The position numbers and the translations under genes are program-made. A stretch of 64,000 bases of DNA from Pycnococcus provasolii (taxonomy: Eukaryota > Chlorophyta > Pseudoscourfieldiophyceae > Pseudoscourfieldiales > Pycnococcaceae): assembly GCA_938743325.2 (NCBI GenBank), contig OW568867.1, positions 372,001 through 436,000 of the forward strand, given 5' to 3'. Each line of letters begins with the position of its first letter. Position 1 is the first letter of the stretch. Below are positions 1 to 64,000 of this stretch, in pieces. The notes under the pieces are model-generated. The model saw only the letters and a list, made by a program, of their open reading frames with translations, did no database searches and had not been told where the DNA came from.

Positions 1-1068
1 AAGTCCATTGCGACGTATGGAGAGCTTGATTCGCGTTGCGCTTTAGCGTACTACAAGTACGGATCGGCGCTCCTCTACCGCGCGCAGGAACAGGCGGACG
101 TGCTTGGAGAACCGTTAGCCAAGGCGTCCGCCGCGCAGGCGCAGGCACAGGTGCAGACACAGCCTCAGGCGCAGCCTGTAGATGGAAAGGGAAAGGGAAA
201 GCTGGTGGAGGAGGAGCAGGACGACGACGACGACGGTGACGACGACGACGGCGACGACGACGACGGTGCTGCACCTGGTGCAGCGCCTCAAGCAGCAGCG
301 GCGGCTGCGGCTGACGACGACGACGACGACGGAACAGACCTGGCTTTGGCATACAAAATGCTCGAGCTGGCTCGTATCATATACGAGCGACACCCGGACG
401 CTCCCGGTAGCGGCAAGGTGGCGGTGTCGTCGCTGCGAGCGCGCATCGGAGAGACGCTCATGGAAATGGAGGCTTTCCAGGAGGCGGCGGAGGAGTTCAA
501 GGTGGCTGCGGAGCTTCGTGCTGGTGAGGCGGCTGACCGCGAGCTCGTGTTCGTGCTGTTCCAGCGATGCGTATGTGAGTGCGAACTCAAGAGACCTCAG
601 GACGCCCTGCGCAGCTGCGAGCAGGCTGCCGCGGCTGTCGCCGCGGCGAAGCAGGTGGCTGAGGCAAAGGAGGCTCGGGCACTGGAGGAGATTATGGGCG
701 ACATTGACGCAAAGCGCGAGGAGGTGGTGACCATGGCAGAGAAGGAGTTGGAGGAGCAAAAGCAGCAGCAGCAGGCTGCTTCTGCTTCTGCTTCTGCTGC
801 TGCTACGACGACAACCACCGCCGCCGCCGCCGCAGCTCCAGCTCCTTCTTCGACAGCCTTCTCTGCGCCGACGATGGGCGCCGCACCCGTGCGGGACCTG
901 GGCGTGGTGTCGAAAGGGGCGAAGGGGCGACGCGTGGTGATGGCACCCATCGCAACCAACTCGGAGCCAGCATCGAAAAAGGCGAGGACGGACACGGAGG
1001 TGGTAGAGGAGGAGGAGAAGGCGCCCGTCGATACCGCTTCCAAGCCGCAGGAATGCGCACAACAGTAA
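1..1068 (+). CDS. NASP: NASP/Hif1-type histone chaperone, C-terminal part (5' end outside window)
   Basis: The reading frame is open from base 1, so the start lies upstream. The first residues (YGELDSRCALAYYKYGSALLYRAQ) match the SHNi-TPR repeat of NASP, Hif1 and Sim3, chaperones that bind H3-H4 in the nucleus. A long acidic insert (runs of Asp/Glu, about 215-335) interrupts the TPR array, as is typical of the family. Further TPR-like helices follow (LALAYKMLELARIIYERHPD, then the LRARIGETLMEMEAFQEAAEEF segment) and then a Gln/Ala/Thr-rich tail with a basic KKAR motif that could be a nuclear localisation signal. The acid-interrupted TPR order is seen directly; H3-H4 binding is known for the family and is inferred here. 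The next gene is convergent, with its stop only about 75 bases away. Confidence 0.78.
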   Translation, partial: KSIATYGELDSRCALAYYKYGSALLYRAQEQADVLGEPLAKASAAQAQAQVQTQPQAQPVDGKGKGKLVEEEQDDDDDGDDDDGDDDDGAAPGAAPQAAAAAAADDDDDDGTDLALAYKMLELARIIYERHPDAPGSGKVAVSSLRARIGETLMEMEAFQEAAEEFKVAAELRAGEAADRELVFVLFQRCVCECELKRPQDALRSCEQAAAAVAAAKQVAEAKEARALEEIMGDIDAKREEVVTMAEKELEEQKQQQQAASASASAAATTTTTAAAAAAPAPSSTAFSAPTMGAAPVRDLGVVSKGAKGRRVVMAPIATNSEPASKKARTDTEVVEEEEKAPVDTASKPQECAQQ

Positions 1069-1142
1069 GAAGCGCAAACGTTGAAACAAAAAACAAATCA
1101 AATTTCTTTCTTAGTTTTCTAGTTACCTCCCGCGCGTCAAAC

Positions 1143-3290
1143 TTACTGCGGCGTCATCGGCTGGGGTCGTCGACGCATGGGACTTGGTGTGAGAGCGACA
1201 CCAGCCACACCGAGGAGCATTGCGCCAACGTCTCTCGCGTCCACGCCATCCTCCTCGCCTGGACCACGCATCGGTGTTGAGGCTGGGGCACGCGGTGGCA
1301 TGGGCGATGCGGCGGCAAATGCTGCGGTCAGGTCGCGGCTGGGCAAATCCTCGCCACGGGTAGGTCGTTGTGTTGACGACTGGTCGGGCGTCGATAAATC
1401 AGCAAAGAATGCCGAGCCGTCGTCGTCGTCAGCAGAAGCTGCTGTTGCTTCTGCTTCTGCTTCTGCTTGTAGTGGATTTGTGGGAGGCATGAAGGACTGG
1501 TGCTGCTGCTGATTGTCAGAGGAGTCGGCGACGGGTGCGGGTGGCATAAAGAGCTGCGGCTGATGGTGCTGCTGCTGCTGTTTGTTATCGTCAAAGAATG
1601 CCGAGCCGTCGGAGGAGTCGGCGACGGGTACGGGTGGCATAAAGAGCTGCGGCGGCTCCGGCTGCTGCTGCTGCTGGTGCTGCTGTTTGTCATCGTCGAA
1701 GAATGCCGAGTCGTCGGAGGAGTCGGCGACGGGTACAGGTGGCATAAAGAGCTGCTGCGGCTCCGGCTGCTGATGATGGTGCTGCTGTTTGTCATCGTCG
1801 AAGAATGCCGAGCCGTCGTCGTCTGCTGCTGCTGATTGTAGTGGATTTGTGGGAGGCATGAAGAGCTGCTGCGGCTCAGGCTGCTGCTGCTGGGGCGATT
1901 CAATACCCAAGGAGTCGGTGACGGGTGCGGGTGGCATAAAGAGCTGTTGTTGGTGCTGTTGGCTGTCGGCGTCGGGAGCGGTCGGCATAAAGAGCTGCTG
2001 CTGCCCGTCGGAGTCGGCGTCGGCGTCGGCGACGACGGCAAATGGTTCGGGCACGGAAAGCAGCTCCGAGTCTTCTTCATACCCTACGGCAGCCACCACC
2101 GCCATTGCCTCCTCCTCCTCTTGCTCTTGCTCTTGCTCCTCCTGCTCCTCCTGCTCCTCCTCCTCCTCCTCCTCCTCGTCTTCGTCGCCAAAGCCGTAAG
2201 CTTCCTCCACCTCACGCAAGATCGACTCCACATCGACTCCTCGTGCCTCTAGCTCCTCCTGCAAGCGTTGAAGTTTCGCACTCTCCTGACCAAGGCATAC
2301 CAGCAAAGATCCCATGTCACTTTGCAATTCGACGCGTGCACTCTCGGCTGCCGCAACCTCCTCGCGAGAGGCTGACAGAGCAGCCTCGGAAGTTGCGAGG
2401 CGCTCCGCAAGCTCCGTGGAGTGCGCTTCGAGGCTTTCTGAGCGCTGTTGCCATGCCGCCGCGGTTGCCTGCAGCTGCTGCATAGCTTCGTCGTTGTTGT
2501 TGCTTTGTGATGTCGTCGTCGTCGTCGTCGTTTCTGCTGAAGTCGCAGCTCCGTATGGTACACCAGTCACACCATCCACCCACGCGTTCTGCGCAGCGTC
2601 CCAAACCCAGCCGTTGTACTCCTGCTGCTGCTCTTGCTGTGGTTGTTGTTGTATAGTATGTTGTTGTTCGTTCTGCTGCTCTGCTGTGTTATATGTCTCT
2701 TGTGGAACCATCATCATCATGGGCTGTGGCTGTGGCGGCTGCTCCGTTGAGACGTCGTCGGGCGGCGCATCATTCGTCGGCTCCGGCTCCGGCGCTGGCG
2801 CAATGGCAGGTTCGTCTGCAGCTGCGGTGGCGGTCTCCGCGGCAGGAGCCGTGGGAACGAGCGGCACCATGAACTTTGGTCCTGCTGCTGCCGCCGCCGC
2901 CCCCGCGGCGACTGGTCGCAAGCTGCTTGAGCCATTCGCCTGCGGCGCTGTCTGCGCCGTGCCGAACGAAGACGACTTGGCGAACGGGTCGAGGTACCTC
3001 CCTCGCACTGGGAATGAGGGATTTGACGACGACTGCTTGAGGCTGCCGTTTGTTTCCTCTGCTGCTGCTGCTGCTGCCGGGGCTGTAGGAATGAGCGGCG
3101 GGCCAGCGGCTGCGGCTGAAGCGGAGGGGTCTGAGTCGGGCGGTGCGGACGGGTCGACCCACCGCTTGAGCTTCTCGTCGTAGTAGAAGGCGTTCGTCTG
3201 TCCGAGCTTGGCTTGCGTGGCAGGCTTGGCGGACGAGCCGTCCGCGTTCGTGGACGCGCCGCCGAACAGCCGGCCGAACACGGCGGACAT
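1143..3290 (-). CDS. Sec16 C-terminal-motif protein with QQLFMPP repeats
   Basis: A 715-residue, mostly disordered protein. Near the N-terminus, KLGQTNAFYYDEKLKRWVDP (about residues 29-48) matches the conserved C-terminal motif of Sec16, the ER-exit-site scaffold for COPII. A second aromatic motif (YNGWVWDAAQNAWVDGVTG) lies near residue 225. A helical, coiled-coil-like segment (about 265-375) is followed by a long Glu/Gln tract and at least six copies of a QQLFMPP(V/A)PVADSSD..AFFDDDKQQ unit. The central Sec16 conserved domain that binds Sec13 is absent, so this is either a stand-alone paralogue of the Sec16 tail or an unrelated scaffold sharing the motif. A role in vesicle traffic is inference. 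The start is the only upstream Met before the 5' gap. Confidence 0.6.
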   Translation of the reverse strand: MSAVFGRLFGGASTNADGSSAKPATQAKLGQTNAFYYDEKLKRWVDPSAPPDSDPSASAAAAGPPLIPTAPAAAAAAEETNGSLKQSSSNPSFPVRGRYLDPFAKSSSFGTAQTAPQANGSSSLRPVAAGAAAAAAGPKFMVPLVPTAPAAETATAAADEPAIAPAPEPEPTNDAPPDDVSTEQPPQPQPMMMMVPQETYNTAEQQNEQQHTIQQQPQQEQQQEYNGWVWDAAQNAWVDGVTGVPYGAATSAETTTTTTTSQSNNNDEAMQQLQATAAAWQQRSESLEAHSTELAERLATSEAALSASREEVAAAESARVELQSDMGSLLVCLGQESAKLQRLQEELEARGVDVESILREVEEAYGFGDEDEEEEEEEEQEEQEEQEQEQEEEEAMAVVAAVGYEEDSELLSVPEPFAVVADADADSDGQQQLFMPTAPDADSQQHQQQLFMPPAPVTDSLGIESPQQQQPEPQQLFMPPTNPLQSAAADDDGSAFFDDDKQQHHHQQPEPQQLFMPPVPVADSSDDSAFFDDDKQQHQQQQQPEPPQLFMPPVPVADSSDGSAFFDDNKQQQQHHQPQLFMPPAPVADSSDNQQQHQSFMPPTNPLQAEAEAEATAASADDDDGSAFFADLSTPDQSSTQRPTRGEDLPSRDLTAAFAAASPMPPRAPASTPMRGPGEEDGVDARDVGAMLLGVAGVALTPSPMRRRPQPMTPQ

Positions 3291-3407
3291 CTGTATTTTA
3301 TTTTCTGCGATCAGATGAAGATGGATGGAAGAGCGCGCCCAAAGGAGCGTTTTCGGGGTGGTGAATTCTGAGATGTGCCTTGTACTTTGTATACAGTGTC
3401 GCGCTGT

Positions 3408-3418
3408 CCGGTGGGGAT
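3408..3418 (+). other. leader strand of the leader-trailer helix of the permuted pre-tRNA
   Basis: CCGGTGGGGAT can pair with ATCACCACCGG at 3601-3611 in the trailer (10 of 11 pairs, one G-A). Leader-trailer pairing next to the anticodon stem is what permuted tRNA precursors use to form the splice site. A perfect bulge-helix-bulge was not found by eye. Confidence 0.5.
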
Positions 3419-3430
3419 ACCTGTTCAGAT

Positions 3431-3586
3431 TACCGGAGGTCTCGGGTTCGACCCCCGCTAGGCGTACGAAAAAGCGCCTGTAAGTCTACCTCTAACTACC
3501 ACAAATAAAAAAGAAAAAAATCACTAACAACCTAACACACTAATAAAACAGATAGCTCAGTGTTTGGTTAGAGCGCTGGTCTTATG
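3431..3586 (+). tRNA. candidate permuted tRNA-Ile(UAU): 3' half precedes 5' half
   Basis: The 3' half (3431-3466) carries an anticodon-stem 3' strand (ACCGG), variable loop, T arm with a perfect B-box core (GGTTCGA) and acceptor strand TAGGCGT plus discriminator A. After 7 bases comes the 5' acceptor strand GCGCCT (3474-3479). A GT-AG insertion (3480-3551) follows, and then A-TA-GCTC, a D loop with GGTT, GAGC, G and anticodon strand CTGGT, ending in CTTATG (3581-3586). Removing the insertion gives GCGCCTA, which pairs with TAGGCGT at all seven positions (one G-U). The D stem and anticodon stem also pair. One T-stem pair (49-65) is T-C. If the usual 37/38 cut applies, the anticodon is TAT (3583-3585). 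Permuted tRNA genes are established in some algae. The assignment is inferred from sequence only. Confidence 0.62.
3480..3551 (+). other. 72-nt GT-AG intron-like insertion inside the tRNA acceptor stem
   Basis: The insertion starts with GTAAGT, a strong spliceosomal donor, and ends in AAAACAG. It is A-rich and holds several CTAAC-like branch candidates. It splits tRNA positions 6 and 7; precise removal restores both the acceptor stem and the TAGCTC A-box start. It could instead be a large bulge cut by tRNA endonuclease, or a recent intron insertion that kills the gene. Confidence 0.5.
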
Positions 3587-3611
3587 TCACGGCATATTTG
3601 ATCACCACCGG

Positions 3612-3634
3612 CCGCAGAAATGCGGTTTTTTTTT
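3612..3634 (+). terminator. RNA polymerase III type terminator
   Basis: A CCGCA/TGCGG hairpin (3612-3625) is followed by nine T (3626-3634). It lies downstream of the tRNA 5' half, as expected if transcription begins before the 3' half and runs through both halves. Confidence 0.5.
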
Positions 3635-4115
3635 GCACAACCCCACAGACCTGATGGAAGAACCGGCCACGAGCTTTGACCACCGACAACATGACTTGCA
3701 AGGTCCGTCCGAGGTCATGCAAGACAAAGAGTGCGACGGATCCCATCCCATCCCATCCCGGATCCATAAATGCGACAAAAAGAAGACGAGAGGAGGCAAA
3801 TAAATCAGCCAAGAGGAGGTGGTGACTGGTGAACTTCGGCCACGTGTCGCTTTGCCATTTGGATGTGGAAAACAAAACGTCATCACAATTTGGAAAACAA
3901 CATGTCAGCCACTTTCATTCGCATCTGCAAGGTAAGTCAAGGCGTCAGGCAGTGGCTTACTTTTCCGTCATGACCGTCATATTGTCGTGCTCTCCACAGT
4001 ATGGCTGAGGCTCCCCTTGGCCTCACACTTGTGTCTCGGCAACCATCATTCTTCACAACTTGCGCAATCATTTGCTCAACTTGTTGCACTCGCTTATTAG
4101 CTTTCTTCAAGCAAT
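3635..4115. other. intergenic, no gene recognised
   Basis: No supported ORF or RNA seen. It contains a short CATCC repeat (about 3742-3762) and presumably the promoter of the peroxidase-like gene. Confidence 0.5.
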
Positions 4116-7100
4116 ATGACTGTGAAACTGCTCAACAAGCAACGCGTGGCCAAGCGCACGTACGGGTACCTCTCGCTCGCCGTCGCGTGCGTGTTTACCT
4201 CGCTGGCACTCCTCGCTTCCCCCGTGGAGGTATACGCGCAAACTGCGCCGCCTCACCGGTTCACTCAGGTGCGTGAACGCATAGAAGCAAGGTTCAACGG
4301 AGGAGGAGGAGGAGGAAGCGGAAGCGGAAGCGGAAGTGGAAGCGGAGGAGGAGACGGCAGTGGAGGAGGAGGAGGAGGAGACGGACCAGGAAGTGGAAGT
4401 GGAGGGAACGGAGGTGGACAGGGCAGTGGCAATAACGACGACAACAACAACAACAACAACAACAACCGCCGCATGCTCAAGGCTGACAACTTCGAAATGA
4501 AACTTGCAGCCAGCTCCGGCTGCCCGTTTGCGCGACGCATGCTCAAGCAGCAGGTTACTGGAGGCGATGGCAACGGCAACGGCAACGGAGGAGGAGGAGG
4601 AGGAGGAGGAGGAGGAGGAGGAGGCGGAGGAGGAGGCAACGGAGGCGGCGGAAATGGCCAGACATCCGCCGCGACGTTCCTTCGCCTGTCGTTCCACGAC
4701 GCTGGCACGTTCGACCCCAGCAGCAACCGTGGTGGACCGCACGCGACGATACGCTTCAACGCCGAACGCGATAACAACGACAACAACGGACTCGACGGTG
4801 CGATCACCTTCCTCGAGAACCTGCAGCAGGACTTCCCGGAGTACAGCCTCGCGGACCTCATCCAGGCGGCGGCGTCGATCGGCGTCGAGCACACGGGTGG
4901 CCCAGTCATCCCAATCACGTTCGGACGCGTGGATGCGGCGACGCCGAACCTCGCGTCGCCAGGAAATCGTCTACCCGACGACAACGACGGCCCGAACCAG
5001 CTTCGCAACACCTTCGGGCGCATGGGCTTCAACGACAAGGAGATCGTGGCACTCAGCGGCGCACATACGCTCGGACGCAAGCGCCGTGGAGGTGGCCCCG
5101 ATGGCCCATTCACGGAAAACGAAAACGTCTTCTCGAACGACTACTTCGTGCAGCTCGTCTCCGGTGCGCCGCCGCAGGGGACTGTTCGCCTTGACAGCGA
5201 CGCGGCTCTTTTGGAGCCTGGGTTCATCGAGCACGTGCAGGAGTTTGCGACGAACCAGCAGAGCTTCTTCGATGCGTACGTGGCTGCGCACGAGAAGATG
5301 GGCGCGCTTGGCATTGACAGCCTCACGACTCAGCCGCCAGCAGATCCGACGCTGCCGAGCCCGCCGCCGCCGAGCCCGCCGAACCCGCCGCCGCCGAGCC
5401 CGCCGCCGCCGCCACCGCCGAGCCCGCCAAACCCGCCGCCGCCGAGCCCGCCGCCGCCGCCACCGCCGAGCCCGCCAAACCCGCCGCCGCCGAGCCCGCC
5501 GCCGCCGCCACCGCCGAGCCCGCCGAACCCGCCGCCGAGCCCGCCACCGCCGAGCCCGCCGCCGCCGCCGCCGCCGAGCCCGCCAAACCCGCCACCGCCG
5601 AGCCCGCCGCCGCCGCCACCGCCGAGCCCGCCGAACCCGCCGCCGCCGAATCCGCCGCCGCCGAGCCCGCCGAGCCCGCCGCCGAATCCGCCGCCGCCTA
5701 CGACGACGACGACGACGACGACCACGAAGGCACCTGCACCGCCTCCGCCGATCACGATAGTAGACCCGAGTCCGCCGCCGCCAACGGAAACCACCACACA
5801 GGCGCCCTCACCACCGCCGCCTACGACGACAACGACGCAGGCACCCTCACCGCCGCCGCCTACGACGACAACGACGCAGGCGCCCTCGCCGCCTCCGCCG
5901 CCGCCGCCGACTACGACCACCACGGCTGCTCCGACTACGACCACCACGGCTGCTCCAATTGCGACTACCACGGCTGCTCCAATTACGACTACCACGGCTG
6001 CTCCGACTACGACTACCACGGCTGCTCCGACTACGACTACCACGGCTGCTCCAGCGACTACCACGGCTGCGCCGACGCCAAACGAGCCAAGCGTGGGCTC
6101 GCCAAGCGTGGGAACTCTCGAAGAAGTCGCCCTCAGCGCTCCAGTGACTGAGGAGGTGGCGGTCTTTCGCCGCTCCAGCACGAACGTTACGGTCGAAACA
6201 CGCGACGTGGCCACCGGCGAGATTGTGCTCACGGGTGTAGACGCAACCGAGCTGAACACAACGGCCGTGGAGGAGGTGGTTGCCCGCCTCGCGAATTGCA
6301 CACGCAACGCGACGCGTGTCACGCGTGTGCGTCGTCTTCGCCGCCGTGGACGCCGCAATGAGCTCGGACGTGCACTGCTCGCCAAGGACGATGCTGTGGC
6401 TGTTAGCTTCACCGTGCTTGCGGAGGACGACGAGGAGGCTGCCAGCATTGCGCGCTCTCTCAATCGCACGCTGACGAATCGCACAAAGTGCCGCAAGGAG
6501 TTTGCTGAGGAGGGTGTCATCACGGACGACGTCACGGCGATTGAGCAGCCCGAGCCGGGCACCAGTGCCGTGTTTGTGACGCGCGAAGAGCGCCGTCGTG
6601 GCAAGAAAGGAAAATGGGGCGAGAAGAACAAGGCTAACGACACTGATGTGCTTGACGACGATATCGTCGAGGATGATACTGAGGTTGAGATTCTCGCGGG
6701 GTTTGACACAGCTCGTGACTTTGTGGAGTCGCTGCGAGATGGCAAGAAGCTGCCAACCGAGCCCAACGGCACGGAGATTGACGTGGGCGAAGATGTCTTT
6801 GAGGTGGATGAGACGGATGTTGCCACAGCCATCAACATTCTCGAGCGACTGCGTGAGGCGATGGAGCTTGCAGATGCGGTAACCATCATTGTGGACGACG
6901 ACGACGACGACGACGACGGGGACGATAAGGTTGTGGAGGACGAGGAGGAGAAGGATAATGACGCGAAGAAGTTGCCGATCCGAGATGTCCTCAAGGACAA
7001 GCTTGGAGAGGTGCTCCGTGAGGCTCAGAATCTTTTGCCGCCGAAAAGTGAGGAGGATACGACATCGACATCGGCGTCGACGTCGATATCGACATCGACA

Positions 7101-7715
7101 TCGACCTCCGCTGATGATGTCAACAAGGAGGAGCCACCGCTTGGTTGGACGGACAGCGTGCAGGATGTGTTTGACAAGCTCGGGGAAGCTGCGACAGATG
7201 GTGTGAAGGCTGTGCAGGAGAAGAGCGCTCCAGCGGCGGAGTCAGCCAAGGCAAGTGCGCCTGAGGATCCGATGATGATGTATGCGGGCATCGGCGGTGC
7301 TCTCGTCGTCATGATGGCCGTTGCCGTGTGCTGCCTTCGCCGTCGTCGTGCTGCTGCGAGTTCCCATGAGGCAGAACTTCCGCAGTTTATGTCGGCCATC
7401 CCGAGGGGCAATGCTCATGATGAGCACCAGAAGGAGATGGCGCAGCATGCATTCGCCGCTCGTGCACGTCAGTACGAATCAGCTCCTCCACCAGCTGCTG
7501 AGTATTCCGCGTGGGGTGAGGAGAAGCCGGGACCTGTGGCGGAAGCTGTGACGAATGGTGCGAGCCTGCGCACGTACGATGCGGTGGAGGTGTACGAGGA
7601 GATGAAGAACGACGATGAAGTTGTCGTGCCACTGCCGGGTGCAACTTCTCAGACGGCAACAGCGAAAGAGGAGCGCAGCGGCGATTTGACAATCACGTCG
7701 TTCAGCTTCTTCTAA
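4116..7715 (+). CDS. membrane-anchored extracellular ascorbate-peroxidase-like protein with SPPPP stalk
   Basis: The 1199-residue protein begins with a signal peptide (hydrophobic LSLAVACVFTSLALLASPV, ending near VYAQ). Gly/Ser- and Gly/Asp/Asn-rich linkers hold two RRMLK motifs. A class I haem-peroxidase domain follows at about 180-392: LRLSFHDAGTFD carries the distal Arg and His, and IVALSGAHTLGR carries the proximal His; the FSNDYFVQL segment resembles ascorbate peroxidase. Next come an SPPPP/NPPPP stalk (about 411-528) like pherophorin or extensin glycoproteins, Thr-rich tandem repeats, a mixed domain with NxT sites and two acidic blocks. A TM helix (about 1051-1075, GIGGALVVMMAVAVCCL then RRRR) precedes a short tail. 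The topology suggests a cell-surface H2O2-consuming enzyme tethered to wall material. Substrate is unknown. Domains seen; role inferred. Confidence 0.8.
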   Translation: MTVKLLNKQRVAKRTYGYLSLAVACVFTSLALLASPVEVYAQTAPPHRFTQVRERIEARFNGGGGGGSGSGSGSGSGGGDGSGGGGGGDGPGSGSGGNGGGQGSGNNDDNNNNNNNNRRMLKADNFEMKLAASSGCPFARRMLKQQVTGGDGNGNGNGGGGGGGGGGGGGGGGGNGGGGNGQTSAATFLRLSFHDAGTFDPSSNRGGPHATIRFNAERDNNDNNGLDGAITFLENLQQDFPEYSLADLIQAAASIGVEHTGGPVIPITFGRVDAATPNLASPGNRLPDDNDGPNQLRNTFGRMGFNDKEIVALSGAHTLGRKRRGGGPDGPFTENENVFSNDYFVQLVSGAPPQGTVRLDSDAALLEPGFIEHVQEFATNQQSFFDAYVAAHEKMGALGIDSLTTQPPADPTLPSPPPPSPPNPPPPSPPPPPPPSPPNPPPPSPPPPPPPSPPNPPPPSPPPPPPPSPPNPPPSPPPPSPPPPPPPSPPNPPPPSPPPPPPPSPPNPPPPNPPPPSPPSPPPNPPPPTTTTTTTTTKAPAPPPPITIVDPSPPPPTETTTQAPSPPPPTTTTTQAPSPPPPTTTTTQAPSPPPPPPPTTTTTAAPTTTTTAAPIATTTAAPITTTTAAPTTTTTAAPTTTTTAAPATTTAAPTPNEPSVGSPSVGTLEEVALSAPVTEEVAVFRRSSTNVTVETRDVATGEIVLTGVDATELNTTAVEEVVARLANCTRNATRVTRVRRLRRRGRRNELGRALLAKDDAVAVSFTVLAEDDEEAASIARSLNRTLTNRTKCRKEFAEEGVITDDVTAIEQPEPGTSAVFVTREERRRGKKGKWGEKNKANDTDVLDDDIVEDDTEVEILAGFDTARDFVESLRDGKKLPTEPNGTEIDVGEDVFEVDETDVATAINILERLREAMELADAVTIIVDDDDDDDDGDDKVVEDEEEKDNDAKKLPIRDVLKDKLGEVLREAQNLLPPKSEEDTTSTSASTSISTSTSTSADDVNKEEPPLGWTDSVQDVFDKLGEAATDGVKAVQEKSAPAAESAKASAPEDPMMMYAGIGGALVVMMAVAVCCLRRRRAAASSHEAELPQFMSAIPRGNAHDEHQKEMAQHAFAARARQYESAPPPAAEYSAWGEEKPGPVAEAVTNGASLRTYDAVEVYEEMKNDDEVVVPLPGATSQTATAKEERSGDLTITSFSFF

Positions 7716-7850
7716 TCACAAAAACAAAACAAGCAAGTAAAACAGGGAGGAAGGGATCTACCAACTAAAAGGAAGGAAAAACGAGAAGTGCAGTATTTGT
7801 GCAGTACGTGTAGACCAAAACGTAGTTACTATTTTTTTGGAGAAATTCAA

Positions 7851-9638
7851 CTAAGATGCAAATGGTGGAGAGACGTACACGTCAGGACGTTTCCATGAAA
7901 CGCCAACCCCTTCGGGGCTCTCGAAAAGGTGTGCGAGCTGCAGCAGCCTTCTCTCGTGGCTGCAATTTCCCATGAATTGCAAACCAACGGGAAGGTGATG
8001 AGACCCATCTTCGATCCAGCCAACGTTCACCGTCACGGCTGGAAGACCGGTGATGTTTGCAGGGAGCATGAAGCGCATGCTGCACGAGTCTTCCGTCACG
8101 TCGAGCTTAGGACCGCCATTGGCGTGGAACGGTGGCAAGGTTGGCATCGTCGGCGTCGCAATGACGTCGCACTTCTCCTCGAGAAGGCTTGCAAAGCACT
8201 TGAAAATTTCTTCGCGGCAGGCGAACGCCGTATCCACGAGCGGCTGCTTGCGTTCGTCGTCCGTCGTGAGCTTGTCAATCGTCTCGCTTACGAGAATCTT
8301 CATGCGAACCTCGTATCCGAGATCCTCCATGACCGCGTTGTCCCATTTCTGCTCGCCCATCAACTTCGTCATTGCACCGCGGCACTCGTGCAAGATGATC
8401 GCGCTGTGCGCCCGTCCTGCACGGTTGAGGTGTGGAATTTCAATGTCTACAATATCGGTGCCAAGCTGTTTGAGTTTGTTGACGGATTCCTCGCATATGG
8501 ACTTGATGCGACTGTCATTCACGTCACGAAACCATGGCCAGTAGATGCCAATCTTGAGATTCGTAATATTTGGTGTCGCCAACGAACGTGGGATGTCTCC
8601 CACGTCACGTCGAGATGTCATGTAGTGCAGCATTAGTAGGGCGTCCTGTGCCGTCGCGGCGATGGGTCCGACGTGTCCCAGCGTTGTTGTCGTTTCGATG
8701 ACGCGCCCCTCGTTGGTGACGAGCCCCTTGGTCGGTTTCAAACCAACCGCGGCGCATCGAGCTGCCGGCATGCGAATGGACCCACCGCCATCACATCCAA
8801 TGGCAAAGGGACACAGTCCCGCCGCCACCGCGGCGCCTGATCCGCTCGACGATCCAGCTGGCTCGCGTCGCGTGTCGTACGGGTTGACGCACAGCCTGTT
8901 GACGGGGTTGTACCCGTTCATCGCCATGCCCAGTTCTGTCATGTGCGATTTGCCAATGAGGATTGCGCCTGCCGCCTTCAAGTTGGCAACCACGCCGCAG
9001 TCTTTCGATGCCGGCGTCGCACTCTTCTCGAGCGCGTTTGTGCCGCACGCGCCCAGGTATCCAGCGGCGTGCAGCTCATCCTTGACTACGAACGGTACGC
9101 CGTCAATGGGACTTAGAGGCGCGTTCTTCTGGTAGCGAGCTTCCGAGGCGGCGAACTGTTCGCGTATGGACGAGGGATCAAAGCGTATGACTGCGTTAAG
9201 TTGTTTGTTTGTTTTCTCAAGGTTGTCAAGGAGCCAGTCGCAGACTTGCATGGGTGATGTTGTGCGAGAGCGGTAGGCTTGGTGGTAGTCGGCGCACGTG
9301 ACTGGGCCCAGTTGTTGTGGCTTTGATGACGGCGATGATGACGATGAGGATGATGCTTTTGGTGCTGGTGGATAATCCTTGACGATTGTGACGGGATGCG
9401 TGATTGCACGCCCTGCTGCAGGCGTGAACCCCAAAGAGAGAAGTTGCAAAGAGTCCTGTGTCGCGAGTCGCAAGAACCCGTTTTTGCGCGCTAAAAGAGA
9501 CGCATAGAGTCGTCCGACCAAAGATCGGTTCGCAAGCAGGTAGGAAACGACGAAGATCAACGGCGACACAAGCTTAGGCGCCGCGAGAGCGACGAGGTCG
9601 TACTTCTTCTCATGGGAACCGGCGGCGGCGGCGGCGGG
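7851..9638 (-). CDS. amidase-signature hydrolase, fatty-acid-amide-hydrolase-like
   Basis: This is an amidase-signature enzyme with the Ser-cisSer-Lys triad visible: Lys in PFVVKDELH, the Gly/Ser motif AGSSSGSGAAVAAGL, and the DGGGSIRMPAA segment. The start at 9638 (MPAAAAAGSHEKKYDL) is chosen because it precedes a conserved-looking N-terminal hydrophobic helix (LVSPLIFVVSYLLA), as in plant and animal FAAH, which are monotopic membrane enzymes. The frame stays open upstream but that part is low-complexity and reads like untranslated DNA. At about 595 residues it matches plant FAAH length. FAAH cleaves N-acylethanolamines and other fatty amides; the exact substrate here is inferred. A GC-rich CCCCGGGGATCCCGG patch sits just upstream of the start. 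Confidence 0.82.
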   Translation of the reverse strand, partial: PAAAAAGSHEKKYDLVALAAPKLVSPLIFVVSYLLANRSLVGRLYASLLARKNGFLRLATQDSLQLLSLGFTPAAGRAITHPVTIVKDYPPAPKASSSSSSSPSSKPQQLGPVTCADYHQAYRSRTTSPMQVCDWLLDNLEKTNKQLNAVIRFDPSSIREQFAASEARYQKNAPLSPIDGVPFVVKDELHAAGYLGACGTNALEKSATPASKDCGVVANLKAAGAILIGKSHMTELGMAMNGYNPVNRLCVNPYDTRREPAGSSSGSGAAVAAGLCPFAIGCDGGGSIRMPAARCAAVGLKPTKGLVTNEGRVIETTTTLGHVGPIAATAQDALLMLHYMTSRRDVGDIPRSLATPNITNLKIGIYWPWFRDVNDSRIKSICEESVNKLKQLGTDIVDIEIPHLNRAGRAHSAIILHECRGAMTKLMGEQKWDNAVMEDLGYEVRMKILVSETIDKLTTDDERKQPLVDTAFACREEIFKCFASLLEEKCDVIATPTMPTLPPFHANGGPKLDVTEDSCSMRFMLPANITGLPAVTVNVGWIEDGSHHLPVGLQFMGNCSHERRLLQLAHLFESPEGVGVSWKRPDVYVSPPFAS

Positions 9639-10076
9639 CATGATCAAGCTGACAGGATCGAGGAGTGCCACGCCAGCAAAGAACAAAAAGTGAAAAAGGT
9701 GAAAAAGGCCCCCCGGGGATCCCGGTTGGACACATAGTGGGGGATCCCGACCAAAACGAAAACAAGATTTGAGTGGGGCATTCATAACGGAAAGGTTTGT
9801 GTCTGAGCACGATATGACCACAAGGACGTTCGGCACGGAGGGGGAGGCGTTGCGCGCGTTCAACACGACGCTGCCGTCCGACGCCGCCACGAGCCACGTG
9901 GCGGCGACCCAACTCCCGTCTCTCCCGTCTCTTCTCCCGTCTCTTTCCTCCACCTCGCCCTCGGTGGTGATTCGTCCTTCAAAGGACGCTCCTGCTCCTC
10001 CTCCTCCTCCTCGCGCCATTCATTTCGTGGTACTTTATCATAGTTCTCACGTCCTTCTCACCTCACATACAGTACC

Positions 10077-10750
10077 ATGCCCAATGTTGTCGCGTTCTCC
10101 AACCCGACGCCAGTCGGGTTGGCAAAGACGCCCTCCCCTCATCCTCGAGGAGGGGACTCCCCTCCTCACGGCGCCTCGTCGCCGCCACCGTCGAGCCACG
10201 TGTGCCACGACGCCGCCGTCGACGCCGACGGAGGTGGTGGAGGCGGAGACCGACGATTCAAACACCGCGATGAAGAAACAAGACACAGAGGAACTCCGTC
10301 ACCACCACCACCACGAGCACCACCAAAACCGACCAGGAAACCGACAAGTTTCATGACGATCCCCATGCTCGTCGACGGGTGACGGAGGGCTCAACAGAGT
10401 AAGAAGATCGAAGAGGGCGCTGAATGGGAAAGAAAAGTCCGTGGCAGAACTCGTGCGTATGGTCGCACCGCGATTGCATGAGGTGAGTCCGGTTGCACTG
10501 GCTGCGGCTCCCGGGGAGGGACAAGGAGGCCACGGCTCGCGTCCGACGATGGCTGCCGTCCCTTTGCGTGCTTACCCAAAAGTCGAGGTCAAGCGATGAC
10601 GGTGAGACGATGCCGTCCATAATCTCGACGAACAAGAAGGGAAGCGTAGACGGGGAGCAGTTCAAGTACTGCTATGAGCAGTGTCTCAAACCGGCGTTGC
10701 TCACGAGCGAGGCATGGCATCAGTGCAGAATACGCGATATTAACGGGTAA
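10077..10750 (+). other. possible small spliced gene, unresolved
   Basis: No single frame covers this stretch, but it has gene-like traits. An ATG at 10077 opens a 101-codon frame (MPNVVAFSNPTPVGLAKT). A segment reading KEKSVAELVRMVAPRLHE ends exactly at GTGAGT (about 10482-10487). A last open block (FKYCYEQCLKPALLTSEAWHQC) follows a CAG at about 10660 and ends at 10750. I could not join these confidently, and the product is not recognised. It may be a small multi-exon gene lying between the amidase and DnaJ genes, or chance. Confidence 0.3.
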
Positions 10751-10794
10751 CTTCTAATCGTTCGGGAAAAAAAAGGGGGGGTAGGGTAGAGTGG

Positions 10795-10818
10795 GTAGGG
10801 TTAGTAAGATTAGGGTTT
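10795..10818 (+). promoter_or_regulatory. telomere-like GGGTTA/TTAGGGTTT motifs upstream of the J-domain gene
   Basis: Two TTAGGG-type motifs lie 83-106 bases before the ATG at 10901. Similar tracts occur at similar distances before other genes here. Plant telo-boxes are known promoter elements; function here is inferred. Confidence 0.4.
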
Positions 10819-10900
10819 CCTGTTGTTTTCGTCCTCTGTTTGTTTTTTTCCTCATTTCTGCCGTTACTGGTTCATTCCAGAGTGTTCATTCCCACCAATA

Positions 10901-11974
10901 ATGTCTGAGGCTGAGGCTGAGGCCACGCGTATGGCGTCTCCTTCTCAGCCTGCTCCTCATTCAAATTCTGCTCAGGGTGCTCGTGCGCGTGCGTCGCGTG
11001 TTGCCGAAGCGTTACGAAAACGTCGCAATCATTCTTCCTCTATTCCACCGCTCCACTCCGATACGCCTCCGTCTTCTTCTTCGGCTCATTCCTCTTCTCA
11101 TGACGGTCAGAAACAGGGTCAGGGTCCGAAGATACCGTCGTTCTCAGGACGCGAAGACTTCTATGAGACGCTACAACTCAATCACGCTACAACGCCGTTA
11201 ACGTCGTATTCAGCCAGAGATATTGCCGCGGCGTACAGACGTGTCGCTGTTAAGGTACACCCTGACAAAATCAGCGCGGACGCGTCACTTGATGAAAGAA
11301 CGAAGAGCTTGGCGCTCTTCCACAAGGCGACGGAAGCATACAGAATCCTGAGCGACGATACCCTGAGACAGGCGTATGATGCCGCGAGGAGCGAAAGGGA
11401 ACAAGAAGGCAACGACGCAACGGCCACCACCACGACGACGACAGGAGATACCGGACGATCGACCAGATCCTCGGACCAGACCCTCGTATCAAAGACCACC
11501 ACGACGTCGGACTTCAGCTCGTTCCAGTCATTTATGTGCGAGCAGTTTGGCGACGACTACGCGCAAAGACTGCGCACGTACGAAAAGACGCTCGAGGAGG
11601 CACGCGCTAAGGCTGCATCTTTGCTCGAGTCTGCAGACCCGGAGGAGCGGCGCGCCCAGCTCGCCAAGTTGAAGGCGGAGCAGGCTCGTAAGGCGAGACT
11701 GCGGCGCATCGCCGCCGAGCAGACGCGCGACAACGCCGCGTGGGAGATGCGTGCGCACGTCGTACGTGCGCGTGAGGAGAAGGAGGCTCGCGAGCGCGCC
11801 AACGAGGTGCGCCGCAAGCAGTTCATCGAGGAGGCGTTCTTTGCGGATGCAAAGTCGCGCGCCGACGCGCGCGCGGAGGAGCAGCGCCGAGCAAAACAAC
11901 GCGAGGAAAACAGCAAGCGCGCGCAGACTGTCGCCGCCGCCGTCGCCGCCGCATCTGCATCCGTCGACGCGTAG
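10901..11974 (+). CDS. J-domain (DnaJ-like) protein with charged coiled-coil tail
   Basis: The start is taken at 10901 (MSEAEAEATRMASPS), since the upstream in-frame Met lies in a T-rich leader. A J-domain spans about residues 83-170: EDFYETLQL, AYRRVAVKVHPDKI with the essential HPD, and FHKATEAYRILSDDTLRQAYD. The rest is Thr-rich and then a long Glu/Lys/Arg/Ala helix (about 240-355) likely to be a coiled coil. There is no Gly/Phe or zinc domain, so it is a class C J-protein that would stimulate an Hsp70. The helical tail recalls splicing-associated J-proteins (DNAJC8/DNAJC17 types), but no RRM is visible and the assignment stays general. Confidence 0.8.
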   Translation: MSEAEAEATRMASPSQPAPHSNSAQGARARASRVAEALRKRRNHSSSIPPLHSDTPPSSSSAHSSSHDGQKQGQGPKIPSFSGREDFYETLQLNHATTPLTSYSARDIAAAYRRVAVKVHPDKISADASLDERTKSLALFHKATEAYRILSDDTLRQAYDAARSEREQEGNDATATTTTTTGDTGRSTRSSDQTLVSKTTTTSDFSSFQSFMCEQFGDDYAQRLRTYEKTLEEARAKAASLLESADPEERRAQLAKLKAEQARKARLRRIAAEQTRDNAAWEMRAHVVRAREEKEARERANEVRRKQFIEEAFFADAKSRADARAEEQRRAKQREENSKRAQTVAAAVAAASASVDA

Positions 11975-12197
11975 AGCTGGGAACTTTCTTGTGCATCATA
12001 TCATGTAACTGCAGTATATTGTTGAGTACTCACGTGGACATCATCGTCGCGGCTGCTATGGCTACGATAACGTTAAGCATAAAATGGGCACTCCACGTCC
12101 CCCCCGCCGCCGCCGATTATATGGGTCGGGGATAATTGCTCCTCACACCCCGCCCCACCATAACTATCAATTAAGTGAAATTACCACTCCGTGATTG

Positions 12198-14489
12198 ATG
12201 GCGGCGTCATCATCGTCTTCGCGTACAGCCCAAAGCAGTACTCAGGCTCACTACTTCTACCCGCCGGAGTCCGAGTACGAGGGCGAGTCTTCAGAGTCTT
12301 CCCCTTTGTCCGACCGGAAAGGCGGTGATGCTCGTGACGATGTTGATGTCAACGGGGAAGAAGCCCATCTGCGCCAATCTGAGCCGCGTGTTAGCAATTC
12401 TGGCATGCAAAGGCGTGAAGGAGACGCCGGAAACGCCGTGGTAATTCCTGGTCCTTCTTCTGCGCCTCTTCCTTCGGCTTCATCGTTACCAGGTGGAGGA
12501 GGAGTGTTTCCACCATCGTCATCTTCGGGGGGTGGTCCATTAATGTCGAACGAACGAGAAGAACGTGCATCGTCCGATCCACATCATCACCATCACCACC
12601 ATGGAGCGCGCCTCGTTGGCGTCGGCGCGCACGGGAGACCCCTGCTCGCACGATCGCCGTCGTCCGTTGCTGCGGCGTCGCCACGATCAATCGCCGAGCA
12701 GCAGCAGCAGCACGACGATGATAATACCACCACCAATAATAATGACGCAGCAGCAAAAAAGACTCCTCCTAATTCTAATGGATGGTGGGGTGAGCCGCTG
12801 CACGCTCGTGGTGTTGCCGGGATGGCAAGCGCGAACGACCAAAATGGAGCGGAGAACGGAGGAGGAGGAGGAGGAGCAACACACCTTACCACGCAGACAC
12901 ACAACGACGATGACGACGACGACGATGGTGAAAAGCACCACCACCTCCTCACCACTCAGATGATTGTGCCGCGACCTGCACGTGAGGTGGGCTATCGCGC
13001 ACTCAGCGGGAGGCGTGTACGCAAAAATACGTACGTGTTGACTACACCCGCAGCCACCTCGCGACGGCGACAGCGCGTCGAGGAAGATGAGCTCGACAAC
13101 AACAACAACAAGAACAACAACACAATCGACCTGCCCACGAATCGCAGTGAGGTGGAGAAGCGATGGTCGAACTTCGGATCCATACCCGCACAGCCACTAC
13201 GAGACCAACCCGTTCCTGGAGGTCCGAAATTTACGTACGAAGTCTCAAGCTTCCAGCGCCGCATTTTCGAGGATCCATGGCGCAAGCCGAAGGTCGTTCG
13301 TCAAAATGAGCATGAAATGGCGCGCTTCGGATTTCTGATTGGCGGCGCAGAGGGGACCGTGTTCGACGCGCCTTTCCTCTGGATCCAGCTGATGCTCTGC
13401 CTTCTGATTGCAGCCGCCACGCTTGCCATCGTGTACGTCTACGAGACAAACATTGGCATGTACAAGGACTACGTCTGGGAGGAGCGCGACATCATTGCGG
13501 TGTTCGAGCATCTCACCGAACTCAAGGTGATTGCGGGATTGACGGACAGCTTCGTTGACCTCGCGGCATTCCTGCTTGGCATGTACCTCGACAAGCAGGT
13601 GGACATCTGGTGGGAGCTTCGACACGACACGATGCAGGAGCTCATCAACATCATCTCGTCGCAGTGCATGCGAGCGAGCGTCTACTTCCCGCAGCAGACG
13701 CCGACGAGCCAAGCGAACAAGGAGCTCCTTCTCCGGTATGGGACACTTAGCCTTGCGCTATTCTGGCGTGATGCGCATGAGGTGGATGCATGGGACAAGC
13801 GCACGCGAAAAAAGTTCCACCTGGACGACCTCGATGATCTTGTCAACGAGGGCTTGATGACGGAGAGGGAGCGTGAGCTTCTCATGAAATGTCCAGTCAA
13901 AAGCCAGGTGGTGTGGACGTGGATTGGCTCGCTTTGGACGAAGTGGATCCTCGACGGGCGGCTGCCAGACGCAAGCCACGAGATGCAGTCAGATCTCTGC
14001 GGCGAGTGCGAAAAGGCTGCAGATCGGATCAGGAGCATGCTCGCGCGAATCAACACGCAGTTTCCGCTGACATACACGCACCTGCTCGTGAGTATCACGA
14101 AGGTGCTCATCTTCACGAATGCTGTAATCTGCGGTTACGTCAGCGCGATTGCGATTATCGGCCACTACTGGTATTGGGTCGCCGTACAATTCGTGAACCT
14201 GATCCTGCTCACCGTCTTTTACCAGGGAATCTTGCACATTTACCCCGCAATCGTCAACCCGTTCTGCGACAACGTGAGCGACTTCTCCTGGAAACTATTC
14301 CACGCTCGCACGGTGAATCAGTGCCGCAGCTTCTTCGCGGCGGGCGAGAAACCGCCGTACGTGGTGGCAGACCTGGACGACGGTGAAGATGTGCCGGAGG
14401 GCATGCGGCGTCACCCTGCTCAGATGCCCCCGCAGTTGCCAATCGTGCAAATATCATCGACTCGCATGAAGCTGTTTGGAAATCAATAA
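12198..14489 (+). CDS. bestrophin-family anion channel
   Basis: Residues 1 to about 330 are disordered (His, Asp, Asn and Gly runs). After VSSFQRRIFEDPWRKP comes the bestrophin/RFP-TM core: a first TM helix (LWIQLMLCLLIAAATLAIVYV, about residue 395), FVDLAAFLLGMYLDKQVDIWW matching the conserved second helix region, LLRYGTLSLALFWRDAHE, and a pair of late TM helices (about 630-700). Bestrophins form pentameric chloride or bicarbonate channels; in algae some sit in thylakoids and feed carbon concentration and others in the plasma membrane. No clear transit peptide is visible, so location is open. The start is the ATG at 12198 following GTGATTG. Confidence 0.8.
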   Translation: MAASSSSSRTAQSSTQAHYFYPPESEYEGESSESSPLSDRKGGDARDDVDVNGEEAHLRQSEPRVSNSGMQRREGDAGNAVVIPGPSSAPLPSASSLPGGGGVFPPSSSSGGGPLMSNEREERASSDPHHHHHHHGARLVGVGAHGRPLLARSPSSVAAASPRSIAEQQQQHDDDNTTTNNNDAAAKKTPPNSNGWWGEPLHARGVAGMASANDQNGAENGGGGGGATHLTTQTHNDDDDDDDGEKHHHLLTTQMIVPRPAREVGYRALSGRRVRKNTYVLTTPAATSRRRQRVEEDELDNNNNKNNNTIDLPTNRSEVEKRWSNFGSIPAQPLRDQPVPGGPKFTYEVSSFQRRIFEDPWRKPKVVRQNEHEMARFGFLIGGAEGTVFDAPFLWIQLMLCLLIAAATLAIVYVYETNIGMYKDYVWEERDIIAVFEHLTELKVIAGLTDSFVDLAAFLLGMYLDKQVDIWWELRHDTMQELINIISSQCMRASVYFPQQTPTSQANKELLLRYGTLSLALFWRDAHEVDAWDKRTRKKFHLDDLDDLVNEGLMTERERELLMKCPVKSQVVWTWIGSLWTKWILDGRLPDASHEMQSDLCGECEKAADRIRSMLARINTQFPLTYTHLLVSITKVLIFTNAVICGYVSAIAIIGHYWYWVAVQFVNLILLTVFYQGILHIYPAIVNPFCDNVSDFSWKLFHARTVNQCRSFFAAGEKPPYVVADLDDGEDVPEGMRRHPAQMPPQLPIVQISSTRMKLFGNQ

Positions 14490-14546
14490 TCAATAGATGA
14501 GGCATGTGTAAACGATTGCAAAAATGAAAATCTGTTGCTGTTATTT

Positions 14547-14750
14547 TTACACGGCAGGCTCGAGGCCTGCGGCAACCACCATCTCCTCGAGCTCCTCGAG
14601 CTCCATCCATCATCGTCTCAATGCTACTCTCGAGCTCGTCCCTACGTGCCTACAAATCCTCAAGAAGGCTTAGGTCGTTGCCTGCGGCAGTCATCTCGTC
14701 GTCAAGCTTTTGCATGGCAACCTCAGCTTCCGGAAACCTTACCAAACCTC
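14547..14750 (-). pseudogene. remnant of an ABC-F ATPase C-terminal coiled coil
   Basis: Read on the minus strand this stretch gives EVAMQKLDDEMTAAGNDLSL, LEDL, a stop, ARRDELESSIETMMD and, in a shifted frame, ELEELEEMVVAAGLEPAV then a stop. This resembles the C-terminal helical hairpin of ABC-F proteins. An in-frame stop and a frameshift mark it as decayed, and no ATPase part is nearby. It may be a 3'-end duplication of a gene elsewhere. The match is by pattern only; chance similarity of Glu/Leu-rich sequence is possible. Confidence 0.35.
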
Positions 14751-14901
14751 CGGCCATTTATTAGGTTGTCTGAATTGGGAAAATGGAAATCGGGATCCCT
14801 CGGCGGACCGAAAGATCACCACTGGATTTAGACACTACGACAAAGTCTCTAGAATACAATAATAGACTTACTCTATTTCATAACTTATGCAAACTTTGAA
14901 C

Positions 14902-17900
14902 TTATGCACTCGAAGGACACGCGTGTGCAAGGGAGTGCAAAAATCGACGCAGGCTCGAGCGGCCCTTGAACAGGTTCTGACGACCGATCCTCTCGTTCGC
15001 GACGTGAGGGCTGTCTGTGCTCTGTCCGAGCGGAAAGTGCAGAGCTGGGCAGAACATCGCCTTCTCAAGCAAATATGTCACCGGCATGGTGCCGCCCTCG
15101 CGCACAAAAAGAACCTCGCGTCCCCACTCAGCCTCCAGCGCGCCCTTCGCAGCCTGGTAAAATTTGTTCGACGGATCGCCGAGCCACCACATGCCCGTGT
15201 TGTGGATTGTCACAGAAACGCGATTGTCGCCTCCGAGGCGCGCAAATGCGTCGCGAATGTGCTGCTCGAAACTGCGGGACACGGATTCGGGCGTCTGATC
15301 GGGGACGAAGCGAATCGAAACCTTGCCAACTGCCTTGCATGGGATGACGGAGAAACGAGTTGGACCAAATTTGCGCCACGCGCTGTTTGCACCGTGCACA
15401 GATTCGTCACCGGCTGGTGAAGGGTCCCTATCCCTGCGATCTTGCACAGTCTCAGCCTCAGCTTGTGGCAATTCAATGTCGACGATACTCATGCTGGGCT
15501 CGCACCACCTTGCACGCAGCACCTCGCCAGCGCCGCACGCGCAAAGGGCAGGAACGCCGATGGACTGCCGGTACAGCTCCGTGTCAAAAATGCCGGGTGC
15601 GTCGCAGCCATGCAGAGCACTCGCGGACGACGTTGACACACCGTCGTAGATTCCTCGCACAGCCAGCCGAGGACCGTCGTTTCCGCGATCGTCTGAGTAG
15701 AGGGTGCCCAGCACCTTCACGAGGTCCCTCATGGGCTCGCTGAACGCACCGCCGTCGTTCCCGCTGTGCAAATCCTTCTCTGGCCCACTCACCTCCACGG
15801 AGATTGTCATCATGCCGCGCATTCCCCACGTCAGGCACGGCTGCGTGTCGTTCAGCCACAGAGTGTTGGAGATTAGCACAACGTCCGTGGATGTTCCGAG
15901 GATGGCTCGCGCCTCTGGGCTTTTAATCGCCTCGTCGAACCCTCCCGAGCCATTCTCCTCCTCGCCCTCCAGCACGAATGTCACGTTGCATGGTAGACGA
16001 CTGCCCGACGACGAGCACTCGTCGAGCACCTCGCGGAGCGCAAACACCATCGCGAGGATTGGGCCCTTGTTGTCTGTCGCACCGCGGCCATACAGATAGC
16101 CATTGATCGAGTTGAGTTCCCAAGGCGGCGTTCGCCAGTCATTCTCAAGAGCCGGCTGAACGTCGTAGTGGCCGTAGAAGCAAAGCGTTGGCAAATCCGG
16201 GTCACATCCGACGCGACCAAGCACAATGGGATTGCGCTCGTCACCCGTCAGCGGGTTTGGAGGAGGGTTCAGCAACTGTACCTGAGCACCGAGCTTCCTC
16301 TCGAGCAGCTCGAGAAGAAACGACGCGGCGGCCAGGCAGCTCGAGCGACGCATTCCACCAACGCTCACGGAGCGGATCGCGACGAACGGGCGAAGCTCCT
16401 CCTCCATCTCCGCGTCGTAGCATCGAACCTCGGCACCGTTGCCCATCTTGACCGAAGCTGAAGGTACCGACATCGCGCGAGCAATTCCGCCAATCTCTGC
16501 ACGATGACGCTTGGCGGCACGCATCGGTGTGACAATGTTGCCTTCTCCTTCTTCTCCTTCTTCTTCTTCGTCGTCGACCCCCATGCATCCGCCGTGGAGA
16601 GAAAGGCATCGTATGGTGCCGTCCGCGGTACCGCAGCATATGAACGAAGCTCCTCGAGACGACGAGCACACTGACAGGCTGAGCAAACCAAGACGCTCGG
16701 GCGGAAAGGTTGCTAAAGATGACGCCGTGGATGGATTAAAGCCTGACTTGAGCGGCCAGACGTCGAGTCGGTTCACAACCTTAAAATTCCGCCAGAGCAG
16801 CACGCACCCGTCGTCGCCGCAGGATGCGAAGGAGGAACCCTTGCCAGGTAGCGCACAAAGCCCCAACACGTGACCGCAGTGAGCCTGCAGGCTTGAGACG
16901 CAGCTTCGCAGATTGACATCCCAAACTCGAATCGTGGAATCGGCAGAACCACTGAGCACGTGAACATCGTTCTCGTCGCGAGTGGGTACGGAGCAGAGGC
17001 AAAGTACAGCACCGCGATGGCCGTACAGAACGCTCGCGCATCGCATGAGCGTTTGTTGACGCGCATCGCCATGTTCCATCTCGTACTCCCAAACGAGCAC
17101 GTGACCGTCTCCGCCACCGGATACGATCATTGGCATGCGGCTGCCGTTCACGAAAAGCGTCGCAAACACAGCCGCGCAGTGGCGATAATAGCCCGTGTCA
17201 CCATGTGCCCCCGCCGTCGCGGCTGGCACTGCACGAACGAACGGCGTACCTGGACGTGCGGGTGTCGAATGCGTTGAAATTGGAGTTTGCACCGCCCGTC
17301 CTGCAATCACCGACACGTGTTCATCAACCTGGAGGAGAGGGATGGTGCACGGTCCACCGGGCAGTGGACACCGAATTCCCGCCGGAGAAGTCATCGATCG
17401 TTCCAAATCCAGATTGCCGTGATCGAAGAGATCGTGCATGTCGTACAGGTGCACGCTTCCGTCCATGAGACCGATCGCGACGCGGTTGCCATGCGCAGCA
17501 AGTGAGAGGATGTCACCCGTCTGCTTCGGCAGTTGGACGCTGCAAGTGCACCGCGCATTCGCCGCACCACTTTTGATATCCCACTGCTTGATCGTTCGCC
17601 CAGCACAGCTCAGCAGGCTCCCGTCGTCGTCGGTCACCGCCAGGCCAAGAATCGCGCGCCTGTGTCCAAACAATTTTGCGATGCACTCGAGCTTCACGAT
17701 GTCCCACGCGCGAATTGAGGCATCCGACGCGCCTGAGTAGAGAACGCCAGATCGCGACGACAAGGCTGTCACGCCGCTATCGTGCTTGGAGAGGATGTGC
17801 GTGCTGTCCGTGCCAATGGCACTCGCCATTCCGCCGACAGCGCTGTTGCTGCCAGCGCCAATGCACGAGGATGGCATGAGCACGCACTTGCCTGGCACCT

Positions 17901-18972
17901 CGCAGGCGCGAAGAGACTGCATGGCACGTCCGACGAGAGTGCGTGACGCGACGGAGTCGGCAGACGTTCCCAAGATTGGCGAAAGCAGCGCGTCAATCAC
18001 GGAACCACATTTGCTGCGCGTGACCACGAGCGCATGCTGCGGTGCAACCGCAACCCAGTCACTGGAATGCGACGTGACGGGCTCGGACGCGACGATGCAC
18101 GCCTTGGATCTTCTGTCCTGGCGCGTGAAGCCGTGCTCCTTGGTGGACTCGTTTTGTTTTCCGAAGCTCGTCCCGAGCGCGTAGTACAGCGACGCGCACT
18201 TCGCGCTGTCTTGGCTGGCATACCGCGTGGCGATGAGGCACGAGCCGTCACTCATGCAGAAGTTCAGCAGGCTCACGTTTCCGTCGGCACCCGGCGGTAT
18301 TCCCGCGGCGTCATCCGCCGCCTCCTGCTCCCTTCCCATGGACGTGACGATGGCGATAACCTTCTCCACACACGACAGGAGCTCTTGTGGCGACCTCGCT
18401 CTCGTGTTCCAGTCGTGCGTGCCGTCGTACAGTTGGTTCAGGAACAGCGCAAAGCACACGGCGGAGTCCGAGTGAAAGCTGTGAACGAGCTCGTACACGC
18501 CATCGGACAGCGTGTCGAGCAGCTTGCGCCGCATTCGTTGGAAGCGCGCCACACCTCCGTTGTGCATCCACATGTACCTCCCACACCCGAACGGGTGACA
18601 GTTCGTCTCGCTGACTGGTATTCCGGGGTACGCGGCTCTGACGTGCGCGAAGAGGAGCGAGCTTTCAATCTTCTCGCACAGCTTCGTGAGGTTGCAGTTG
18701 TTCCACGCGGGCGCCGTGGATGTGAAAATGCACGGCGAGATGTCATCCTTGTTATTTTGGGAGGTGCCGTCTCCAGAGCCCCCCGAGGTGGAGTCCGAAG
18801 AAGGCTTGTACCACCCGATACCGAATCCGTCCGCGTTGAGCGAGCCTGGCAGGCCGATGGACTGCACGCGTTCGTTCGCGGAGTACGACTGCACCAAGAT
18901 GGAGTGCTTGGGCTTCGTGACGAGGTCACTGGCGAGGCGACGCGGGCCCAGGTACGCCATGAGGCGGCACAT
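14902..18972 (-). CDS. Dug3-Dug2 fusion: class II glutamine amidotransferase + WD40 + M20 peptidase
   Basis: One uninterrupted frame of 1356 residues. Starting at 18972 gives MCRLMAYLGP, placing the class II amidotransferase nucleophile at Cys2; NADGFGIGWYKP and NCHPFGCGRYMWMHNGGVARF complete a Dug3-type domain (1 to about 290). A WD40 propeller follows (about 390-790; repeats such as SASDASIRAWDIV-like and HVLSGSADSTIRVWDVN). The last part (about 857-1356) is an M20 metallopeptidase with metal ligands in YGHYDVQP, RGATDNKGP, EGEEENG, KDLHSGNDGG and HFPLGQSTDSPH. In yeast, Dug2 is WD40+M20 and Dug3 is the amidotransferase; together they cleave the gamma-glutamyl bond of glutathione and Dug1 finishes Cys-Gly. 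Here both are one polypeptide. Domains are seen; glutathione as substrate follows from the family. Confidence 0.85.
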   Translation of the reverse strand: MCRLMAYLGPRRLASDLVTKPKHSILVQSYSANERVQSIGLPGSLNADGFGIGWYKPSSDSTSGGSGDGTSQNNKDDISPCIFTSTAPAWNNCNLTKLCEKIESSLLFAHVRAAYPGIPVSETNCHPFGCGRYMWMHNGGVARFQRMRRKLLDTLSDGVYELVHSFHSDSAVCFALFLNQLYDGTHDWNTRARSPQELLSCVEKVIAIVTSMGREQEAADDAAGIPPGADGNVSLLNFCMSDGSCLIATRYASQDSAKCASLYYALGTSFGKQNESTKEHGFTRQDRRSKACIVASEPVTSHSSDWVAVAPQHALVVTRSKCGSVIDALLSPILGTSADSVASRTLVGRAMQSLRACEVPGKCVLMPSSCIGAGSNSAVGGMASAIGTDSTHILSKHDSGVTALSSRSGVLYSGASDASIRAWDIVKLECIAKLFGHRRAILGLAVTDDDGSLLSCAGRTIKQWDIKSGAANARCTCSVQLPKQTGDILSLAAHGNRVAIGLMDGSVHLYDMHDLFDHGNLDLERSMTSPAGIRCPLPGGPCTIPLLQVDEHVSVIAGRAVQTPISTHSTPARPGTPFVRAVPAATAGAHGDTGYYRHCAAVFATLFVNGSRMPMIVSGGGDGHVLVWEYEMEHGDARQQTLMRCASVLYGHRGAVLCLCSVPTRDENDVHVLSGSADSTIRVWDVNLRSCVSSLQAHCGHVLGLCALPGKGSSFASCGDDGCVLLWRNFKVVNRLDVWPLKSGFNPSTASSLATFPPERLGLLSLSVCSSSRGASFICCGTADGTIRCLSLHGGCMGVDDEEEEGEEGEGNIVTPMRAAKRHRAEIGGIARAMSVPSASVKMGNGAEVRCYDAEMEEELRPFVAIRSVSVGGMRRSSCLAAASFLLELLERKLGAQVQLLNPPPNPLTGDERNPIVLGRVGCDPDLPTLCFYGHYDVQPALENDWRTPPWELNSINGYLYGRGATDNKGPILAMVFALREVLDECSSSGSRLPCNVTFVLEGEEENGSGGFDEAIKSPEARAILGTSTDVVLISNTLWLNDTQPCLTWGMRGMMTISVEVSGPEKDLHSGNDGGAFSEPMRDLVKVLGTLYSDDRGNDGPRLAVRGIYDGVSTSSASALHGCDAPGIFDTELYRQSIGVPALCACGAGEVLRARWCEPSMSIVDIELPQAEAETVQDRRDRDPSPAGDESVHGANSAWRKFGPTRFSVIPCKAVGKVSIRFVPDQTPESVSRSFEQHIRDAFARLGGDNRVSVTIHNTGMWWLGDPSNKFYQAAKGALEAEWGREVLFVREGGTMPVTYLLEKAMFCPALHFPLGQSTDSPHVANERIGRQNLFKGRSSLRRFLHSLAHACPSSA

Positions 18973-19395
18973 GATAAGAACTATGATATGACGAATGCGA
19001 GGGATGAGAATGAAACCGAATAAGAAACACGGCCGGCCGCCTGAAACAGGAGGATTCCACTCAGAGCTTGGGGAGGGCATTTGGGGGAGATTTTTTCAAT
19101 AAGAATTGGGCACTCCCCCTTGCCCAAGGACTTTTCACATTATTCCCATGTCGTAATTGTCATGGGCTTGTTTCACGGGACCATCTCCTTTCGAAACATC
19201 TTGGTGACGTTCTTCTTGACGGTGTGGGACCCACAAGTTGTGGGACCCGTGCAGCGGTGCAGCGGTGCAGAATCACCAGGGCTGCATGGAGAACGTCACG
19301 TGATGAACCCTTTACCCGTCGACGGATCACGTGAACTGCTCACCTTAACTTGCCTATCATCCCAGGTCAAAGAAGGGAAAACAAATAGGATGGTA
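18973..19395. other. intergenic, no gene recognised
   Basis: Upstream region of the Dug fusion. The frame of that gene stays open to 19080, but the added residues do not fit a class II amidotransferase. A 118-codon plus-strand frame (19081-19437) has no recognisable content and runs into the repeat below. Confidence 0.45.
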
Positions 19396-19635
19396 TATTG
19401 GGTAGTTTTTAGGAAAGTAAGAATGAATGTTACTTAGGTCAAAAAGTAGAGCGCGCCGCCAGCGAGCCGCTAGCGAGCCGCCAGTAGGGCGCGTCATAAG
19501 CTGGTAGAGCGCGTCAGAAAACGTCTTGAAACGTCTTGATGTGATGCCATGGTAGTGGCGGCAGGTCAAGACGTGATGAACGTCTTGAAAGTCGGTTTAA
19601 AAGATCATTCGGATGATTTAGGGGTTAGAAACCAA
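19396..19635 (-). repeat. 240-bp direct repeat, copy 1 (LTR-like)
   Basis: It is essentially identical to 19847-20086. Read on the minus strand it has a TTTTAAA box, CAAGACGTTT motifs and a GC-rich GGCGGC..GCTGGCGGCGCGC patch. This order of parts is shared with the 384-bp repeat at 34221-34988. It is best read as long-terminal-repeat or leader sequence of a Ty1/copia-like fossil; that identity is inference. Confidence 0.5.
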
Positions 19636-19846
19636 TGGGTCGTGAGCAGGGACGTCTGCGTCAGCGGGAGGTGCGTCGTTTCCTGCAGCGTTTGTTTCGG
19701 AGTTATTGCTGGTGTTTTGATCAGCGTTTTGTTGCGTGCGGCGTCGCGTATAGAACGGTGACGCGACTGCATCGGTGATGCGTTCAAGGAGGCTGGGTGT
19801 GGGCGACGACATTGTTAGGTAAAGGGAAAGTTGCGTGTCCACCAAG
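19636..19846 (-). other. 211-bp spacer between the LTR-like repeats
   Basis: On the minus strand it holds the start of a short open frame (MSSPTPSLLERITDAVASP) just after one repeat copy, the position of a gag start in an LTR element. Only a fragment of the presumed internal region is present, so the element is a fossil. Confidence 0.35.
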
Positions 19847-20086
19847 TATTGGGTAGTTTTTAGGAAAGTAAGAATGAATGTTACTTAGGTCAAAAAGTAG
19901 AGCGCGCCGCCAGCGAGCCGCTAGCGAGCCGCCAGTAGGGCGCGTCATAAGCTGGTAGAGCGCGTCAGAAAACGTCTTGAAACGTCTTGATGTGATGCCA
20001 TGGTAGTGGCGGCAGGTCAAGACGTGATGAACGTCTTGAAAGTCGGTTTAAAAGATCATTCGGATGATTTAGGGGTTAGAAACCAA
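19847..20086 (-). repeat. 240-bp direct repeat, copy 2 (LTR-like)
   Basis: Second copy, offset 451 bases from the first, same orientation. The near-identity of the copies points to a recent duplication or insertion. Confidence 0.5.
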
Positions 20087-20298
20087 AGATGGGGGTTCGC
20101 AACCAATGACCAACGGTCATAGGTACCTTTAGCCTTTAGGGCAACCGCCACCGGATCACCTCACCCCCTCACCGCCTATCTCTCAATCAACAGGTCAGGA
20201 ATCTCAACTGAGTGAGGCTCATGGAAGGTCCACTCAACTCAGGTGGTCCAATAGATGGATAAATTCATGTGAATAATCAATCTGACCTTATGTAAGTT

Positions 20299-22236
20299 TT
20301 ACAAGAGGCGCATTCTACGCACGCGGAATGTCTCCCGCCCGGCGCATCCCACGGCATAGATGGAGCCTTCATGAGGAGCAGCGAGCAGGCTCACGTTGCA
20401 AGCAAGCGGCATGCACGGCGGTGTCAACTGAACCTTCGCGTTCGCAGACGTCGCATTCTCCATCGCAGAGAGCCGCTGGCATGCCATAGCATCAACCGAG
20501 AGAAACTCCTCGTCACCCTCGCCAAAGCGTCTTCGGACGACGCCGCGGTTGCCGCCAAAGACGCAAAGCACGCCGCCGTCGTGAGCGTTGGGCCAAAGAA
20601 TAGCCATCTGAGCATCGCACCGACTCGCGCAGAATTCCTTCTGCGATGCCGTCCAAGTCACATCAGCAAATAGCTTACCTTCGTACATGTCGGTACGGTG
20701 CACTCGAACGTTTGCCATCCAAATATTCGCACCTGATGCAGGAGCACCAAAAATGTCTTCGGGAAATGCCAGGTGGTTGGCCTCGCATCCGCCGTGCAGG
20801 TACACACGAAATTGCCCAGAGGTGGTGCGGCGACAACACATTGCGCATCTCACAATACAGCCTGGATTTCGCATCGTGGCGGGCATGTCTGCGAAGGTCG
20901 TTTCTGCTCCCACCGAGTCGTCGTCGAGCAACTTTAGTCTCACGACAAGAAGGTGAAAAGCCATCCCATACTCGATGGCAGTACTCAAGTCATAAATACG
21001 ACAATGATCGATTCTCGCGCCATTCGAATCCACGTCGAATTTCTTCGGCGAGGTGACTCCAAAGAATGCGTACGCGCCACTTGCGCAGCTCGGATGCCAA
21101 CAACTGCCGTAACGCCTCGGGTGGCCGTAGATCCAGCCTTCTAGCATGTCTGGATTTTCGTGAGGGTTGTCACGTTCCAAGTATGCGAATGCCGCAAGAT
21201 CCAGAGGACAGTATGGACTGTCCTCTGGATCTTCTATGAGCTCTGTCCACTCCATCTTCACGGCATCGAATACCCACAGGTCGCCGAGTGGTTTCATACG
21301 CCAGTTCTGCCCGCCGTGAAGGAGCCACACCTCGCGCTTGTCTTCGTCGAGCGTTACCTTGCACGACGCATGGTGGAAGCGCGCACACGGTGCATCTTCC
21401 ATTTCAATGTACAGGCACGTCCAGCTCGCGCGTGCTGGTATCACGACCTGATTATTTTGCACATCCAACTCCATTATCCACGTGTCGTCCACGCGTGCGC
21501 CTCTCCCGTGTAGGCCCCCGTACAGCAAGAGCACGACGCGATTTGGGTTGACTCGTAGAGCAACGAGGTCCGCCTCACTGCAAGGTTCTGGCCAATCCGC
21601 CCCTTCGCTTTGCATGACGCGTGTCCAAGTTGAGTTTGCGAAGACCCAAAGCTGGTCGTTCGGTTGTCTGTTGTAGTTGCCAACCCCTCCAAACACGGCA
21701 ATGGTACCATGCTTTTCGTCGAGCAGGCAGCTCGCCGCGCCTTGGATCGTGTCAGGGTGTTGTGAAGAGGTGGTGTCTTCACTGATGTCATCGTCGACGT
21801 GTATAGTTTTGAGAGTTTCCGCCTGGATTGCCAAGTCTTTTGCAGTTTGTTTGGTGCTATCCATCATAGCAGCGTGGTTGGCGTTTGGTTCCTCTTCTTC
21901 TTCCTCTTCTGTTTCTTCTTCTCCTCTTCCTGTGTACACCTGTAGAATTCGCGCGTAGATGTTGTGTTCGAGCGTGAGACGACGCGTGATATCTCGTCCG
22001 AGTCGCGACGACAAAGCGAGTGATGCGAGCGATCGGCAGTCCATCATACCACCATCCATGCTGGTAACTGTAATAGGTAACTGGGATAGAGCAATATAAA
22101 GAGAAGACTCTACCAATGAGAGGTTGTTCGATGAGGATGAGGCAAACACCACCACCTCATCATAGGTGGAGCCTTTATTAACAACAATCTCCTCCTGAGA
22201 TTGTGACGACAACGACCCAGCAGCCATCAACAACAC
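20299..22236 (-). CDS. Kelch-repeat protein
   Basis: A 645-residue protein with Kelch motifs, recognised by paired glycines and a downstream W: GTIAVFGGVGNYNRQPNDQL..W, VVLLLYGGLHGRGARVDDTW, EVWLLHGGQNWRMKPLGDLW and RVYLHGGCEANHLAFPEDI, and ILWPNAHDGGVLCVFGGNRG. These would form one beta-propeller (about residues 180-600). No BTB, F-box or kinase domain is seen; the N-terminal 180 residues are Ser/Glu-rich with an acidic run. Kelch propellers bind proteins and often act as adaptors; the partner is unknown. An internal Met at 22227 is an equally good start. Confidence 0.7.
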   Translation of the reverse strand: MLLMAAGSLSSQSQEEIVVNKGSTYDEVVVFASSSSNNLSLVESSLYIALSQLPITVTSMDGGMMDCRSLASLALSSRLGRDITRRLTLEHNIYARILQVYTGRGEEETEEEEEEEPNANHAAMMDSTKQTAKDLAIQAETLKTIHVDDDISEDTTSSQHPDTIQGAASCLLDEKHGTIAVFGGVGNYNRQPNDQLWVFANSTWTRVMQSEGADWPEPCSEADLVALRVNPNRVVLLLYGGLHGRGARVDDTWIMELDVQNNQVVIPARASWTCLYIEMEDAPCARFHHASCKVTLDEDKREVWLLHGGQNWRMKPLGDLWVFDAVKMEWTELIEDPEDSPYCPLDLAAFAYLERDNPHENPDMLEGWIYGHPRRYGSCWHPSCASGAYAFFGVTSPKKFDVDSNGARIDHCRIYDLSTAIEYGMAFHLLVVRLKLLDDDSVGAETTFADMPATMRNPGCIVRCAMCCRRTTSGQFRVYLHGGCEANHLAFPEDIFGAPASGANIWMANVRVHRTDMYEGKLFADVTWTASQKEFCASRCDAQMAILWPNAHDGGVLCVFGGNRGVVRRRFGEGDEEFLSVDAMACQRLSAMENATSANAKVQLTPPCMPLACNVSLLAAPHEGSIYAVGCAGRETFRVRRMRLL

Positions 22237-22651
22237 GTCAAATCAAGACACTTGAGTCGAAATCACAAATTCACAAAACAAGTGTGCGTGGCACTACAAA
22301 CGCACAGGAGCCAGAATCAGAAGGAAAAAACAGCTCAGAAAGGACGATACGCATTGCCATCTAAGAACGGATCCCCAAATCCCAAGTTTAAAAAGGGACA
22401 ACCAGCAGAAGAATTCATCCATCCATGTGCAAGAACGGATCCCCAGTATAAGAGGACAAAAGGGGAAATGTTTGAGACTTGAGAGGTTCCGCAGGTTCGT
22501 GGAATTCCGACCCTTCTCATTCTCATTCAATATTCCACCTCCTCCAGTATTATTCCTTGCTGCCTTGTGTGTCAGCGTGTGCTTGTGCTTGTGTGTGTGC
22601 TCGTACATACACTCACAGTACCCGCCTATCTTTTATTCTATTCTATTGAGT

Positions 22652-23731
22652 ATGCTGAATCTGCTTCTTTTATGGGGACTCATTCACACAGCGAACGCAC
22701 TAGGTAACCCGCACGTTAGGGCTGCCTTACGGAGAGCGTTGGACACGCAGTACGAGGCGATTCGGAACTCACTGCAGAGGCAATTTGCAATTGCGAGAGG
22801 GGCGGCGGGTATCACGACGTCGCTGACTCCAGACGAACTCGTCGGATTCGTCGCTCGCACGAACGCGACGCTCGCGCGCATGAAGAATGCAGAAACGGGT
22901 AGCAGGCTGCGATGCGAAGTCGCGTACAGGCCGTACGCACCAATGCAGGGGTACGGGAACCACAACGCCGCGTTCAACTGGCTGAGGCGCGCGCTTGTTC
23001 GACACAGCCTCACCAAAGCTGCTGCTGGCGAGGCTATCATCTTGGTCGAGGAGGTGCCCGCAAATGACGGCGGTGAACGGAGGCACATCTCCGCCGCCAC
23101 TGTCGCCGCGGCGAGAACGTTTGCGAACTCAAACACGGCTGCGTACGCGGAGTCCGCACAGCACGCAGCCTCTGCAAATGTTGCCGCTATTGCCGCCGCC
23201 GACAATGACGACGACATGCCAACGACGCCGACGGAGCGTCTGGACGGTTCCACAAACGACGACGAGCCTTGGATACTCGTGCCTTTGCCGGCGCGCGTCT
23301 GCACGCTCCCACAGCTCGTCAATCAACTTTTGCCCATGATGGACAAGATTTTTGCGGAACCCTCAGGATCCATCTCCGGCTCGACGTCGTCACGTCCTCG
23401 CGTGCAGAGCGATGTCGATGATCACACGTGCTCCATCTGTTTGGATGCGTATGCCGATACCGCTCTCGCTTGCTGCCACCGATTCTGCGACGACTGCACA
23501 AGCGCATGGCGAAGGAACGGCAGCGGATGCCCTCTGTGCCGAGCGCCACTCCCCGACAAGGTGGATGAGTGGTGCCTGATACGTACGGATGCCGGCCAAG
23601 ACGAAGACGATAACACGAGCTCGTCTGGCGGTGTGCCACTACCAACGCAGGAAAATTCAAGCATTCCTGAAAACGTGACGCAGGAGTACATATGGGAGTG
23701 GTGCCGTAACCTGCCCGTCTTCACCTACTAA
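22652..23731 (+). CDS. RING-finger protein, probable E3 ubiquitin ligase
   Basis: The chosen start (MLNLLLLWGLIHTANALG) gives 359 residues with a hydrophobic N-terminus that could be a signal or anchor. An in-frame Met at 22427 exists, but the extension is a cysteine/leucine-rich leader without family features. A helical region follows (about 20-200), rich in Ala. Near the C-terminus (about 255-300) CSICLDAYADTALACCHRFC and then DDC, GCPLCRAP form a C3HC4 RING that would bind two zinc ions and recruit an E2. The substrate-binding part is not recognised. If the N-terminus is a true membrane segment, the protein may act at the secretory pathway. Confidence 0.7.
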   Translation: MLNLLLLWGLIHTANALGNPHVRAALRRALDTQYEAIRNSLQRQFAIARGAAGITTSLTPDELVGFVARTNATLARMKNAETGSRLRCEVAYRPYAPMQGYGNHNAAFNWLRRALVRHSLTKAAAGEAIILVEEVPANDGGERRHISAATVAAARTFANSNTAAYAESAQHAASANVAAIAAADNDDDMPTTPTERLDGSTNDDEPWILVPLPARVCTLPQLVNQLLPMMDKIFAEPSGSISGSTSSRPRVQSDVDDHTCSICLDAYADTALACCHRFCDDCTSAWRRNGSGCPLCRAPLPDKVDEWCLIRTDAGQDEDDNTSSSGGVPLPTQENSSIPENVTQEYIWEWCRNLPVFTY

Positions 23732-23947
23732 GTTAATCCTACCTCCTTAAATTATTTGTGTTTTTTCAAAAGTAAAATCATTCGAGTTCATTCTAGTTAC
23801 AGCAGCATATGGTTTACGCGTATGCCACCCAGCCCCCATCCCCTGGCTTCGAACAAAACACATAATTCAAGTGGCGACTGTGCGCCATATAGAAAAAGTA
23901 AAAAAGGTGGGAAAAAGGACTGGTGGTCTTCTCGTCTAAGACACGCT

Positions 23948-25645
23948 TTACGCCACCTTCTGAACGGGCGTGGCGACGGAGTGCTTCTTCGCCGTGCCCG
24001 TTCCCATCACAACCTCCTCAATGAGACCCTCCCACTTGCGCGCCGGCTCGGCCCATGACAGGTCCTGCGCAATGCACGCCTTGGACATGCGGGGGAACGT
24101 GGAGGGGTACGCGTCGATCGCCGCCTTGGAGGCGGAGACGACAGCCTGCACGTCCTCCGACGTGATCGTGTCGGGGTCGAGGCGGCCCATGTGGAAGCCC
24201 GTTTTGCCCTCCTTCACCGTGTCGACGAGTCCACCGACGGACGCGACGACGGGCACCGTTCCGTAGCGCATGGCGTGCAGCTGCACAAGTCCGCACGGCT
24301 CGAAGCGCGACGGCACCATCATGTAGTCCGCTCCTGCGGTGATGAGGTGAGCGACGGGCTGCGAGAACTTCACGACACCGGCGGCGCCCGGCACGGACTT
24401 CTCGAGCTGCTCGACAGCCTTCTCGAGCTTTTTCTTGCCCGTTCCGAGAATCACAACCTGTCCACCGGCGGCAACGATGCCGGGCACAGCCTTGAGCAGG
24501 ATGTCCACACCCTTCTGCTCCTCGAGGCGTCCGATGAATCCGAACACCGGTGCGGTGGGGCTCACGGGAAGGCCAACCTCAGACTGCAGCTCAGCCTTGG
24601 CAACAGCCTTGCCCTGGGCAACCGTGTCCTCGTCGTACGGGAGGGAGAGGTACTTGTCCGTCATCGGGTTCCACTCGATGACGTCCATTCCGTTGACGAT
24701 GCCCTCGATGCCAACCTGGTTGATGACTGAGGAGAGCTCGACACCACGCTCGTCGTCCGTGGCCACCTCCTTCGCGTAGTTCGGCGACACCGTGACGCAG
24801 CGGTCGGCGGAGAGGAACGCCGCCTTCATCCAGTTCACCTTCTTGAACTTGCCTCCCGTGGGCTTGATGACCTCGTCCTCGTCAGCGGGCGACGTCTCGT
24901 CGTAGATCTTCGAGTTTCCGTCCGTGAAGTCGAACTTGGCCATCGAGCTGGCGGGCAGGTTGAGCTGGTCGAACGTGTCGGGCGTGTATCGTCCCTGGAA
25001 CGCGATGTTGTGCACGCAGAAGATGCACTTGGAGTCCTTGAACTCGCCGCGCGGCTTGTAGACTTCCTTCAGGTACACGGGCACGAGGCCGGAGTGCCAG
25101 TCGTTGGCAATGAAGGTGGCGTGCTCGCCGTAGCTGAACGGGAGGCAGCGGGCAGCCTCGATGGCCGCCTGGCAGAAGAGCGCGAATCGCTTCGGGTTGT
25201 CGGCGTAGTCAGCTCCCGACTTCTGTCCGTAGAGCTTGCTTCCCGTCTTGCCCCAAACCTTCTCGAGGAAGGACGGGTGGTCGATGAAGACGCGGTCCAC
25301 CCCCTTGATCTTGGCGTGGAAGAAGCGAACCTCCTCGCCCATAATGTTGATGGTCACGGACGTGTCCCACGCCTGCGCGTACTGGTCGTAGCGCGGCTGG
25401 ATGGACATCACGCGGTGTCCTCGCTTGGCGAGTTCGATGGGCAGAGCCCCGACGACGTCACCGAGTCCTCCCGTTTTGGAGAAGGGTGCGCACTCGGTGG
25501 AGACGAAGATGATATCTTTGGGTGATTGCGTTTTCTGCACAGGTTTCGCGACCATGGCAGCACGAGGCGTCACACGCGATCCTCGGGAAACGCGCGCACG
25601 AGGCGCGGCAGTAGTAGTACGAGAAGCCATACGTGAGAAGGCCAT
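23948..25645 (-). CDS. starch synthase, granule-bound (GBSS I) type
   Basis: 565 residues. The N-terminus is rich in Ser, Arg, Thr and Ala without acidic residues, typical of a plastid transit peptide. The GT5 domain begins at IIFVSTECAPFSKTGGLGDV, with KTGGLGDV (57-64) binding ADP-glucose. GSKLYGQKSGADYADNPKRF and the ANDWHSGLVPVYLKEVY segment are characteristic of GBSS rather than soluble synthases. The GT-B C-terminal half holds GFIGRLEEQKGVD and SRFEPCGLVQLHAMRYGTVP; the second glycine loop reads ASVGGLVDTV where ASTGG is usual. GBSS extends alpha-1,4 glucan within granules, making amylose. No starch-binding or coiled-coil domain is present. This gene is a main reason to place the organism among starch-storing algae. 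Confidence 0.9.
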   Translation of the reverse strand: MAFSRMASRTTTAAPRARVSRGSRVTPRAAMVAKPVQKTQSPKDIIFVSTECAPFSKTGGLGDVVGALPIELAKRGHRVMSIQPRYDQYAQAWDTSVTINIMGEEVRFFHAKIKGVDRVFIDHPSFLEKVWGKTGSKLYGQKSGADYADNPKRFALFCQAAIEAARCLPFSYGEHATFIANDWHSGLVPVYLKEVYKPRGEFKDSKCIFCVHNIAFQGRYTPDTFDQLNLPASSMAKFDFTDGNSKIYDETSPADEDEVIKPTGGKFKKVNWMKAAFLSADRCVTVSPNYAKEVATDDERGVELSSVINQVGIEGIVNGMDVIEWNPMTDKYLSLPYDEDTVAQGKAVAKAELQSEVGLPVSPTAPVFGFIGRLEEQKGVDILLKAVPGIVAAGGQVVILGTGKKKLEKAVEQLEKSVPGAAGVVKFSQPVAHLITAGADYMMVPSRFEPCGLVQLHAMRYGTVPVVASVGGLVDTVKEGKTGFHMGRLDPDTITSEDVQAVVSASKAAIDAYPSTFPRMSKACIAQDLSWAEPARKWEGLIEEVVMGTGTAKKHSVATPVQKVA

Positions 25646-26182
25646 TCTGACTGAAGAATGGTCGAGGGAATGGGGGGGAGGGGAGGGGAGGGGCAGCTTG
25701 GACGGTGCACAGAGAACGTCGTTGAACGAGCCTCAACGAGAACGACAGCCCACAGGACAGACCCGACCCGACCCCTGATTTGCTCCGAGCCGTCAACACT
25801 TCGGAATGCATTATGGGCCTCTCGTCAGATTTTCTCGGAGCAAATCTAGCGGTTCTGCGGCCTTCCCACGGTGGACCCCGTGGATTCCCCCAACCGATAT
25901 TTTTTGGCGAGAATTTTAGTTTAGTTTAGTTTTTTTAGTTCAGGGGTTGGAATCCCTAGGAGGAGTCGAATTCCTGTTTGGTTATTACTGAGGTGCTCCC
26001 CTCCCCTCAACCTCCCTCCCCTCCCCGTTCTTCTTCTTCCCTGTCCTGTCCCCCTCCCCTCCCCATCTCATTCCTCACCTCCTCGTTTCTCACCTCTTTT
26101 TGTTTTCGATGTTTATGGCGCCTTCTCCTGATCCAACTGGCGCTGGTTTCTTGCTGCTGCTGCTGCTGCTGCCTTCAGCTGT
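25646..26182. other. intergenic, no gene recognised
   Basis: The start side holds the GBSS promoter, with a purine-rich G tract near 25670-25695. The middle has TTTAG repeats (25917-25938) and a C-rich/T-rich stretch (25995-26100). No RNA gene seen. Confidence 0.5.
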
Positions 26183-27730
26183 TCACGTCTGATTCTTCAG
26201 GTTTTTCACAGCAGCATTGAACTCGTCTTTCTGATTCAAGGTGAGTACGTTCCCCCACCAATTCTTCCGCAAACTTTGCAGGTTCTTCTTAGTTTCGACA
26301 GTTTCGACGAGGCCGAAATGCTCGTGCGCAAGAGCGATGGCTTGGTTCCAGCCGCCGCACAGCTTGAACAGTATGAATGCTGTGGCATATGCAGGCGAAC
26401 CCGCTCTGCGAAACAAGGGTCTTGCAGAAAATTCTGCCACACGACGAAGCAGATTTTCGTCGACTTCGGTGGTCGCGGCGGCGGATGAGTCAGCGGCGGC
26501 GGCAGCAGCGGCGGATGAGCCAGCGGCGGCGGCAGCAGCGGCGTAACCAGGTGTAACAGGTGTTTTAGTGTAACCAGGTCCTACTTCTTCAAAGACCCGT
26601 TTGGCCTCCTTGAAGGCACGTTGTCGTTCTTCTCCTTCCCATCCGAAATTGCCGAAATTCATTTGCTTCTTCATGTCCGGGATCCAGATCTTTACGTTTA
26701 GACGTCCGTTCTTGGTTGCGTACACTCCCTTCGTCGTCGTCTCAGTAGTCGCCTCCGCAGTCGAAGTCGCAGCAGCGCCACCACCAGCAGGTTCATCGTC
26801 GTCGTCGTCGTCGTCGTCGTCGACGACGGCCATTTCGTCGCCTGCCATGTCCGGGGCAGGGGGGGGAGGGGGGGCAGCTAACCCTAGGCAGAACGTGCAA
26901 ACCCTAACTCCGTGGTCGTTTTTTTTTCCCAGTCGGAGGCAGCGCCCTAGGGGTTCGCCGTTTTCGTCGAGCTGTATCACCTGGCAGAGCTCGTCGGGCT
27001 TCAAACCCCTAATCGACTCCGCGTAACCCCGAGCGATTAGGGTTTGACCAGCAGCAGCAGGGTTCCCCCAAACGACGAGCGGGTACGACGAGTAGGCAAG
27101 CCCTAGGGTTTCGCGAAAGGCCCAAAGGTCGGGGAACGGAGGAGGTTCGCGGTGTTTCAGTCCCCCCGAAAACTGGTCAGGCTGCCCCTTCCAGAACCCC
27201 GAACTGAGATCCCCACGCAAGCGTGCTTGCAAACCCTGGTGCCCGTCGGGGCCCCAAACCCCGTGCTTGTAAGGTCGGTTGAGCAGCTTCATGGGTACAG
27301 CAACTAGGGTTTCAGCCGGTATCTCCAGCGTGACGACCTCCCCCGTCTTGTCGTCGAAAAAGTAAAAAAAAGACAAACAAGAACGCCAAAAAAGCTTGAA
27401 TTTTTGCATCGACGGTGGATCCCCATCCGGATGCTTCAAGTGGTAGGAAAACCACTCGTACAGGTGCGCCCAAAACGACGCCCAAGACCCTTCAGTGAAT
27501 AGGGCTTTGAGCTTCTCCCCCTCTTGGCTCCCATCAAATAGGGTTGCACTCGTACCGTTATGGTACGAGATGCGTGCCGAAAAAGAGGAGAAGGCTACGC
27601 CGGCGCCCTTCCACGGTGTTTCCATGTTCGGGGTTAGCGCCTTAGCGCATTTTCCGCGCAGGTACACGTCGACGTCGGTGGACAACCCGGAGAACAAGAT
27701 AGTCTGCCGGCACTCCTGCAGCAAAGACAT
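26183..27730 (-). CDS. unrecognised protein with an AP2/ERF-like segment
   Basis: 515 residues. The N-terminal 300 residues are globular and not recognised (LLFSGLSTDVDVYLRGKCAK, LYEWFSYHLKHPDGDPPSMQ, CQVIQLDENGEPLGRCLRLG). After an acidic Asp run and a Thr-rich linker, GVYATKNGRLNVKIWIPDMK, QMNFGNFGWEGEERQRAFKE and AKRVFEEVGPG (about residues 333-382) resemble an AP2 DNA-binding domain. Ala-rich spacers lead to a C-terminal helix-rich part with FKLCGGWNQAIALAHEHFGL. A DNA-binding role is inference. The coding sequence is unusual in carrying many AACCCTA/TAGGGTT words. A transposon-derived origin is possible but no repeats flank it. Confidence 0.5.
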   Translation of the reverse strand: MSLLQECRQTILFSGLSTDVDVYLRGKCAKALTPNMETPWKGAGVAFSSFSARISYHNGTSATLFDGSQEGEKLKALFTEGSWASFWAHLYEWFSYHLKHPDGDPPSMQKFKLFWRSCLSFFYFFDDKTGEVVTLEIPAETLVAVPMKLLNRPYKHGVWGPDGHQGLQARLRGDLSSGFWKGQPDQFSGGLKHREPPPFPDLWAFRETLGLAYSSYPLVVWGNPAAAGQTLIARGYAESIRGLKPDELCQVIQLDENGEPLGRCLRLGKKNDHGVRVCTFCLGLAAPPPPPAPDMAGDEMAVVDDDDDDDDDEPAGGGAAATSTAEATTETTTKGVYATKNGRLNVKIWIPDMKKQMNFGNFGWEGEERQRAFKEAKRVFEEVGPGYTKTPVTPGYAAAAAAAGSSAAAAAAADSSAAATTEVDENLLRRVAEFSARPLFRRAGSPAYATAFILFKLCGGWNQAIALAHEHFGLVETVETKKNLQSLRKNWWGNVLTLNQKDEFNAAVKNLKNQT

Positions 27731-28005
27731 TTGGGGAATGGCGTGGTGGGTGGTTGGTGTGCCTCTTGTTTTGTTATGTTTGTTTTGTTGGTGCCATTCC
27801 TTGTTATTTCTTGTTGTAATGTACTAGGTTCTTTTATTTTCCTTGTTTTTTTTTTCTTGTTTTTTTCTTCTTGTTTTGTTTTTCTTGTTTTGTTTTTCTT
27901 GTTTTTTTTTTCTTGTCACACACACTCACTCCAACCTGCTCGGCGGTGACCCGCCAAGAAGGCAGCACACGCCCGGATCGCGCCTGTCGTTCTTCAACTA
28001 GGGGC
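27731..28005. repeat. T-rich simple sequence
   Basis: Runs of TTTTTCTTGTTTTG (about 27775-27915). It separates the AP2-like gene from the calcium-repeat array. Confidence 0.6.
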
Positions 28006-29367
28006 ATGCCAGACCACCTGGAGGCTGTGGAAGCGACGGCGACGGCATCCCTGACCACCTGGACGACGATGACGACAACGACGGCATCCCGGATAGTCAG
28101 GACAATGACGACGACGGCGACGGCTTCCCAAACCACTTGGAGGCTGTGGACAGCGACGGCGACGGCATGTTTGACCGCCTGGACGACGATGACGACAACG
28201 ACGGCATCCCAGATAATCAGGACAATGACGACGACGGCGACGGCATCCCGGACCACCTGGAGGCTGTGGACAGCGACGGCGACGGCATTCCTGACCACCT
28301 GGACGACGATGACGACAACGACGGCATCCCGGATAGTCAGGACAATGACGACGACGGCGACGGCATCCCAGACCACCTGGAGGCTGTGGAAGCGACGGCG
28401 ACGGCATCCCTGACCACCTGGACGACGATGACGACAACGACGGCATCCCGGATAGTCAGGACAATGACGACGACGGCGACGGCTTCCCAGACCACTTGGA
28501 GGCTGTGGACAGCGACGGCGACGGCATGTTTGACCGCCTGGACGACGATGACGACAACGACGGCATCCCGGATAGTCAGGACAATGACGACGACGGCGAC
28601 GGCTTCCCAAACCACTTGGAGGCTGTGGACAGCGACGGCGACGGCATGTTTGACCGCCTGGACGACGATGACGACAACGACGGCATCCCAGATAATCAGG
28701 ACAATGACGACGACGGCGACGGCATCCCGGACCACCTGGAGGCTGTGGAAGCGACGGCGACGGCATCCCTGACCACCTGGACGACGATGACGACAACGAC
28801 GGCATCCCGGATAGTCAGGACAATGACGACGACGGCGACGGCATCCCAGACCACTTGGAGGCTGTGGACAGCGACGGCGACGGCATCCCTGACCACCTGG
28901 ACGACGATGACGACAACGACGGCATCCCGGATAGTCAGGACAATGACGACGACGGCGACGGCATCCCGGACCACCTGGAGGCTGTGGACAGCGACGGCGA
29001 CGGCATGTTTGACCGCCTGGACGACGATGACGACAACGACGGCATACCGGATAGTCAGGACAATGACGACGACGGCGACGGCATCCCGGACCACCTGGAG
29101 GCTGTGGACAGCGACGGCGACGGCATTCCTGACCACCTGGACGACGATGACGACAACGACGGCATCCCGGATAGTCAGGACAATGACGACGACGGCGACG
29201 GCATCCCGGACCACTTGGAGGCTGTGGACAGCGACGGCGACGGCATCCCTGACCACCTGGACGACTATGACGACAACGACGGCATCCCGGATAGTCAGGA
29301 CAATGACGACGACGGCGACGGCATCCCGGACCACCTGGAGGTTGTAGACAGCGTGCTGGTGTCTTGA
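28006..29367 (+). pseudogene. thrombospondin type 3-like calcium-repeat array, frame broken
   Basis: About eleven copies of a 120-bp unit encode DGDGIPDHLEAVDSDGDG and then DDDDDNDGIPDSQDNDDD, the DxDxDG pattern of thrombospondin type 3 repeats that wrap calcium ions. The units form a higher-order repeat of 359 bp (three units minus one base): in every third unit GTGGACAGCG reads GTGGAAGCG, losing a C near 28030, 28389 and 28748. Each loss shifts the frame, so no single frame runs through; the longest intact stretches are 28137-28390, 28496-28750 and 28855-29367. The last ends in EVVDSVLVS and a stop. No signal peptide or other domain is attached. It is a decayed or mis-assembled fragment of a surface or secreted protein gene. 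Confidence 0.65.
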
Positions 29368-29770
29368 AAGATGGGCTTACTTTACTTTCTGGTGTTTTTT
29401 TCTTTTTATCTTAATGTCATGTTAAGCTTACTTATTATAATTCGTTTTTGATGCTCTGTCGATCTGACAAACTCTGCCATCTGACGAGAGGCGCAGATCT
29501 TCGCGCTCTCACCAACGTGAATCGTCATCACTTTCTTTCTTCTGCGAAAAATCTACCACTATGTAGAACTACCATAAGACAACACCCCACCACCACCACC
29601 ACCAACTGTGGAGCTAACAACCAGAGGCCAGTCCTAGCCCTTGCGTGACTCCGCGAACAACAGACTAAACTGATGGAATTTTGGCAAATGCAAGCACAAA
29701 AATGCCGATGAAAAACGAAGAGTTTCCAGAGAAAACCAGCTAAAGAACACCGTACAGAAGCCGGGAAAAC
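29368..29770. other. intergenic, no gene recognised
   Basis: Includes a CCA/CAC repeat (29586-29605). An 81-codon minus-strand frame (29528-29773) has no recognisable motifs. Confidence 0.45.
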
Positions 29771-29794
29771 CAACCCTAAACCCTAACCCTAACC
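29771..29794 (+). promoter_or_regulatory. telomere-like CCCTAA tract upstream of PPCS
   Basis: CAACCCTAAACCCTAACCCTAACC lies 64-87 bases before the ATG at 29858, including a plant-type telo-box AAACCCTAA. Inferred promoter element. Confidence 0.45.
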
Positions 29795-29857
29795 TTCCCG
29801 GTTAGGGGTTGGAGGGAGCCTGATTCCCACCTCTGACCTGCTGCGCTGGCCGCAGCA

Positions 29858-30820
29858 ATGGCGCAACAACACCACCAACAGCAGCAGCAGCAGCTCGTCG
29901 ACGGCTGGCCGCCTCACGAGACGCTCTCGCACCTGCCTCCTCTCGTCAGCCTCGTGCGCGACTTCGCCGCGAACAACGCAACAAGCCCCATGGTCGTCGT
30001 CACGTCCGGGGGAACCACCGTGCCTCTGGAGCGCAACTGTGTGCGGTACATTGACAACTTCTCCACAGGTACGCGCGGTGCGGCATCCGCGGAGGAGTTT
30101 CTTAGCCTCGGATATGCGGTGATATTTGTACACCGCAAGACCAGCATCCCAGCGTTTGCGAGAGGCTTGAGTATTAGCCGCGTGCTTGCGTCGCTGTCAC
30201 TCTCGCCAACGAATGACGTGCAGCTCGACGCGTCGACGTCGCAGACGGACAAGGATGCCTTGTTAGACGCTCTACGAAGGAGGGAAAGCCACGAGTCGCT
30301 CGCGCACAAGCTGCTTGCGGTGCCGTTCACTACGCTGTTCGAGTACCTCGTGCTGCTGCAGAGCATCGCGGATGTCGTCAAGCCGCTCGGCAACCGCGCC
30401 ATGTTCTACCTCGCTGCTGCCGTCAGCGACTACTACGTGCCGTGGGACGACATGCCTGAGCACAAGATACAGAGCGGCGGTGGACAAGGGCCAGGGCTGA
30501 CGTTATCTCTGAAACCGGTGCCAAAGATGCTTGGCGTGCTGACCAAGGAGTGGGCACCCGACGCTTTTATTGTGAGCTTCAAGCTCGAGACGGATGAGAC
30601 GATTCTGATAGCGAAGGCTGCCAAGAGCATACGCAGCTACGGCGTGCATATGGTGGTTGCAAATCAGCTCGACACACGCGACAAAAAGGTGGCGCTCGTC
30701 GAGCCGGACGGCGCTGCTGTGGAGGGTGTACGTTGCACGGCAATTGAGGTGGAGAGCGGGCGCGTGGATGCTAAGTTGTGTGCGTCAGTGGCTGAAAAAC
30801 ATGTGAAGTTTCAAAGTTGA
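29858..30820 (+). CDS. phosphopantothenate-cysteine ligase (PPCS)
   Basis: 320 residues, the usual size of the stand-alone eukaryotic enzyme. [20 protein letters not shown] and then [20 protein letters not shown] form the nucleotide-binding start of the CoaB fold; [20 protein letters not shown] and KIQSGGG supply the phosphopantothenate-binding loop; [20 protein letters not shown] and VVANQLDTR close the core. The enzyme joins 4'-phosphopantothenate and cysteine in coenzyme A synthesis, in the cytosol. The eukaryotic form lacks the fused decarboxylase (CoaC) of bacteria, as here. A Gln-rich N-terminus follows the start. Confidence 0.88.
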
Positions 30821-31001
30821 GAGAGTTTTGTGTACCAAAAAAGTATGTTATAATATACAAGAAAGTATTCTGCATATTGGATGGTCTTGTTGTGTGTGCG
30901 TCCAGGCATCCCGTTATAGCAAGTAAGTGATCTAAAAACACTGTTTAAAATAACACACAAGTAGTCTAACAACTCGCCCACTCTCTTCTCGGCTCAATCA
31001 A

Positions 31002-32975
31002 TCAATCGAGCTCGTAAAGATCGTCATCCTCCTTAGCAGGTCCTGCGCCAGACCCGTTCAGAGTCGGTCCTCCACCCGCGGCGGCTGCCGCCGCAGCCTC
31101 CACCGCGCGCGCAGCCTCAACAACCACGCGCGCTGCCGTCGTGGCTACACGTCTCGGAAACGGCGACACCGGCATCGACGTCATGCCACCGTCGCCAATC
31201 CCCCACGGCAGACTTGGAGTCGACGGCACCATGCTCTTGCCGCCACCCTTGCTTTCTCGCTTCTTTTCCGTTGGAAATTCCACGCAGCCGAAGCGTCCAG
31301 GAGATCGTGCCGCCCAGCGCAGGTGGTCCGCTAGCGCAGCGGCAGCCGGAGGTAAGCTGACATCGGCACACGTTGAACTGTCGGCATGTGAGCATGCCGG
31401 CCGCGTGCCGCTTGGTGGCTGACACCTTCCATTCGATGGCACCCAATCCTCCTGCAGCCAGAAAATGTTGCGAACCAGCCTGCCAAATGGCCTGCGAAGC
31501 GTAATCGCAACCGCGCCGTGCTGGCCATTCGCAAGGCCCTCGACGCTTGGCACCGCGAACGACTCCACCGCCTCGTCCACCTCAAGACGAGTGGATGACG
31601 CTGGCCGCCATCGAAGACGGCAAGCGTGAGGACCCTGCCGCTCGAGTGTGAGCCATCCTTGCCGTGCGTCGGATACAGCGGCGCTCGCGCCGGCGCAACC
31701 ACCACCTAAACCAGCGCTGTGCACCAAAGTGCTTCCACCGCAGATTGGACTTCCACTAGGTCCGAAGCCTGCATCATCTGCCAGTGCAGGTGAAAGTGCC
31801 ACGCGACCTGCGCGAGCAACTAAAATGAGCTGAACTTTCTGCTGCTTATCTTGCTGCCTATGCTGCAGCTTCTGTTGCTGCTGGTTGTGACTCTGAGCCG
31901 CAGACGATGACGACGACGACACCGCCACGCGACGCGGCGACGCCGAGGAAGATGCCGCGGCAGACGCATCGCCATCCTGCAGACGACGAATGCGTGAGCG
32001 TGCCGATGCAGCCTGAAGCGCGTGAGCAGCCACCATGCCAAATCGCGTCTCCGTGCGACAGTTGCCGAGATTAAAGAGGTCGAAATCTCTCGCCATCGGC
32101 GTTGGCAGCTTCGCGATTGGCGTCGTCGTCGCCGACGACGACGACCGTGCCGGCGGCATTTCGACAAGAGGACCCTCCGCCCCGGTGGATCGCGCATGCT
32201 TGAGCGCTTGCACGTAAGCGTTTACGTCGTTGTCGTGCGCAAGCGCGCAGATCGTAGCCGATGCCTCGGCGCGCCAAGCGTGCGTCGCATGTACGGGAAC
32301 AAAGTGCGCCGGAACACCAGCCCTTGCGACGGGCACGGCGGGCGTCTCGCCACCGCCTAGCACTCCCTCGATGCGCGCAAGCTCTCGCACAGTCTCGCGC
32401 AGGCTTCCTCCTGCTTGTGCGTCGTGCTCGCCAAGCTGCACGACGACGAGTCCGATGCTCCGTTCCGCGAGCCACCTGCCGAACGTGCTTGGCAGCTGCA
32501 CCGCGTTCATCGGCGAGTCGTCCGCTGTGACGACGACGAGCGTCCTCTTGAGCCTGCTTGACTTTCCCGTGGCGCTGTCAAGCATAAGCAGGGCACGCCT
32601 GCAAGTCGCTTCGACGTCCGGCGGATCTTCCGACGACGTTGAGGTGCACGGCACCTCGCCGTTGCACGCGCGCTGCAGCACAGCCTCCTCCGCCTTTCTC
32701 GCCCTGGTGTCGTGCGGCGTGACGATGGGTGCCGGCGTCCGGCACGACGCGGGCACGGCGCACACCGCGACGCAGCTTGCATCCGTGCGATCGCACGACG
32801 CCGCGAGTGCGCGCAGCAGTCTCGTTGCGAATGCCCATCGGCTCGGTGCGAAGTCGGCGTTTCTCGCGAGGCACGGCGATGCGTCGAGCACGACGGCGAG
32901 GTTGGACGGCCCTTTTGCGACGGGCAGAGGCGGTCTTTTCAGGTTGGCTTTTGTTTTCGCGCAAGACGCCATCAT
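31002..32975 (-). CDS. vWA-like domain protein, function unknown
   Basis: 657 residues. NLAVVLDASPCLARNADFAP followed by SRWAFATRLLRALAAS and, later, RTLVVVTADDSPMNAVQLPS have the strand-helix pattern of a von Willebrand A domain (about 25-225), with DASPC where a full metal site would read DxSxS. The middle is Ser/Gln-rich. A beta-rich block (about 400-560) is followed by a C-terminal WGIGDGGMTSMPVSP segment, an Ala-rich helix and an acidic EDDDLYELD end. The N-terminal vWA-like fold with a long disordered tail recalls scaffolds of replication or transcription complexes, but no specific family could be assigned. Confidence 0.4.
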   Translation of the reverse strand: MMASCAKTKANLKRPPLPVAKGPSNLAVVLDASPCLARNADFAPSRWAFATRLLRALAASCDRTDASCVAVCAVPASCRTPAPIVTPHDTRARKAEEAVLQRACNGEVPCTSTSSEDPPDVEATCRRALLMLDSATGKSSRLKRTLVVVTADDSPMNAVQLPSTFGRWLAERSIGLVVVQLGEHDAQAGGSLRETVRELARIEGVLGGGETPAVPVARAGVPAHFVPVHATHAWRAEASATICALAHDNDVNAYVQALKHARSTGAEGPLVEMPPARSSSSATTTPIAKLPTPMARDFDLFNLGNCRTETRFGMVAAHALQAASARSRIRRLQDGDASAAASSSASPRRVAVSSSSSSAAQSHNQQQQKLQHRQQDKQQKVQLILVARAGRVALSPALADDAGFGPSGSPICGGSTLVHSAGLGGGCAGASAAVSDARQGWLTLERQGPHACRLRWRPASSTRLEVDEAVESFAVPSVEGLANGQHGAVAITLRRPFGRLVRNIFWLQEDWVPSNGRCQPPSGTRPACSHADSSTCADVSLPPAAAALADHLRWAARSPGRFGCVEFPTEKKRESKGGGKSMVPSTPSLPWGIGDGGMTSMPVSPFPRRVATTAARVVVEAARAVEAAAAAAAGGGPTLNGSGAGPAKEDDDLYELD

Positions 32976-33429
32976 CTTAAATATTATTATTTAGATAATA
33001 TTAATACGAAAGGTAAGGTATGTACCGGGTAGGGACAACTTATTTAAGAGCCTTAAGAACTACTTTTTTAAGAAAACAAAAACGGATATGTATATGTATA
33101 TGTATGTACCGTACCGTATTGTAGAATACACGCAATACAATATTATGATGGCAACGTAATTTGTTTTAGGGTAGGTCCGGAACTCCCCAGGCCCAGGGGT
33201 GAGGTGCCAGGTGCGCGGCCGGCCGGCGAGAAGTTCGAGCCTCTGCGCCGGCCGGGCTGCCGGCCGGGGGGGACGGGACGGGACGCTCGAGCCCGCAGCA
33301 GAGCCAGCCACCTACCGGGTAGGGCCTGGACGAGAAAAGCCACTGCCCACTGGCAACTGGCCACGCAACTTTCGCAACGAAACCAAACGAACGCCGTCCT
33401 CAATCAACCGCCAAGGCCACATTATTGAG
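32976..33429. other. intergenic, no gene recognised
   Basis: Contains TATATG-type repeats (33090-33105) and a GC-rich GGCCGGCC patch (33219-33270). No coding signal seen. Confidence 0.45.
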
Positions 33430-33970
33430 TCTCTTCCCCCGCGGATCCGCGGAGTACTCGAGCAGACTGCCAGATCAATGCCAGAGGAAGAATTGAGTTG
33501 AGAGCCTGACAGGCTGACACCACCAAGTGCCAAGGTCGTCCCACGCGTACCCATCAGGGGGACCCGTATGATGATCAGTCCGGACACATCAATGCCTCTT
33601 GAAATGCTAGTTCTAAGGAAACGCATGTGTTTTCGACTTGATTCCTCGGAGCCACGAGAAGCTGGATGTGTCGTCGACCGCGACCACCCCGTACGGCGTG
33701 CCGGTATGGTGTGTCCTTCCTTGTATGCGAAGACATCGAGTCCAAGGAGCTGTCCCGGCAATTCCGAGATGTGCTCGGGTGTCCGCAATTTGCGCCTTGT
33801 CGCTTGGCTGCTGACAGGTTTAGACGGCATGCGCGGCAGGTTGGCAGCGTCGGTTGGTCGCCGGATTCTATGTGAATCAATCGGTCACCCGACAGATGAC
33901 CGAGTCGTGCGTGTCGGACCATGCGTGCTTCCTGCGCGTTTGTCCAATTGGTGGGCATATGCACGTGCGG
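33430..33970 (-). mobile_element. Ty1/copia retrotransposon fossil (GAG-pre-integrase and start of integrase)
   Basis: On the minus strand, RLGHLSGDRLIHIESG followed by LPTCRACRLNLSAAKRQ is the GAG-pre-integrase zinc motif of Ty1/copia polyproteins. It is followed by material like the beginning of the integrase core. The rest of the polyprotein (gag, protease, reverse transcriptase, RNase H) is not seen nearby. It is a broken, short fossil and appears old. Confidence 0.6.
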
Positions 33971-34220
33971 TGCGTCCTCTGAGATGATATCTGTGGCGAC
34001 GGTTCCGTCCGGCGTGTGGAGACCACGTTAGCTCACCTACTCCATGATGGAAAAATGGGTGGTGTATGATGATGAATGAAGAATCTAGAAGAATCTAGAA
34101 GATTCTTAGCTCGGCCCTGTCTTCAACCACGCCAAGGCCAGTGCTCGTGCCGCCGCAGTCGACGAAGACGCTCCGCCTCCTGCTCCCTTTATGGCTTTGA
34201 AATCGCCACCACTGCTGAGA

Positions 34221-34604
34221 GGGGCGAATCGATTGGGGGTTTGTTTTGGTGAAACCCCCACTGGAGATTTGGTTTGTTTGGTTTTACGTCTTGACTTTTT
34301 CAGGACGTGGTGTATTTATAGTGGGTGACTGACAGCCCACTATAATCCCCCCCTTTGGAATAAACAACTCAAGACGTTTTCCATTGATGTAAAGATAGCG
34401 ATCGTGTGATCACGATCGCTCGACGCGCTTTGCTGCTGGCGCGCTGGCGGCGCGCTTCTTCTTTTCTTTACACTTGTAACTCATTCTTGACTTTTTACTT
34501 ACTTTCACTCGACCACAACCTATGGCGTCTGAAGGTGATACCGGTGCCGGGGGCACACACCAAGAACACACACCACAACCTACAGGCAGTGGCTCGTTCC
34601 GTCA
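34221..34604 (+). repeat. 384-bp tandem repeat, copy 1 (LTR/leader-like)
   Basis: It is followed head to tail by a near-identical copy. It contains a TATTTATAG box, a short inverted repeat (GATCGTGTGATCACGATC), CAAGACGTTTTCC, a GGCGCGCTGGCGGCGCGC patch and, at its end, an ATG (MASEGDTGAGG). The order of parts resembles the repeat pair at 19396-20086, suggesting LTR plus leader of a related copia-like fossil. Inferred. Confidence 0.5.
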
Positions 34605-34988
34605 GGGGCGAATCGATTGGGGGTTTGTTTTGGTGAAACCCCCACTGGAGATTTGGTTTGTTTGGTTTTACGTCTTGACTTTTTCAGGACGTGGTGTATT
34701 TATAGTGGGTGACTGACAGCCCACTATAATCCCCCCCTTTGGAATAAACAACTCAAGACGTTTTCCATTGATGTAAAGATAGCGATCGTGTGATCACGAT
34801 CGCTCGACGCGCTTTGCTGCTGGCGCGCTGGCGGCGCGCTTCTTCTTTTCTTTACACTTGTAACTCATTCTTGACTTTTTACTTACTTTCACTCGACCAC
34901 AACCTATGGCGTCTGAAGGTGATACCGGTGCCGGGGGCACACACCAAGAACACACACCACAACCTACAGGCAGTGGCTCGTTCCGTCA
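34605..34988 (+). repeat. 384-bp tandem repeat, copy 2
   Basis: Second copy, directly adjoining the first. Near-identity implies recent tandem duplication. The frame that leaves this copy (34906-35526) has no recognisable domain. Confidence 0.55.
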
Positions 34989-35672
34989 ACCACGCGGGCG
35001 AGGGGGGGTGACGCCAGTGACGAGCGGTGCACGCACGGCGCCGGTGTCATCGTCTTCGACGAGGTGTGGTCCGTTCACCGTCGCTCGGACACGCGCACCA
35101 GATTTGCGCCCGTGCGCCGACGTGAGCGCAGCCGTGACTGGGCGCCGGGGCCCGGCCCTCCCCACCATTCTGTGTGATTCCGGACCGGGATCCCGCCGGG
35201 GTCCACCTGGCGGGTCCAACACAAAGCACCAACGACGCATCCCCAGTATTTCCCGGACCCCCAGTCGGCAAGGAGCCCCTCCCTCCGGACTCCCCTGGTT
35301 TTCCCCTCCCCTCTCGGAAGTGTCACACGAGACTCCCCAGCCGCATTCTGACTCGCCATGCGCTTGTCATGGGGCAATCACCAGTAGTGCTTGTCACGGG
35401 TTCCCCACCACGACCTCGTCTCTTGGATGGGTCCTTCTGTGGATGGGTGTATCTTTCATCGCTGTGCTGTGCTGTGCTGTGTCTTGTGCTGTGCAGTGTC
35501 TCCATTCCATATACAGTATTCGTTGAATAGTAGTGAGTGAGTGGTATCTCTATTGAAGAATCATCCTTGTCTTTGCTTTGTCTCTGCTTGTGCCTTCATC
35601 ACTGGTCACTGGTTGGTTGGTTGACTTGACTTCTCACTCATTTCATTTCATTAGTAGGTAGGCGCGTTACTG
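34989..35672. other. intergenic, no gene recognised
   Basis: GC-rich first part, then a TGTGC microsatellite (about 35462-35485) and a TTGGTTGGTTGACTTGAC stretch (35610-35630). Probably includes the promoter of the hydrolase gene. Confidence 0.45.
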
Positions 35673-38483
35673 GTGATGGTGACTTTGTCTTCTGCGTCGT
35701 CATCCTCCATGTCTTCATCCATGTCTTCCCTGCGCTTCGTCTTGCTCAGCCTCTTCGTCGTCACGACAACGACAGTGTTGTGCGTCGGTGAAAATGCTCA
35801 AGCGGCAGAAGTACCGTCAGCTCGAGCAGCAGCTGTCAACAGCAACTACGGCGCGCCGGGGAAGTTTGGCGTGGGAACACGACGCGTTCGAATTCCGCGC
35901 GCACTCATGCCGCGCGCGTACCACGACACGCTCACAGGCGCGACGCCTGACGACGTCCCAGAGGCGCAAGTACCCGCAGACTTCGAAGTCGACGTCATCT
36001 ACCCCAGCGATGTCGTCGCCGTCGAGCCGAACTTACCCATATCAACCAAAGGACCGTTCGCAGCTGTCGCGTGGGCGCCGGGGTGGACGTGCCTAAGCGA
36101 ACAGTACACCAGCGTCACGCACCACCTCGCAAGCCACGGATTCGTCGTCGTGTCAGCAGTCAGCTTTCACGGCGTCGCGGTGCCAAGCTTTCTGCAGGAT
36201 TGGCAGGACATGCTTCTCGCTCTCGAGTGGATCCGGCTCTTCGACAGCCGAACGCATCACGAAGACAACGACGTCGTGCGCGCTATACAAGCGGAACACG
36301 CACACTGGCTCGCGAATGCCATTGACCGCGATCAACTCGGGCTTGCGGGGCACAGCAGTGGAGGATCCACGGTTCTGCGCGCCGCGGCGGGAGATGGACG
36401 GCGCATGAAACGACGCGTCAAGGCGGTCATGACGATGTCGCCGAGCGAGGCGGTGATGTCGGACGGACGGAGCGTGCAGCAGCAGCTCGACGCCGCGCAG
36501 GACGACGACCCGACGAACGACCGTAAGCCGGGGGATGGGTGGGCGAAGATTCGCGCGGAAATTCGGGCACCCGTGAGCATCCTCGCTGGTGAGCTGGACA
36601 GGAAGACGCCGATGGGCGGGCACAGTGACATCTTCTTTCACCAAGGTGGAGGGAGCTTCCCACGCACGTATGCTGTCATCAAGCGAGGGTCGCACTGCTT
36701 CCTCGAGTACGGGGGAACGGCGGACGGCGGCGGCGGCGGCGGCGGCGTTGGTGGCGTGAAAAATCACACGTGGTTCTATCCTGGAGGCGACTCCGAGTGC
36801 CCCGAGGCGAAGCTGTTCACAGGCATGCTGGACCCACGCAAGCAGCTGATGATCACGCGCAAGTTTGCGGCGCAGTTCTTCGCCTTTCAGCTGCGCGGCG
36901 AGGTGGCAACGGTGGGCAAGACGTGGGGACAAGAGCTGAAGAATGATCCAGACATGCTCATGGCGATGACCGAGCCGCTCATGAGGGTGACCGTGGATGA
37001 GATTGTCGAGTCTGAGCGTGGCGTCACGGAAAGCAGCCTGGAGGAGGAGGGGGCGAGCGTCAACACCGTCACACTACACCCGGGTGTCGACTTCGTCGAC
37101 ATTCGCGGGCGCGTCGTCAACGAGCGTGACGTTTACCAGCGTGGCGAGGAGCTCGCGGGCATGTGGGAGAGGGAGGAGACGAGGCGTCGCGAGAGGCAGA
37201 ATCAGACAGCCACCAACACGGGACTGTCGTGGGACATGCTCGAGTCCGGGCCACCCTTCAACACGTTCGACGGCGGCTTCCTCAACAACGCGCTGAACCA
37301 AGACGAGAGGAGGATGAGGAGAAACGAAAGGAGGATGCGAGTGCAGGAGATGCTCGGCAGAATGGATTGCACGGATGTGGCTGACGACTTTGGCAGCTCG
37401 AGGAGAGTCTGTGTGAGCTCAGCCGGAACCGGTGCGCCGACGGCGATGATGAGTAGTCTGCAACGAGAAAGGGAGGCAGCTGAGGCGGCGTCGGCGTCGA
37501 TCGCCGCAAATAAGCCGACGGCGGATACGATCGAACCCGTTGTGCCCAACTACGAGTCGGAGCACGACTCCGCGACGCGCTGGCTCGGAAACACGCCTGC
37601 CGATACGTACCAGCTCGAGGACGTCGACTCGTTTGAAATTCGCGTTGACGCGTCGTCCGGGCTCGACGTGGAAGTGCTTGCCCCCACGCTGGTGCCAACC
37701 GCCCCTGGCTCTGGTGCGCCGTACCGCCTGCGCGTGCGGCGCAAGCGCAGAACGCAAGGAAACGTGCCTGAGTGGTTGACCATCTACAGCGTGAGCCGCC
37801 GCGAGGGAGCCAAGGCTGCGGCTGTGCGCGTGCTACGCGTGGTGAAGGGATTGGACACGCCGAGCAGCTCCGGTTCGTGGGGAGCGGTAACGAGCGACAG
37901 TATGGGAGGCGACGGCACGTGCTCATGGGGCGAGTGGAGCCCGTGCAACGCTCAGGTGTCTGTCGACGGATTCATCGACGAAGTTGGCATCGAGTCAACG
38001 GCACAGCTCCAGACGAAACCGCCGCGCAAGCTGCACTGCTTTAGCGGGGAGATGGGCTTGATGACGCGAGTCCGAGGCTACGAGTGCACGGCGCCGGTGG
38101 CGCGCGTGGAGACGGCGCAGTGCTGCGTGGAGACGGGAGCACGCAGCCGCACGGCCGATGACTGGTCGTTGATGAGCCCGGACGCGCTCCGCGCGGTGGC
38201 GCAGCTCCGCTGGGTCAAAATTCTCGAGCGTCTCGACTTCAACGACGAGGATTCCCGCACCGCGACGGTGCACACGCCCATGAGTGCCGCGAAACCTGCG
38301 ACGGCGACTTTCGAGCGACCGGCGGTGGCACTTCTGGTTGCGCAGCTGCGAGACGCGCTGTTTACCGATCGCGGCCGCTCGCAAATTGTAGAGCATCTCG
38401 CGAGGGCAGGAAATAATGAGGTGAATACGTCGCTCATTCGCGACGCCGAACGCGCGGCGTTGTTTAAGAGTCTTGGAAAGTAG
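35673..38483 (+). CDS. secreted alpha/beta hydrolase with TSP1-like module
   Basis: 936 residues with a Ser-rich N-terminus and signal peptide (FVLLSLFVVTTTTVLCVGENAQA). The hydrolase domain (about 60-420) resembles dienelactone hydrolase, chlorophyllase or cutinase-like enzymes: AAVAWAPGWTCLSEQYTSVT then HHLASHGFVVVSAVSFHG, and LGLAGHSSGGSTVLRAA with the nucleophile Ser in GHSSGG; a SILAGELDRKTP strand offers the acid and RGSHCFLEYGG the His. A long middle region is charged. Near residue 750, CSWGEWSPCNAQ is a thrombospondin-1-type core, followed by more Cys (ECTAPVARVETAQCC). A secreted or wall-bound esterase is likely; substrate unknown. Met 2 (35676) is an alternative start. Confidence 0.72.
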   Translation: MMVTLSSASSSSMSSSMSSLRFVLLSLFVVTTTTVLCVGENAQAAEVPSARAAAVNSNYGAPGKFGVGTRRVRIPRALMPRAYHDTLTGATPDDVPEAQVPADFEVDVIYPSDVVAVEPNLPISTKGPFAAVAWAPGWTCLSEQYTSVTHHLASHGFVVVSAVSFHGVAVPSFLQDWQDMLLALEWIRLFDSRTHHEDNDVVRAIQAEHAHWLANAIDRDQLGLAGHSSGGSTVLRAAAGDGRRMKRRVKAVMTMSPSEAVMSDGRSVQQQLDAAQDDDPTNDRKPGDGWAKIRAEIRAPVSILAGELDRKTPMGGHSDIFFHQGGGSFPRTYAVIKRGSHCFLEYGGTADGGGGGGGVGGVKNHTWFYPGGDSECPEAKLFTGMLDPRKQLMITRKFAAQFFAFQLRGEVATVGKTWGQELKNDPDMLMAMTEPLMRVTVDEIVESERGVTESSLEEEGASVNTVTLHPGVDFVDIRGRVVNERDVYQRGEELAGMWEREETRRRERQNQTATNTGLSWDMLESGPPFNTFDGGFLNNALNQDERRMRRNERRMRVQEMLGRMDCTDVADDFGSSRRVCVSSAGTGAPTAMMSSLQREREAAEAASASIAANKPTADTIEPVVPNYESEHDSATRWLGNTPADTYQLEDVDSFEIRVDASSGLDVEVLAPTLVPTAPGSGAPYRLRVRRKRRTQGNVPEWLTIYSVSRREGAKAAAVRVLRVVKGLDTPSSSGSWGAVTSDSMGGDGTCSWGEWSPCNAQVSVDGFIDEVGIESTAQLQTKPPRKLHCFSGEMGLMTRVRGYECTAPVARVETAQCCVETGARSRTADDWSLMSPDALRAVAQLRWVKILERLDFNDEDSRTATVHTPMSAAKPATATFERPAVALLVAQLRDALFTDRGRSQIVEHLARAGNNEVNTSLIRDAERAALFKSLGK

Positions 38484-38639
38484 CGGCGGCGTCCTCGGAT
38501 GCAAATGTTGCGTGAATGGCGAAAGCTAAGATCGGTCGCTCATTCAGTAATGGAATAACTGATGGGATGGTATATGCTTTTTATTAGATATGTTACAAAG
38601 TCGAGAAAACAAAAACAAAAGAACACAATAAATATAATC

Positions 38640-39839
38640 TCACGTCGTGCGAAGTCGAACAATCACAGCACCTCTCGGCGCATCCCACGACGCGGTGACG
38701 TAACTATCGAGGTCAGTGAGAACGAGCGATACGGCCGCCTGCAGCCTCGTCTTACCACCTGCGCCCGCGTGTGTCGCGTGCGCGCCCCGACCCGTCACAA
38801 AAGTCACAGATTTGCCACGCATATGCTCCTCGGAGAGCTGAAAGACATGCCATCTGACGACATCTTCTGCGTGCGAGCTTGCCATTCCGTGAAGATCCAC
38901 CGTTTCGGCGCCATGCGGATTTGGGTTGCGCATGTGATACGCCGCCGCGCTCGCATCCAGCCTGAGCTGCCGTGCGACGTCGGCAGCCGCCGCGGCGCGC
39001 GCGCCGAGATGCCCTGCGGCTTTCGTGTCGCCACGGCTGGATGCCACCCCGGCGAGGCTGGCGAGAGCGTCGCGTGAACGTGCAACCGCCGTGAACAGTC
39101 CCATGGACTCGTCGTATATCTGGGAAAGGTTGCCATCCTTCAGCGGCGGCAGTGGCGGTGGTAGCGGCATCGGTGACGGCAGTGGATGCTGCTCACACTG
39201 CGCCGGCAACGGTTTGCGCTTCGTCGGAATGGGGCGCGAAGGTTGCGGTCGACGACCGTCGAGCTGAGGTTTGACGACGCCTGGGAGTGTCGGCTGTCGC
39301 TTGACGACGACGTTCCAGTCTCGCAGCGTCGGCCTTTCCCCACGCAACGCCGCCTCCAGTGCGCCGGCGAGCTTGTCATTGTCTTCTTGCGTGGCGTCCG
39401 AAACGCACAGACGAGACAGAGCTTTCGCGAGTTCAGCGTCGCCGGACGTGTCCTCGGCACAGCTCGCCGTGCCGCTGTTCCAAGCGCGCTCGAGTGCCGC
39501 CGCCAGCTCAAGGTCCCCTGCAGGCGGTGATGAAGCCGCCTCAGCAAGTTCGCGTGCATACTCCTCGTCGCCGCTCGGCGGCGACGGCGACGACGCCTCC
39601 GCCTCTGCGAGCTTACGCGCAAACTCGGCGTCGCCTGCTGGCGGCGAGCACGGCAAGGGGGGTTGACTCAGGGCTAACGCGAGTTCATGCGCAAACTCCG
39701 CGTCGCCTGCAGGCGGCGAGCACGGCAAAGGCGTGTGGCTCAGGGCTAATGCGAGTTCATGCGCAAACTCCGCGTCGCCATCTGGCTCGCGCGAGTAGCC
39801 CAGGGAAGCGTCCGCGGATGACTCCGCATCGGCGGACAT
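38640..39839 (-). CDS. Smr-domain protein with DUF1771 and UIM-like repeats
   Basis: 399 residues. The N-terminal third has repeats of GDAEFAHELALALSHTPLP (also REL.EA and KALSRL variants) spaced by SPPA linkers, with the acidic-LxxALxxS shape of ubiquitin-interacting motifs. A helical DUF1771-like segment follows (SMGLFTAVARSRDALASLAG and DVARQLRLDASAAAYHMRNP), then a C-terminal Smr domain: ETVDLHGMASSHAEDVVRWH, SVTFVTGRGAHATHAGAGGK with the DLHG and TGRG motifs. DUF1771-Smr proteins are RNA nucleases in no-go decay (yeast Cue2, animal N4BP2 with a CUE ubiquitin-binding domain). UIM-type repeats replacing CUE would keep the ubiquitin-reading logic; that role is inferred. Confidence 0.75.
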   Translation of the reverse strand: MSADAESSADASLGYSREPDGDAEFAHELALALSHTPLPCSPPAGDAEFAHELALALSQPPLPCSPPAGDAEFARKLAEAEASSPSPPSGDEEYARELAEAASSPPAGDLELAAALERAWNSGTASCAEDTSGDAELAKALSRLCVSDATQEDNDKLAGALEAALRGERPTLRDWNVVVKRQPTLPGVVKPQLDGRRPQPSRPIPTKRKPLPAQCEQHPLPSPMPLPPPLPPLKDGNLSQIYDESMGLFTAVARSRDALASLAGVASSRGDTKAAGHLGARAAAAADVARQLRLDASAAAYHMRNPNPHGAETVDLHGMASSHAEDVVRWHVFQLSEEHMRGKSVTFVTGRGAHATHAGAGGKTRLQAAVSLVLTDLDSYVTASWDAPRGAVIVRLRTT

Positions 39840-39977
39840 CTCACGGGCGGCTATTGTTATTCTTGAAATTCTTGTAGGGAAAAATCAAAAATCTTCCCCC
39901 GGAACCGGAACCCGTTCTCAACCACACGTTTTCGGCGTCGGATGATTCACGGAGGACACCACCACGGTGAGTGATCA
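39840..39977. promoter_or_regulatory. 138-bp divergent promoter between Smr and peptidase genes
   Basis: Two start codons face away from each other across this short gap, so both genes likely share regulatory sequence. It contains CCCCCGGAACCGGAACCCG. No classical TATA box seen. Confidence 0.5.
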
Positions 39978-41030
39978 ATGTCGGCGCACGTCGTCGTCCC
40001 TCTGTGTCGCCGTGGTGTTCTCAACCTCAGTGCTCGCCCTTCTTCGTATTGTCGGGTCAGGGTTATCGTTAGTAGTCGTCTCCCTTCCTCGACTTCCTCA
40101 ACTTGCTCCTCATCTTCATCTTCGTCTCACTCATCCTCGAAATCACGCGACTCCTCCTCCTCATGCCGTTTCGGCGGAAAGATACTACGATGGCGTGACG
40201 TTGCAAGAAAAGAAAAGGAATTCAATACGCACGCCGTCCTCTGGGAAGCTAGGAAGAAAGACGACGATGACGCAAAGGCGACGCTTGTGCTCTTGCTCCA
40301 CGGAGGACCGCAGGTGCCGCACGACTACCTCAAGCCAATTGGACAAGCTCTGAGTGCACAACGACACGTTGTCACGTACGACCAGCTCGGCTGCGGCTTA
40401 TCTGACGCTCCGGACGATGCGTCGCTGTATGGCGTCGACAACGCGATCGAGGAACTGCGACGAGCCATCGCGAGGGCGCGACAAGCGGCTGGTGTTCCGT
40501 CGAGTGAGAAGATTCACGTTCTCGGTCAATCGTGGGGTGGCATCCTCGCATTCGAGGCTGTGCGCACCGGCGGGCTCGGCGACGAAATCAAGTCGCTCAT
40601 TCTTTCCAACGTTCCGCCGAACGTCGCCGCGGTGGAGGCGGATGCAAATAAACTGCTCGAAGAGGCGGGTGGTGATGTCGAACTCTTCATGGCCCAGCAC
40701 AATTGCCGTGTTGTACCGCAGCCGAAGCAAGTCGCCGACGCGTATGCCAAAGCAGGTTCGACGTGGCGTGGGAGCGGTGTGCTCGCAGGCTACGAGGCTG
40801 CAAAGACGACGTCGTCGTCGTGGCCAGCGCATCTGCGTACGCTCGTGATATCCGGGGAGCATGATTTCGTGACACCGGAGCTCGCGAAAACATGGCTCGA
40901 CATCCTTCCGCACGGCTCGGCGAGCCAGGTGGTGGTCAACGGCGGATCACACATGCCCTTCTGGGACGCAAGCGAGCAGTACTTTGAGCGCGTATGTGCG
41001 TTTTTAGACGAATGCGACGACACCAAATAA
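39978..41030 (+). CDS. proline-iminopeptidase-like alpha/beta hydrolase, probably organellar
   Basis: 350 residues. The first about 65 are Arg/Ser-rich with few acids, like a plastid or mitochondrial presequence. The core has the oxyanion loop LLLHGGPQVPHDYL, YDQLGCGLSD typical of prolyl aminopeptidases (YDQRGxGxS in the family), the nucleophile in VLGQSWGGILAFEA, an acid in VISGEHDFVTPELA and the catalytic His in VVNGGSHMPFWD. Family S33 enzymes remove N-terminal proline from peptides; some relatives act on other esters or amides. The family match is strong; the exact substrate is inferred. Confidence 0.8.
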   Translation: MSAHVVVPLCRRGVLNLSARPSSYCRVRVIVSSRLPSSTSSTCSSSSSSSHSSSKSRDSSSSCRFGGKILRWRDVARKEKEFNTHAVLWEARKKDDDDAKATLVLLLHGGPQVPHDYLKPIGQALSAQRHVVTYDQLGCGLSDAPDDASLYGVDNAIEELRRAIARARQAAGVPSSEKIHVLGQSWGGILAFEAVRTGGLGDEIKSLILSNVPPNVAAVEADANKLLEEAGGDVELFMAQHNCRVVPQPKQVADAYAKAGSTWRGSGVLAGYEAAKTTSSSWPAHLRTLVISGEHDFVTPELAKTWLDILPHGSASQVVVNGGSHMPFWDASEQYFERVCAFLDECDDTK

Positions 41031-41066
41031 GGTTTTGTGAAAACAATGTAACAATGTATATTTTAT

Positions 41067-42146
41067 TTACAAATCTAAGCGCGTGGGGAAGCGCACACCG
41101 TCGCCGGCGGCGCTGCCTGGTCCGATCGGACCACCCACCCACGGCACGAACCACAGAGGAGGATTGTCGCCGAGAATTGACGTGACGTTCGCCCACAGAC
41201 CCACGTCGTACACGCGGGAGTGAGACGCGGATGCAGTTTCGCCTGAGGCGAGAGTCTTGCGCACGCGCACACCCTCGTATGTTTCGATCGTCGTCTGGTT
41301 CGTCGCGACGAGACGTGTATGCCAAGCGAACAACGATCCGACGCCCATGCTCAGAGGCAGCAGAAGTGCGCCAGCGAAACACGGCCTTGCGATCGACGGC
41401 AGCGGCGCACGGTGCGACTGGAACGAGCTCGTCTTCGTCTCCGCTTGTTGATGTAGCATGTCGATTCCAAACGATATGAGCAGGTAGAGTGCATACACGA
41501 GCGATAAGGTTGTGTAGAATAGGAAGAGGAAGAACGCCTTTTGATTTCCGTGTCCGACGCAGTTTGCGACCCAAACGCAGTGGTGGTCCATCTTCAGCAC
41601 ACATCGTCGGCACTGTCTGCAGTGGTGTGTTCTCGGCGGTTTGTAAGCGAGGCACTTGGAGCAGAACCTCGGCGCCGTTCCGTTCCCCTTTCTCTTCACC
41701 TCGACGTGCACAGCTGTAGTTTTTGCCTTCACTCCTGCGTCAACGTCGCCGCACTCCGCGTCGCCCAATCCGTCGTTTGGTTGACTGCCCAATCCGTCGT
41801 ATGCGGGAACGGGTCCTGGGTCACGCGTGACTGTGAGCGCGTAGCTGATGAGCGCCATGGACATCAGCAAGGTGAACGTCAAAAGGTGGAAGCACCCTTG
41901 CGCCGTTTGGTATCCCCCGAGCCACGGATTCACGACATCCAGGCAGATGATGCAGTACATGGTCGCGAAGATTAAGAGCACCAAAAGCACGGTGGGTGAT
42001 CCCATACGACCGAAAGACAAAGACAGAGGGGAAGGAGCACGAGCACGAGCACGAGCAGATGAGGAGGAATCCTGGGAGACATGGACGTGCGCCGGCGACG
42101 ACATCGCTTCCAGAGATCCGCCGGATCGGAAAAAACGCAATGGCAA
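41067..42146 (-). CDS. DHHC-type protein S-palmitoyltransferase
   Basis: 359 residues. Two TM helices (SPTVLLVLLIFATMYCIICL, then CFHLLTFTLLMSMALISYAL) precede the cysteine-rich domain RFCSKCLAYKPPRTHHCRQC and RRCVLKMDHHCVWVANCVGHGN, with the catalytic DHHC. Two further TM helices follow. The TTxE motif (TTIETYEG) and a late NPxxxG-like segment (VYDVGLWANVTSILGDNPPL) match the family. The enzyme attaches palmitate to cysteines of target proteins at Golgi or plasma membrane. The first 47 residues are low-complexity; a start at the internal MGSPTVLL is possible. Confidence 0.9.
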   Translation of the reverse strand: MPLRFFRSGGSLEAMSSPAHVHVSQDSSSSARARARAPSPLSLSFGRMGSPTVLLVLLIFATMYCIICLDVVNPWLGGYQTAQGCFHLLTFTLLMSMALISYALTVTRDPGPVPAYDGLGSQPNDGLGDAECGDVDAGVKAKTTAVHVEVKRKGNGTAPRFCSKCLAYKPPRTHHCRQCRRCVLKMDHHCVWVANCVGHGNQKAFFLFLFYTTLSLVYALYLLISFGIDMLHQQAETKTSSFQSHRAPLPSIARPCFAGALLLPLSMGVGSLFAWHTRLVATNQTTIETYEGVRVRKTLASGETASASHSRVYDVGLWANVTSILGDNPPLWFVPWVGGPIGPGSAAGDGVRFPTRLDL

Positions 42147-42188
42147 CGAGGGTCCAAGGGAGCAGCAGGTCCCAAAAGGTGCCAGGGG

Positions 42189-42220
42189 GGTTAGGGTTAG
42201 GGTTACAGGTTAGGGGTTTA
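42189..42220 (-). promoter_or_regulatory. telomere-like TTAGGG tract upstream of the DHHC gene
   Basis: GGTTAGGGTTAGGGTTACAG and then GTTAGGGGTTTA lie 43-74 bases upstream of the start at 42146. The tract is in the 113-base gap to the RCC1 gene. Confidence 0.45.
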
Positions 42221-42259
42221 TGTAGTGTCTGTCGTTTTTCTGTACAAATGGTTGTTTTG

Positions 42260-43261
42260 TTAAAGGGGATGATGATGAACAGCAGCATTTATGCCGATGG
42301 CTCCTAGAGAGCTCCTAGAGATGTGCGGATCCTCACCTCGCCATACGTGCAAAGTCCCATTCTCGTCAACGCCAAAGCTGCTGTTGTAAGTGCCACTCAC
42401 ACACTTTAGTTTGACGTCGTCAGGCAGACGGGCAGTTTCAGGGACGCGACCGCTCTCAACGACACCGCCGCGCTTAAGTGCGACAACGGCGTGGTTCGTG
42501 CCACACGCAATTGCAGAAACGACGCCGCCGGTGTCAGCGTCATCGTCTCCAACGTCCAAGCTGTCGTGCAGTGCGTTGTCGCCCCACGTGAATATGCGGT
42601 TGTCATCAGCACACAGCGCCGCGCCGAAGAAGGCGCCGGCGGCGACGGCGACGACACGCGACGGCGGTTGCACTTTCCCCGGCGCTTGCCCTTGCCGATT
42701 AGCACCCCACGCAAACAGTGCGCCATCGTCGCGCCGTAGTGCGACGGTGAAGTCTCCCCCCGCTGCGACGGCAACGCAAGGCCCTAGTGTATCTGGAACG
42801 TCGCACTGCCCGAAGTTGTTCCCACCCCAGCACGTCACCTCTCCTTCAGAGTCGAGCACGACGCTGTGAAACTGCCCGGCGTCTATCATCACGTACTTTC
42901 TTCTTCGATCGTCACTTTCGGTATCCAACGGTGCTGGCACGGACGAGCACTGCTGAAAGTTATCCTGTCCCCACACGTGAATCGTTGATCGCTCGCCATC
43001 AGTAATAATCGCGAGCGAGTGTCTGTCTCCCGCCGCGATAGAAGTGGTGGTCGCACTTCCCCCAGATCCACAGCGCACCCGCAGCTCTCTAGGCACGTCG
43101 CACTGTCCGTGTTCGTTCCAGCCAAGGCACGCGACCGACGACGAAGTAGGCTTCAGCGATGACGCTGATGATGGTGGTGATGATGACGAGGATGATTCTT
43201 CAGAGACAAGCAGGACGACGTGGTGCAGGCCACAGCACACCTTCGATACTCGCAGCACCAT
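42260..43261 (-). CDS. RCC1-repeat (beta-propeller) protein
   Basis: 333 residues with RCC1-type repeats: VACLGWNEHGQCDVP, IHVWGQDNFQQCSSVP, VTCWGGNNFGQCDVPDTLG, LFAWGANRQGQAPGK and IFTWGDNALHDSL, each followed by a VxxVAAGxxHxxAL-like strand. This is the G-N-x-x-G-Q pattern of RCC1. Five or six blades are visible, so the propeller may be incomplete or divergent. Members range from Ran exchange factors to light or kinase regulators; nothing here indicates which. The first residues include a Ser-rich insertion between the first two strands. Confidence 0.75.
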   Translation of the reverse strand: MVLRVSKVCCGLHHVVLLVSEESSSSSSPPSSASSLKPTSSSVACLGWNEHGQCDVPRELRVRCGSGGSATTTSIAAGDRHSLAIITDGERSTIHVWGQDNFQQCSSVPAPLDTESDDRRRKYVMIDAGQFHSVVLDSEGEVTCWGGNNFGQCDVPDTLGPCVAVAAGGDFTVALRRDDGALFAWGANRQGQAPGKVQPPSRVVAVAAGAFFGAALCADDNRIFTWGDNALHDSLDVGDDDADTGGVVSAIACGTNHAVVALKRGGVVESGRVPETARLPDDVKLKCVSGTYNSSFGVDENGTLHVWRGEDPHISRSSLGAIGINAAVHHHPL

Positions 43262-43489
43262 ACTAAGGTTAACTTATCTTGATACAGTATATTGAGAGAC
43301 CTTAATGGCGTGCCTAAGATGCATGCATGCCCAAGGGAAATGGCAAAAATGGGTCTGACAGAATCCTCTTATATAGGTAGCCAGAACGAACCAACTTAAG
43401 GTCTATCCCATATGGATATGGGTTACCGGGTCCCTCCAAATAACTGGTCCACGTCACGCGAATAGGTTCGGGTGATCCGTAGGGGAGAG

Positions 43490-43556
43490 GGGTTAGGGGT
43501 TAGGGTAGAGGGGTTAGGGTAGAGGGATTAGGGTTAGGGTTAGGGTTAGGGTTAGC
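43490..43556 (+). repeat. interstitial telomere-like TTAGGG tract
   Basis: GGGTTAGG variants ending in four perfect TTAGGG units. It lies 229-295 bases upstream of the RCC1 start and 108 bases left of the MULE insertion. Confidence 0.7.
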
Positions 43557-43663
43557 GGGTCTAATAATAAGGGGACGCGTTCATACAGGTGACGCGTTCT
43601 TCTGCTTTCCCCCCCCGGGACCAGGCCCAGGGACCCCTCCCTTGAACGGCTTTTAAAAATCAA

Positions 43664-43825
43664 GGGAGAAATACAGTACGCCCCGAGCCAGAAAATCGAA
43701 ATTGCAGTACGCCCCGTTTTCGTCCTAGTTCGCCCCGGAAAGAAATCCTAATTACAGTACGCCCCGGTCTGAAATTCTAACCCTAACCCTAACCCCAACC
43801 CACTGTATTCTGTCGTTGTCCGGTT
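43664..43825 (+). repeat. left terminal inverted repeat of the MULE
   Basis: Contains three CAGTACGCCCCG motifs (43674, 43705, 43755) and a related TTCGCCCCGG (43729), probably transposase-binding sites, then a TAACCC tract (43777-43800) 72 bases before the transposase ATG. Confidence 0.9.
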
Positions 43826-43871
43826 TTTTGGACCTTTTTGTCCATTTCTCGCGCCAAAACATTTCGAGCCC

Positions 43872-46481
43872 ATGGCACCCAGGCAGCGTGCCGTACTAGC
43901 TAGTCCAAGTGGGAACGTCGCAGCAACATTGCTGCAACTTAATCGTGAGAACAACACACAGACATCAACATCGCGAGGAGCTACACGACGATCTGCGGCT
44001 ACAAGTCGCGCGTTGTTTACCGCGCAAGCTGGTTCAAGTCGTGGCGTTGGAGAATACGATGCTTCAAGGACTCGGGCACACTCTACGCGCCGTGCACGTG
44101 GAGGAGTTCAAACGCGGGGTGATCTTGCAAAGGAAGCGCTTGAACCTCCGGCAGACGATGCACATGATCCTCCGGCAGCGGAATCGCTTGAACCTCCGGC
44201 AGACGATGCACATGATCCTCCGGCAGACGGTGCGCTTGAACCTCCGGCAGACGGTGCGCATGATCCTCCGGCAGACGGTGCGCATGATCCTGAGGATGCT
44301 AGTACACAAAGGCGACGTGGACGTCCAGCTCAAGTATCCCCAATTTCAACTCCGGAAAAGAAGAAGGTGAAGAAGGAGCTTCAGCAAAGGCGGCGGGAGG
44401 AGGCTGCTGAGATTTTGAAAATGGAAAGCCCTTTGAAGCCAATGAGAGTCAGCGAGGCGGAGCACGTTACCTTTGTGGCTGGGTCAACAACTTATCCGCA
44501 CCGCAGTGCAGTACTTGCGAACATTAAGGCGTGTGCAGAGAGAGACAAGAAAGCTTTGTCTTTCTCTGACGGACCTAATGGAAAAGGCCAAAAAAGTGCT
44601 GATTTTGTTCGCGCACTTTGCCCTGTAAAGGGCTGTGCCTTCAAAACATCTTTCAGACTTTGCCACGGCAAGTGGTTGTGCAAGGCCCACGAGGCCCACA
44701 CTTGCGTTGTCTTGCCGGAGTTCAAGAAGAAAGGAAACTTCCACGCTTACACTGCTCCCGAACTCGCGCCCGTATTGACCGAGGCCCTGGCGAGGAACGC
44801 CAACATGAAGCCGAACGATGCAGTCGCCCACGTACAGCCGTACGTGGGGAAGGATGTCACGAACGCGTTCGCTGGTAAGGTCTTGAAGGAGGCGAAGGCG
44901 CTCGCCTCCGCCTCCTTATCTGCAAGCAAATTCAAGCCGTTGGCTGAATTGGTGAACGCATCTGGCATCGGTCACCTCACGGTGCACACGACGAACGCGG
45001 AGGGGATGAAAAAGATCTACAAGGCGCGCATGAAGGCAGAGCATGAGCTCAAGGAGAAGGATCTACCTGATAAAGCAAAGACTCCATTCGTCGAGCCTAA
45101 CACAGAACACATAACCGACGAAGGGGGTGAATACCTCACTGGGTACACGTACGTACCAGGTGCAATCAAAGCTTTGTGGAACGCTGGGCTCGTCGAGAAG
45201 ACTCCGAGCTTTGCAGATGGAGCGCATAGCGAGGGTGCGTTCGGAGGAACTTTCCTCTCGACTACGACACTTGACGCGAATCGCCATTTGCTTCCAATGT
45301 GTGTCACCTGGACTATCATGAATGAAGACAAGGAAAGTTGGACGAGTCATTACCGCGCCGTGAAAGAACATTATCCTGCTCTTGATGTCAGCACCCATGC
45401 AAACATCACCGACGGAGATAAGGGCCTGAAGCCGTCCCGTGCGGAGGTGTTCCCGAACATGCTTGGGTTTTCGTGCGAAAGACACCGCAGCGAAAACGTA
45501 CGCGTCCAGCCCGGCGTCGGCTCGGCAGGGCGCGACGCGTATCGTGAGGCTGTGTACGGATACTCTGCGGCGAAGCTCGCGCACGCGAAGAGCATCATGA
45601 ACGCCCAAACAAAGGCGTACTTGGAAAAGCTGCCGGACAAATGTCAGTATCTTCGCGCGGCTTTTGAAGCTGGTGCGCATCTCCGCGGATATGCCGTATC
45701 CTCCCCAGCTGAGTCTTGGAACAATTGGATGACAAACCAGAGCGTCCGTCACAACGCGAACGTGGTGCAAAGTTTCTTGAACCTGATGGACGGAATCGAG
45801 AACCAGACGGAGAAAAGAATTGCGGCGGCGGCTAAACGAACTGACGCCGCTCCGCCAAAGATTCGTCTCCTGCTCAACTCAGGCGGCGAGGCGAAAAAGA
45901 AGGTCCGCGACCGCGTCGTTGTGTTTCAAAACAACCTGCGACGTGTCGCCAAAGTGTGGCACAAGTCGTATCCAGGGATCTGCCAAACAGTGAACCTAAA
46001 TGACGGTACGTGTACTTGCTGTCGTCCTGAAATTGTGGGAGGTCCTTTCTGCGTTTCTCTTGCGAGCGCCGCGAAGTCTGCTGGTGTGGATCTTGCGAAG
46101 TTTTTGCCGCCGCAGGAGACTACTAAGCGATGGCGTGAGCAGTGGGAGTATGTACACCAATGGCGTGCAGGCAAAACAATCCCGTGCATAGCGGATCTTG
46201 CGCTACTCCCTGAACACCCGTTGAAGGATCCTGTCGCAGGCCCTCGCCCAAAAGGCCGTCCTGCAGAGCCGAAGAGGCATCTCAGCGCCGTGGAGGATGC
46301 AGCCAAGCAGCACAAGTGCAAAGTGTGTGGCATGAAAGGCCACAATGCACGCTCAAAGCAGTGCCCAAAGTTCAGTCTCACAGCTCACGACACGACTTTG
46401 GCGCTCCCTGGAGGAGATGAGGACGACGAGAATGAAGAGGAGGAGTTCATGATGCCCCAAGAAGAATCTGGAGAAGAATGA
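43872..46481 (+). CDS. MULE transposase
   Basis: 869 residues. The N-terminus is disordered with a minisatellite-encoded LEPPADDAHDPPAD repeat. CPVKGCAFKTSF and KWLCKAHEAHTC (about 245-275) form a Cys-Cys-His zinc finger like the MuDR/FAR1 DNA-binding domain. The MULE catalytic domain follows: first Asp in FADGAHSEGAFGG (about 449), second Asp in ITDGDKGL (about 514), CERHRSENV, and Glu in SSPAESWNNWM (about 613). After it come a SWIM-like CTCCRPEIVGGPFC motif and a zinc knuckle CKVCGMKGHNARSKQC (about 816-831), with an acidic C-terminus. All expected parts are present, so it is probably active; it cuts at the inverted repeats and makes 9-bp duplications. Confidence 0.9.
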   Translation: MAPRQRAVLASPSGNVAATLLQLNRENNTQTSTSRGATRRSAATSRALFTAQAGSSRGVGEYDASRTRAHSTRRARGGVQTRGDLAKEALEPPADDAHDPPAAESLEPPADDAHDPPADGALEPPADGAHDPPADGAHDPEDASTQRRRGRPAQVSPISTPEKKKVKKELQQRRREEAAEILKMESPLKPMRVSEAEHVTFVAGSTTYPHRSAVLANIKACAERDKKALSFSDGPNGKGQKSADFVRALCPVKGCAFKTSFRLCHGKWLCKAHEAHTCVVLPEFKKKGNFHAYTAPELAPVLTEALARNANMKPNDAVAHVQPYVGKDVTNAFAGKVLKEAKALASASLSASKFKPLAELVNASGIGHLTVHTTNAEGMKKIYKARMKAEHELKEKDLPDKAKTPFVEPNTEHITDEGGEYLTGYTYVPGAIKALWNAGLVEKTPSFADGAHSEGAFGGTFLSTTTLDANRHLLPMCVTWTIMNEDKESWTSHYRAVKEHYPALDVSTHANITDGDKGLKPSRAEVFPNMLGFSCERHRSENVRVQPGVGSAGRDAYREAVYGYSAAKLAHAKSIMNAQTKAYLEKLPDKCQYLRAAFEAGAHLRGYAVSSPAESWNNWMTNQSVRHNANVVQSFLNLMDGIENQTEKRIAAAAKRTDAAPPKIRLLLNSGGEAKKKVRDRVVVFQNNLRRVAKVWHKSYPGICQTVNLNDGTCTCCRPEIVGGPFCVSLASAAKSAGVDLAKFLPPQETTKRWREQWEYVHQWRAGKTIPCIADLALLPEHPLKDPVAGPRPKGRPAEPKRHLSAVEDAAKQHKCKVCGMKGHNARSKQCPKFSLTAHDTTLALPGGDEDDENEEEEFMMPQEESGEE

Positions 46482-46522
46482 GAGATACGGTGAGGATAAG
46501 GAGTTCCTTCCGAAGTGGCAAC

Positions 46523-46684
46523 AACCGGACAACGACAGAATACAGTGGGTTGGGGTTAGGGTTAGGGTTAGAATTTCAGACCGGGGCGTACTGTAATTAG
46601 GATTTCTTTCCGGGGCGAACTAGGACGAAAACGGGGCGTACTGCAATTTCGATTTTCTGGCTCGGGGCGTACTGTATTTCTCCC
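46523..46684 (-). repeat. right terminal inverted repeat of the MULE
   Basis: Reverse complement of the left repeat over all 162 bases. Confidence 0.9.
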
Positions 46685-46757
46685 AAAAATCAATGCAGTC
46701 GCACCTGCCCCACGTGTTCTTTTCCCGTCCCTTCCCCCCCCCCATCCCCATCAAAGC

Positions 46758-47693
46758 ATGCGGGCCATGGCCGCACCCATGCCTGCAGGGTCAACAAGAC
46801 CTTCAGCAAATAAGCTCCAGACCTTCCACCGTCGGACCTCATTGCCACCTCGTTGTTGCACACCACATCCACCTCGGTTGTCCTCCGCACTCATTCACTC
46901 GCGTCGTCGTGGTTCTCATCGTTGGCGAGTCAACAGCGCGTCGTCGTTCCCGTCGCCGTTCCACCCCCCGGGCCCGGGGAAGGGAAACCAAGGAGGATCT
47001 GCGCCGTTGCAGCAGCAGGGTCACAACACGACACAAGGTGATGATGCAAAACACGATGAAAGTGCAGCAAAAAACGAAACTCTCAAAGAAGATAATAATG
47101 GAAGCCAAAGTGCCGCAGCTTGGACGACCCAAAAGAACAAGAAAAAAATTGTCAAGCGCGTGTCGGCAGCTGCGCGTGCCGTGCCGCAGGTGGTCAGCCG
47201 GGGTGCGCGAACCGCCAAAGACTGGGCAAGTGGCTCATTCGACGAAGCAGGGACGCGTGCAGCCGCCGCGACTGAGACGACGTATCAGCGTGCAGCTGCC
47301 ATGGCAGTGCGTCGCGCGGCGCTGGAGCTCGAGAGAAAGGAGGCGGAACGCCTCATAGCGCTACTGCGCTCCGTGCAGCTGGGTGCGAGCGAGGTGCGTA
47401 CGACGCGCAAGGCACTTCAGGAGGCGGAGGAGGCGCTCGCGCGTCTCGGCGACGCCGCCGCGCCGACTGTGCGCGACGCGCTCGTGCAGGCAACTCGGGC
47501 GCTCGAGGAGGCGCGCGACGCCGCTCAGGCGGCGGAGGAGGCGCACGTCGCACGTGCGTCGCGCCACGAGGGTGCCTTACGCGCCGTCGCGCGTCAGCAT
47601 GCGCAGCGTCGCGCGGCGTGGAAGGCGGCTGACGAGCGCTACAGCCAGCGCCGCCAGTCCCTCATCCGGGACGACACCAGTCACACCACGTAG
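46758..47693 (+). CDS. coiled-coil protein with targeting-like N-terminus, function unknown
   Basis: 311 residues. The first 65 are Arg/Ser/Pro-rich without acidic residues, resembling an organelle presequence. A Gln/Asn-rich linker follows, and from about residue 130 to 300 the sequence is almost wholly helical, Ala/Arg/Glu-rich (VRRAALELERKEAERLIALL, ALEEARDAAQAAEEAHVARA), likely a coiled coil. No family recognised. Its 5' flank is cut off from upstream DNA by the MULE, whose edge lies about 70 bases before the start. Confidence 0.5.
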   Translation: MRAMAAPMPAGSTRPSANKLQTFHRRTSLPPRCCTPHPPRLSSALIHSRRRGSHRWRVNSASSFPSPFHPPGPGKGNQGGSAPLQQQGHNTTQGDDAKHDESAAKNETLKEDNNGSQSAAAWTTQKNKKKIVKRVSAAARAVPQVVSRGARTAKDWASGSFDEAGTRAAAATETTYQRAAAMAVRRAALELERKEAERLIALLRSVQLGASEVRTTRKALQEAEEALARLGDAAAPTVRDALVQATRALEEARDAAQAAEEAHVARASRHEGALRAVARQHAQRRAAWKAADERYSQRRQSLIRDDTSHTT

Positions 47694-47831
47694 GGCAGCT
47701 TCTCGACAGATAAAATCGCGTGCGCACCCTGGACTTCTTTGTAATTTTTTTCTGTTTCTTTGTTGTGTTTCTTTCATGTGAACCTCGTCTTTTGTGTTTC
47801 GTTCTACGTATCGATAACTTCACAATTGCTA

Positions 47832-49000
47832 CTAATAATACACGGTGCCTGCGAAGAGGCGGCGCGCGGTGCGTGTGACGCCGACACTGGCGAGCTCAGC
47901 CTGCGCAGGCTCTAATGTCGCAGATACCTCGAGCACGCCGGCGGGGTGAGCGATACTAATGTCGTCTAGCAGCGTCCGCCCACCAGTAGCCTCGTACGCC
48001 ACGGTTCCGGGGAGCCGAGCGGCGGCACCCACCGCCATGGCACATGTGAGCGGTAGCGAGGCGTGAGGCTGGCCCATGGAGAGGAAGCGCGCGGCGAGCG
48101 TCGCTCCGAAGCGCACACCGCTGCCGACGACACCCACCTTTGGCACAGAGTCAATAGCCGGGTCGAGTCCCATCGCCTCTGCCCCCGCGCGTCGCACGTG
48201 CTCGAGCGTGACGAGCGCCTCCTTGCCAACTGGCGTGCCACCGTCCAGCTCCATGCCGATGCGCTTCCCGTCCGCCTCCGACAGTAGCACCACCGCAGTG
48301 GTGACATCCACGAGACTCGCTCGCACTTTTCCCGGCAACTCGGTGACTGGCGCACCGGCGGCAGGTAGGCACCCAGCGCTGGTGAGCGCGCCAGAAGGCT
48401 GGAGGAACTCCAAACGGATAGGCGCGCCGGTGCCAGGGACGCCTGGGTTGGCAAAGTCCCCCCTCACGGCGTATCGTCCGTCAGGAGCGCACGGCACGTG
48501 CGCGAGCACCGTCTTGCCTGTATTTTTGTTGAGCAGTCGCACGCGCCGCGTACCGCCCTTCACCACGCCGTTCCCTCCCATGTACTCGTATTCATCGGTG
48601 ACAAACGCGGCTGCGGCGGCGGTGAGGTTTCCGCAGTTTCCCCCCCACTCGACGGCGCCGGTCGTCACTGATATTTGTGCAAAGGAGTACGTCGCATCGT
48701 ATTCGTGCGTCCCGCCATCGCGCGTTGGCGGTGCGATGATCACAGCCTTCGGCGTGGACGACGTGCCCCCTCCGATCCCGTCGAGCTGTCTTCGGTACTC
48801 ATCGTCCGGCGCACCCATTGCGGCGGCCAGCACGTCGTCCCATGTTACCCCTGAGGGTATGACCCCTTCGGACTGCCCCAACAAAGGGGCCCAAGCCGGT
48901 GGCCGCCACGCCGGAATGATGGTCCTTTGGACGTTCCTCCGCGGTACAGGCACGCCGTTAATGCGCGTAGGCCTACTCCCACCAGTGGGAGGTTCGCCAT
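47832..49000 (-). CDS. PrpF-family isomerase (2-methylaconitate/oxalomesaconate type), one 59-nt intron
   Basis: The gene joins exon 1 (49000-48910) and exon 2 (48850-47832), 369 residues. Without the intron the frame misses the family's N-terminal active-site motif; splicing GTGGCG...CCTCAG (48909-48851) gives YRGGTSKGPSFRRVTWDDVL, containing RGGTSKG, followed by QLDGIGGGTSSTPKAVII, EWGGNCGNLTAAAAAF and GKVRASLVDVTTAVVL, all PrpF landmarks. PrpF proteins are two-domain diaminopimelate-epimerase-fold enzymes that move a double bond in tricarboxylates such as methylaconitate or 4-oxalomesaconate. Which substrate applies is unknown. The start gives a compact MANLPLVG leader. The alternative reading from 49136 is rejected. 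Confidence 0.78.
48851..48909 (-). other. 59-nt GT-AG intron of the PrpF-like gene
   Basis: The donor follows phase 1 of an Arg codon and the acceptor is CCTCAG. Removal joins two frames and restores the family alignment. It is inferred from protein similarity, not from RNA. Confidence 0.65.
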
Positions 49001-49848
49001 GGACAGGTAAGAGTTCGCATGTGCATGTGACAGACAGAAGAGTGGTATGTAAGGCCAAAGTTCGTTCCCCTGAGATATCTCTCTCTTGCATCAACGGGCG
49101 GGAGCCGGGAGGCTGCCAGGTGGTTCGGGTTACCAATCGGGTTATTATCCCCTATTACGACCAGAGTTATTACGACCTGTTATTACGACCAATCGATCAA
49201 TGCCTTCGACTTGGTCCTCCGGTCCTCCGACCACCTCCTCACCCTCCGTCCCCCCCTCCTCCGTCCGGCAACGGCATCCGGCAATTGCATAGTCTAATAA
49301 GTACTAAGAACTACGGCAACGGCCAACAGAGGTGGCCAACGGCATCCCCCTTCCTCGGAAAGGGTTACGGGCAACGCCATCCCTCCCTCCCTCCGGCCTA
49401 TCAGGCTATCAGCCTATCTGGGTCTACCATAACGCAACCTCGCATGGGCAGCCTGGCATGTGTTGCGCCCGGGGAAAGCCTTCGAAACCTTTGAAGCCTT
49501 TTCTCGTTCTCGCGGGGCCCCCTCCTCTCTTCTTGCTCCATTCTGGCGCTCTTGCACGGGCGTTGGCATTCCCACTCTCAAGCCATCGAACCTCTTGCGT
49601 TGGTGCTTGAGTTACCAGCCTGCGTGGTGGGGGTGTTGTGCGCATCGACTTCGGTGCATCTACAACAACAATCAGCATTAGTTAGCATCAGCTCTGAAGG
49701 AAGTGAGTGGGGACGTGCTATCCCTTTTGTTGCAAGTAGGCCGTAGGCGTTGCACCTGCTGCGTGGTGGTGAGGGTTTCGTACCTGCCGACTTCCGTGCG
49801 TACGGGCCGCTGAAAGGAAAGCGTGAGCTCACTCTCATCGCAATCAGA
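49001..49848. other. intergenic, no gene recognised
   Basis: Divergent promoter region. It includes TTATTACGACC repeats (about 49140-49195), C-rich runs, and two loosely similar stretches near 49615-49665 and 49750-49800. No gene supported. Confidence 0.45.
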
Positions 49849-52800
49849 ATGAGATGCGCGACGCGTGGGAACGTCGTTGCTGCCATCGCAGTTCTTCTGG
49901 CGATGGCCGGTGTGACGTGGCTCGAGCCGAGCCTGGCCGAAACCATTGTCGACGTTGCGACGTTCGCGCAGCTTAAGGCGGCTGTGCACGATAAGACGAG
50001 CGGGCCGAGCACCTTGCGAATCACAAACGACATCTACTACCCGACGGATGGATCTGTGCCTGAAGACGGAATCCGCCTTAGGTACGCCGTGCGTATCGTG
50101 GGCGCGTGCTCGTCGACGTCACTCGTCGTATCGGGCACGGTGGCCACCGGAACGTGTATGCTGGACGCGAAGGAGGTAGATAGGCACTTCGATGTGAAGA
50201 CGGTTAAGGGCAGCACGGCCGAGGTAGTGTTCGAGAAACTCGCTCTGGTAAACGGCAAGAAGACAGGGACTCAAGATGATGGAGGTGCTGTCAATGCCGA
50301 CCAGACGGGTGCGACTCGCTTCGAGGAGGTGATTTTCAAGGATAACACGGTTCCAGGTTCTGGAGGGGCGGTGTCTGCATCATCAAGCGGCAAGGCGACA
50401 TTCACTTCGTGCCGCTTCCTTGGAAACAAGGCGAAAGGGGGATTTGGTCAGGTACGTTCCTCCCCCATTCCCCCATCAATCTCACTCTGCCTTGATTCGC
50501 CACTTGATTTCTCGCGGGCGCCATCTATTGCCGTCTGTCAGTTTGTGATTTGCACGAGCGACAGTCTGCGGTTCGGTATACGCGCGTTTTGCCTGTGATG
50601 ATGTGTTTTGATGCGTACGATATACCTACCTGACTGCTAAACCTTTAGCGTATGGCGACGACGCCATTTGCGCTCTGTGACTCTGTCGCTATTATAGCTT
50701 TGCTTGCCTTGTTTTGCCGGACCGACTCGAGATATACACCACTAACGCAATACCCCCCGCACACTTGCGCTACGCTTCCACTCGACGCCGCATGCTGATT
50801 TCTTTCGTCGTGCCAAACTACAGTTCGGAGGTGCTGTTTACACGACATACACTACGTCGAGTTTTACGGCGTGCACGTTTGAGAACAACGAAGCACAGGT
50901 ACGTCTTGTCTTACGAATAGGCGGTTGCTCAAGCGAACACACACTTCCATGCTTTTTCTCTCTCTCAGGCTTTTGTTGTTGTTACTGCGGCTTTCATACT
51001 CCGTCGTGATGGGTATGGTCGCGGGACTTACTTCGCGCACGGCGGCGACGGCGGCGGTATTGGCGTCTGGCGATCGACGCAATCATCATCATTTCTTATG
51101 GAAAAAGAACGAATATACTTTGCTTGATGATGATAGGCATCCTCGGACTGCGCTGCTTGGTCTCTTCGGAGAAGGCACGCCGTCTGTGATCGGTGCTGCT
51201 GCTATGGACTCTCACTTGTGAATGCCGTCATCGTCTCTGACGTGCATCACGAATGATCATCATGAAAAGATGTTCCGACATGTGAACGGACGCTGCGTAT
51301 CTACAATTGCGCACAGTCGCCTCCGCCTTGGTGGTATCGCAGCGTCGATGCTTGTGGCTGTTGTTGAATCTCGTTCGAACGTCGCAGACGTCCAAAGCTG
51401 CACTTCGATATGTGCGTGCGGACAGACGACGATCAACGACAACGGCAAATGATTGAAGCTCACCTCATCACAACAAGATACTACGTTGGTTCCAGGAGTG
51501 GATCGTTCGTTTTGTCTTTGTCGTTCGCGTACGCAGCCAGGCGCCTACCGTCAACGTCGCTGAGCCAGCCAGCTGCATCGCCATCACCGCGACAGCGCGA
51601 TATCACATGAGTCATGACTGACAGCAGCAGCAGCAGCAACAACAACACGCCATCACTTGCGACGAGGAGCGGCGGTAGCACCAACAACAGCCTCGTTATA
51701 TGCGGACGCGTATCATGAAGGCGGCGGGTGGAGAGGTGGAACAACCACATACAAGAACAACGAGACTAACGACGACTCGCCCACGCACACCTTCACACAC
51801 ACGCCGCACTGCGTGAATGTCTGATACCCGTAAAAATACACAGAATGCAGGAGGCGCGGTGTTCTTGTCCAAGGGTTCGTCCTCGACGTTCACGTTGTGC
51901 ACGTTTAAGGGCAATCGGGCATTGGTTGGAGAATCCTATGGGCACAATGTGTATCTCGCGGGCCTTTCCTCCGATCCCTCCTCCGCCTCCTTCTACGCAT
52001 GCACGTTCCTGGACCTACTGAGTGATGCCAATCATGGTGTGAGGGCATTTGGAACTTCTTATTCCTCCTTCACGTTCTACGACAACGCGCCGCCGCTTCC
52101 TTCTCTTCCTCCCCCACCTTCTTCTGGAGCTGTCTACGTGACATCTTTCTCGGATCTCAAGACCATCCTGCACAACCTTGCCTCCGGGCCCAGTATGATA
52201 TACGTCACGCAGGACATCTACTTCCCAACGGATGGCTCGTCTGTGCCTGGCGGTGGAATAAAAATTCGGTATGCCGTGCGTATTGTGGGCGCGTGCTCGT
52301 CGACGTCGCTGGTGGTATCCGGCACGGTGGCCGCCGGAACGTGTATGCTGGACGCGAAGGAGATGGACCGGCACTTCAACGTGTATACGGTAAAGGACAG
52401 CACGGCCGAGGTAGTGTTCGAGAAACTCGCTCTGGTGAATGGAAAGAAGACAGGGAATTATGATGGTGGAGGTGCTGTCTCTGCCTACGAGACGGGTGCG
52501 ACTCGCTTCGAGGAGGTGATTTTCAAGGATAACACGGTTCCAGGTTCTGGAGGGGCGGTGGAAGTATGGGATAGCGGCAAGGCGACCTTCACTTCGTGCC
52601 GCTTCCTGGGAAACAAGGCGACAGGGGGAAATAAGGTACGGTTCCTCCCCCATTATTCCCCCCACCAATCTCATTCTGCCTTGATTCGCAACTTGATCTC
52701 TCGCCGGCGCCATCTATTACCGTCTGTCAGTTTGTGATTTGATCGAGCGACGGACCGCGGTTCGGTACACGCGCGTTTTGTCTGTGATGATGTGTGTTGA

Positions 52801-54570
52801 TGCGTGCGATATACCTACCTGACTGCCAGCGTATGGCGACGACGCCGTTCGCGCTGTGTCGCCATCATATCTTTGCTTTTGCTTGTTTTGCCGGAACGAC
52901 TCGAGATATACATATCACTAACGCAATTCCCGCACACTTACGCTACGCTTCCACTCGACGACGCATGCTGATTTCTTCCGTCGTTCCGAACTACAGGCAG
53001 GAGGTGCTGTTTACACGGCATACGCTGCGTCGAGTTTTATGGCGTGCACGTTTGAGAACAACGAAGCGGTGCGTATTTATCTTATGAACAAGCGGTTGCT
53101 CAAGCGAACACACGCCTGACTGATACCCGTAAAACTACACAGAAAGGAGGAGGCGCGGTGTACTTGAACGTGGTATCCTCGTCGACGTTCACGTTGTGCA
53201 CGTTTAAGGGCAATCGGGCAATGAATGGGGAATCCAAGGGGCACAATGTGTTGGTCAGTGGCTTATCCTTCTACTTGCCCTCTTCCGCCTCCTTCTACGC
53301 ATGCACGTTCCTCGACTTACTGAGTGATGCCAATCATGGTGTGAGGAAACCTGGATTAGAGTTAGGAGGGTATTCCGATTGGGGATCCTTCACGTTCTAC
53401 GACAACGTGCCTACTCCCGCTCCTCCTTCACCTCCACCATCACCACCACCACCTTCGCCGCCGCCGAGTCCGCCGAGCCCGCCGCCACCGAGCCCGCCGC
53501 CGCCGAGTCCGCCAAAGAAAAAGGGGAACGCTGCTGGCATTGCGGTCGGCGTCATATTCGCGGTGATCGTCCTCTGCGTTGCGCCGTGGGCATGGAGCTA
53601 CTACAGGCGCAAGGTGGCCAAAGATGACAAAGACGACACCGTGTACGACATGGTTCCCGTCCAAGTCGCGAAGGCTCAGGAAAATTGCCTTGAGGATTTC
53701 TTTTTCTTTGGTAGAAAAAAACCTAGCGGCGGCGGCAGGAAATTTCACACGATGGACTGCGCGGTGCCTCCTGGAAGCAACACGCTCGCCCCGATTCTTG
53801 TTACCGTCCCAGACGGCATGCCTGGCGCTGGCCAAGAGTTGCAGTGGAAGAAGCCGCCCGCCTTTAGCAGCGGTACCGTCGTGAGCAACATCACGTACTA
53901 CTACGACGACGATATTCCGCCACCCTCGTCGACGCCAGAAGAAGCGAGGACAACAAGTCCACAGGAAGTCGAGACGATGCCAGGTGGCGTCGCCACGTTC
54001 GTGTGCACCAACCCAGTGCTTGCGTGCGCATCCGCAGATGTGAACGACAAGCTTCCGGACCTTGAAGTTAACAAACTTGCAGAGGGCGTACAGATACTCG
54101 CGTCTGAGGAGGGGGAGGGCAAGTGGTTGCGCTGTGCATCCGAAGGCCGGTTTAAGGGCTTCTACTTCCCGTTCTACCACCCAACCACAGGCGGAGCCAT
54201 TTTCAAAAAACTGGATGGCAACCTCTCACCAGCAGAAGACCTCGGCAAACAAGCGGTCTCCATCGAAATGATGTCTGTGACTCATGTGCCACCGCCTCCA
54301 CCACCTCATCATCAGCCGGAAGTTGCCATCCCGATCCCTGGCAGTGTTGGTGGTGATGAAGAGACTGCCGCCGCCGTCGCCGAGGATGGAAAGGACATCG
54401 CGCTCGCGCTTCTCGTGAGCGTTAGACTTGACAAGTACGCGAGTGCCTTCGAGGAGCTTGGCATACGAGATGTCCGGGACTTTTTTGAAGTGACGGACGA
54501 CGACCTTACTGCGTTGGGAATGTCGGAGCTGGAGAAGCGGCGATTCAAGAGTCAAGTGCAATCAAAGTGA
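49849..54570 (+). CDS. beta-helix (Pmp-like) surface protein with TM helix and cytoplasmic SAM domain, five exons
   Basis: Exons 49849-50451, 50824-50898, 51844-52635, 52997-53068 and 53143-54570 join in phase 0 at GT-AG borders to 989 residues. A signal peptide (VVAAIAVLLAMAGVTWLEPSLA) is followed by two tandem ectodomain modules, each made of a TLRITNDIYYPTDG-like start, ACSSTSLVVSGTVATGTCML, and right-handed beta-helix turns with GGAV...F..C.F..N motifs like chlamydial Pmp adhesins (GGAVYTTYTTSSFTACTFEN). A (SPPPP)n stalk, one TM helix (about 644-667) and a basic stop-transfer follow. The cytoplasmic part ends in a SAM domain (about 933-985: LDKYASAFEELGIRDVRDFF and the LGMSELEKRRF segment). 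A receptor or adhesin that oligomerises inside the cell is plausible; no ligand is known. The start is the second in-frame Met, which opens the signal peptide. Confidence 0.78.
50452..50823 (+). other. intron 1 of the beta-helix gene, duplicated as intron 3
   Basis: 372 nt with GTACGT...CTACAG borders. It is highly similar over nearly its whole length to intron 3 (52636-52996), which dates the module duplication as recent. Confidence 0.7.
50899..51843 (+). other. intron 2 of the beta-helix gene with about 880-nt insertion
   Basis: 945 nt against 74 nt for the equivalent intron 4 (53069-53142). The shared ends are CAAGCGAACACAC at the left and CTGATACCCGTAAAA at the right; the extra 50943-51820 holds no recognised exon. 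Confidence 0.6.
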
Positions 54571-54674
54571 AGGGCCAAATGGGGGGGAGGACAACAGCTA
54601 CCGGGTAAGGTTTATTCGAAACACACACACACAGATGTAAGTATCCATAGTGGTGTGTAACCGAGGGAGAACAA

Positions 54675-54703
54675 TTAGGGTAATGGGTTAGGGTTAGGGT
54701 TAC
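54675..54703 (+). promoter_or_regulatory. telomere-like TTAGGG tract upstream of RRP40
   Basis: TTAGGGTAAT then GGGTTAGGGTTAGGGTTA lies 60-88 bases before the ATG at 54763. Confidence 0.45.
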
Positions 54704-54762
54704 GATCTTCCCCCCTTCCCGTTCGCCGCCGCCGCCGCTCGTCCTTCCGTCGCATTTTTTCC

Positions 54763-55644
54763 ATGGCGTCGTCGTCACCACTGGCAGTCCACCTCCCCGG
54801 CGTTTACGTCGCGCCCTCGTCATCTCAAGCTCAAGTAGGTGCGATATCGGGTCTGCTTGCCCCTGCTCCTGCTCCTGCTCGTGCGACTCCGTCAGAGCGT
54901 CGTGATGATGATGAGGCCGACGACGACGACGAGGAGCACAACCTTTCACCTCCTGCTCCGAGCATCGTGTGCGTCGGTGCGGGAATCATGCCGTCAGAGT
55001 TAGGGTTAGATGGCAAGCAGATGACGGCGTACGTTGTGCCCGTGCATGGAAGATACACGCCAAACGTTGGCGACGGCGTCGTCGGGGTGGTGGTGGACCG
55101 GTACGCAGAGGAGGTGAAGGTGTCGTTGGGACCGCACGCGGCGTTCCCGGGCGTTCTGTCCCTGCTCGCATTCGAGGGAGCGACGAGGAGAAATAGGCCG
55201 CGCATCAACGTAGGCGACGTCGTGTACGCCGTCGTCAAGGATGCGGGACGGTACGAGGAGTGCAGCCTCGCATGCATGCACGAGGCGGACGGAAAAGCGC
55301 ACGGACTCGGCGTGCTCGCAGGTCAAGCGGTGGCTGACGGAGGCGACAAGGGAGGAAATGCGAGCACTTCCGCCGTCATCGGCGTGTCGCTCGGGCTCGC
55401 GCGGGCTCTTCTCGACGCACCGCCATTCACAAAGACGACGGGAGCAAGCGGCGTGCTTCGCGCGATCGGCAAGCGCGTGCCGTTTGAGGTGACGGTGGGA
55501 GCCAACGGCCGCGTGTGGATCGCGGCGGAGTCGCATGCTACCGTGAGCGCCGTCGCGCAGGCAATCTCGGCCTGTGAAGGAGTTGCCGCCTCCAGACGAG
55601 TCGACGTCGCGCTGGAGATTTTGTCGTCAGTTATTTCCGTGTAA
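54763..55644 (+). CDS. RRP40: exosome cap subunit RRP40 (EXOSC3)
   Basis: 293 residues in the order N-terminal domain, S1, KH. Residues 65-80 (IVCVGAGIMPSE) start the N-terminal beta-barrel; RYTPNVGDGVVGVVVDRYAE and VKVSLGPHAAFPGVL form the S1 OB fold; RINVGDVVYAVVKDAGRYEE is conserved in RRP4 and RRP40. The C-terminal VPFEVTVGANGRVWIAAESH matches the RRP40 KH region, including the GxNGRxWV signature. The protein caps the nuclear and cytoplasmic RNA exosome and binds substrate RNA. An acidic, disordered N-terminus of about 60 residues is longer than usual. It ends 45 bases from the convergent PIH gene. Confidence 0.85.
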   Translation: MASSSPLAVHLPGVYVAPSSSQAQVGAISGLLAPAPAPARATPSERRDDDEADDDDEEHNLSPPAPSIVCVGAGIMPSELGLDGKQMTAYVVPVHGRYTPNVGDGVVGVVVDRYAEEVKVSLGPHAAFPGVLSLLAFEGATRRNRPRINVGDVVYAVVKDAGRYEECSLACMHEADGKAHGLGVLAGQAVADGGDKGGNASTSAVIGVSLGLARALLDAPPFTKTTGASGVLRAIGKRVPFEVTVGANGRVWIAAESHATVSAVAQAISACEGVAASRRVDVALEILSSVISV

Positions 55645-55689
55645 AATCAATTTGTTATTAGCAAATAAATACAAAAAAAAGCATCGCTG

Positions 55690-57801
55690 TTAGTCCATCT
55701 CGTCAATGCAAGCGTGGTTGATTGTTGGAATGAATGTCTTAACCGGCGTCGGCGCTGGTGCTTCAGCCTCTGGAGCCTTCGGTCTTGACGTCAACGAGGC
55801 AGGTGCTGACGATGTAGACGACAAGGGAACGTCGCGGTAATATCCCACACCCGACGAGCCGGTGCGGAAAACATACCCAGGCCTTGCGCCCGTAAACTTT
55901 GACGAGGCGACAAAGTCGCCAGCACCACTTTCCACTGCATCCTCTCCATCCATCGCCTCGAGCGCAGGCATTTCGGGCAACTCGTCGTCGTCGTCGTCAT
56001 CATCGTCGTCGTCGTCGTCGTCGTCGCTTTTGCCCGGTTTCGAGTTTGCAGATGGCGGTGCCACGGCTGAGAAGCTCACCGACTTCTTCTCTGTAGGTGC
56101 CACAGCGTCGTCGGATGATGTTTGCGGTGGTGGCACAGCGGGCGGATTTTGTAATTCGTGAATTTCACGCCATCGGCGCTGATTTTCCGTCTCCTCTGCA
56201 ATACTCGCCGTCTCCTCAGGTTGGGCCTGCGGCATCGACGAGGAAGACGGCTCTTCCAGCTCCGGCTCCGGCTCCGGCTCCGGCGCATCCTCGCTCTTGA
56301 TCTCTTGCACAAGCGCTGGTGCACCCGATGGACTTGGAGTTGTCGTCGGTGTCGCCGCCGCCGCCGTCGTCGTCGATTCCGGTGGCTTAGACACCGCCAC
56401 CACCTCCTGCTGCTTCGGCAGAGTTACCTCGAGAACGCGCTTCGCCTTGTCGAACTTCGCCTTACCTTCGTCGTCCTTCACGGCGCAGGGTAGCTTAAGC
56501 TCGAGGCAGTAGAGATCCGGCTTCCTCAGCTTGATCGTGGTGGACGTGACGTCCAGCAGAACGTCCGCCATACTCTTGCACTTTTCCAGGTGCACGCGCA
56601 CGATGAGCACGCGTCGCTGTTTTCGTCGCACATCCGCCTGGTACGCCGCCTCGCCGGCGCTCGATCCCGACCACGCGGATTCGATGTCCACCGCGACGTC
56701 GCGGTGCACCATCTCGTAGCGTGGCTCCGCCTCTCCCAGCTCATTCACCTTAGGCTCTTGCTTGGCCGGCGCCTTCTGCTGCCGCTTCAGCGCATTGTCG
56801 AACGAGAAGGGCGACGGCTTGGACGCGTCCGCCGCTGGCTGCGCATTCTTCTCCGCCTGTGCAACCTTTTCGGCCACATCGCGCTCCGCGTCCGTCGCAG
56901 GTCCATGATTGTCCGGCTTGATGCGGTCGCCCGGCTGTGGCTGCTCGCTCGACTTGTCCGTGCGGATCGCCTGCACGCTCGGATTTCCGTCGTGCGCGTC
57001 CGTCTTGTACACCGTCTCGCTGAGAATCGTAGCCTTGTCCACGTCGAGCTTTCCACCGCGCTTGCTTGGCGCCTCGTTTGCGAGGTCACCATTCGCGTCG
57101 AGTTCGTCGGAGTAGAAGTGCTTGTCGACGTTCTCCAGGGCCACCTCGACGAGCGCCTTTTTGAGCGCAGGTTTTCGCACTGCGTCCTCGAACGTCTTCG
57201 TTCCCACGACGAGGTCGTGCACGGTGCACTGTAGCTTAGCTCCCTCAGGCAACTCTGGCATGTTTGACGGCGGCACGGGCGCGGGCAGGCGCGGCTCGTT
57301 GTCGAGCGTGTACTCGTCGCGCGAGCTACCAAGGCTGAACGGCAGGCTGAGGTTCGATCCTCCCTGCGCCGGCACGAGCTCGTAGTCTTGCACCTTTTCG
57401 CTGTGGCAGATGTTGACGTAAACGGTTCGCTTCGAGGTCGCCTTCTTCTTGGCGCCTTGACTTTTGCTCTTCATCTTCGCGCACGTCTTGATGCACAGGC
57501 CAGCCTTGGGCATGATGAGTTCGACGCCCTTGCCGTACACGTCCTCGACGCGCCCTTCCGACTCCACCTGCCTGAGGTACATGTCGTTTTCCATTCGGTT
57601 TCTCGGGTCTGAGATCTCCTGCACGTAGTCGCCGAACATTTTGAGAAACTCCGGGTCGCTGAACGCCTTGTTGAAGTTCTTCGCTTCATCCTCGCTGAGG
57701 TTGAGCTTGTCGACCGTCTCTGACAGTTGCTTGCGTTCGTCGGAGGACAGAGACGGCGGCATGGTGGGCACAGTGGACGTGCGAGCTCGTGGTGATCGCA
57801 C
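55690..57801 (-). CDS. PIH1-domain dynein-assembly factor, kintoun (DNAAF2/PF13)-like
   Basis: 703 residues. A helical N-terminus (LSEDEAKNFNKAFSDPEFLK, MFGDYVQEISDPRNR) leads into a PIH1 domain: GVELIMPKAGLCIKTCAKMK, RTVYVNICHSEKVQDYELVP, SLPFSLGSSRDEYTLDNE and KLQCTVHDLVVGTKTFEDAV. A second CS-like beta domain (about 370-480: RYEMVHRDVAVDIESAW, then VLLDVTSTTIKLRKPDLYCL) follows, as in kintoun. The C-terminal 220 residues are disordered with an acidic Asp run. PIH proteins help Hsp90 pre-assemble axonemal dyneins in the cytoplasm. Which of the three PIH paralogues of flagellates this is could not be decided by eye. Confidence 0.75.
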   Translation of the reverse strand: MRSPRARTSTVPTMPPSLSSDERKQLSETVDKLNLSEDEAKNFNKAFSDPEFLKMFGDYVQEISDPRNRMENDMYLRQVESEGRVEDVYGKGVELIMPKAGLCIKTCAKMKSKSQGAKKKATSKRTVYVNICHSEKVQDYELVPAQGGSNLSLPFSLGSSRDEYTLDNEPRLPAPVPPSNMPELPEGAKLQCTVHDLVVGTKTFEDAVRKPALKKALVEVALENVDKHFYSDELDANGDLANEAPSKRGGKLDVDKATILSETVYKTDAHDGNPSVQAIRTDKSSEQPQPGDRIKPDNHGPATDAERDVAEKVAQAEKNAQPAADASKPSPFSFDNALKRQQKAPAKQEPKVNELGEAEPRYEMVHRDVAVDIESAWSGSSAGEAAYQADVRRKQRRVLIVRVHLEKCKSMADVLLDVTSTTIKLRKPDLYCLELKLPCAVKDDEGKAKFDKAKRVLEVTLPKQQEVVAVSKPPESTTTAAAATPTTTPSPSGAPALVQEIKSEDAPEPEPEPELEEPSSSSMPQAQPEETASIAEETENQRRWREIHELQNPPAVPPPQTSSDDAVAPTEKKSVSFSAVAPPSANSKPGKSDDDDDDDDDDDDDDELPEMPALEAMDGEDAVESGAGDFVASSKFTGARPGYVFRTGSSGVGYYRDVPLSSTSSAPASLTSRPKAPEAEAPAPTPVKTFIPTINHACIDEMD

Positions 57802-58327
57802 GTTTTGATCAACAAAGAAATTAGCTGCAAGGGGAGTCGTCTGAGGAGCCGCGGCCGTGTGCGTCTGGTTTTATGTACCACTACCACTATGGGAAGCTTT
57901 GTCGTCTTCCAGAAGAAGAAGAAGAAGAAGAAGAGGAACACGACGACGACGACGACTGAGACGACGACGACGACGTCCGGACGACGATGCAAGAGTAAAG
58001 TTTGTTGCAAGCAAGGTGGTCATCGTGCGAAATAACGATGGGCGATCAGCTTGATGATGCGTGCCATCAATGATGTGTGTGTGCCATCACGATGTTCCTT
58101 CCACCTTTACTGTACGCACTTCGTATTGTAGTAGGAAGAATACACACATAGTGATGGTAAAAGTTTTAGTGCGATATTTGGTGGTGGTGTCTGTTGAGGT
58201 GTCTGTTGGACATGTTTGTCACATGAGTGAAAAGTACGGTACATACAACGTTCGCTTAATTACAACAGTGTCATTCATTGTCAGGGATTCTAGCAACTCA
58301 GGTTCACGTGAACCGAAGCGACGACGG
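57802..58327. other. intergenic, no gene recognised
   Basis: Contains AAG repeats (57913-57935) and ACG repeats (57938-57978), then an AT-richer stretch with GTGATGGT motifs. It is upstream of the PIH gene and downstream of the Nudix gene. Confidence 0.45.
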
Positions 58328-58975
58328 CTACACGGCGACCGTCTCGCGCTGTTCGACTTCGACGCCAAGGAGGTCGAGCGGTTTGTGCTGAACAAATAAT
58401 GCCGTGACGACGGGGTGCAGACGCCTTCCTTGGATTTCTGTTCCGTTGTTTGCGGCTTGTGCGACGTCTGCGGCGTCGAACCATCCAAAGGCGGTATGTT
58501 CGTCGTTCAAAGTGGGCGTCCATTTTGACGTCTCTTCATCATCGCACTTCACGGCGAACACGACGTATTTCTTCTGCAGACGTTTCCCTCGGTGCGTGAC
58601 CATTCCTCCTCGCGCGAGTGCCGTTCCATTCGCAAGCTCGGTCGCCGCGGAGGGCGGCACGGCGCCAATCTCCTCCGAGGTTTCACGAAGCGCCGCCGCA
58701 AACGACACAGACAAGGATGACGACAAAGATGAAGACGACGAGCGATTATGATCCAAGCGCCCAGCATCACCACCAGCATCATCCTCCGCATCCAGGTTAC
58801 CTCCAGGCAGACCCCAGGTGAACGGGTGTCCACTGGTCGCCGACCTCAACAGAAGAAGTATGCGTGGATGCAAGACACCAGGAGGAGAGGACACCAGCAG
58901 AAGACCGGCACCACGCTTCTTCTTCGACGAGTCAGAATGAGAGAGAGATTCCGCCATTGGTTCGTTGAGCGCCAT
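58328..58975 (-). CDS. Nudix hydrolase with an insertion in the Nudix box
   Basis: Starting at 58975 (MALNEPMAESLSHSD) gives 215 residues; the longer frame to 59254 would translate the telomere-like tract and is rejected. The fold is visible in GAGLLLVSSPPGVLHPRILL, then FTWGLPGGNLDAEDDAGG and LRETSEEIGAVPPS. The family signature Gx5Ex7REUxEExGU is present, but its first part (GGNLDAED) and last part (RETSEEIGAV) are separated by about 30 Ser/Asp-rich residues. The later HTAFGWFDAADVAQA segment is the usual WxxxxEL-like strand. Nudix enzymes cleave nucleoside diphosphates linked to a moiety X; the substrate is unknown. Confidence 0.78.
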   Translation of the reverse strand: MALNEPMAESLSHSDSSKKKRGAGLLLVSSPPGVLHPRILLLLRSATSGHPFTWGLPGGNLDAEDDAGGDAGRLDHNRSSSSSLSSSLSVSFAAALRETSEEIGAVPPSAATELANGTALARGGMVTHRGKRLQKKYVVFAVKCDDEETSKWTPTLNDEHTAFGWFDAADVAQAANNGTEIQGRRLHPVVTALFVQHKPLDLLGVEVEQRETVAV

Positions 58976-59062
58976 GATATGACGACGCTTGCTGGCGTTG
59001 ATTGAAAATGGAAAAGGGGTCCGGGACAGGTGGCAGGTGCCCCGTGCCCAAACCCGGCAAGG

Positions 59063-59125
59063 TAACCCTAGACCTAACCCTAACCCTAAACAGGTAAACC
59101 CTAACCCTAAAACCCTAACCCCTTT
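59063..59125. promoter_or_regulatory. telomere-like CCCTAA tract in a divergent promoter
   Basis: About eight CCCTAA-type units, including AAACCCTAACCC, lie between the Nudix start (58975) and the MPDU1 start (59240), 88-150 and 115-177 bases from them. This 264-base gap must hold both promoters. Confidence 0.5.
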
Positions 59126-59239
59126 ACCTGCCGCAAGTTCCCCGGGGACCTCTGGCGGACTCTTAGTTCTTGGGTTCTGCTTTCCGATCAGTGTTCCCAC
59201 CACCAACAATCTTCCCAAGGTATACAGTGTAGTAGAAGC

Positions 59240-59968
59240 ATGGCGTCCTCCCACTCCACGGGCTCGTTGAATGCGTCGCCTTTGATCGTCTTGTTAAGTT
59301 TACTATGGGAGCACATTATCAGCCTATCCCTCCCTCCTCCGCCCTTACTGCTCGCACTTTCCGTTAGGTTTCTGGGATATGGCGTCGTTTTCGGATCGCT
59401 CGTTGTGAAAGTGCCGCAACTCATCCGCGTCTACCGAGCCAAGTCAGCAAAAGGACTCGCGCTCACGACATTCGAGCTGGAAACCGTCGGGTACACTGTC
59501 GCAGCCCTGCACTCGTTTCACCTCAACATGCCGTTCAGCGCGTACGGAGAGTGCCTCTTCCTGCTCGTGCAAGACGCTATCCTCCTCGTCATGCTGTACA
59601 CGTACCAAAAAACACCCACAACACGCATACTCGCGCCGTGCGCACTGTACGCCGCATTCGTGGGCGCGCTCGCTCTAGCAGGATGGCCGATGCACGTACT
59701 CGCGACGATGCACGCAAGCACGTCCGCGCTCTTCGTCGCCGCGCGCGTCCCGCAAATCGTCACGAACGCCAAGCAGAAAAGCACCGGCGAACTGTCGTTA
59801 ATCAGCGTGGCACTCAACTGGCTCGGAAACCTCGCGCGCATATTCACCACGATGCAAAGCCAGGCGGCTGCGAGCGTGCTCGTAGGACACGTGCTTGGCA
59901 CGATGTGCAATGGCGTGCTGTTGGCGCAGATTTTGCTCTTCAAGCCAAAGAAGAAGAAGGCTCTGTAA
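59240..59968 (+). CDS. MPDU1: PQ-loop protein, MPDU1 (Lec35) homologue
   Basis: 242 residues with about seven TM helices. The paired PQ-loop motifs are VKVPQLIRVYRAKSAKGLAL and RVPQIVTNAKQKSTGELSLI. Between them lie FECETVGYTV-like and CLFLLVQDAILLVMLY segments, and LNWLGNLARIFTTMQ is a hallmark of MPDU1. The protein is needed in animals for use of dolichol-phosphate mannose and glucose on the ER lumenal side, in N-glycosylation and GPI-anchor synthesis; its exact transport or chaperone activity is not settled. A basic KPKKKKAL end may serve as ER retention. The first helix precedes the first PQ motif. Confidence 0.85.
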   Translation: MASSHSTGSLNASPLIVLLSLLWEHIISLSLPPPPLLLALSVRFLGYGVVFGSLVVKVPQLIRVYRAKSAKGLALTTFELETVGYTVAALHSFHLNMPFSAYGECLFLLVQDAILLVMLYTYQKTPTTRILAPCALYAAFVGALALAGWPMHVLATMHASTSALFVAARVPQIVTNAKQKSTGELSLISVALNWLGNLARIFTTMQSQAAASVLVGHVLGTMCNGVLLAQILLFKPKKKKAL

Positions 59969-60004
59969 CCTAAAGTGTTGTTTTTTCTACAAATGAATGA
60001 TACA

Positions 60005-60907
60005 TCAAGACTTGAGCAGTGTTCTCAGTCCCAAGAATGCCATGCCGCCACCGAACGCCCCTTCGAGGGCACCGTCAGGCGCATTAATAGCGCACCGCGC
60101 ACCTACGAACGCGCCCGCCGCAGTCCCCACCGCGAGCACGGCGCCCATGCGCGGCCGAACATTCCCAAGCTGGTGGTGCGTCGCCAGCGCAACGGCGCTT
60201 GGCACGAACATGGCGGCAAGGCTCGTAGCGACTGCACTAACCTGAGGCAAATCCGTGAATAGCGCCAGCACCGGACTCACGACCGTGCCACCCCCGATGC
60301 CAAGCAAGCCACTCGCAAACCCTGCGATGCCACCTGTGGCGGCAAGCAACGCAACGCGCGACGCGTCCATCGGCTGGCGCTGCTCGGCGGCGCCACCTTC
60401 TCCCTGCGACTTTTGCCGAAACCAGTAGTGCTTAGCGGGCACCAAAGGTGCGGCTGCGCAGAGGAATGCACCCAAGCACTTCTTAAGCGCAGACTGCGAT
60501 AGAACGGTCGTGGCACGCGCTCCAGCGGGGGCGGAGAGCACCGCTGTCGCGGCGACGATGGCGGCGGCAGGCACGTCCACGGCGTCCGTGCGCATATACT
60601 GTGTCGTGGAAATGGCTGACGTCGCAAGCACGGCAACGAGGCTCGTTCCGGACACGACTTTCTGCGCGACTCCCTGGCACGACGTAAGAGCAGGCACGAT
60701 GAGCACGCCCCCACCGACGCCGACGACACTCCCGAAGAGTCCAGCGACGAGCCCGACAGGAAGTGCGAGCGCATCGGCACGCGCATAGCCGTCCGGTGGT
60801 GGTGGAGGTGGAGGTGGAGGTGGAGGTGGCGTGGAGAAGCCACGCTTAATACTACTACTGAGCGCTGACCTACTACGCATCAGGAGGGCTGACGACAGCG
60901 CCATCAT
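60005..60907 (-). CDS. TauE/SafE-family membrane transporter
   Basis: Starting at 60907 gives 300 residues with an organelle-like leader (LMRSRSALSSSIKRGFSTPP) followed by a proline tract. The TauE/SafE repeat appears twice: LPVGLVAGLFGSVVGVGGGV then LIVPAL, and GIAGFASGLLGIGGGTVVSP then VLALF, each the G-x-x-x-G-x-GGG pattern. About eight TM helices are predicted by eye. Members export sulphoacetate, sulphite or other anions; the substrate here is unknown. The leader suggests a mitochondrial or plastid membrane. The upstream in-frame Met at 60967 adds residues without family features. It ends 36 bases from the convergent MPDU1 gene. Confidence 0.82.
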   Translation of the reverse strand: MMALSSALLMRSRSALSSSIKRGFSTPPPPPPPPPPPPDGYARADALALPVGLVAGLFGSVVGVGGGVLIVPALTSCQGVAQKVVSGTSLVAVLATSAISTTQYMRTDAVDVPAAAIVAATAVLSAPAGARATTVLSQSALKKCLGAFLCAAAPLVPAKHYWFRQKSQGEGGAAEQRQPMDASRVALLAATGGIAGFASGLLGIGGGTVVSPVLALFTDLPQVSAVATSLAAMFVPSAVALATHHQLGNVRPRMGAVLAVGTAAGAFVGARCAINAPDGALEGAFGGGMAFLGLRTLLKS

Positions 60908-61097
60908 ATTGGAAAAAGTAAAAATGTGTCCGAGCTTATCTCTCCCATAACAGGCCGGGCGTGACAAATCAGCAACTCTTGGAGCGCAGAAAAAAAGGGG
61001 GGGGTGAGATTTCTTTTCAGGAGGGGGTCCGTCGTGGAACCATTCAAAGGAAAAAAAACATGATAATAGATTTTTTGTGCTTTTTTAATCCGACAAG

Positions 61098-63995
61098 TCA
61101 AGCTGTGCGCTCGTTCGGTGCCCCGCGCGATCGCACAAAGCGCGGCAGGTACGGCGTAACGTGTGGCTTGCTTAGCCGAGCGACACCTAGCAGTACGAGA
61201 GTCGCGCCTATGCCCGCGAAGAAACCGCCCACGCCGGCAAGGTTGTCGCTGTTGGCTCTCGCGAGAGACGACGCCGCGGCGTCCGACGCGTCCGTGTCGT
61301 CGAGGCTGACTGCGCTAGCGCGCCCACCGCTTTCGCTGGACAGAATCTCCGAAGCCGCCACCGCCGCCGCGCGGCGGCCGCTCACGTCGCCCACGCCGCT
61401 CAGCCATGCCGCTACCGCCTTGGCGCTCGCGCGCTTCGTGAGCGCATGCGCGGCGGCAGGCGGGGGCATCGCCAGCTCGCTCACCACAGAGCTAGATGCG
61501 CCGCGCTTGTTTTCTGGGAACCGGTTGTAGCTCTCGCACGACAGCTGCTTGCGCTCGTAGTAGACGAACCGCCCGCCCTCCTCCGCGCCGAGGATGTGAG
61601 GGCCCGACGTGGAGCCGAAATTTACCACCGCGGCTGATCCATCCTCCTTGCCCAGCATCAGAGGTATGCCGTTGTAGTGAATAATCTCGGGATGACGGAA
61701 GCGAGGCAGCTCGCCAGCCGACTCGCGCTTGCCTCGCAAGAAGAGCAACACCGAGCCCGGCACGCCCTGCGCCGTGGGTAAGCCGGCATCCGGCTCGGGT
61801 ACCGAAGCGTGCTTTGGCACCGCCATCAGCAGGTCGAGCACGCCGTCGCAGTCAAAGTCGGTGAGAATCAGGCTGACGCGCCCAATCGCAGGTCCCGTCA
61901 TCCTGTGAACCTTGATCGGCTTGCCCGTGCGAAGCCTCACCTTCCCCGCATCCTTCAGGTTCTGCGAGTCGACACGGTAGTACGCGTGCACCTCGTTTGC
62001 GTCGTCGAGCGTCATGTAAACCATGCGTCCGTTGAATCGCGCCGCCGCCGGCTTGACGCGCCAAGGGCCGTGCACCTCGAGTCCGTCAGAGTACAACGGC
62101 AGCGCGGGTCCAAGCATCGGAACACCCTTCGCGCATGGCGAGTTGGGGTCCGCCGCCACCGCGGCATTTCGCGGCCCGCACGAGTTCATGAAGACGACGT
62201 GCGCGCCACGCGCATCCGACACGAGAAGGTCGTTGTCGCCGTCATTGTCCCAGTCCACAGCCGTGGGCTGCACGAACCCGTAGCGCGCCTCCGCCGGACC
62301 CTGCAGTGCGTTGTATCCAGGCTGCACGTCGATCGGCGCGCCGTCGGCGTGCACGTCGAGGCCGGGCAAGAACACCGGCGCGGTATCGGTGCCGACGTTC
62401 TTCACAAACCAAAGACGGCCTACGGCTGTTCCCACCAGCAGGTCCGTTCGCCCGTCGCTGTCCCAGTCCACCACGGTGGGGATGGGATGGCTGCCTCCGT
62501 ACAGAGCCGCGCCAACCTCCGTCACGGGAACAGGCTGGCGGTACACTGGCACGGCACCAGCCTCGTGGCTGTGGAATCGGTAGAAGTGCAGCGCACCCTC
62601 TCCGCCGACGAGGAGATGCTGCACCAATGCCCCGTCGGCGTCGGGCATCGGGTACACGACGGGCGCGGCGAGCGGCGCGGGGTGGCGCAGAACCTGCCCG
62701 CGCGGGTCAAGGATCGGCTGCCGCGTGCGCAGTGCGATGCCGCTCTCCGCCATGTTGCGGAAGTAGTAGAGCGAGCCGTAGTACGATCCGGCGACGATGC
62801 CTCGCTCGCGCGTCGACTCGCCATCCGTGGCGGCGGATGAGGTTGTGTTCGTGTCGTAGCGCCCAATCGCGCAGTAGCCAAATTGCACATCCTTCTCGCT
62901 GCTCGTCACGCGGCGCACGCTCGCCGACGGGCTGTCGTGAAGGCTGGTCAGCTTGACGGCGTACAGAGCGCTGTGCAGCCACCCGCCGCGCCAAATGCCT
63001 CCGCTGTCGCGCGGGCTGTAGCTCGCGTCAGATCCGCGCGGGTTGTACTCCGGGTCGACAAAGCGCGCCGCGGTGTCCGACTGCTCAGCCTGCTGCTTCT
63101 TCCTGTCGCTCAGCTCGAGCACGAGGTCGCCGCCGCGCTCGGGATACCGCGGTATGTACGCGAGGTTGCGCACGGGAAGCTTGGGCATGCTGGCGAGGTG
63201 CAGCTCGCGGCGCTCGGTGAATCCGTGGTTGGCAAAGTCGTAGCGCGTGTGCGCGACGATGTTGCCCTCGACGTGCCAGAAGCCGTGAATTTCTCCCTTG
63301 TCCTCGATGACAGTACCCACGGGAGGGATCAGTCCCTTGAACGGGTGTGTCACCTGCACGCGCATCTTGAACACGGGCACGCCTCGTCCATCCTGCTTGA
63401 TGCTCTCGTACAGGTACAGGCCAGGCTCCGCGCTGTGCTTGGTGTTGACGACGAACACGTCCGGCAGGCTGTGGCCAAACACGTAAGCAACTCCGATGGG
63501 CTTCGTCTCCAGCCCCGCGCTGAGCGGCGTCGGCAGCACGCCGTCGGGATACCCGCGGTCGAACCCGAGCTTGCCTCTGTCGGTGTAGCTGGCGGCGATG
63601 AGCCTCTTTCCCGTCTCGAGGCGCGCAAACTCGCTGCCCGAGTCGGCGTCGGCGGCGTCGCCGACGCCATCCTCCTCCTCCTCACCAGCGCCATCCTCCT
63701 CCTCCTCGCCTTCCTCCTCCTCCTCCTCCTCCTCTCCTCCCCCTCCTTCGTTATCGTTTTCGTTTTCACCAGCCTCCTCTTCTGCGGAGTCGTCCGTCTC
63801 CTCCTCTTCGCTTAAGAGCGCACGGCGCGGCGTCGGCACTGTTTGTGTTTGGATCGCCTCCTCCGTATTTTGCAAGGCGTACTGTCGTTCAAGCCCTGCC
63901 GGCGTTATACTTCGTGGCAGCGTTGCAGTTGCTCCTCCAAGCTGCAGCACGGCAACAAGGAGGATTGTCGCAACTGCTAAGATAAGCACGTTCAT
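61098..63995 (-). CDS. FG-GAP/VCBS beta-propeller type I membrane protein
   Basis: 965 residues, complete within five bases of the window edge. A signal peptide (LILAVATILLVAVLQLGGATA) is followed by an acidic run (about 65-120). The ectodomain has FG-GAP/VCBS-like blades: PTVVDWDSDGRTDLLVGTAV followed by GRLWFVKNVGTD, PTAVDWDNDGDNDLLVSDAR, and LILTDFDCDGVLDLLMAVPK, each with a DxDxDG calcium site. Near the C-terminus a TM helix (FFAGIGATLVLLGVARL) precedes a short basic tail. Integrin-alpha-like propellers bind proteins or sugars outside the cell. The partner is unknown. Confidence 0.8.
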   Translation of the reverse strand: MNVLILAVATILLVAVLQLGGATATLPRSITPAGLERQYALQNTEEAIQTQTVPTPRRALLSEEEETDDSAEEEAGENENDNEGGGGEEEEEEEEGEEEEDGAGEEEEDGVGDAADADSGSEFARLETGKRLIAASYTDRGKLGFDRGYPDGVLPTPLSAGLETKPIGVAYVFGHSLPDVFVVNTKHSAEPGLYLYESIKQDGRGVPVFKMRVQVTHPFKGLIPPVGTVIEDKGEIHGFWHVEGNIVAHTRYDFANHGFTERRELHLASMPKLPVRNLAYIPRYPERGGDLVLELSDRKKQQAEQSDTAARFVDPEYNPRGSDASYSPRDSGGIWRGGWLHSALYAVKLTSLHDSPSASVRRVTSSEKDVQFGYCAIGRYDTNTTSSAATDGESTRERGIVAGSYYGSLYYFRNMAESGIALRTRQPILDPRGQVLRHPAPLAAPVVYPMPDADGALVQHLLVGGEGALHFYRFHSHEAGAVPVYRQPVPVTEVGAALYGGSHPIPTVVDWDSDGRTDLLVGTAVGRLWFVKNVGTDTAPVFLPGLDVHADGAPIDVQPGYNALQGPAEARYGFVQPTAVDWDNDGDNDLLVSDARGAHVVFMNSCGPRNAAVAADPNSPCAKGVPMLGPALPLYSDGLEVHGPWRVKPAAARFNGRMVYMTLDDANEVHAYYRVDSQNLKDAGKVRLRTGKPIKVHRMTGPAIGRVSLILTDFDCDGVLDLLMAVPKHASVPEPDAGLPTAQGVPGSVLLFLRGKRESAGELPRFRHPEIIHYNGIPLMLGKEDGSAAVVNFGSTSGPHILGAEEGGRFVYYERKQLSCESYNRFPENKRGASSSVVSELAMPPPAAAHALTKRASAKAVAAWLSGVGDVSGRRAAAVAASEILSSESGGRASAVSLDDTDASDAAASSLARANSDNLAGVGGFFAGIGATLVLLGVARLSKPHVTPYLPRFVRSRGAPNERTA

Positions 63996-64000
63996 GGATT

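Follow-up and report, generated by a model that had tools for sequence, protein, structure and literature searches.

A candidate circularly permuted tRNA-Ile(UAU) gene with an intron-like insert in Pycnococcus provasolii

Layout of the locus

The locus lies within a 64,000-nucleotide stretch of contig OW568867.1 (hereafter the window, that is, the whole stretch of DNA that was analysed), between two gene models, one on the minus strand with its 5' side at 3290 and one on the plus strand that corresponds to a peroxidase and starts at 4116. Here, the 3' half of a tRNA is found upstream of the 5' half on one strand, with the junction between positions 37 and 38 (Table 1). Features expected of a single transcript are present, namely the absence of any T run in 3467-3551 and a run of nine Ts after the 5' half of the tRNA.

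Table 1. Features of the candidate permuted tRNA locus (window coordinates; tRNA positions in conventional numbering)
Feature	Position	Strand	Remark
Possible upstream TATA-like element, TATACA	3390-3395	+	Seen by eye; putative function
Leader arm, CCGGTGGGGAT	3408-3418	+	Pairs with 3601-3611 at 10 of 11 positions
Leader bases opposite the anticodon loop (-6 to -3), then 2 nt to the proposed cut	3425-3430	+	
3' half of the tRNA (positions 38-73)	3431-3466	+	
T arm	3442-3458	+	
B box	3445-3455	+	Within the 3' half
Acceptor 3' strand	3459-3465	+	
A73	3466	+	
Bridge CGAAAAA, 7 nt	3467-3473	+	Between the 3' and 5' ends of the tRNA; no CCA encoded
Acceptor 5' strand, GCGCCT (positions 1-6)	3474-3479	+	
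72-nt insert GTAAGT...CTAAC...CTAAC...ACAG, proposed spliceosomal intron	3480-3551	+	Between positions 6 and 7; putative removal
tRNA positions 7-37, including D arm (A box) and G37	3552-3586	+	
U8	3553	+	
D arm	3555-3574	+	
Anticodon 5' stem and loop	3576-3586	+	
Anticodon UAU	3583-3585	+	
Trailer arm, ATCACCACCGG	3601-3611	+	
Hairpin CCGCA-GAAA-TGCGG, then T9	3612-3634	+	Likely Pol III stop; putative function
T9	3626-3634	+	

A previous sequence-only reading of this DNA had described a T arm with the acceptor 3' strand upstream of a D arm with the anticodon, followed by T9, and this order is indeed what one finds. The leader and trailer also pair as it had counted, and the two ends of the tRNA do face each other across the seven bases of the bridge. 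When the letters of both arms were shuffled, a pairing of 10 or 11 of the 11 positions was reached in 54 of 20,000 trials.

A tandem pair of ordinary tRNA genes was considered for the locus and rejected; there is no D arm upstream of 3431, since the strict A-box pattern occurs in the window at 3553 only. As a separate observation, the T9 run is directly preceded by a 5-bp hairpin with a GAAA loop (3612-3634, plus strand), an arrangement that resembles a bacterial intrinsic terminator.

The joined tRNA and its junction

When the two halves are joined and the insert is left out, 20 of the 21 stem pairs form (18 Watson-Crick and 2 wobble), the exception being U49-C65. The acceptor stem closes at 7/7 pairs (one G-U), the D stem at 4/4 and the anticodon stem at 5/5 (one U-G), while the T stem has 4/5, with the single mismatch that had already been pointed out. 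The sequence-only reading had stated that the acceptor, D and anticodon stems all close; this is correct once 3480-3551 is removed, and not before, and the insert had gone unmentioned. All 20 semi-invariant positions that were checked are as expected (including U8, A14, G15, C48, G18, G19, U33, U54, U55, C56, A58, and C61).

The identity of the tRNA is suggested by the anticodon UAU following U33 together with A73, as in tRNA-Ile(UAU). Position 37 departs from this identity, for the locus carries G37 (at 3586, as the sequence-only reading had it) in place of A37. A37 is the substrate of t6A. Among 42 tRNA-Ile(UAU) genes that were compared, A37 was present in 40 and G37 in 2, so that A37 is customary rather than strict in this set. 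The D-loop of the candidate has 12 nt, a length seen in 0/42 of the same genes, in all of which (42/42) it has 9 or 10 nt. Changing the join does not restore the usual base, since none of the alternative joins and insert registers (16 named forms amounting to 6 distinct sequences, plus one form with the insert) combines A37 with the anticodon UAU. The two genes with G37 (L022 and L036) are on viral contigs, and the L022 tRNA differs at base 37 from the otherwise similar tRNAs of L004, L005, and L014.

The 42 yardstick stretches were collected from viral contigs with a relaxed pattern of the 5' half, and each contains an ordinary tRNA-Ile(UAU) according to ARAGORN; searching the viral contigs with an exact T-half pattern and an exact D-arm pattern gave 0 contigs for either one. 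After duplicates were merged, 35 distinct genes remained, from which a tRNA-Ile(UAU) profile was built. Against this profile, which is not neutral and leans toward the candidate because its genes were selected by their likeness to the candidate's 5' half, the joined sequence scores 47.0 bits (E 1.5e-14), compared with 51.0-73.2 bits for the 35 members themselves. Just two of 200 letter shuffles were reported at all, the better of them at 1.6 bits. When the halves are left in their genomic order, the profile gives 25.0 bits to the 5' half and 7.6 bits to the 3' half.

Could unrelated tRNA-like words have been gathered by chance? We employed our own descriptor of a permuted tRNA (T arm, acceptor, D arm, and anticodon stem in permuted order, with room for an insert), which was composed after the candidate had been seen and permits both the insert and the long D-loop. 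Scanning for permuted tRNAs was one of the checks proposed beforehand, and it returned a single place in the whole window on both strands, namely this locus, with a score of 20. The descriptor is loose enough to yield 80 matches scoring at least 17 in 3083 dinucleotide-preserving shuffles of the window (both strands), though only one of those 80 equals the observed score, and the joined halves stand far above their shuffles in the profile comparison. We therefore regard a chance assembly as very improbable, and it is very likely that the locus is a permuted one derived from a tRNA.

Standard tools are silent here. ARAGORN, by which the candidate was also to be checked, called no tRNA in the window nor in 17 joined-form sequences. 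Rfam at the gathering score returned nothing for the window, and no tRNA for 3300-3700 at E values up to 10; the D half alone reaches 14.3 bits with the Rfam tRNA model (cut-off 29), and the best match of the T half alone is tmRNA at 4.7 bits, above one lower match from the same clan. Folding does not single out the proposed structure either. Other structures are preferred when the two strands fold freely (-57.7 kcal/mol vs. -54.1 kcal/mol with the stems forced), and likewise when the joined tRNA does, and the fold of the raw transcript (3405-3634) has a z of -1.43 and is matched by 18 of 200 shuffles.

Canonically, a 4-bp central helix with the intron includes the first two letters of the anticodon, and the splice sites lie in the bulges on either side, at 37/38 (PMC4090602). 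At this locus, positions 32-35 can be set against leader bases -3 to -6, where C32-G(-3), U33-A(-4), and A35-U(-6) pair and U34-C(-5) does not. A strict bulge-helix-bulge is thus absent, as the sequence-only reading had found, and a relaxed form can be drawn with 3/4 pairs. An unforced two-strand fold pairs the inner part otherwise, though it leaves the anticodon stem and the larger part of the leader/trailer helix in place. The permuted genes of green algae, as tabulated in PMC3978253, have 37/38 junctions of the relaxed hBH type; the position of the junction here fits this type II class, and its form may resemble the relaxed type.

The insert and its possible removal

Reading the locus as a permuted tRNA-Ile(UAU), as had been proposed, is still the best interpretation, and the position of the junction suits it; what had been overlooked is its most unusual part, the 72-nt GT-AG insert at positions 6/7. 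Structure sets the borders of the insert: the last base of the acceptor 5' strand is 3479 or 3480, and U8 occupies 3553. Read as 3480-3551, it starts with GTAAGT and ends with ACAG, and its removal brings A7 opposite U66; if G3480 is kept as position 7, the result is a G-U pair instead. CTAAC occurs three times, with adenosines 56, 24, and 16 nt before the end, and there is no AG between the last two of these adenosines and the terminal AG. The insert is unfolded (0 kcal/mol), with a composition of 39 A, 17 C, 12 T, and 4 G, and is devoid of a pyrimidine tract, which counts against an intron. Its ends and its donor-like and branch-like motifs are features of a GT-AG intron.

Such a combination is rare in the surrounding DNA. 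On the plus strand of the window, GTAAGT and YAG at the spacing of the insert were found at 4 of 63,920 starts, which are four registers of this one place, and the looser GTRAG with YAG at 8 of 63,920 starts, which represent two places. No second copy of the insert was detected in the window, the best other matches having E values of 0.13 or worse. Introns of coding genes offer little by way of comparison: four were predicted in the window by a simple coding-potential model, and 0/4 are backed by homology.

With these features, the insert resembles a spliceosomal intron rather than one of the tRNA type, and if the gene is functional, we consider it rather probable that it is one. Alternatively, a permuted tRNA-Ile(UAU) might lose its insert to the tRNA splicing endonuclease or another nuclease, with the GT and AG ends being coincidental. 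Introns at odd positions are known in algal tRNAs, some without a central helix (e.g., the 56-bp "no H" intron at 27/28 of the permuted O. lucimarinus tRNA-Ser(TGA) listed in PMC3978253), and the very short tRNA introns of the G. theta nucleomorph are described in PMC4090602 as leaving by an unknown route. Against such a route, the insert is unstructured, and neither BHB nor hBH can be made by the bases at its borders, where GCGC (3474-3477) stands opposite AAAC near the insert's end and is unpairable (by eye); moreover, the coincidence would have to involve the only GTAAGT and YAG at this spacing on the plus strand of the window. We find removal by a nuclease unlikely.

The insert might also be a 5'-UTR intron of the downstream peroxidase gene, whose Pol II transcript would then cross an old tRNA-like stretch. 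The peroxidase gene model starts on the same strand (at 4116), and a second GT-AG candidate (GTAAGT...CACAG, by eye) lies in between at 3932-3999 on the plus strand and could be an intron of the 5' UTR or first exon. However, the tRNA-like unit is closed by the hairpin and T9, and taking out the insert brings back together the very bases by which the acceptor stem closes; we deem a 5'-UTR intron quite improbable.

A recent pseudogene of a permuted tRNA, in which the insert would have arrived recently and would stay in any tRNA that is produced, must be taken as a serious rival to an active gene, because neither ARAGORN nor Rfam calls the locus, its sequences fold otherwise, it carries G37 and a 12-nt D-loop, and the codon AUA is rare (38 of 12,344 codons in 20 selected gene models, some of which may be wrong). 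The U49-C65 mismatch and the imperfect central helix point the same way, and eukaryotic tRNA genes with short insertions in the D or T arm are mostly regarded as pseudogenes according to PMC4090602. Yet decay should have cost some of the stem pairs and listed positions, all but one of which are intact, and the splice signals are preserved at the exact border. On balance, a pseudogene seems unlikely, and the locus is probably functional.

The reading that we prefer is that of a circularly permuted nuclear tRNA-Ile(UAU) gene of type II with a GT-AG intron between positions 6 and 7, to which we give about an even chance (roughly 0.5). What the letters show is how the two halves are ordered, which pairings can form, which conserved positions are kept, and that there are sequences like splice sites.

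In such a gene, RNA polymerase III would transcribe the leader, 3' half, 7-nt bridge, 5' half, and trailer, stopping at T9. The spliceosome would excise the 72-nt insert, so that GCGCCT is joined to A7 and the acceptor stem is complete; this step would probably be an early one because, until the insert is gone, the acceptor stem is out of register with positions 7 to 9. As the known algal pathway suggests, the tRNA splicing endonuclease may cut on the 3' side of G37 (3586) and on the 5' side of U38 (3431), and a ligase may close the ends into a circle. CGAAAAA would be excised by RNase P and tRNase Z, after which CCA would be added. The algal pathway, as outlined in PMC3978253, starts with transcription; the tRNA splicing endonuclease then cuts at the junction, the ends are ligated into a circle, the bridge is removed by RNase P and tRNase Z, and CCA is added.

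Permuted tRNAs have been reported from Ostreococcus, Micromonas, and the Bigelowiella nucleomorph (PMC3978253), and, in other reports, from Auxenochlorella and the green-derived nucleomorph of Amorphochlora. The type II genes of the first three (Maruyama 2010, as tabulated in PMC3978253) share with the candidate the 3' half in first place and the 37/38 junction, and the tabulated type II genes also share a short bridge (5-64 bp there, 7 here), a leader and trailer that can pair, and a T stretch downstream. The table in PMC3978253 (Soma) lists 34 permuted tRNA genes, 7 of them with introns; none of those listed is for isoleucine or has an intron in the acceptor stem, and the candidate would differ from them in both respects.

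Individual features have closer parallels elsewhere. The permuted tRNA-Ser(TGA) of O. lucimarinus has an extra intron in its 5' half that is similar in length to the insert and has no central helix, though isotype and intron position differ (PMC3978253, as tabulated). The tRNA-Ile(UAU) of C. merolae, as given in PMC9602550, is a heavily disrupted algal gene of the same isotype, but it is not permuted and its three hBHBh' introns (in the D, anticodon, and T arms) are of the BHB type. In some tRNAs of Thermoproteales, introns at position 3/4 also interrupt the 5' acceptor strand, though these are Archaea, the position is 3/4 rather than 6/7, and removal is of the tRNA type (PMC4090602).

Introns of the mRNA type can occur in small RNA genes. 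Fission-yeast U6 has a GT-AG intron of this kind in a non-coding Pol III RNA, as the insert would be, though U6 is not a tRNA (PMC10484740), and further examples are reported for U2 and rDNA, neither of them a tRNA. According to PMC13149111 and PMC4090602, it is a protein endonuclease, not the spliceosome, that takes out the introns of tRNAs. A search mostly of openly accessible literature, including parts of PMC11782384 and PMC12730881, turned up no tRNA gene reported to carry a spliceosomal intron.

If the insert is an intron whose loss completes the acceptor stem, the action of the spliceosome on a Pol III tRNA precursor becomes directly testable. A GT-AG intron at this locus, if true, would mean that a tRNA gene has gained an intron, possibly through reverse splicing or through another form of intron gain in a Pol III gene. 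The locus further suggests that small green algae can seem to lack some tRNAs when genes of this kind escape the standard finders, as happened here with ARAGORN and, according to the Auxenochlorella authors, with tRNAscan-SE.

Other features of the window

GC content varies from 0.54 to 0.64 in 4-kb steps, and long uninterrupted ORFs are common, with 40 of at least 300 aa. Published figures for Chloropicon (GC 57.5%, 0.50 genes per kb, and about 0.5 introns per gene) are similar to those of this window, a likeness and nothing more. Thirty ORFs were scanned against Pfam and three were used in PDB sequence searches. Among the latter is a starch synthase (23948-25732), which matches granule-bound starch synthase 1 (3vue_A) with 551.8 bits over 507 residues, followed by 6gng_A with 479.7; these entries are from rice and Cyanophora, respectively. 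The match points to the green lineage, and permuted tRNA genes are on record for green algae, which favours the reading of the locus given above. No relative of the starch synthase was found in the viral contigs.

The peroxidase model (4116-7715, plus strand) begins with a domain like that of ascorbate peroxidase, continues with a very long proline- and threonine-rich stretch, and has a hydrophobic segment near its C-terminus. On the minus strand, a single open frame of 1397 aa (14902-19095) unites a domain like class-II glutamine amidotransferases with WD40 repeats and an M20 peptidase, presumably recalling a fusion of Dug3 and Dug2 of the glutathione-degrading complex. A third frame (43773-46481, plus strand) has a weak match to a MULE transposase, at 25.0 bits where the cut-off is 27.6, together with a CCHC zinc knuckle that scores 23.1 bits (cut-off 22).

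The window also contains two repeats. At 28003-29353, a 120-bp tandem unit is present in 11.3 copies with 94% matches and higher-order periods of 359 and 479, and long frames are open on both strands of this array. At 34220-34988, a 384-bp unit is repeated head to tail in 2.0 copies with 100% matches, which would indicate either a very recent duplication or an assembly artefact.
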